22,331 nt of DNA, from the NCBI GenBank assembly GCA_020442225.1, contig JAGRKR010000090.1:1-22331 (forward strand), given 5' to 3'. Position 1 is the stretch's first letter, and each line of letters starts with the position of its first letter. The notes under the pieces are model-generated. The model ran no database searches. It had not been told where the DNA came from and worked only from the letters and a program-made list of their open reading frames with translations. The translations under genes and the position numbers were made by a program. Source of the stretch: Hyphomicrobiaceae bacterium. GTDB taxonomy: Bacteria > Pseudomonadota > Alphaproteobacteria > Rhizobiales > Hyphomicrobiaceae. Shown piece after piece: positions 1 through 22,331 of this stretch.

Positions 1-687
1 GGTGCGAGGCAGGATGGCGCGGCGGAACTTGTCCTCGCTGGCCGTGCTGCGGCCCGAGCCGGCGTTGATGACGTCGACCATGATGTGAGGATCGAGACCG
101 GCCTTGACGCCGAGGGCGACCGCCTCGCAGGTGGCTGCAGTCACGGTCGCCGACAGGAGATTGTTCACCACCTTCATCATCTGGCCCTGCCCTGGCTCGG
201 GACCGATGTAGAAGGGCCGGCCGATCACCTCCATCATCGGCCAGAGGCGATCACAGTCGGCCTTGCTGCCGGCCAGCATAACCGCCAGGGTGCCGCGCTC
301 GGCCCCGCGAACGCCGCCGCTGACTGGCGCGTCGACCGACCTGATGCCTTTCTCGGCCAACCTGCGGGCGATATCGGCGGCCTTGCGCGGGCCGGTCGTC
401 GAAAGGTCCACGAACACCTTGCAGGCGCCGCCGTCCGCCACGCCCTCCGCCCCCAGCGCCACGAGGTCGACTACCTCCGGCCGCGGCAGGCTGACCAGGA
501 CGATCTCGGTCTGCGCCGCCACGTCACGCGGCGACTTCGCCCGCTTCGCGCCCTTGTTGACGATCGCCCCGAGTGCCGCCTCGTCGACATCGTAGGCGAC
601 GACCTCGTAGCCGTCCGCCATGAGCCGTCCCGACATGGGAAAGCCCATGCGGCCGATGCCTACGAACCCGATCCGTCCCTTGCTCAT
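1..687 (-). CDS. NAD(P)-dependent oxidoreductase, 3-hydroxyisobutyrate dehydrogenase family (3' end outside window)
   Basis: The first 229 residues of a beta-hydroxyacid dehydrogenase are visible; the C-terminus lies beyond base 1. Seen: an N-terminal Rossmann glycine motif GFVGIGRMG (residues 7-15), the family signature DAPVSGG (119-125), and the catalytic-lysine segment GQMMKVVNN with Lys172, followed by the start of the all-helical C-terminal domain. Such enzymes oxidise small 3-hydroxy acids (3-hydroxyisobutyrate, tartronate semialdehyde, related compounds) with NAD(P) in the cytosol. Which substrate is used cannot be decided here. The ATG at 687 is preceded by an AGAGGGAGC ribosome-binding site. 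The gene is divergent from the PAS-like gene at 959. About 60-70 residues are expected to be missing for a family length near 290-300. Confidence 0.9.
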   Translation of the reverse strand, partial: MSKGRIGFVGIGRMGFPMSGRLMADGYEVVAYDVDEAALGAIVNKGAKRAKSPRDVAAQTEIVLVSLPRPEVVDLVALGAEGVADGGACKVFVDLSTTGPRKAADIARRLAEKGIRSVDAPVSGGVRGAERGTLAVMLAGSKADCDRLWPMMEVIGRPFYIGPEPGQGQMMKVVNNLLSATVTAATCEAVALGVKAGLDPHIMVDVINAGSGRSTASEDKFRRAILPRT

Positions 688-958
688 GCTCCCTCTTTCC
701 TCTTGTTCGTGCCGCGAGCCGTCCGTGGAATTCTGCTCGAAGCAACAGGCCTGCGTTCAATTAATCTTAGCAAATCCAGCGTCAAATGGGTGGCTGCCCA
801 ATACCTCAATTCGCGAGCGCGGGCGCGGGCGCTCGACCGGCTGCGACGTCTGGTCCACCCCCCATCGGACCGACATGGCCGGACGAGCCGCCCACCCCGC
901 GATCGCGAAGACAGGTGCTTGGCGTTCAATCGGCGCCACCAAGCCAGTCGAGTTCGGC
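688..958. promoter_or_regulatory. Divergent intergenic region between dehydrogenase and PAS-like gene
   Basis: This 271-base spacer separates two divergent starts and should carry both promoters. On the minus strand a TTGACG hexamer (plus-strand bases 780-785) sits upstream of an AT-rich patch at about 757-775 and could serve the dehydrogenase, but no good -10 box follows at the right distance. A perfect 7-bp inverted repeat, CGAGCGC at 814-820 and GCGCTCG at 829-835 with an 8-base GC loop, could fold but has no T-tract. I see no convincing gene in the spacer. An open frame runs upstream of 959 from base 620, but it overlaps the dehydrogenase N-terminus and reads as low-complexity sequence. 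Confidence 0.4.
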
Positions 959-1822
959 ATGACCCAGCACTTGATCGACGACGAGGGAGAACTCTGGAGT
1001 AGCCCGTCGCAGGCCCTGCGCGCGCGCTTCGAGACCCCGTATTGCGGCAGCGAGTTCGAGGACTTCCTGGTCCGGAATTTCGGCTACATCGCCGTCACCC
1101 GGCGCAATCGCTCGATCCGGGTGCGCGTGCGTCCGGCGCGCGCCAGCGAGAAGGCGCTCTATCGCCTCGTGTTCCTGCTGTTCGAGAGCAGCTCCGAGCG
1201 CGTGGCGCTGAGCACGCTCGCGGAGGACCAGAGCGACTGGCAGGATGCCCTGTTCACAGATTCGGCCGACGCCATCGCCCGCATCATGATGCTGTCCAGC
1301 GACGCGCAGGACCCGCGCCCGGATGCGTTCTTCTCCCGGCCGCGCGCGCTCGACGGGCTCGGCCCCGCCAATCCGTTCGTGCCGCTGATCGAGCATTGGC
1401 GCGCGCGCAGCGGACACTTCGAGCGCACATCGTTTCTCGAGCGGCTCGTGGGACCGCTGCAGGACCGCTACCTCATGATCCGCCTCGATGGCCGGTCCGA
1501 GCGCCTTTCCTTCGAGGAAGTCGGCGGCGGCTTTCCTCTGCTGGATCGCAGCTGGCTGGACAATTTCACGGGCGTGCGCGTCGAGGACCAGCCGGACTAC
1601 TACTACGCGCGATGGGTCGCCGAGAGCTATCGGCACGCCGCGAAGATGCCGATACCGACGGTGCACGACATCGACGCACTCGTGCGGCGCCCGAAGCTCG
1701 GCACCAAGCGCCTGCGCTATCAGCGGCTGATCCTTCCATTCACGCGCGAGGACGGATCGACGCTGATGCTGGGCTCGTCCTTCCTCGACGAGTCGATCAA
1801 CCTTCGCATCAAGGCGTCTTGA
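959..1822 (+). CDS. PAS_5-like domain protein
   Basis: The predicted protein has 287 residues. The C-terminal half (about 135-280) resembles the alphaproteobacterial PAS_5 family (PF07310): it opens with a PLIEHWRARSG-like helix, has a FTGVRVEDQPDYYYARWVAE segment typical of the family's central helix, and ends in a RLILPF...DGSTLMLG strand pair. The N-terminal half also contains a VRVRPARA...YRLVFLLFE segment that may be a second, diverged copy; this is an inference. No output domain, membrane segment or signal peptide is visible. The ATG at 959 is chosen over the longer open frame because that extension is not protein-like. The stop lies 23 bases from the end of the convergent gene at 1846. 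The ligand and role are unknown. Confidence 0.75.
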   Translation: MTQHLIDDEGELWSSPSQALRARFETPYCGSEFEDFLVRNFGYIAVTRRNRSIRVRVRPARASEKALYRLVFLLFESSSERVALSTLAEDQSDWQDALFTDSADAIARIMMLSSDAQDPRPDAFFSRPRALDGLGPANPFVPLIEHWRARSGHFERTSFLERLVGPLQDRYLMIRLDGRSERLSFEEVGGGFPLLDRSWLDNFTGVRVEDQPDYYYARWVAESYRHAAKMPIPTVHDIDALVRRPKLGTKRLRYQRLILPFTREDGSTLMLGSSFLDESINLRIKAS

Positions 1823-1845
1823 CGCCGGCGGCCTCTGCTTCGGCC

Positions 1846-2613
1846 TCAGCGCTCGCTGCCGACGCGATGGCGCCAATCGCCGCCGGAGTCCTGCGGTGCG
1901 AGAAACCGCTCGAGATCGTCGACGAGTTCCTGCGTCTCCATCCAGGCGAACGCGAAATTGACCGTGCCGCGCGGCGAATTGCGCCAGAGCACCGACCAGT
2001 CCACGTGGTTGTAGCCGTTCCGCCCGGTGATGCCGCCTTTCATCACGGCCTCGGCCATGATCGCGACGGTCAGGTTGCTGTTCCAGCGCGTATGGGCATA
2101 GGCCCGGCAGATGCGCGGCAGGATCGCGGATAGCTGGCGGCCGCGAAAGTCGGGTCGATACCAGACCCCGCCGGAAAACACGACACGGCCGACGATGTCG
2201 TGGGTCGCCCTCGCCGTGACGATGCAAGCTTCGTCCTGCCGGCGTGTGCGCTCGGGATCGGCGTAGAACAGCCGCAGGCTCGTGGCTTCCTCGTAGAAGT
2301 TGGTGTCCTGCCAATCGAACACGCGAGCAGCCTGCGTCGCCACCACCGCCCCGTTGCTGTCGCGGCCGATGATGCAGAAGCCGTTGGTCGCCCCCGCGCC
2401 ACCGAGCCGCGGATGGAACGTGGCAATAAGCGGCGTCCAACTCTCGCGATTCTGCGCGTTGATCTCGACCAGATCGTCGAAGCTGGCGAAAGACAGCGAC
2501 ACGCCCTTGAGCTTGGCCTGTGCCTCCGCCTTCAGGAAGAAGCGGCCGAGCAGATCGCTCGGGCCATGGTCGACTCTGATCTCGGAAAGCAGACTGCGCT
2601 CACGGACGGACAT
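1846..2613 (-). CDS. Conserved-looking hypothetical protein, possibly GNAT-fold
   Basis: A 255-residue soluble protein that I do not recognise with certainty. The N-terminal 60 residues are mostly helical (LLGRFFLKAEAQAKLKGVSL). The middle (about 85-125) has alternating strands such as NGFCIIGRDSNGAVVATQAAR, a pattern that recalls an acetyltransferase core. Around 150-165 there is YRPDFRGRQLSAILPRICRA, whose RGRQL followed by a helix is reminiscent of the GNAT acetyl-CoA pyrophosphate loop. The match is weak, so acyltransferase is only a hypothesis. It is convergent with the PAS-like gene (23 bases between stops). The ATG at 2613 is supported by a plausible promoter at 2656-2684. Confidence 0.75.
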   Translation of the reverse strand: MSVRERSLLSEIRVDHGPSDLLGRFFLKAEAQAKLKGVSLSFASFDDLVEINAQNRESWTPLIATFHPRLGGAGATNGFCIIGRDSNGAVVATQAARVFDWQDTNFYEEATSLRLFYADPERTRRQDEACIVTARATHDIVGRVVFSGGVWYRPDFRGRQLSAILPRICRAYAHTRWNSNLTVAIMAEAVMKGGITGRNGYNHVDWSVLWRNSPRGTVNFAFAWMETQELVDDLERFLAPQDSGGDWRHRVGSER

Positions 2614-2655
2614 GTTGGACTCGGGGGACGTTCCGGTAAGGTTGCCACTTTAACT

Positions 2656-2684
2656 ATTTTTAAACCTTAGCTCGCACTATTCAA
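2656..2684 (-). promoter_or_regulatory. Candidate sigma-70 promoter for the hypothetical gene 1846-2613
   Basis: Reading the minus strand, TTGAAT (plus 2679-2684) is followed after exactly 17 bases by AAAAAT (plus 2656-2661), inside the most AT-rich stretch of this intergenic region and about 40 bases upstream of the ATG at 2613. The match to consensus is moderate, so this is a candidate only. Confidence 0.35.
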
Positions 2685-2743
2685 GCCGGCGCTGGGAATT
2701 TTGCCCTTCCACTCTCCGAGACACGTGGATTTCAAACGAAGAT

Positions 2744-2763
2744 TGCAGTAAAGTGACACTGCA
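2744..2763. promoter_or_regulatory. Candidate operator: 6-8-6 inverted repeat upstream of the XRE gene
   Basis: TGCAGT (2744-2749) and ACTGCA (2758-2763) form a perfect inverted repeat spaced by 8 bases, with a smaller nested palindrome AGTGACACT inside (2752-2760). It ends 36 bases before the ATG of the XRE regulator and lies between divergent genes. This is the layout expected for an autoregulatory site of a dimeric HTH protein. Binding is inferred, not shown. Confidence 0.4.
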
Positions 2764-2799
2764 TCCATCACAGCCACCCAGTGTTGCGTACGAGATCCC

Positions 2800-3258
2800 A
2801 TGACAGATTCCGCCCCCCAGAAGCCCGGCCGCGGACGCTCTCCGGCCCGCAAGCCAACCGACATCGACGCGCATGTCGGCAGCCGCCTGCGCTTTCGCCG
2901 GACCATGATGCAGATGAGCCAGGAGCAACTGGCCGAGAAACTGGGGATCACCCACCAGCAGGTGCAGAAGTATGAGACCGGCGTCACGCGCATGAGCGCG
3001 TCCCGTCTCGTGGAGGCTGCCCGCCAGCTCGACGTGCCGACACGCTGGTTCTTCGAGAACCTCGACCAGGAGGCACGCGACGCGGGTGTGGCGGGAGAGG
3101 ACGGCGCGGCCGACGCGAGCAACACCACGCTCGACCGCGATGGCCGGGAGTTGCTGCGTCTCTACTACAGCATTTCGGAGACGGGCATGCGCCGCAAGCT
3201 GGTGCAGATGGCCCGCGTGCTGGCCTCCGAGCCGGTGAAGAAGAGCGAAGCCGGCTGA
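2800..3258 (+). CDS. XRE-family transcriptional regulator (PraR/SinR-like)
   Basis: A 152-residue DNA-binding protein. Residues 1-22 are a basic, disordered tail. Residues 24-86 form a Cro/C1-type helix-turn-helix: IDAHVGSRLRFRR, then MSQEQLAEKLGI, then the recognition-helix region THQQVQKYETG (51-61), then SASRLVEAARQLDVP and WFFENL. This arrangement matches the rhizobial PraR/SinR-like group, whose members control quorum sensing, surface and symbiosis traits; the target set here is unknown. The C-terminal 60 residues contain a helical LLRLYYSISETGMRRKLVQMARVL segment, also typical of the group. The gene appears monocistronic. The ribosome-binding site is weak (ACGAG), and a candidate operator sits upstream at 2744-2763. 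Confidence 0.9.
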   Translation: MTDSAPQKPGRGRSPARKPTDIDAHVGSRLRFRRTMMQMSQEQLAEKLGITHQQVQKYETGVTRMSASRLVEAARQLDVPTRWFFENLDQEARDAGVAGEDGAADASNTTLDRDGRELLRLYYSISETGMRRKLVQMARVLASEPVKKSEAG

Positions 3259-3363
3259 GACCGGCCGGCGCTCACCGATCGTCTGGCGTCGTCGACAGGA
3301 TCGATCGACGCGTCATCGCCCCAAGCCCCTGAATAACGGGATTTTCGCCTCGTGCGCGCCGCG

Positions 3364-3714
3364 TCAGCGCGTCGCCTGGCGCCTGACGTCCGGGCGTTCC
3401 GTGTCGCTGCTCGCGTTCTGCCAGTCCACCCGTCGCGCCGTCAGGACGAGAGGTGTGCGCTCCGAGAGCTGCACGAGATGGCGCAGCTTGCGCCTCACGT
3501 CGACCAACTCGACTTTCACATATTCGCCGACCCGCTCCCCTTCCTCGGCGATCGCCAGGTCGACCCAGCGATATGCGATGTCGGGCAGCACGCCATTCGC
3601 GACCTGCTCGACGAGCCAGCGGCCACCTCCGACCACCGGATCGCCCGATGGCCAATCTCGCGCAATGATCCCGCGGGACTGTGACGAGACCAAATCTGAC
3701 ACCGGAGTGCGCAT
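3364..3714 (-). CDS. Small hypothetical protein
   Basis: A 116-residue frame that I do not recognise. Its centre is protein-like: RWLVEQVANGVLPDIAYRW, then VDLAIAEEGERVGEYVKVELVDVRRKLRHL, then SERTPLVLTARRVDW. The codons keep the G/C-rich third positions of real neighbours, which argues for coding. The frame stays open to 3909, but the upstream extension is low complexity, so the ATG at 3714 (weak GAAGAAG upstream) is preferred; another ATG lies near 3798. No membrane segment or known motif is visible. It is convergent with the XRE gene. Confidence 0.5.
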   Translation of the reverse strand: MRTPVSDLVSSQSRGIIARDWPSGDPVVGGGRWLVEQVANGVLPDIAYRWVDLAIAEEGERVGEYVKVELVDVRRKLRHLVQLSERTPLVLTARRVDWQNASSDTERPDVRRQATR

Positions 3715-4079
3715 CCTGATACTTCTTCGCAGAGGGCGTGGCGAAGCCCGCTCCTCATGCAGCCCGACTGGGGCGCCGCGATTACCGCGTGGCATCATCG
3801 CGCCCCGCTGCGACCCTTGCCGGTAGCGCCGCCGGCCGGAGGTCGTGGCGATCGAAGACAGTGAAGCAGCACGAATACAGTAGGAATAAATACAAATCCC
3901 GTCACCCAACCAAAGTTAGGAATATTCGGTTGTAGACGACGATGATTTACACTCAGAAGTTCAAGAGCGGATACATGCTCGCCTGAAGCATAAGTCCTGA
4001 AGTCGACGGCGAGTATTTCCGCTTGAAATCGGGCGCCGGGCCTGCGGCCACCGCCGGTCGCGAACCGGCATGCGAGACC
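3715..4079. other. Long intergenic region with an AT-rich island
   Basis: About 365 bases without a supported gene. Bases 3860-3960 are much richer in A/T than anything else in the window and contain an 8-bp palindrome GAATATTC (3920-3927) flanked by CAACC (3907-3911) and GGTTG (3928-3932). This may be the promoter region of the small hypothetical gene, or the remnant of a foreign insert. I see no tRNA, repeat array or recognisable small RNA in it. Confidence 0.45.
4053..4069 (-). terminator. Hairpin just past the transporter gene, possible terminator
   Basis: Perfect 6-bp stem GCCGGT (4053-4058) / ACCGGC (4064-4069) with a 5-base loop, starting 10 bases beyond the TAA of the EamA gene. It lacks a T-tract on the minus strand, so intrinsic termination is uncertain. 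Confidence 0.35.
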
Positions 4080-5042
4080 TTAGCGGCGGGGGCGCCCGTG
4101 CCGCCGCATGCCGGCCGCCACGATGATGATGTTTCCCGCGATCACGACCAGCATGACGAGCAGGAGCTGCCGGCCGCTCGGAGCCGCCGCGATCAGTGAG
4201 CCGGCATGCGCCGCCTCCTGCAGGATCAGCGTCATCAGGGGCACGAAGGCGCTGGCGGCGACGAAGCTTTCCGTCGAGATCTTGAGCACGGCCGAGAACA
4301 TCAGCAGGTTCATCGCCGTCAGCACGAGCCCGCCGAACAGAACCGCCAGCAGAACCGTGAGGGGGCGCGTCAGGTCGGTGAACACGGGCAGACCCGGCAC
4401 CGGCGCCAGCAGGCCGTAGCGCACCAGGACCATGCCCGCGACGAGCACGGCGAAACCGGCAAGCGCCGCGACGAGCACGACCTGGCCCGTCACCGACAGC
4501 TTCTCCCGGACGCCGAGCGCCGCGCGATTCCAGGGGTGCAACTCGGCCGAGAAGCTGCGCAGCGCGAACATCAGCGACGATGCACCGACCGTCGCCAGGA
4601 TCGGCCCGAGCGCACGCCCCGACTGAATGGCGAGGAGCCACGCGATGCCGGCCAGCACGATGCCTGCGCCGAGCAGGCGCAAGCCGTCCGGTCGGCGGCC
4701 CAGGGCAAGCCAGCCGATCGCCATGGAGAGCGGGATCGAGAACCGCACGAAGATGCTGGCCTCGGCAGGGTCGGCATAGCTGATCGCCAGATAGTAGAAG
4801 ATCTCCATGCCGATCGTCGTCGCCCCGAACAACCAGGTCATCGGCAGGCGCACGATCTCGCGAAGCCGGGTCGGCCGCCGCGACAGCACGATGAGCGCCA
4901 CCGCCGCCACCAGCATCGCCTCGAGCACGAAGGCGAAGGTGTTGACGCCGTGCTCGTTGGCGTAGGCGTAGGCGATGTTGAGGATGCCGATGCAGAGCAC
5001 GTAGAGGCCCGCCTCGAGCCAGCCGCCGGCGCTCCCGCTCAT
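4080..5042 (-). CDS. DMT-superfamily (EamA) transporter
   Basis: A 320-residue, very hydrophobic protein with about ten predicted membrane helices in two EamA-like halves. The first half includes LYVLCIGILNIAYAYANEHG, then EAMLVAAVALIVL, and WLFGATTIGMEIFYYLAISY followed by ADPAEASIFVRFSIPLSMAI, the usual small-residue packing of the fourth helix pair. The last helix ends in a basic tail (RRHGRPRR), consistent with a cytoplasmic C-terminus. Family members export metabolites, amino acids or nucleosides; the substrate is unknown. The start at 5042 overlaps the rsmD stop by four bases (ATGA), so it is translationally coupled to rluB-rsmD. The coupling probably reflects co-expression rather than a role in ribosome modification. 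Confidence 0.88.
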   Translation of the reverse strand: MSGSAGGWLEAGLYVLCIGILNIAYAYANEHGVNTFAFVLEAMLVAAVALIVLSRRPTRLREIVRLPMTWLFGATTIGMEIFYYLAISYADPAEASIFVRFSIPLSMAIGWLALGRRPDGLRLLGAGIVLAGIAWLLAIQSGRALGPILATVGASSLMFALRSFSAELHPWNRAALGVREKLSVTGQVVLVAALAGFAVLVAGMVLVRYGLLAPVPGLPVFTDLTRPLTVLLAVLFGGLVLTAMNLLMFSAVLKISTESFVAASAFVPLMTLILQEAAHAGSLIAAAPSGRQLLLVMLVVIAGNIIIVAAGMRRHGRPRR

Positions 5043-5647
5043 GACTCGGCCGTGCCGGTTACAGCGGTCGGCCCGTCGCCAGCCCGCGCGGGGGCATGGC
5101 GCAGGAACAGCACGACGGTGTCCCCGTAGGCGCGCTCGTCGCACAGCTCGAATTCGACGGGGAATGCGATGTCGATGCCCCGGCGCTCCTCGACGATGGC
5201 GACGGCGCCCGGCTTGAGCCAGCCGCCGGCCGCAGCCGATGCCAGCGCCGGTCCGGCAAGCCCCTTGCCGTAGGGCGGATCGAGAAACACGAGATCGAAC
5301 GCCGCCATGCCGCCGGCCGGGCCGAGGTCCGTCGCGTCACGTCGAAAGATCTTGCTGATCCCGGTGGCCGCCAGGGCTTCGACGTTGCGGCGGATCAGGC
5401 CACGGGCCTCCGCGTCGCTTTCGACGAACAGGCACCAGGCGGCGCCCCGCGACAGCGCCTCGAGACCGAGTGCGCCGGTGCCGGCGAACAGATCCAGCAC
5501 GCGCGCGCCCTCGAGCGGCACGTCTTGAAAGGTGTGCGCCAGGATGTTGAAAACCGCTTCGCGCACGCGATCCGACGTGGGCCGGATCGCCCCGTCGTCG
5601 GGCGCGACGAGCGCGCGTCCCTTGAGACGTCCGCCGACGATCCTCAC
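5039..5647 (-). CDS. rsmD: 16S rRNA (guanine(966)-N(2))-methyltransferase RsmD
   Basis: A 202-residue SAM-dependent methyltransferase that modifies G966 of 16S rRNA in the small subunit. Seen: N-terminal MRIVGGRLKGR and RPTSDRVREAVFNIL, both hallmark RsmD segments; SAM motif I LDLFAGTGALGLEALSRG (51-68); acidic motif VESDAEA (75-81); catalytic DPPYGKG (123-129). Length matches the family (about 190-200). The start codon is GTG at 5647, sharing GTGA with the rluB stop, so the two are coupled. The last 15 residues are a non-conserved tail overlapping the transporter start. Confidence 0.96.
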   Translation of the reverse strand: MRIVGGRLKGRALVAPDDGAIRPTSDRVREAVFNILAHTFQDVPLEGARVLDLFAGTGALGLEALSRGAAWCLFVESDAEARGLIRRNVEALAATGISKIFRRDATDLGPAGGMAAFDLVFLDPPYGKGLAGPALASAAAGGWLKPGAVAIVEERRGIDIAFPVEFELCDERAYGDTVVLFLRHAPARAGDGPTAVTGTAES

Positions 5648-6582
5648 GGGCGCGACCGCCTTTCCCTGCCGGCGGCGGCAGGCTTGCGCACCTTGTTGCG
5701 GGGCCGGGCCTGCGCTCCCTCATTCTCACGCGCCACCGGCGGCGCAGCGGGCAACGGACCGAGCAGGCCGAACGTGTCCGCGAGCCGCTTGCCGAGCTGA
5801 TCGGCCAGGACGCGCCGGCGCACCTCCTCCGCCGCGCCGGGCACGAGGTCGAGCAGTTGGAACGGCCCGTAGGAGATGCGGATGAGCCGGTTCACGTCGA
5901 GCCCGAGCACCCCGAGAATCTTGCGCACCTCGCGGTTCTTGCCCTCGCGCAGGCCGAGCGTCAGCCAGACGTTGGCCCCCTGAACTCGATCGAGCGTCGC
6001 CTCGACGGACCCGTAGCGCACGCCCTCCACCACGATGCCGTCCTTGAGTTTGTCGAGCCGCGCCTGATCGACCTGGCCGTGCGCGCGAACACGGTAGCGG
6101 CGCAGCCAGCCGGTCGACGGCAGCTCGAGATGTCGCGCCAGCGCGCCGTCCGTCGTGAGCAGCAGCAGCCCCTCGGTGTTGAAGTCGAGCCGCCCCACGG
6201 AGACGACCCGCGGCAGCCCGTCCGGCAGGCGCTCGAACACCGTCGGCCGCCCCTGCGGATCGCGATGCGTGGTCACCTGCCCCTTCGGCTTGTAGTAGCG
6301 CCACAGCCGCACCGGCTCCGGCTGCGGCAGCGCCTTGCCGTCCACCTCGATCAGGTCCTTCGGAGTCACGACGTGGGCGGGCGTGTCCAGCGTCTTGCCA
6401 TTGACGGAGACCCGTCCGGCCTGGATCCAGCGTTCGGCCTCGCGGCGCGAGCACAAGCCGGCGCGCGCCATCGCCTTGGCGATCCGCATCTCGCCGTCGT
6501 CGTCGCCTGGGGCCGTCTCGCGTGACGGTCGCGTCCTGGCCGCTCCGCCGCGAGCGGGTTGACCGCGCTTGCCTGATTGCAT
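5644..6582 (-). CDS. rluB: Ribosomal large-subunit pseudouridine synthase, RluB/RsuA family
   Basis: A roughly 312-residue pseudouridine synthase of the RsuA/RluB/E/F group, predicted to isomerise a uridine in 23S rRNA helix 80. Seen: a basic N-terminal extension (1-30); an S4 RNA-binding domain (about 32-80) with RIAKAMARAGLCSRREAE; the linker YYKPKGQVTTHRDPQGRPTV; the catalytic-aspartate motif GRLDFNTEGLLLLT (Asp133); RRYRVRAHG; and GKNREVRKIL near 215. The C-terminal 60 residues are basic and disordered, as is common in alphaproteobacterial RluB. ATG 6582 is taken as start; a GTG immediately before it (6585) is equally possible. It heads the rluB-rsmD-EamA operon. Confidence 0.93.
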   Translation of the reverse strand: MQSGKRGQPARGGAARTRPSRETAPGDDDGEMRIAKAMARAGLCSRREAERWIQAGRVSVNGKTLDTPAHVVTPKDLIEVDGKALPQPEPVRLWRYYKPKGQVTTHRDPQGRPTVFERLPDGLPRVVSVGRLDFNTEGLLLLTTDGALARHLELPSTGWLRRYRVRAHGQVDQARLDKLKDGIVVEGVRYGSVEATLDRVQGANVWLTLGLREGKNREVRKILGVLGLDVNRLIRISYGPFQLLDLVPGAAEEVRRRVLADQLGKRLADTFGLLGPLPAAPPVARENEGAQARPRNKVRKPAAAGRERRSRP

Positions 6583-6596
6583 CACATGGGTTCCAG

Positions 6597-6602
6597 ATTA
6601 TC
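6597..6602 (-). promoter_or_regulatory. Candidate -10 element for the rluB operon
   Basis: GATAAT on the minus strand (plus ATTATC), five of six bases matching TATAAT, lies 15 bases upstream of the rluB ATG. No good -35 box is seen at 16-18 bases, and the very short leader makes this tentative. Confidence 0.3.
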
Positions 6603-6723
6603 GAGCAGGCTCGCCACAGATGTACTGGCCGCGCCCCGGCGACCTGCTCCAAGTCCAAGATCGAGAGCCTGATCGCCCGTTCGCTGGAACCTTCCGCAGT
6701 CCCAGCCCGGACGAACAGGCGCC

Positions 6724-6729
6724 AGGAGA
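6724..6729 (+). promoter_or_regulatory. Ribosome-binding site fixing the tadA start
   Basis: AGGAGA followed by 8 bases and the ATG at 6738. This decides against the longer open frame that extends upstream to 6522, which would overlap rluB. Confidence 0.7.
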
Positions 6730-6737
6730 CCCTCTTT

Positions 6738-7202
6738 ATGGCATCCCGTCGGGATTCGAGCCACATGGACCTTGCTTTCGCCGAGGCCGAGGCCGCGGCC
6801 GAGCGCGGCGAGGTGCCCATCGGGGCCGTGATCGTCGGCGCGGATGGCCACGTGCTGGCCAGTGCCGGCAACCGCACGCGCGAGCTCAACGACCCGACCG
6901 CCCACGCCGAGCTCCTGGCGATCCGCGCCGCCTGCGCCGCCCAGGGCAGCCAGCGTCTCTCCAACGCCGACCTCTACGTCACGCTCGAACCCTGTCCGAT
7001 GTGCGCCGCCGCGATTTCGTTCGCGCGGGTGCGGCGGCTCTATTTCGGGGTTTCCGATCCCAAGGGCGGCGCCGTCGAGAACGGCACGCGCTACTTCTCG
7101 AGCGCCATCTGCCATCATGCCCCCGAGGTCTACGGCGGCATTGACGAGAGCCGCAACCAGCGCCTTCTGCAGGCATTCTTCAAGACGCTGCGCGACGGCT
7201 AG
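6738..7202 (+). CDS. tadA: tRNA-specific adenosine deaminase TadA
   Basis: A 154-residue zinc deaminase that converts A34 to inosine in tRNA-Arg(ACG), an essential cytosolic step. Seen: the zinc/catalytic motif HAE (His56, Glu58, in PTAHAELLAIR) and the second zinc motif EPCPMC (Cys86, Cys89), plus GEVPIGAVIV, DLYVTLEP and the substrate-loop GVSDPKGGAVENG. Length matches bacterial TadA. It is divergent from the rluB operon, an arrangement familiar in alphaproteobacteria, and convergent with the EVE gene (34 bases between stops). Confidence 0.96.
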   Translation: MASRRDSSHMDLAFAEAEAAAERGEVPIGAVIVGADGHVLASAGNRTRELNDPTAHAELLAIRAACAAQGSQRLSNADLYVTLEPCPMCAAAISFARVRRLYFGVSDPKGGAVENGTRYFSSAICHHAPEVYGGIDESRNQRLLQAFFKTLRDG

Positions 7203-7236
7203 AGCGTGGCTCGCACGCTTGCGTCGACGGGCGCTG

Positions 7237-7734
7237 TCAGCGCGCGAGGCCGCCCATGCGGCAGACCTCCGCCCACTCGGCCTCGCTCACCGGCTGCACC
7301 GACAGGCGGAACGACGTCACGAGGCTCATGCCGGCGAGCTTGGGATTGGCCTTGACCGCCGGCAGCGGCACGGGCTGCGGCATCGCCTCGAGCGCGCGGA
7401 CGTCGACGCACTCCCACGTGCCCGTCGTGTCCTCGGGATCGGGATGGGCGAGCGCGATCACCTCGGCGATGCCGACGACGGCGAGCCCGATGTTGGAATG
7501 ATAGAAAAAACAGCGGTCGCCGAGCTTCATGGCGCGCATGAAGTTGCGCGCCTGATAATTGCGCACGCCGGACCATGGCTCGCCCGCCGCCCCTCTGGCC
7601 ACCAGATCGTCCCACGAGAAGACGTCGGGCTCGGACTTCAGGAGCCAGAAGCCCGTGGAGACGACCGGCGCCGGGGATTTCCGGGTGGCTGTGGCGACAG
7701 CCTTGCGCGGCTTGGGTTTTGAGGACTTCGGCAT
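7237..7734 (-). CDS. EVE-domain protein (YTH/PUA-like nucleic-acid-binding)
   Basis: A 165-residue protein. Residues 1-26 are a lysine-rich tail (KPKPRKAVATATRK). From 29 onwards there is a complete EVE domain: FWLLKSEPDVFSW (29-41), WSGVRNYQARNFM (54-66), GDRCFFYHSN (72-81), VGIAEVI, AHPDPED, and a C-terminal RLSVQPVSEAEWAEVCRMGG. EVE proteins have a PUA-like fold thought to recognise modified bases in RNA or DNA; no partner nuclease is adjacent here. The basic tail is often present in alphaproteobacterial members. It lies 121 bases downstream of the ligase gene on the same strand but probably has its own promoter. Confidence 0.92.
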   Translation of the reverse strand: MPKSSKPKPRKAVATATRKSPAPVVSTGFWLLKSEPDVFSWDDLVARGAAGEPWSGVRNYQARNFMRAMKLGDRCFFYHSNIGLAVVGIAEVIALAHPDPEDTTGTWECVDVRALEAMPQPVPLPAVKANPKLAGMSLVTSFRLSVQPVSEAEWAEVCRMGGLAR

Positions 7735-7855
7735 CGTCAGCGGATCTCGCGTCGGCAGTGTTGGCGTTTGGCCGGCGCGTGAGCTCCGGCGCTGGTCCGA
7801 TAGGGTGTTATCATCACCCTGCGTCCGCCTGCAAACCGATCTCCCGGGCGCGCCG
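7735..7855 (-). promoter_or_regulatory. Spacer between ligase operon and EVE gene with a hairpin
   Basis: AGGGTG (7802-7807) and CACCCT (7815-7820) form a perfect 6-bp stem with a 7-base loop, 35 bases past the ligase stop. It may end the seven-gene operon, although no T-tract follows on the minus strand. A TTGCAG hexamer on the minus strand (about 7829-7834), with GATAACA 16-18 bases on, could be an EVE promoter overlapping the hairpin. Both are weak calls. Confidence 0.3.
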
Positions 7856-9274
7856 TCAGGCGAGAGCTGCTCGCAGCGCCGGATAATCCACCTTGGACCG
7901 ATGGCGACGGTCGAGCGGGATCGCGGCGAGTGCGACGACGCGCTCGATGCCGAGCCGGCGCGCATTGCGTTCCCACGTCCCGGCCTCGGCGCCATCGCCC
8001 TCGATGGCCAGCACCGGACGCCCGCCGATGCCTGCGAGTGCGGCCCGGCGCACACCCGGCCAGAAGCGGGCCGCCGCCTCGACGCCGAAGGGATGCAACG
8101 CCCCGACCCGCGCATCGACACGGCCGAGCAGCCACAACCGCCCCTCTTCGTCGAGCCGTCCGGCGTCGCCCGTGCGGTGCCAGATCTCTCCGTCGAGCGC
8201 GATCTTGCTGCCGGCGTTGCGGCTCGGGTCCATGTAGGTCTTGTTGACGTGCGCCCCGCTGACCACGATTTCGCCGTCGATGAGCCGCAGGGCCACGTCC
8301 GGCACCGGCCGGCCAGCGAGCAAGCCCGCGCCCTCCCGCATGGCGGCCCAGTCGGCGCTGGCGATCTCGTCGGCCCCGATGTGTGCGATCGGCTCCGCCT
8401 CGGTGGAGCCGTAGACGGCGACGATGCGACAGCCCGGCGAGGCGGCGGCAAGCCTCTCCATGACATCGGGGAAGACCGGCCCACCGCCGGTGAAGATGGC
8501 GGAGATCCCAGGCGGTGGGCCGCCCTCCGCGAGAGCCTCGCAGACCGACGGCGGCACGAGCAGCCGCGTCACGCCCCGCTCGCGCACGACAGCGGCGAGG
8601 GCTGCCGCCTCCACCTTGTCGTGCCGCGTCACATTCCAGGACGGCAGCACACTGGTGGTGCCCAGGGCCAGGTTCACGAGCACGAACACCGGGAACGCCA
8701 CGAGATCGCGCTCGTGCTCATGCCCGGCCACGAGCAGCGGCGAGACCGCGGCATGCTGAGCCGCCAGAAAGCCATGGGTGCGCTCGATGGCCTTCGGCAG
8801 ACCCGTTGAGCCGCTGGTGAAGGAAATCAGGGCGGGGTGATCGTCGGGCAGGGCGATCGTCGGCGTCCGCGTCGGCCGACGCCGGTCGGAAGCGAGCAGA
8901 AGTGGCCCCGTCCCCCAAAGCTCCGGCAGGGCGAAGCGCAGGCCTGCCAGCCAACCGCCCGAGAACACAGCGCGTGGGCGCGTCGCGCCAATCGCATGGC
9001 GCAGTCCTTTGAGACCCAGTGCGGGCTCGGGAAAAACCGCCACGGCGCCGAGACGCCAGAGTGCCGCCAGACCGGCATAGAGCGGCAGGCCGATGCGGGT
9101 GGCGATCAGCACGCGATCGCCGCGGCGGATTCCTTTCCGCCGCCAGCCTTCCGCGAGCTCATCCGACCAGAGCGCCAGCGCACTGAAACTGACGCTGCGA
9201 CCGCGCCCGTCGATGATCGCCGGATGCGCGCCTCGGCGCGCCGCGGTCGCGAGAAAGGCCTCGAGAATGCTCAT
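7856..9274 (-). CDS. AMP-forming acyl-acid ligase, OleC-like
   Basis: A 472-residue member of the ANL adenylating superfamily, slightly short for the family. Seen: P-loop SFTSGSTGLPK (151-161), adenine motif YGSTEAEP (288-295), HRTGD with Asp370, LWLLGRVDARVG hinge (381-391), and the C-terminal catalytic lysine region DRRHRSKVDY (Lys461). The stretch DLVAFPVFVLVNLALGTTSV and the YGSTEAEPIA-HIGADEI pattern resemble OleC, the beta-lactone synthetase that adenylates beta-hydroxy acids, more than standard acyl-CoA ligases. That assignment is by eye. It is the last gene of the seven-gene operon; its ATG overlaps the acyltransferase stop (ATGA). It may activate the acid precursor or a tail of the product. 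Confidence 0.85.
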   Translation of the reverse strand: MSILEAFLATAARRGAHPAIIDGRGRSVSFSALALWSDELAEGWRRKGIRRGDRVLIATRIGLPLYAGLAALWRLGAVAVFPEPALGLKGLRHAIGATRPRAVFSGGWLAGLRFALPELWGTGPLLLASDRRRPTRTPTIALPDDHPALISFTSGSTGLPKAIERTHGFLAAQHAAVSPLLVAGHEHERDLVAFPVFVLVNLALGTTSVLPSWNVTRHDKVEAAALAAVVRERGVTRLLVPPSVCEALAEGGPPPGISAIFTGGGPVFPDVMERLAAASPGCRIVAVYGSTEAEPIAHIGADEIASADWAAMREGAGLLAGRPVPDVALRLIDGEIVVSGAHVNKTYMDPSRNAGSKIALDGEIWHRTGDAGRLDEEGRLWLLGRVDARVGALHPFGVEAAARFWPGVRRAALAGIGGRPVLAIEGDGAEAGTWERNARRLGIERVVALAAIPLDRRHRSKVDYPALRAALA

Positions 9275-10143
9275 GCCCCGTCGTTCCCGACGAGCCGCCG
9301 CCCCATCAGCGCATAGCGGCGGAAAATCTCGCCACCTTCACGCACGCTGCGCTCCCTCGACACGTTGTCGACGTGCATCAGAGCATGGACGGCGTGCGTG
9401 AAGCCCGCTCTGCGCGCGCGCAGATTGAGGCTCGCCACGAGCATGCGGCCGACGCCGCGCCTGGCGCTGGCGTAGGTCTTGATGACGATCTCAGGTGCCG
9501 CCGCTGCCGCCATCGGATTGGGGTAGGCGAAGAGAAAACCGACGATCTCGCCGCCGGGCGCATGCGCAAACAGGATGAAGCGATGATCGAGCATCGGCAG
9601 AAGCGGCCGATAGAGATCGAGGAAAGCCGCGCGCGTGATGGGCTTGTAGAAGGCGTTCCGCGCGAAGGCCGACAGCGACATGTCGAAGATGCCGCCGATC
9701 AGCGCCTCGGCATCGCGTCCGTCCCACGCGACGACCTCGATGCCCTCCGACACGTCGGGCGCTTGCAACGCATCCAGCTCCGGCAATTGTGCCCGCGCCG
9801 ACACATAGCGCGAGATCGGCGCGAAGCCGGCTGCGGCGAAGGCCATGGCATCGGTGGCGCCGCTGACCGGCTCGAGCGGGAAGGCCGCGGAGCCGTCGCT
9901 CTCGGTCACGAGGCGATAGGCGTGCCAGGTGTCGCCATCCATCGGACCGATGACCGCCTCGAAGCCTTCGACGGCAGCGCGGTCGGCGACGGAGCAAAGC
10001 AGAGCCGAGCCCGCCGCCTCCGAGGGCGAGCGGAACTGGCCGACGGCGAGCGTCCTCAGGCCGTTCCAGCGCGGCGCGTCCCGAAAGAGACGCCCGCTCG
10101 CCTCGCCGAGCATGACGGTCTCGGGGGTCGAGTTTTCGCTCAT
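9271..10143 (-). CDS. GNAT-family N-acyltransferase
   Basis: A 290-residue soluble protein. The C-terminal half carries a GNAT core: FILFAHAPGGEIVGFLFAYP (strands 3-4), EIVIKTYASARRGVGRMLVA (strand 4, then the acyl-CoA loop ARRGVGRM and helix 3), and ALMHVDNVSRERSVREGG-EIFRRYALMGRRL (the N-x-S and YxLM end of the fold). The N-terminal 110 residues include GPMDGDTWHAYRLVTES and AAAGFAPISRYVSA, which resemble a duplicated, degenerate GNAT half seen in similar proteins. It would transfer an acyl group from CoA to an amine or hydroxyl. ATG 10143 is chosen for its GGAGGG site; ATG 10155 is a possible alternative. It lies inside the operon, coupled to both neighbours. Confidence 0.8.
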   Translation of the reverse strand: MSENSTPETVMLGEASGRLFRDAPRWNGLRTLAVGQFRSPSEAAGSALLCSVADRAAVEGFEAVIGPMDGDTWHAYRLVTESDGSAAFPLEPVSGATDAMAFAAAGFAPISRYVSARAQLPELDALQAPDVSEGIEVVAWDGRDAEALIGGIFDMSLSAFARNAFYKPITRAAFLDLYRPLLPMLDHRFILFAHAPGGEIVGFLFAYPNPMAAAAAPEIVIKTYASARRGVGRMLVASLNLRARRAGFTHAVHALMHVDNVSRERSVREGGEIFRRYALMGRRLVGNDGA

Positions 10144-10147
10144 TCGT

Positions 10148-10153
10148 CCCTCC
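10148..10153 (-). promoter_or_regulatory. Ribosome-binding site deciding the acyltransferase start
   Basis: GGAGGG on the minus strand, 4 bases before ATG 10143 and inside the coding frame that would begin at ATG 10155. It favours the shorter protein. Confidence 0.6.
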
Positions 10154-10154
10154 A

Positions 10155-11468
10155 TCAGGTCACCGACATGGACACGTATCCGACGAGCGGGATGGCGGCT
10201 GCCAGGGCGGCCACCCGGGGGCTGCGGTAGCGATCGAACCACTGCGGACTGGCAAGGGTGAGGCTCGCCACCACGACGAGGCTCGCCAGCGCCCAGCCTC
10301 TGAGGTCGCCGAAGTGTCGAGAGGTCGCCACGTCCAGGCTGGCCACGAGATGGAAGAGCACCATCAGCAGGCCGACCGCCGCGGCCGCGATGCCGATTTT
10401 CCAGACTCTCGGGCTGCCGGCCAGCGTCAGGCAGACCAGCGCCGCGGTCACACCGGCGAAGGTCAGGTTGTAGAAGCCGATTGCCGTCGGCCCGCTGTAC
10501 TCGCCGATGAACAGCCAGAACAGCGACAGCCCGACCAGCACGGCCAAATTGTCGAGATCGGGAAACGGGCTCCGCGTCGGCCGCGCCGCGCGCAAGGCGG
10601 CATGAGCGATGACGGCAAGCGCCGGCAATATGGCGTTGCCGGGCGAGGTGTATGAACAGATCAGGAAGAGCGCGACGGCATGGGCGCGGGCCGCATGCGG
10701 CGTGAGGCCGAGCGGCCGCCCGACCACGTGCATGAGCAGTACCACCGCCACGAATCCCGCTGCCAGGATCGCCAGCGCCAGCGGCGCGCTCGTCACGTGA
10801 CCCGCGAGAAACAGATGAAGACCGACCGGCAGGAACAGATTGTCGAAGCCACGCCAGGAGTCCGCCTCGATGAGCGCGCCGAAGGCCGCGATGAGCAGGC
10901 CGAGCGTCACCACGTTGGCCCGCGGCACGTCGGTCATGAGCAGCAACAGCACCATGGCGACGATCCATGTCACCAGGAAGAAGACAGCGACGCCTTCGAG
11001 GCTCTTGCTGCCGGCCTCCACGGCGAACGTACGCCGGCCATAGGCGCTTCCCGCGAGCGCTGCCGCCGCGTCCGAGAGCGTGAGCACGGCCAGCGGCAAC
11101 ACGTAGAGGACGGCGTTGCCTTGCGAGCGCACGAACAGAAAGCCGATGGATAAAGCCAGCAGCATGTCGCCGTAGGACGCGCGCTCGACGCCGTGCACCG
11201 TCGAGCCGATGCCGCGCTCTGCCAGAGCCGGCAGGCGCAACACGATCATAACGACGAGAGTGACGCCGACGAGCAGCAGCACCGGCCAGCGGCTCTGAAA
11301 CAGCAGCGGCAACAGCATGGCATAGGAGCCGGTCGCCACGTGCACGGCCTTACGCTGCAATTCCGCCGACCAGCCGAACCGATGACCGGCAGTCCGCACG
11401 CCCGCCATGACCGCAAGCAGTGCGCCGACGGAGCCGACGATGAGCGCGAGGTCGGCAAGGACGCTCAT
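10155..11468 (-). CDS. Phytol/dolichol-kinase-like (CTP-dependent polyprenol kinase) membrane protein with extra membrane half
   Basis: A 437-residue polytopic membrane protein. The N-terminal half (1-215) matches the dolichol kinase/VTE5 phytol kinase/phosphatidate cytidylyltransferase group: QRKAVHVATG (38-47), LSDAAAALAGSAYGRR with Asp133 (131-146), then KSLEG (155-159), the motif set used to bind CTP and phosphorylate long-chain alcohols. The second half (about 220-437) holds five to seven more hydrophobic segments that I do not recognise, with a conserved-looking LICSYTSPGNAILPAL and LFWLFIGEYSGPTAIGFYN. Usual kinases of this group are 200-300 residues, so this is a fusion or extended form. 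It sits in the operon between the BtaA-like and GNAT genes (ATGA overlap upstream) and probably phosphorylates the alcohol made there. Confidence 0.8.
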   Translation of the reverse strand: MSVLADLALIVGSVGALLAVMAGVRTAGHRFGWSAELQRKAVHVATGSYAMLLPLLFQSRWPVLLLVGVTLVVMIVLRLPALAERGIGSTVHGVERASYGDMLLALSIGFLFVRSQGNAVLYVLPLAVLTLSDAAAALAGSAYGRRTFAVEAGSKSLEGVAVFFLVTWIVAMVLLLLMTDVPRANVVTLGLLIAAFGALIEADSWRGFDNLFLPVGLHLFLAGHVTSAPLALAILAAGFVAVVLLMHVVGRPLGLTPHAARAHAVALFLICSYTSPGNAILPALAVIAHAALRAARPTRSPFPDLDNLAVLVGLSLFWLFIGEYSGPTAIGFYNLTFAGVTAALVCLTLAGSPRVWKIGIAAAAVGLLMVLFHLVASLDVATSRHFGDLRGWALASLVVVASLTLASPQWFDRYRSPRVAALAAAIPLVGYVSMSVT

Positions 11469-12580
11469 CCCACGACCTCCTCGACGACGAAATCCGAGTA
11501 GAAAAAGGCCTTGTCCTCAGCCTTCAAGCGATCCTCGTCCATCTGGCGACGCACGATGCGTGCGGCCAGATGCGCCGGCACGCGGCGCGGCACCATCATG
11601 TTCCAGTACACTAGGCGGGCGCCCGGATTGGCGGCAGAGAGCAGGCTCGCGTAGACCTCGGCAAAGACACCGGGCGACATGTACTCGAAGATGTCCGAGA
11701 GATTGAAGCCGTCGGCCTTCTCGCCCGTCGCCACGAAACGCTCGAGCGAACCCGACCGGATATCCAAGCGATCGAGCCGATCCCGGATCACGCCGAAATG
11801 CTCAGGCCGCCAGGCGAGCGGCAAGGCCTCTCGCTGCGCTCCGAGCAGGATGGCGGCGAGATAGGGATTGTCGACCGGATCGAGATCGACGACGGCATGC
11901 CTGATCCGGCGCGCCACGTGGGCCGCGACGCTTCCCTCGACATGTTCGAAGAAGGCGGCGTCACGGCCGAGCCGTCCCATCGCAAAGCGCGAGAAGAAGA
12001 GATTGAGGAGCAACCGCCAGCGCCACGTGCACCAGCGTTCGCGCAGAAAGGCCTCCCGCGCCTCGCGATCGCGACGCTCGAACACCGCCTCGACCGTCCG
12101 CCGTCCGTGCACGAGCGGCAGCAGGCGTTGCCGGAAGATGCGGAAGTAGCGCTCGAACTTGCCGACGCCGCCGAGGCCGAACGCCACAACCTCGCCGCGA
12201 CGCGCGCGCCAGAAGGCGGCCGTCTCCGGCGGCAGGGTGGCGATCACGCGATCGAGCAGCGCGCCCCGGTCGGCGGCGGGCCGCGCGCCGAGCAGCGCCA
12301 GGAACGCGTCATGATCGAGCACGCGATACGCCCCGATGCGCGCCTCGAGGCAGGCGATCTGCGCCCGCGAGAGATCGACCACGACGACCCGTGCGGGATC
12401 GAGGGTCAACATCGCCAGGGCATTGTCACCAGCCGACGAGATCGACACCAGCGTGGCGCCGGGTCGGCTCGCAAGCCCCCCGACGAGCACGTCGGCATCC
12501 TCCCAGAGCTGGGCATAGCGGATATCGTCGAACGACGCTTTGCCGGCGATCTCGCTTGCCGCGGCGCTTCCCTCAGCCAT
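11465..12580 (-). CDS. DUF3419/BtaA-like SAM-dependent 3-amino-3-carboxypropyltransferase homologue
   Basis: A 371-residue protein homologous by motif to BtaA, which moves the 3-amino-3-carboxypropyl group of S-adenosylmethionine onto the hydroxyl of diacylglycerol in betaine-lipid synthesis. Seen: IRYAQLWEDADVL (20-32), the SAM-binding SISSAGDNALAML (46-58), VVVVDLSRAQIACLEARI (66-83), VGKFERYFRIFRQRLLPLVH, WRWRLLLNLFFSRFAMGRLG, and late DGFNLSDIFEYMSP and RLVYWNMMVPRR. All are hallmark DUF3419 segments. BtaB, the N-methyltransferase that normally follows BtaA, is absent from this operon, so the acceptor may differ. The ATG at 12580 overlaps the upstream stop by 8 bases. Confidence 0.87.
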   Translation of the reverse strand: MAEGSAAASEIAGKASFDDIRYAQLWEDADVLVGGLASRPGATLVSISSAGDNALAMLTLDPARVVVVDLSRAQIACLEARIGAYRVLDHDAFLALLGARPAADRGALLDRVIATLPPETAAFWRARRGEVVAFGLGGVGKFERYFRIFRQRLLPLVHGRRTVEAVFERRDREAREAFLRERWCTWRWRLLLNLFFSRFAMGRLGRDAAFFEHVEGSVAAHVARRIRHAVVDLDPVDNPYLAAILLGAQREALPLAWRPEHFGVIRDRLDRLDIRSGSLERFVATGEKADGFNLSDIFEYMSPGVFAEVYASLLSAANPGARLVYWNMMVPRRVPAHLAARIVRRQMDEDRLKAEDKAFFYSDFVVEEVVG

Positions 12581-15053
12581 GATGCCGCCTCACGCTCCCG
12601 CTGACGCCGTCGACCTCGATCTCGTCACCGGTCGCGAGCCACTGCGTCGCTCCCTTCACGCCGACGACGCAGGGGATCCCGAGCTCCCGCGCGACGATGG
12701 CCGAGTGCGACAGCAGGCTGCCGCGCTCCACCACGATGGCCGAGGCATTGGCGAACACCGCGATCCAGCCGGGATCGGTATGTCGCGCCACGAGGATCTC
12801 ACCCGGCTCGAGCGCCTGCGAGCGCGGATCGGTGACGACGCGCGCCTTGCCGACGATGCGGCCCGCCGAACAGCCCGTTCCCATCCGCGCCTCGCCATTG
12901 CCGTCCGTGTCTGCGCTTCGCTCCGCGATCTGCGCCTCGGCCGATGCCGGCCGTCGGCATGCGACGGCGCCGGTGATCGTCACGCGCTCCGGCGGATCGG
13001 CCAGTGCGCGTCCTCGCGTCATCTCCGCCCGCCGGACCGCCACGAGCCCCTCGAGGTTGCTCGACACGCTGAACCCTTCGATGGCACCGAGCACCTCCTG
13101 GACCGTGAGCATCAGCACGTCGCCGGGCTCGGCTATGACCCCGTTCGCTGCAAGCTCCCGGCCCATGGCCATGAAGATGCGGCGCGCCCGGCCGAATACG
13201 CGCGTGCGCTCGAAGCGCAGGTTCTCGCGATCGCGCACGCGCGCCTTGGCAAGCGACAACGCCAGCCCGGCAATGCTGCGGCGAAGGGGACGCCCGGCGA
13301 ACAGGGCCTTCAGCTTGGCCCCGGCGTCGATGGTCTGGCGCTCGAGCTGGGGCGGCCGCTCGGCAGCGGCGGCGATGGCCAGGAGAAGGGGCGTCGGGTC
13401 CTCGTCGAGCGTGGTGCTTTCGAGCTTCAGTTCCTCGGTGCAGCGATCACCGAACTTGGCGAGATAGCTGTCGATGCCGCCGCGAATACCGGGGTGCCCT
13501 GCGAGCGCGGCCAGACCGTCGCGCCGCAGCGCCGCCGACAGCCCCGGAGCGGCCGAGACCTCGCGGCCGAGCGCCGCGATGCGCTGTGCCGGCTCGGCGG
13601 AGACGATGTCGCCCTGACCGATCAGCACGTCGTTGTGGAGGGCCAGCCCTTCCGCTCCGAGCCACCTCTCGAGGAGCTTGCGCGAGGCGCCGAAGGCGAT
13701 CATGCACAGGAAATCGTTGACCAGTGGCGCGTCCCAGCGGTCCAGCAACTCCGCCTCGATGCGTCTGTACTCGGCGGCGAGCGCCGTCAACGGCGCCGTC
13801 TCGAGATCGAGCGCGGCGCGGCCGAGGGCAGCATCGAGCCGGCGGTTGAAGTCGCGGATGGTCCCTTGCAGCCGCACCGCCGCCAGCGACATGCGCCATG
13901 CCATACGTGCGATGCGGCCCCATTCCGCCACGACCGACAAGCCGCGTGGGCGAGGCGGCGCCAGGCGATCGGCGATGTCTGCGGGCAGCGGCTCACCGAC
14001 ACCCATCATGGTCTCCATGTGGGCACGATTGCTTGCGAACCCCGGCAGCAGGGCCAGGCAGCGGTACCAGTTGATCAGGTTGTAGTAGACCCGGCCATCG
14101 AGCCGGCCCAGCATGTTGTCGAAGGCCGCCGCGTTGGCGCGCACGCGCGCCTCGGGCACGCCGAGCAGACCGACGAAGGCACGATAGACCCGCGCGTAGG
14201 CGTACTGCGCGAAGCTGTAGGTCAGCGGCGAGACGAGCCCTGGATAGCTCTCGACGATGTTGGAGTTGTCGAAGATCGTCACGGTTGCGTCGGGAAGCGG
14301 CGTCGCCGACAGGCGCGACGTGATGGGGCGCGTCTGCAGGACGTGGAGGCGATCCGCCTCAAAGGCCCACTCGATGTCCTGCGGCGCCCCCATGGCAGCC
14401 TCGATGCGCCGGGCCATGTCTGCGAGCCCGGCGAGGTCGCGCGCGCTCAGCGGTCCGTCGGCCTCGAGCGGCGCGCTCGGCACGCCGGTTGCCTTGTCGA
14501 GCGCATAGTCGACGCCGTCCACCTCGCCCGAGACCAGGCGATCGGCAAGCCCAGCCGTAGCGGAAACCACCATGCGGTCGCGGCGCCCGGCCACGGGATC
14601 GGCGGTGAAGACCACTCCGGCCGCTCGTGCCGGCACCATGCGTTGTACGATAACGGCCGGTGCACCATCGTTCGCGTCGAGAGCATGCTGGCGGCGATAG
14701 GCGACGACGCTCTCGGAGAATCCCGAGCGCCAGACCTCATGCGCCGCCGCCGGCACCTCCGCGACTGGGACGTTGAGGCGTGACAGGAACTGCCCCGCGT
14801 GCGAATGCGCTGCTCCGTCCTCCTGACGCCCCGAGGAGCGTACCGCGAACGGCCCCGGACCGAGGCTCGACAGTGCGCGCGAGAGATCGCCGGCCGCTTC
14901 CGGCTTGAGCCCGCTCTCGTCGAAGGCCGCCGGCGAGATGGCGAAGAACTCCGGTGGCGCGAAGCCCGCCGTCGCGAGGCGCGCCAGCGCCGCCGCCTTG
15001 CCGCCGACGTGCTCGACGTCGTGGGCCTCGCCCATGGCGTAGACGTATTTCAT
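12573..15053 (-). CDS. PEP synthase / rifampin-phosphotransferase-like phosphotransferase
   Basis: An 826-residue three-part enzyme. Residues 1-260 form an ATP-grasp domain: GGKAAALARL, FAVRSSGRQEDG, IVQRMVPARAAGVVFTADPV and DIEWAFEADRLHVLQTRPIT. The middle (about 270-720) is a variable substrate domain rich in helices (WYRCLALLPGF, DFLCMIAFGASRKL, FGDRCTEELKLE). The C-terminal swivelling phosphohistidine domain has ILVARHTDPGW and GSLLSHSAIVARELGIPCVVG, with His783 as the probable phospho-carrier. The family includes pyruvate/PEP synthases and antibiotic (rifampin) phosphotransferases. The two-domain-plus-linker order is closer to the rifampin phosphotransferase type than to glycolytic PEP synthase, so a small-molecule or lipid phosphorylation is likely (inference). 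It overlaps UbiA by four bases (ATGA). Confidence 0.88.
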   Translation of the reverse strand: MKYVYAMGEAHDVEHVGGKAAALARLATAGFAPPEFFAISPAAFDESGLKPEAAGDLSRALSSLGPGPFAVRSSGRQEDGAAHSHAGQFLSRLNVPVAEVPAAAHEVWRSGFSESVVAYRRQHALDANDGAPAVIVQRMVPARAAGVVFTADPVAGRRDRMVVSATAGLADRLVSGEVDGVDYALDKATGVPSAPLEADGPLSARDLAGLADMARRIEAAMGAPQDIEWAFEADRLHVLQTRPITSRLSATPLPDATVTIFDNSNIVESYPGLVSPLTYSFAQYAYARVYRAFVGLLGVPEARVRANAAAFDNMLGRLDGRVYYNLINWYRCLALLPGFASNRAHMETMMGVGEPLPADIADRLAPPRPRGLSVVAEWGRIARMAWRMSLAAVRLQGTIRDFNRRLDAALGRAALDLETAPLTALAAEYRRIEAELLDRWDAPLVNDFLCMIAFGASRKLLERWLGAEGLALHNDVLIGQGDIVSAEPAQRIAALGREVSAAPGLSAALRRDGLAALAGHPGIRGGIDSYLAKFGDRCTEELKLESTTLDEDPTPLLLAIAAAAERPPQLERQTIDAGAKLKALFAGRPLRRSIAGLALSLAKARVRDRENLRFERTRVFGRARRIFMAMGRELAANGVIAEPGDVLMLTVQEVLGAIEGFSVSSNLEGLVAVRRAEMTRGRALADPPERVTITGAVACRRPASAEAQIAERSADTDGNGEARMGTGCSAGRIVGKARVVTDPRSQALEPGEILVARHTDPGWIAVFANASAIVVERGSLLSHSAIVARELGIPCVVGVKGATQWLATGDEIEVDGVSGSVRRHHG

Positions 15054-15991
15054 GCGCCGCCTCCCAGAGCGAGCGGCAGGAAGCCGGCCGTCGCGTAGCA
15101 TGCGGCCACCCAGAGGCCGGCCACGAGATCGATGCGGGCCTGGCTGGCCGCGCTCGGGCGGCGGCGGAAGTCGCGCACGATCCGCAATGCGCCCACCAGC
15201 GCGGCCGCGGCAACAACAGCCGTAGCGACCAGCGTGCCGGTCATGGCTCCGACGCAGATCAGCAGCAGGGCGGACGTGGCGAGGCAGGCCGCGAGCACCG
15301 AGACGGCCCGCTCCAGCCCCCATAGCTTCGAATAGGTCTCGACGCCCATGCGTTCCTGCTCGGGCGCCATGATCTTGCGGCCGATCTCGAGGATGCAACC
15401 GTTGACGAAGCTGAGCAGCAGAAAGAGCCACAGTCCCGCCGGCGGGGACCCGGCCCGCGGCAGCCATTCGCACGCCGTCACGAACAGATCGATCAGCGGC
15501 ATGATCAGCATGTGCGAGACGAGGTACACCAGCGGCCGCGCCTTGAGCCAGTCGGGCGCCCCGAACTCGACGGACATCAAGCCAAGCCACAGCCACACGC
15601 CCAGCAAGGGTACGGCGAGCGCGCCGTGATAGCCGGCGGCGAGCACCAGTGCGACAGGGGTGAGGCCAACGGCGATGGCGACGATGAGCCTGAGCGAGAC
15701 GAGCCCGCGCGGAATCGGCCGCTCCGGCCGGAAGGCAGCGTCGTCCTCGCGATCCTTGACCTCGTCCGAGGCGCGCAACTGGGCGAAGATGATGAAGCAG
15801 ACGATCCAGGCGACCGCATAGGCCGCCAGACCGGGCCGTGCGACACCGGCCAGAAAGGCCGAGACGTTGATGCTCGCAGCGCTGAACACCAGCAGCAGAC
15901 CGAGCGTACGGACGAGCGGCAGCCGCTCGCTCTGGTAGATCCATAGACGCGCCGCGAGACCGAGCTGCGCCTCGCCAGACACTGCATGCAT
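15050..15991 (-). CDS. UbiA-family membrane prenyltransferase, atypical
   Basis: A 313-residue membrane protein with about eight or nine hydrophobic helices. The first UbiA motif is present in the cytosolic loop: LRASDEVKDREDD (72-84) followed by RPERPIPRG, giving a DxxxDxxxD pattern where most members have NxxxDxxxD. The second motif is altered to EIGRKIMAPEQERMGVETYSKLWG in place of DxxGDxxxG. UbiA enzymes transfer polyprenyl chains to aromatic, glycerol-phosphate or other acceptors. The altered sites suggest a distinct acceptor, but which one cannot be told. The start at 15991 touches the HMG-CoA reductase stop (TGATG), so the two genes are coupled. Confidence 0.85.
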   Translation of the reverse strand: MHAVSGEAQLGLAARLWIYQSERLPLVRTLGLLLVFSAASINVSAFLAGVARPGLAAYAVAWIVCFIIFAQLRASDEVKDREDDAAFRPERPIPRGLVSLRLIVAIAVGLTPVALVLAAGYHGALAVPLLGVWLWLGLMSVEFGAPDWLKARPLVYLVSHMLIMPLIDLFVTACEWLPRAGSPPAGLWLFLLLSFVNGCILEIGRKIMAPEQERMGVETYSKLWGLERAVSVLAACLATSALLLICVGAMTGTLVATAVVAAAALVGALRIVRDFRRRPSAASQARIDLVAGLWVAACYATAGFLPLALGGGA

Positions 15992-17262
15992 CAGCGCCTC
16001 CTTGCGAGCAGTTCGTGAGCCCGGGCGAAATGACCGGCCGCGATGGCGCCGATGATGGAGATTTCTCCGGCGAGACAGAGCACGGCCGCGACTTCCGCAA
16101 GCGCCGCGGCCTTGCCCGTGCCAGCGAGCCCGAGGATGGCCAGTCCCGCCGACTGGGACGGCAGTCCGGTTCCGCCGCCGACGCTGCCGACCAAGATATT
16201 GGGCAGCGTCACCGAGACGCGGAGATCGCCGTTGTGCCCCTCCATGCGCGTGTAACCCACGGCGGATTCCGCCACGCAGGCGGCGTCCTGGCCGGTCGCC
16301 AGGTAGAGCGCCGCGAGGCCGTTGGCATAGTGGCCCTGCGCGCCCATCTGACCGGACAGCAGCGCGCCGAGGTTCGCCATGCGGGCATAGTCCAGCATGC
16401 GTTCGACGGTGGTGTGCAGGCGACGCTCGACGAGCGCGCGCTCGAGCACCACGCTCGCCGTCACCTTGCGCCCGCGGCCGCGCACCATGCCGAGATAGGA
16501 GGCCTTCTTGTCGCCGGAGAGGTTCGCCTCGATGAACCAGTAGAGTGGCTTGACCGGCACATGGGCCACCAGATGCCGGCAAAGCGCGTCGGTCGCGATC
16601 GTGACCATGTTCTGGCCGGCGGCATCGCCCGTCTCGTAGCGGCAGAGCAGGAAGACGACATTGTCGTCGATGACAGGTTCGAGCGCCACGAGCTTACCGT
16701 GGCGTGTGGTCGACTCGGCTGCCGCCTTGAGAGCCGCCGCATTGCCTGCGACCCACTCGATGAAGAGGCCGGCGTCGAGGAGCGAGCCGAAGGCGAAGCC
16801 CGGGCTGCGCCAGACCCCATCGTGTGCGAGCGCTGCACTCGCGCCGCCGGCTGCCGTGATGATCTCGGCGCCTCGCGCATAGGACGCGACGAGCGCCGCC
16901 TCCGTCGTCGCCAGGGGCACCAGGTAATCGCCGTTGGCGTGCGTGCCGTTGATGCGCAGCGGCCCGGCAAGCCCGACAGGCAGCTTTACCGTCCCGATCA
17001 TGTTCTCGATGTTTGCCGCATAGCGCGTCAGGCTGGCGCGCGTCGCCGGATCAGCGAGCGCAGCCTCATCATCGGCGCTGGCGGCGGTCTCTGCTCGCAG
17101 CCGCCGCCAGAAGGCCTCGACACTGCCGACCGTCGCGTCGCGCACGATCCGAAACCGTCGCGCCGGCGCCGTGCGACAGGCCAGTCGCTGTCGCAACTGG
17201 CCGTCGGTCGCACTCGCGCGCAACCGCTTGAGCATTTCCGCAACTGTCGCCGATATGAGCAC
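15991..17262 (-). CDS. Class I 3-hydroxy-3-methylglutaryl-CoA reductase (NADPH type)
   Basis: A 423-residue soluble reductase, without the membrane anchor of eukaryotic enzymes. Every class I signature is visible: ENMIGTVKLPVGLAGPLRING (86-106), PLATTEAALVAS with catalytic Glu121, DAAGQNM (213-219, cofactor loop), SGDKKAS with Lys252, TGQDAACVAES with Asp326, VGSVGGGTGLPSQ (358-370) and LCLAGEISIIG-AIAAGHFARAH with His416. The reaction is four-electron reduction of HMG-CoA to mevalonate, or of a similar acyl-CoA thioester to an alcohol. The start is a GTG at 17262 (GGAAG upstream); ATG 17235 is an alternative. It leads the seven-gene operon. No other mevalonate-pathway gene is in the window. 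Confidence 0.95.
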   Translation of the reverse strand: MLISATVAEMLKRLRASATDGQLRQRLACRTAPARRFRIVRDATVGSVEAFWRRLRAETAASADDEAALADPATRASLTRYAANIENMIGTVKLPVGLAGPLRINGTHANGDYLVPLATTEAALVASYARGAEIITAAGGASAALAHDGVWRSPGFAFGSLLDAGLFIEWVAGNAAALKAAAESTTRHGKLVALEPVIDDNVVFLLCRYETGDAAGQNMVTIATDALCRHLVAHVPVKPLYWFIEANLSGDKKASYLGMVRGRGRKVTASVVLERALVERRLHTTVERMLDYARMANLGALLSGQMGAQGHYANGLAALYLATGQDAACVAESAVGYTRMEGHNGDLRVSVTLPNILVGSVGGGTGLPSQSAGLAILGLAGTGKAAALAEVAAVLCLAGEISIIGAIAAGHFARAHELLARRR

Positions 17263-17324
17263 GCAACACGCTTCCGATCGCTTCGGGAGCGCAAGGATAT
17301 GATGCAGTGCTGAAGAAATTGGTC

Positions 17325-17345
17325 AGCGCGCCGTTAAGGCGCGCT
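17325..17345 (-). terminator. Hairpin between the monooxygenase and the HMG-CoA reductase operon
   Basis: Perfect 8-bp stem AGCGCGCC (17325-17332) / GGCGCGCT (17338-17345) with a 5-base loop, beginning about 53 bases past the monooxygenase stop. On the minus strand it is followed by GACCAATTTCTTC, a weak T-rich tail. It probably ends the upstream transcript. The operon promoter must then lie in the 62 bases between this hairpin and base 17263, where I see no clear -35/-10 pair. Confidence 0.5.
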
Positions 17346-17398
17346 CACCAGTCGTCCCATCCCGGGCCACGCTCCGGCGCGTTCCCCGGCCTTTGCCA

Positions 17399-18717
17399 TC
17401 AAAACCCGTCGGCGGGGCGATCGAGGCCGAAGTGCGAACGCAGCGTCTCGCCTTCGTAGGCGGTGCGGAAGAGGCCGCGCTTCTGCAGGATCGGCAGCAC
17501 CTCGGCGATGAAGGCGTCGAGCATGCCCGGCAGCAGCGGCGGCATCAGGTTGAAGCCGTCGGCGGCGCCGGAGTCGAACCAGTCGACGATGAGGTCGGCG
17601 AGCTGCTCCGGCGTGCCCGTGAACGTGAAATGACCGCGCGCGCCGGCGAGCTTGGCGAGCAGCTGGCGCAGCGTCGGCCGTTCGCGCTTGACCATGCCGA
17701 CGATCACCTCCGTGCGGCTGCGCGCCGCCTGCACGTCGTCGGGATCGGGGAAGTCCTCGGGTGAGAGCGGCTTGTCGAGCGGCAGGTGCGAGAAGTCGTG
17801 CCCGCCGAAGCGGCCCGAGAGGCGCTTGCGGCCGACCTCGGGGTCGGCGAGGTTGTTGAGCTCGTCGGCGAGCTTCTGCGCCTCCGCGACCGTGCCGCCG
17901 AGCACCGCGCTCAGGCCCGGCAGGACCAGCACCTGGTTGGGCGCGCGTCCCTCCGTCACGGCATGCGCCTTGATGTCGGCATAGAAGGTCTGCGCCGTCG
18001 ATTTCTCCATGTGCGCGGTGAAGATCGCCTCGGCGTGGCGCGCGGCGAAGCGCCGGCCCGTGTCGGAGGACCCCGCCTGCACCAGCACCGGCCGGCCCTG
18101 CGGCCCGCGCGGCACGTTGAGCGGCCGGTGACGGAATAGTACTTGCCCTCGTGATTGACGGGACGGATGCGGTCAGGCTGCGCGTAGCGGCCGCTCGCAC
18201 GGTCGTCGAGGATGGCATCGTCGGCCCAACCGTCCCACAGCCCCTTGACGACCTTGAGATACTCCTCCGCCCGCTCGTAGCGCTCGGCGTGGCTCACCTG
18301 GCTCGTGTCGCCGAAATTGCCGGCCGCCTCCACCGCCCAGGTCGTGACGATGTTCCAGCCGACGCGCCCGCCGCTGATGTGATCGAGCGAGGCGTACTGG
18401 CGCGCCAGGTTGTAAGGCTCGGTGTAGGTCGTGGACGCCGTCGCGATCATGCCGATGCGCTTCGTCACCATCGAGACGGCGCCGATGGCGCTCACCGGCT
18501 CGAGCCAAGTGCGCGCCGCGCGCTCGATGTCGTTCCACAGCGAAAGCGTATCAGCGAGGAAGATGGAGTCGAGCAGACCGGCCTCCGCCTTCTGCGCCAG
18601 CTCCTGGAAATAGCGGATGTCGGTGAGTGGGTAGGCCGATGCCTGGGGATGGCGCCAGGAAGCCTCGTGATGCCCACGGCTCTGGATGAACAGGTTGAAG
18701 TGAAGCTGCCGTTTCAT
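17399..18717 (-). pseudogene. NtaA/SnaA/DszA/SoxA-family FMN-dependent monooxygenase, broken by a -1 frameshift
   Basis: Two overlapping frames together encode a family-typical protein of about 439 residues. The N-terminal frame (18717 to about 18124) has QLHFNLFIQSRGHHEASWRH, DSIFLADTLSLWNDIERAAR, TASTTYTEPYNLARQYASLD and GGRVGWNIVTT. It ends in-frame with VNHEGKYYSVTG and then turns to nonsense. The C-terminal frame picks up PRGPQGRPVLVQAGSSDTGR, ATP-independent core HAEAIFTAH, and FTGTPEQLADLIVDWF to the TGA at 17399. Restoring one G at about 18123 (plus strand, GCGGCC to GCGGGCC) rejoins the two. Enzymes of this group use reduced FMN to oxidise sulfur or chelator compounds (luciferase-like barrel). 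It is a true pseudogene or a sequencing error. ATG 18744 is an alternative start. Confidence 0.85.
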
Positions 18718-18744
18718 GTGCCTGCGCTCGTGTTTGCTTGCCAT

Positions 18745-18855
18745 CGGAAATTCATCCGGACAACCGTATCTCGACGAGACCGCACTTGGCAAATTCTGAG
18801 CCTTGCAGGAGTGCCAATGCGGCAATCCTGCGGCAATTGGACCTTCGGGAGCCGC
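18745..18855 (-). promoter_or_regulatory. Spacer upstream of the monooxygenase with an 11-base-period repeat
   Basis: TGCGGCAAT occurs twice, at 18818-18826 and 18829-18837, one helical turn apart, within an element bounded by CCAAT and ATTGG. A TTGCCA hexamer on the minus strand with GATACG about 16 bases on is a possible monooxygenase promoter. The repeats could be regulator half-sites, or a terminator region of the phosphatase gene. Confidence 0.3.
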
Positions 18856-19635
18856 TCAGCGGACCCGGATGGCGATCACGGTCGTATTGTCCTGATAAGG
18901 ATCGCCGCCACCCTCGACGGCGTCGAGCAGCCCGCTCACCACGGCCTCGACACCGCGCGACGCAGTCGCCCCGATCGTGCGGGTGATCTGCTCCTCGCTC
19001 AGCGTCTCGATGCCGTCGGTCGCCATGACGACGATGTCCCCAGGCTCTAGAGCGATCGCGTTCTCCGGCCGGTCGACCAACTCAATCGCGCTGCCCATCA
19101 GCGCCGAGCGCAGATAGTGGCGGCGCGGATCGGTCAGCGCCTCCTCCAGGCTCATCTTCCCCTCAGCGACCATCTCGTCGAGCATCGGAGCCAACGAGTG
19201 ATCCTCGTTGAGAATGGCAAGCTGGCCGTCACGGAATACGAAAAGCAGGGAATCCCCGACACTGACCCAGCTCAGACCTTGCGGACCGATGATGGCGCCG
19301 ATCAGCGTGCAGCCCATGCCCGACAGTCGCGGCTCGGCATGGATGCGCCGGGCGATCGCTTCATTCGCCTCCGCGAGCGCCACATCGAGGCGACGCGTAA
19401 CAGGTCCGGCCGCTGCCGAGATGGCCCCGAGAAAGGTTTCGCAGGCCGTGCTGCTGGCGACGGCTCCGCCGACATGTCCGCCCATGCCGTCGGCAAGCAC
19501 GGCGACGAGTTCGCCGGCGCTGCCTCCATTCGCCGTCTCCGTCGTGGCACTTGCCGACCAGACGGCAGCGGAATCCTCCTGATAGCTGCGGCCACCTTGT
19601 ATCGACCGGCTCGCGTGTTCGAACATGGCGCGCAT
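18856..19635 (-). CDS. PP2C-family serine/threonine phosphatase
   Basis: A 259-residue metal-dependent phosphatase. Seen in order: RSYQEDS with the metal-binding Asp21, ADGMGGH (48-53), GMGCTLIG (106-113), VSVGDSLLFVFRDG (125-137), the acidic ATDGIETLSE (205-214) and the terminal QDNTTVIAIRV (248-258) with Asp249. All metal ligands of the PppA/Stp1 type are present and the length is standard. It would reverse Ser/Thr phosphorylation by the kinase encoded at 21843. The start is ATG 19635 (GAGGG ten bases upstream) or the nearby ATG 19626. It is separated from the FHA gene by 246 bases, so it may have its own promoter. Confidence 0.95.
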   Translation of the reverse strand: MRAMFEHASRSIQGGRSYQEDSAAVWSASATTETANGGSAGELVAVLADGMGGHVGGAVASSTACETFLGAISAAAGPVTRRLDVALAEANEAIARRIHAEPRLSGMGCTLIGAIIGPQGLSWVSVGDSLLFVFRDGQLAILNEDHSLAPMLDEMVAEGKMSLEEALTDPRRHYLRSALMGSAIELVDRPENAIALEPGDIVVMATDGIETLSEEQITRTIGATASRGVEAVVSGLLDAVEGGGDPYQDNTTVIAIRVR

Positions 19636-19881
19636 GCCACTTGATCCCTCGTTGCAGCCGGCATCCGTCGGCAGCCGTCACCCCGGCGGCGCGCCGCATG
19701 GGTGGCCTCCGGCAGCACGCTCCGGCCACCGGTTCCTGCCGCGATCCAGGCCTCGGCAAGAGGCCGCTCGCCCCGCGCCTAGCCGTCTCGCGAGGCCACG
19801 GTCATGCCACTGCGCGCTCGATCCGTAATGGAGGTAGCAACACCTGCCCCGATGTCAACGGGGCACAGAGTACAACTCCTG
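19636..19881 (-). promoter_or_regulatory. Spacer between FHA and PP2C genes: hairpin and candidate promoter
   Basis: TGCCCCG (19845-19851) / CGGGGCA (19859-19865) is a perfect 7-bp stem with a 7-base loop, 17 bases past the FHA stop. The loop carries, on the minus strand, a perfect TTGACA (plus 19853-19858), followed after 16 bases by TACCTC (plus 19831-19836) preceded by TGC (an extended -10). So the same element may terminate the FHA transcript and start the PP2C one, leaving a leader of about 190 bases. I see no open frame worth reporting in the rest of the spacer. Confidence 0.4.
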
Positions 19882-20700
19882 TCACTCCTTGAGCTCGGTC
19901 AGCTCGGACCAGTCGAACTCCGACCCGCAGAACGGCACGAAGACGAGCTGGGTGCGGCCCATCGTAATGACGTCCATGGCTGTCAGCTCCACCGCTGCCG
20001 TCGGCTTTTTGTCGTTGATCTGCACGACGTTGGTCTTGGCGAGGTTCGGCACGAACAGGTACTTGCGGTCGCTCGAGTCGTAGCGGATATAGGCCTGCTC
20101 GGCCGTCGAGATCGACTCGTCGCCGAAATCGATCGGAATACGCTGCGAGGACGAGCGGCCCACCGTGTTGTTGCCCTCGAAGATCGGCCGATAGGCGCCG
20201 AGGCCCGGCCCGCCGATGACCACCAGCCAGGCGACCACCGGATCCTGATGGAACTGAGTGCGTCCGAGCTTCTGCTTGCCGCGGATCAACTGCGTGCGTG
20301 GCTGGGCGTCACCACCCCGTCCGAGTGCCGACGAGCGCAGCGACCGCGACACCGGCAGCTCCTGCGGCTCGGCGGCGGCGCGCGGCCGTTGCGAGGCTTC
20401 GGGCTGGATCGGCGCCGCAACCGGCGCTGGCGCCCGCTCGCTGCGGACCGGCACGGGCTGAGCCACGGCCATCGGCTCGACAGGGGCGGGCAGCGCCGGG
20501 CGTTCCGGCACGCCGGCCTCGCTCTTGCTTTCCGGTCTGCGGGCCGGGCGTCCCGTCGGCTCCTCCGAGACCGGGTCAAGCGTGTGCTCGCCGCGGCTGG
20601 CAGCCGCCAGGGCATCCTGCAAAGTCCCGAGGAAGCGATTGCGGGGCTTGTCCGCTCCGCCTGCTGCACCACCCTTGGCTTTGCGATCGTCTTCGGCCAT
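19882..20700 (-). CDS. Cytoplasmic FHA-domain protein
   Basis: A 272-residue protein with a charged, Pro/Ala-rich disordered half (1-150) and a C-terminal FHA fold (about 157-257): WLVVIGGPGLGAYRPIFEGN, NTVGRSSSQRIPIDFGDESI, STAEQAYIRYD, NVVQINDKKP and ITMGRTQLVFVPF. The GRS core (Gly181-Arg182-Ser183) is intact, but the usual SRxH loop reads TAEQ (199-202), so phosphothreonine recognition may be altered. The ending EFDWSELTELKE is acidic. FHA proteins bind phosphothreonine on partners of a kinase, here probably the kinase at 21843. ATG 20700 is fixed by GGGAGG (plus 20707-20712). Confidence 0.92.
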   Translation of the reverse strand: MAEDDRKAKGGAAGGADKPRNRFLGTLQDALAAASRGEHTLDPVSEEPTGRPARRPESKSEAGVPERPALPAPVEPMAVAQPVPVRSERAPAPVAAPIQPEASQRPRAAAEPQELPVSRSLRSSALGRGGDAQPRTQLIRGKQKLGRTQFHQDPVVAWLVVIGGPGLGAYRPIFEGNNTVGRSSSQRIPIDFGDESISTAEQAYIRYDSSDRKYLFVPNLAKTNVVQINDKKPTAAVELTAMDVITMGRTQLVFVPFCGSEFDWSELTELKE

Positions 20701-20706
20701 GTCAAA

Positions 20707-20712
20707 CCTCCC
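20707..20712 (-). promoter_or_regulatory. Strong ribosome-binding site of the cytoplasmic FHA gene
   Basis: GGGAGG on the minus strand, six bases before the ATG at 20700. It rules out the longer open frame that begins at 20760. Confidence 0.7.
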
Positions 20713-20803
20713 AGCCTGATGTTCCGCCACGCGCGACTGCCGCGGCGGCCTGCCCTGCAATTCCCTCGTCGCGCCGGCCTCGTAGAGTGGGCCGGCGTCC
20801 GGC

Positions 20804-21520
20804 CTAAGCCGGCGACGTCTCGAACCTCATCTTGACGTCACCGATCTCGATCACGTCGCCCTTCCGCAACGGCGCCTCGAGCACCTGAGCGCCATTGACC
20901 GCGACGCCGTTTCCATCGCTGCCACTCAGGTCCTTGATGGCGTACTCATCATCGGGGGTCCAGTAGATCAGAGCGTGGTAACGATGGACGGAACGATCCT
21001 CGAGACGGATGTCGTTCTCCCGATGCCGCCCGACGCGAATCATGCGGCGATGAAGCGGCAAACGTGTGGCATCGCCGCCATCGCAGGCGAGCCAGGCCTC
21101 GTCCGGCGTCAGCGAGGTGCACCGCATCTCCATCTCGGGCAGGCGGGCCGCTCTGCGCCGCGCTGCCGTGCGCCGGCGCCATGAGCGGGTCATGCCGACC
21201 ACGAGGCCGGGCAGCCCCATCATCACCAGGACAGCCAACAGGCCCAAGCCGACGACGAGCAACGGCGTGTGTCCGTACTGCCGCTCGAGCTGCTGGCGCC
21301 AGACCTGCCATTTGCTGGCGGCACCGGCTGCGACCGGCGTTGCGGAGGCCAGCCCGCCCGGCTCGCGGTCCCCCGCAACCGGACCGGCAGCGTGCGCGGG
21401 GGTCGCTTGAAGGCTGGCAGGCCACCACGAACCACAGGCCGCGAGCGCACCCAAGCCGCAGAGCAGCGCCGAAAGCAGCACTGTCACGACGATCGTCGGG
21501 GTCTTTTCAGTCCTGCGCAT
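20804..21520 (-). CDS. Membrane-anchored FHA-domain protein with a lipobox
   Basis: A 238-residue protein. The N-terminus has a basic start (MRRTEK) and a hydrophobic stretch (10-28) ending in LAAC (26-29), a textbook lipobox, so Cys29 may be lipidated; it could also be a plain membrane helix. Residues 30-82 form a Pro/Ala-rich periplasmic loop, 86-110 a second membrane helix (TPLLVVGLGLLAVLVMMGLP), followed by RRRTAARRRAARL, a basic cytoplasmic linker. The FHA domain fills 158-235 with RVGRHRENDIRLEDRSVHRYHALIY: Gly164, Arg165, Ser177 and His182 are all present, then SDGNGVAVNG and GDVIEIGDVKMRF. It is a canonical phosphothreonine reader tethered to the membrane, 103 bases upstream of the second FHA gene. 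Confidence 0.92.
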   Translation of the reverse strand: MRRTEKTPTIVVTVLLSALLCGLGALAACGSWWPASLQATPAHAAGPVAGDREPGGLASATPVAAGAASKWQVWRQQLERQYGHTPLLVVGLGLLAVLVMMGLPGLVVGMTRSWRRRTAARRRAARLPEMEMRCTSLTPDEAWLACDGGDATRLPLHRRMIRVGRHRENDIRLEDRSVHRYHALIYWTPDDEYAIKDLSGSDGNGVAVNGAQVLEAPLRKGDVIEIGDVKMRFETSPA

Positions 21521-21842
21521 GGCGGTGCGCCCCAGGATGGCTCATCCGCTCATGCCTTCCGACCGCGGCAAGATGATGACCACCGATCGCAGTCTCGCTT
21601 CCGGATTTTGCGGCCGTGCGCGCGGCCGGCCTCATTCTTCCGCCACATTGTGGCCCGAACACTCCCATTCGTGCTTCGGGGACGCACGGCACTGAGGACG
21701 GCGCGCGCTCAAGGGCAGTGCATGCTGGGCGCGAATCATCATCTATGCACCTGGACTTCCCGAGGCTGTAGCGAGATGGAGCTGGAAAACTGCGGAAGAT
21801 GGTGTGTCGTATGTCCATCGCACACGTCGGATGGAATGGCCG
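21521..21842. promoter_or_regulatory. Divergent promoter region between FHA gene and kinase
   Basis: About 322 bases between two divergent starts. Contains a small GC hairpin GGCCG (21612-21616) / CGGCC (21623-21627). No gene is supported; a 103-codon minus-strand frame here overlaps the FHA start and does not read like protein. I cannot name confident -35/-10 boxes for either gene. Confidence 0.4.
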
Positions 21843-22331
21843 ATGACCAATCTCCTGGCCCTCGCCCCAGGCACGACCCTCGTCGGTGACTATCGCATCG
21901 AGCGCGTCCTGGGCGCCGGCGGGTTCGGCATCACCTACCTCGCCGAGGAGATCGCCCTCGCGCGCCGGGTCACCATCAAGGAATACTTCCCGTCCGATTT
22001 CGCGGCCCGCGAGACCGGCTCGTCCGTCGCCTGTCCGCGCTCGCGTGATTCAAGCGAGGACTATGAATGGGGCCTCGAGCGATTTATCGACGAGGCGCAG
22101 GCGCTCGCCAAGTTCGATCACCCGCACATCGTTCGCGTCTATCGCTATTTCCGTGCCAACAAGACGGCGTACATGGTCCTGCACTTCGAGGAAGGGCAGA
22201 GCCTGAAGATGTGGCTGAAGTCTCTCGCGCGGGCCCCGCGCCAGAGCGAGCTCGACGCCATTATCGCGCCGCTGCTCGATGCCCTCGAGATCATCCACAA
22301 GGCCGAGTTCCTGCATCGCGACATCGCGCCC
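21843..22331 (+). CDS. Serine/threonine protein kinase (3' end outside window)
   Basis: The first 163 residues of a Hanks-type kinase, running to the window end in frame. Seen: Gly-rich loop RVLGAGGFGITYLAEE (21-36), VTIKEYFPSDFA with the ATP-binding Lys46, an acidic ERFIDEAQALAKFDHPHIVRVY (helix C and strand 4), MVLHFEEGQSLKMWL (hinge) and FLHRDIAP with the catalytic Asp160. The catalytic loop has Ala in place of the usual Lys after HRDI, a variant I know from bacterial kinases in secretion-type signalling loci (HRDIAPDN). ATG 21843 follows GGAATGGCCG; ATG 21831 in frame is an alternative. Its likely partners are the divergent FHA proteins and PP2C phosphatase. Confidence 0.93.
   Translation, partial: MTNLLALAPGTTLVGDYRIERVLGAGGFGITYLAEEIALARRVTIKEYFPSDFAARETGSSVACPRSRDSSEDYEWGLERFIDEAQALAKFDHPHIVRVYRYFRANKTAYMVLHFEEGQSLKMWLKSLARAPRQSELDAIIAPLLDALEIIHKAEFLHRDIAP

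What the first reader, a model, noticed from the sequence alone, without database searches (positions are those of the whole stretch)
7856..17262. Seven-gene operon with an HMG-CoA reductase, UbiA-like prenyltransferase and lipid-modifying enzymes: a possible undescribed lipid/terpenoid pathway
The genes overlap or touch at every junction and all read one way, so they are very probably one transcript. The enzymes fit together chemically: an OleC-like ligase activates an acid, a thioester reductase yields an alcohol, a polyprenol-type kinase and a PEP-synthase-like enzyme phosphorylate, UbiA prenylates, a BtaA-like enzyme adds an aminocarboxypropyl group, and a GNAT acylates. I know of no named pathway with this set. 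The order of steps and the product are inference.
Basis: partly seen in the sequence, partly recalled or inferred. Interest (0 to 1): 0.88.

Follow-up and report, generated by a model that had tools for sequence, protein, structure and literature searches.

The report
Seven-gene operon for an unknown aminolipid
Seven adjacent genes, kept in the same order in dozens of bacterial species, likely build an undescribed lipid, and one of them resembles HMG-CoA reductase, the statin target, but is predicted to work on a different molecule.

Summary
Seven minus-strand genes (17262 to 7856) overlap at five of six junctions. A scan seeded with the DUF3419 gene alone kept 80 loci; 69 have all seven as ORFs in the same order, and 9 of the other 11 are cut by contig ends. 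In 24 operon genomes HMG-CoA synthase and mevalonate-diphosphate decarboxylase were found in 0 of 24 each, so the HMGR does not feed a classical mevalonate pathway. It keeps its catalytic residues, but human Ser684 and Lys735, which contact the HMG part of statins, are Glu and Ala in 74 of 74 rows. Natural fusions join DUF3419-HMGR-kinase (2 proteins), AMP-ligase-DUF3419 (1) and VTE5-GNAT (1). My reading: DUF3419 adds an aminocarboxypropyl group to a lipid alcohol, GNAT acylates its amine, ligase and HMGR reduce its carboxyl to an alcohol, and a phosphotransferase phosphorylates it; UbiA supplies a prenyl chain. All reactions, their order and the product are inference. No description turned up in the searches run.

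The parts
15991..17262 (-). HMG-CoA-reductase-like class I enzyme (423 aa, GTG start); catalytic E121, K252, D326, H416 kept; human S684 and K735 replaced by E245 and A296
   Evidence: PF00368 352.5 bits; alignments; E245 and A296 in 74 of 74 rows
15050..15991 (-). UbiA-superfamily prenyltransferase (313 aa); first Asp motif D76/D80/D84, second motif replaced by E202-GRK-E213
   Evidence: PF01040 45.5 bits, cut-off 34.2; closest solved structure DGGGP synthase 6m31, E 7e-4
12573..15053 (-). PEP-synthase/rifampin-phosphotransferase/PigC-like enzyme (826 aa): ATP-grasp plus swivelling His domain (H783), no PEP/pyruvate barrel matched
   Evidence: PF01326 and PF00391 only; NCBIfam NF004881 685.3 bits, below its cut-off 883; H783 in 78 of 79 ungapped rows
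11465..12580 (-). DUF3419 protein (371 aa), BtaA superfamily: predicted SAM:alcohol 3-amino-3-carboxypropyltransferase
   Evidence: PF11899 187.9 bits, cut-off 28.2; fused to HMGR-kinase or AMP-ligase elsewhere
10155..11468 (-). VTE5/dolichol-kinase-like membrane protein (437 aa): kinase/CdsA-type N-half plus an extra helical C-half
9271..10143 (-). Tandem GNAT acyltransferase (290 aa)
7856..9274 (-). AMP-forming (ANL) ligase (472 aa) of the PRK09274/OleC-like group; A10 lysine K461 present; F194-P195-V196 where NRPS domains carry the Asp for an alpha-amine (recalled)
   Evidence: PF00501 136.9 bits; NF006754 275.2 bits, cut-off 478

Best explanation
The seven genes form one conserved operon that likely builds an undescribed prenylated amino-alcohol lipid, in which an HMG-CoA-reductase-fold enzyme would reduce the carboxyl end of a SAM-derived aminocarboxypropyl group instead of making mevalonate. 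Proposed route: (1) the DUF3419 enzyme, like BtaA, transfers the 3-amino-3-carboxypropyl group of SAM to the hydroxyl of a lipid alcohol. (2) The tandem GNAT acylates the new alpha-amine. (3) The AMP-ligase adenylates the carboxyl and passes it to CoA. (4) The HMGR-like enzyme reduces the thioester with two NADPH to CH2OH; its acidic residue at human position 684 would face an amine or amide N-H where HMG-CoA carries a carboxylate. (5) A phosphotransferase (PPDK-like here, an APH/choline-kinase domain in the fused relatives) phosphorylates the alcohol. (6) UbiA attaches a prenyl chain and the VTE5/CdsA-like membrane enzyme phosphorylates or activates the lipid; where these two act is not known. 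Some lineages would then decorate the chain by P450 hydroxylation and sulfation. Shown: the conserved gene set, the enzyme families, the intact catalytic residues with a changed HMGR pocket, no match to two other mevalonate-pathway enzymes in 24 sampled genomes, and the fusions. Inferred: every reaction, the order and the product.
For: Seven genes in order in 69 of 80 loci (the other 11 accounted for). HMG-CoA synthase 0 of 24, mevalonate-PP decarboxylase 0 of 24, DXR 19 of 24 operon genomes (24 of the 80 were given; completeness not told). HMGR catalytic K252, D326, H416 in 74 of 74 rows, but S684E and K735A also in 74 of 74. [quoted passage not shown] Canonical HMGRs keep Ser/Lys: human, M. 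thermolithotrophicus, four small alphaproteobacterial genomes and a Streptomyces HMGR downstream of an ORF with a decarboxylase-like motif. Fusions: DUF3419-HMGR-APH kinase P0238 and P0241; AMP-ligase-DUF3419 P0242, both halves related to the window's proteins (39% over 482 and 37% over 381 aligned positions); VTE5-GNAT P0114. In 121 HMGR-bearing proteins (P0121-P0241) position 684 is E in 112, D in 8, gap in 1; 82 of the 120 listed carry the APH domain PF01636. Streptomyces L111: GH3 adenylating enzyme next to HMGR-APH and a thymidylate-kinase-like gene. P450 and sulfotransferase genes beside the operon in some lineages.
Against: The AMP-ligase lacks the Asp that binds alpha-amines in NRPS adenylation domains (recalled), so it fits the carboxyl only if the amine is already acylated. 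Lone Vibrio/Photobacterium HMGRs (four loci) carry Asp at 684 with none of the other six genes in the fetched flanks, so the acid is not exclusive to this pathway. The Streptomyces plasmid with HMGR-APH has no DUF3419. The kinase in the fusions is APH-type, which the window lacks. DUF3419-HMGR fusions are rare: 2 proteins found, hosts unknown. In HMG-CoA the carboxylate is on C5 whereas the proposed amine is on C2, so the fit is not straightforward. Arg590, Lys692 and Asn686 are retained, so HMG-CoA binding is not excluded. The acceptor alcohol and the roles of UbiA and VTE5 have no direct evidence.
Confidence: 0.45

Rival explanations
1. Isoprenoid-acid activation: the AMP-ligase and HMGR turn a branched isoprenoid acid into its alcohol, VTE5 and the PPDK-like enzyme phosphorylate it twice (as plant VTE5 and VTE6 do, recalled), UbiA transfers the resulting prenyl group to an acceptor, and DUF3419 and GNAT modify that acceptor. 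This is.
For: Two phosphotransferase-like proteins sit in an operon with a UbiA. The Streptomyces cluster shows adenylation (GH3), HMGR-APH and a thymidylate-kinase-like second kinase in a row. VTE5 homologues are named phytol kinases. The ligase shows no alpha-amine Asp.
Against: DUF3419 is fused directly to HMGR-kinase and to the ligase, which this order does not predict. 19 of 24 hosts have DXR, so they should make prenyl diphosphates already (inference).
Confidence: 0.22
2. Mevalonate as a building block: HMGR makes mevalonate from HMG-CoA of leucine catabolism, the ligase activates it, and GNAT transfers a mevalonyl group to the amine installed by DUF3419, as SidI and SidF do in fungal siderophore synthesis (recalled).
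For: The HMGR catalytic set is intact; HMG-CoA synthase and mevalonate-PP decarboxylase were not found, so mevalonate would not be drained; ligase plus GNAT in one operon fits activation and N-acyl transfer.
Against: The residue that salt-bridges the HMG carboxylate is Ala in 74 of 74 rows, and Ser684 is Glu in 74 of 74. HMGR is fused to a kinase and DUF3419, not to GNAT.
Confidence: 0.13
3. A small secreted metabolite or signal instead of a membrane lipid, made by the same chemistry.
For: P450 and sulfotransferase genes beside the operon in some lineages; PPDK-like relatives sit in Streptomyces and Methylocystis gene clusters with biosynthetic enzymes; an ABC-transporter-ATPase-type protein lies near 24 of 80 loci, though on both sides and strands at a median of 3.3 kb, so probably background.
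Against: Two likely membrane enzymes and a BtaA-type step point to a lipid; no exporter lies inside the seven-gene set.
Confidence: 0.15
4. Ordinary terpenoid supply: HMGR boosts isoprenoid precursors for UbiA.
For: HMGR and UbiA are adjacent.
Against: HMG-CoA synthase in 0 of 24 and mevalonate-PP decarboxylase in 0 of 24 genomes; changed HMG pocket.
Confidence: 0.03

Closest known systems
Betaine-lipid synthesis (BtaA/BtaB)
   Same: DUF3419 family protein; BtaA matches Pfam DUF3419 (PMC6642084, passages)
   Different: No N-methyltransferase among the seven genes; an AMP-ligase, HMGR, GNAT, UbiA and two phosphotransferase-like proteins instead
Class I HMG-CoA reductase (mevalonate pathway)
   Same: Family match and all catalytic residues
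   Different: S684 and K735 replaced; HMG-CoA synthase and mevalonate-PP decarboxylase not found in 24 genomes tested
HMGR-APH 'phosphotransferase' fusions of Actinobacteria (e.g. P0121, P0230)
   Same: Acid at 684 and no Lys at 735; reductase coupled to a phosphotransferase domain
   Different: Kinase is APH-type and fused; no function found in the searches run
VTE5-VTE6-VTE2 (plant phytol salvage and tocopherol, recalled)
   Same: Phytol-kinase-like protein and a UbiA prenyltransferase
   Different: No VTE6-type protein among the seven; PPDK-like, DUF3419, GNAT and ligase added
Sulfomenaquinone tailoring CYP128A1-Stf3 (PMC7404182, passages)
   Same: P450 plus sulfotransferase pair, here beside a UbiA operon in some lineages
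   Different: Not part of the seven-gene core; substrate unknown
Archaeal DGGGP synthase
   Same: Closest solved UbiA relative (6m31, E 7e-4); O-prenylating (recalled)
   Different: Second metal motif replaced; acceptor unknown

Membership tests
HMG-CoA reductase (mevalonate-forming) | Class I family match and catalytic Glu, Lys, Asp, His | tested here: met
   PF00368; K252, D326, H416 in 74 of 74 rows, E121 in 73 plus 1 gap
HMG-CoA reductase (mevalonate-forming) | Ser684 and Lys735 that contact the HMG moiety | tested here: not met
   E245 and A296 in 74 of 74 rows; role from a PMC9500038 passage
HMG-CoA reductase (mevalonate-forming) | NCBIfam equivalog cut-off (TIGR00533, 441.8 bits) | tested here: not met
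   324.5 bits
Mevalonate pathway | HMG-CoA synthase and mevalonate-PP decarboxylase in the same genomes | tested here: not met
   0 of 24 and 0 of 24; the window's own genome is not held
Betaine-lipid synthesis | DUF3419 (BtaA) domain | tested here: met
   187.9 bits, cut-off 28.2
Betaine-lipid synthesis | BtaB-type N-methyltransferase with BtaA | tested here: inconclusive
   None among the seven operon genes nor among the recurrent neighbours listed; rest of the genomes not searched
Rifampin phosphotransferase / PigC-RedH ligases | ATP-grasp plus PEP-utilizer His domain without PEP/pyruvate barrel | tested here: met
Rifampin phosphotransferase / PigC-RedH ligases | Family cut-offs RPH 999, PigC 1300, RedH 1350 bits | tested here: not met
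   237.6, 260.1 and 284.2 bits
OleC beta-lactone synthetase | NCBIfam OleC cut-offs (900, 850 bits) | tested here: not met
   151.2 and 135.2 bits
VTE5/dolichol kinase | CTP-dependent kinase family match | tested here: inconclusive
UbiA superfamily | PF01040 and first Asp-rich motif | tested here: met
   45.5 bits; D76 and D80 in 75 of 76 rows, D84 in 76 of 76
UbiA superfamily | Prenyl transfer activity and acceptor | not testable with these tools
   needs assay

The most novel reading that the evidence does not exclude
A new class of bacterial membrane lipid, a 'homoserinol lipid', built on a four-carbon amino alcohol made by a split carboxylic acid reductase: an AMP-ligase plus an HMG-CoA-reductase-fold enzyme that has abandoned mevalonate and reduces an N-acylated aminocarboxypropyl ether. 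The product would be N-acyl, O-prenyl and phosphorylated, a built-from-SAM mimic of ceramide phosphate or phosphatidic acid, and the actinobacterial HMGR-APH fusions would be a second branch of the same chemistry.
Probability: 0.3. Interest if true: 0.92.

Novelty: categorically new. Interest (0 to 1): 0.78.

Why it matters
HMG-CoA reductase is among the best-studied enzymes in biology and is usually taken as a marker of the mevalonate pathway. Here is a group annotated as HMGR whose sampled genomes show no HMG-CoA synthase or mevalonate-diphosphate decarboxylase, whose HMG-binding residues are swapped, and whose relatives are physically fused to an aminocarboxypropyltransferase-type protein and a kinase. 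If the reading is right, it reveals an unknown lipid in bacteria such as Ruegeria, Roseovarius, Sulfitobacter, Bosea and Devosia, explains many 'HMG-CoA reductase' and 'phosphotransferase' annotations in Actinobacteria, and adds a new thioester-to-alcohol reductase chemistry. It is directly testable in cultured strains such as Roseovarius nubinhibens ISM (locus L054).

Tried and rejected

Corrections and dropped rows: the PPDK query was translated in a wrong frame; redone. In one search, HMGR hits L090, L091 and L093-L095 (low identity or short matches, probably class II) were left out of the comparison, though L090 is printed; L092 and L101 gave no hit. In one search the 735 column is shifted for some rows (L100 and L112 print N); searches give Lys for them; no Lys within two columns of 735 in 120 of 121 relatives (P0228 has one at -1); 2 of 74 operon rows have a Lys within two columns but not at 735. 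The ABC-ATPase neighbour family (24 of 80 loci) was set aside as superfamily background.
Full report
WHAT IS THERE. Seven minus-strand genes run from 17262 to 7856: HMGR, UbiA, a PEP-synthase-like phosphotransferase, DUF3419, a VTE5-like membrane protein, GNAT and an AMP-ligase. Five junctions overlap by 1, 4, 8, 4 and 4 nt; VTE5 to GNAT has an 11-nt gap. There are no tRNAs in the window, and GC in 1-kb steps lies between 0.63 and 0.72.

IT IS CONSERVED AS A UNIT. A scan of one genome per species for relatives of the DUF3419 protein alone gave 178 relatives, of which the best 80 were kept. 69 of 80 have all seven genes as ORFs in the window's order; in 67 of these every ORF is at least 90% as long as the window's, while the HMGR of L022 and the ligase of L051 are short, at contig edges. 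The other 11: nine (L019, L040, L043, L048, L059, L070, L075, L079, L080) are cut by a contig end; L052 has all seven and misses the count only by the choice of a start codon; L072 shows all seven in order as partial tblastn matches. L043 also has a broken PPDK reading frame. Hosts are Rhodobacterales, Hyphomicrobiales (Bosea, Devosia, Chelativorans, Hyphomicrobium, Rhizobium), Dongia, Marinicaulis, a Sphingomonadales MAG, two Halomonas and a Granulosicoccaceae MAG. In a tree of the concatenated proteins of 72 loci (window included) the Halomonas operon sits beside Chelativorans, which suggests transfer into Gammaproteobacteria. In the plasmid collection one record, Roseinatronobacter sp. S2, holds the operon. 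It is rare overall: apart from the seed genome G009, a full-length VTE5-type protein was found in none of 397 Pseudomonadota and none of 384 Alphaproteobacteria drawn; one and six of them, respectively, matched with the kinase half or less (at most four candidates per genome are scored).

THE HMGR IS NOT A MEVALONATE-PATHWAY ENZYME IN CONTEXT. In 24 of the 80 genomes (those I gave to the calls; completeness not told) HMG-CoA synthase PF01154 is found in 0 of 24 and mevalonate-diphosphate decarboxylase TIGR01240 in 0 of 24, while DXR is in 19 of 24. The five without DXR (L033, L036, L057, L062, L064) were not followed up. The 14 control genomes rang in 7, 8 and 9 cases; over the cut-off in 6, 2 and 9. 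Mevalonate kinase was not searched.

ITS HMG POCKET IS CHANGED. Aligned with human HMGR, the window enzyme keeps Glu559, Arg590, Asn686, Asp690, Lys691, Lys692, Asp767 and His866, but Ser684 is Glu245 and Lys735 is Ala296. Over 74 rows (window plus 73 loci) both changes are in 74 of 74. [quoted passage not shown] Controls with Ser and Lys: human, M. thermolithotrophicus and L097-L100, and Streptomyces L112, which lies downstream of an ORF with the motif NIALIKYWGKRDE that I recall as mevalonate-diphosphate decarboxylase. Non-canonical ones: Vibrio and Photobacterium L102-L104 and L113 have Asp with Thr or Asn, Alteromonas L105 Ala/Ser, Streptomyces L111 Glu/Thr. None of the other six operon proteins has a relative (E up to 1e-5) in the fetched flanks of L102-L106 or L113. 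In a tree of 33 sequences the non-canonical enzymes and Sinorhizobium L106 group apart from the canonical ones (support 0.91), and the operon and Vibrio enzymes group together (support 1.0).

GENE FUSIONS LINK THE STEPS. A protein search with the Streptomyces HMGR-APH protein gave 1398 matches at E up to 0.001, which may include HMGRs without the kinase; of the 120 listed, 82 carry APH PF01636, and the names given include Streptomyces, Actinoplanes, Actinomadura, Nonomuraea, Nocardia and Solirubrobacterales. In 121 such proteins (P0121-P0241) position 684 is E in 112, D in 8 and a gap in 1; no Lys lies within two columns of 735 in 120 of 121. P0238 (1167 aa) and P0241 (1170 aa) are DUF3419-HMGR-APH in one chain, and P0242 (897 aa) is AMP-binding-DUF3419. 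The search that found them lists 8 proteins, the other five being DUF3419 with methyltransferase domains. P0242 matches the window ligase at 39% over 482 aligned positions and the window DUF3419 at 37% over 381; P0238 matches the window HMGR at 40% over 374. P0114 (722 aa), one of 120 listed VTE5 relatives, is VTE5-GNAT. Streptomyces L111 has a GH3 adenylating enzyme, HMGR-APH and a thymidylate-kinase-like gene in a row, but that plasmid has no DUF3419.

NEIGHBOURING GENES. A P450 of one type lies beside the operon in 16 of 80 loci, with a sulfotransferase within 3.5 kb in 13; five further loci have a different P450 directly upstream (L001, L005, L011) or downstream (L053, L063) on the same strand, and L025 has one 1.7 kb downstream on the other strand. 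Of ten proteins given to Pfam, seven are p450, one Sulfotransfer_3, one an SDR, and P0114 has no family. The pair recalls CYP128A1 and Stf3, which hydroxylate and sulfate menaquinone-9 (PMC7404182, passages). An ABC-ATPase-type protein is near 24 of 80 loci on both sides and strands, median 3.3 kb, which I take as background.

MECHANISM. The fusions tie aminocarboxypropyl transfer, carboxyl adenylation, thioester reduction and phosphorylation together, and those reactions make chemical sense in that order on one carboxyl group. GNAT would acylate the amine first, which would explain why the ligase has no alpha-amine Asp. The acid at HMGR position 684 would face an N-H donor where a carboxylate normally sits. 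This is inference. The weakest points are the acceptor alcohol, the placement of UbiA and VTE5, and the C2/C5 geometry.

NOVELTY. Searches in the open paper library showed no description of this gene set; one search gave betaine-lipid papers and one search gave SAL (PMC8319176, passages), a roseobacter aminolipid that needs salA. The library lacks most subscription papers and all preprints, so a description elsewhere cannot be excluded. I mark it categorically new because I know of no pathway that shares more than one or two of its steps, while most of its enzymes belong to known superfamilies.

Noticed in passing
window 17399-18825 (-): A gene that looks like an LLM-class flavin monooxygenase upstream of the operon is split between two overlapping frames (ORFs 17956-18825 and 17399-18115), a frameshift or sequencing error (family named from the sequence, no family search).
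   Followed up: no
window 7237-7660 (-): An EVE-domain-like protein follows the operon downstream, inside ORF 7237-8484 (family recalled from sequence).
   Followed up: no
window 18856-21520 (-): A PP2C-like phosphatase and two FHA-like proteins lie in a row (families recalled).
   Followed up: no
L102, L103, L104, L113: Vibrio and Photobacterium carry a lone non-canonical HMGR (Asp at human 684, no Lys at 735), 53-56% identical to the window's, with none of the other six genes in the fetched flanks; its function is open.
   Followed up: partly
L111 6083-10995: Streptomyces plasmid cluster: GH3 adenylating enzyme, HMGR fused to an APH kinase, thymidylate-kinase-like protein; ORFs that look like CysD, CysN and APS kinase follow on the other strand (recalled from sequence).
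   Followed up: partly
L105 3271-10032: Alteromonas macleodii plasmid: thermostable-hemolysin family protein, AMP-ligase, haem-oxygenase-like protein, SDR and two further genes precede a non-canonical HMGR (Ala/Ser).
   Followed up: no
L106 7414-12123: Sinorhizobium HMGR-like gene inside a biotin-dependent carboxylase cluster, with a shortened cis-loop.
   Followed up: no
L107, L108, L109: PPDK-like relatives sit in Streptomyces clusters with AfsA-like and isoprenylcysteine-methyltransferase-like genes, and in a Methylocystis cluster with aminotransferases and an acyl carrier protein.
   Followed up: no
L072, L043: The Hyphomicrobium MAG copy (L072) shows short ORFs for HMGR, UbiA and GNAT, and the Sphingomonadales MAG copy (L043) a gap in PPDK, perhaps frameshifts or assembly errors.
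   Followed up: no
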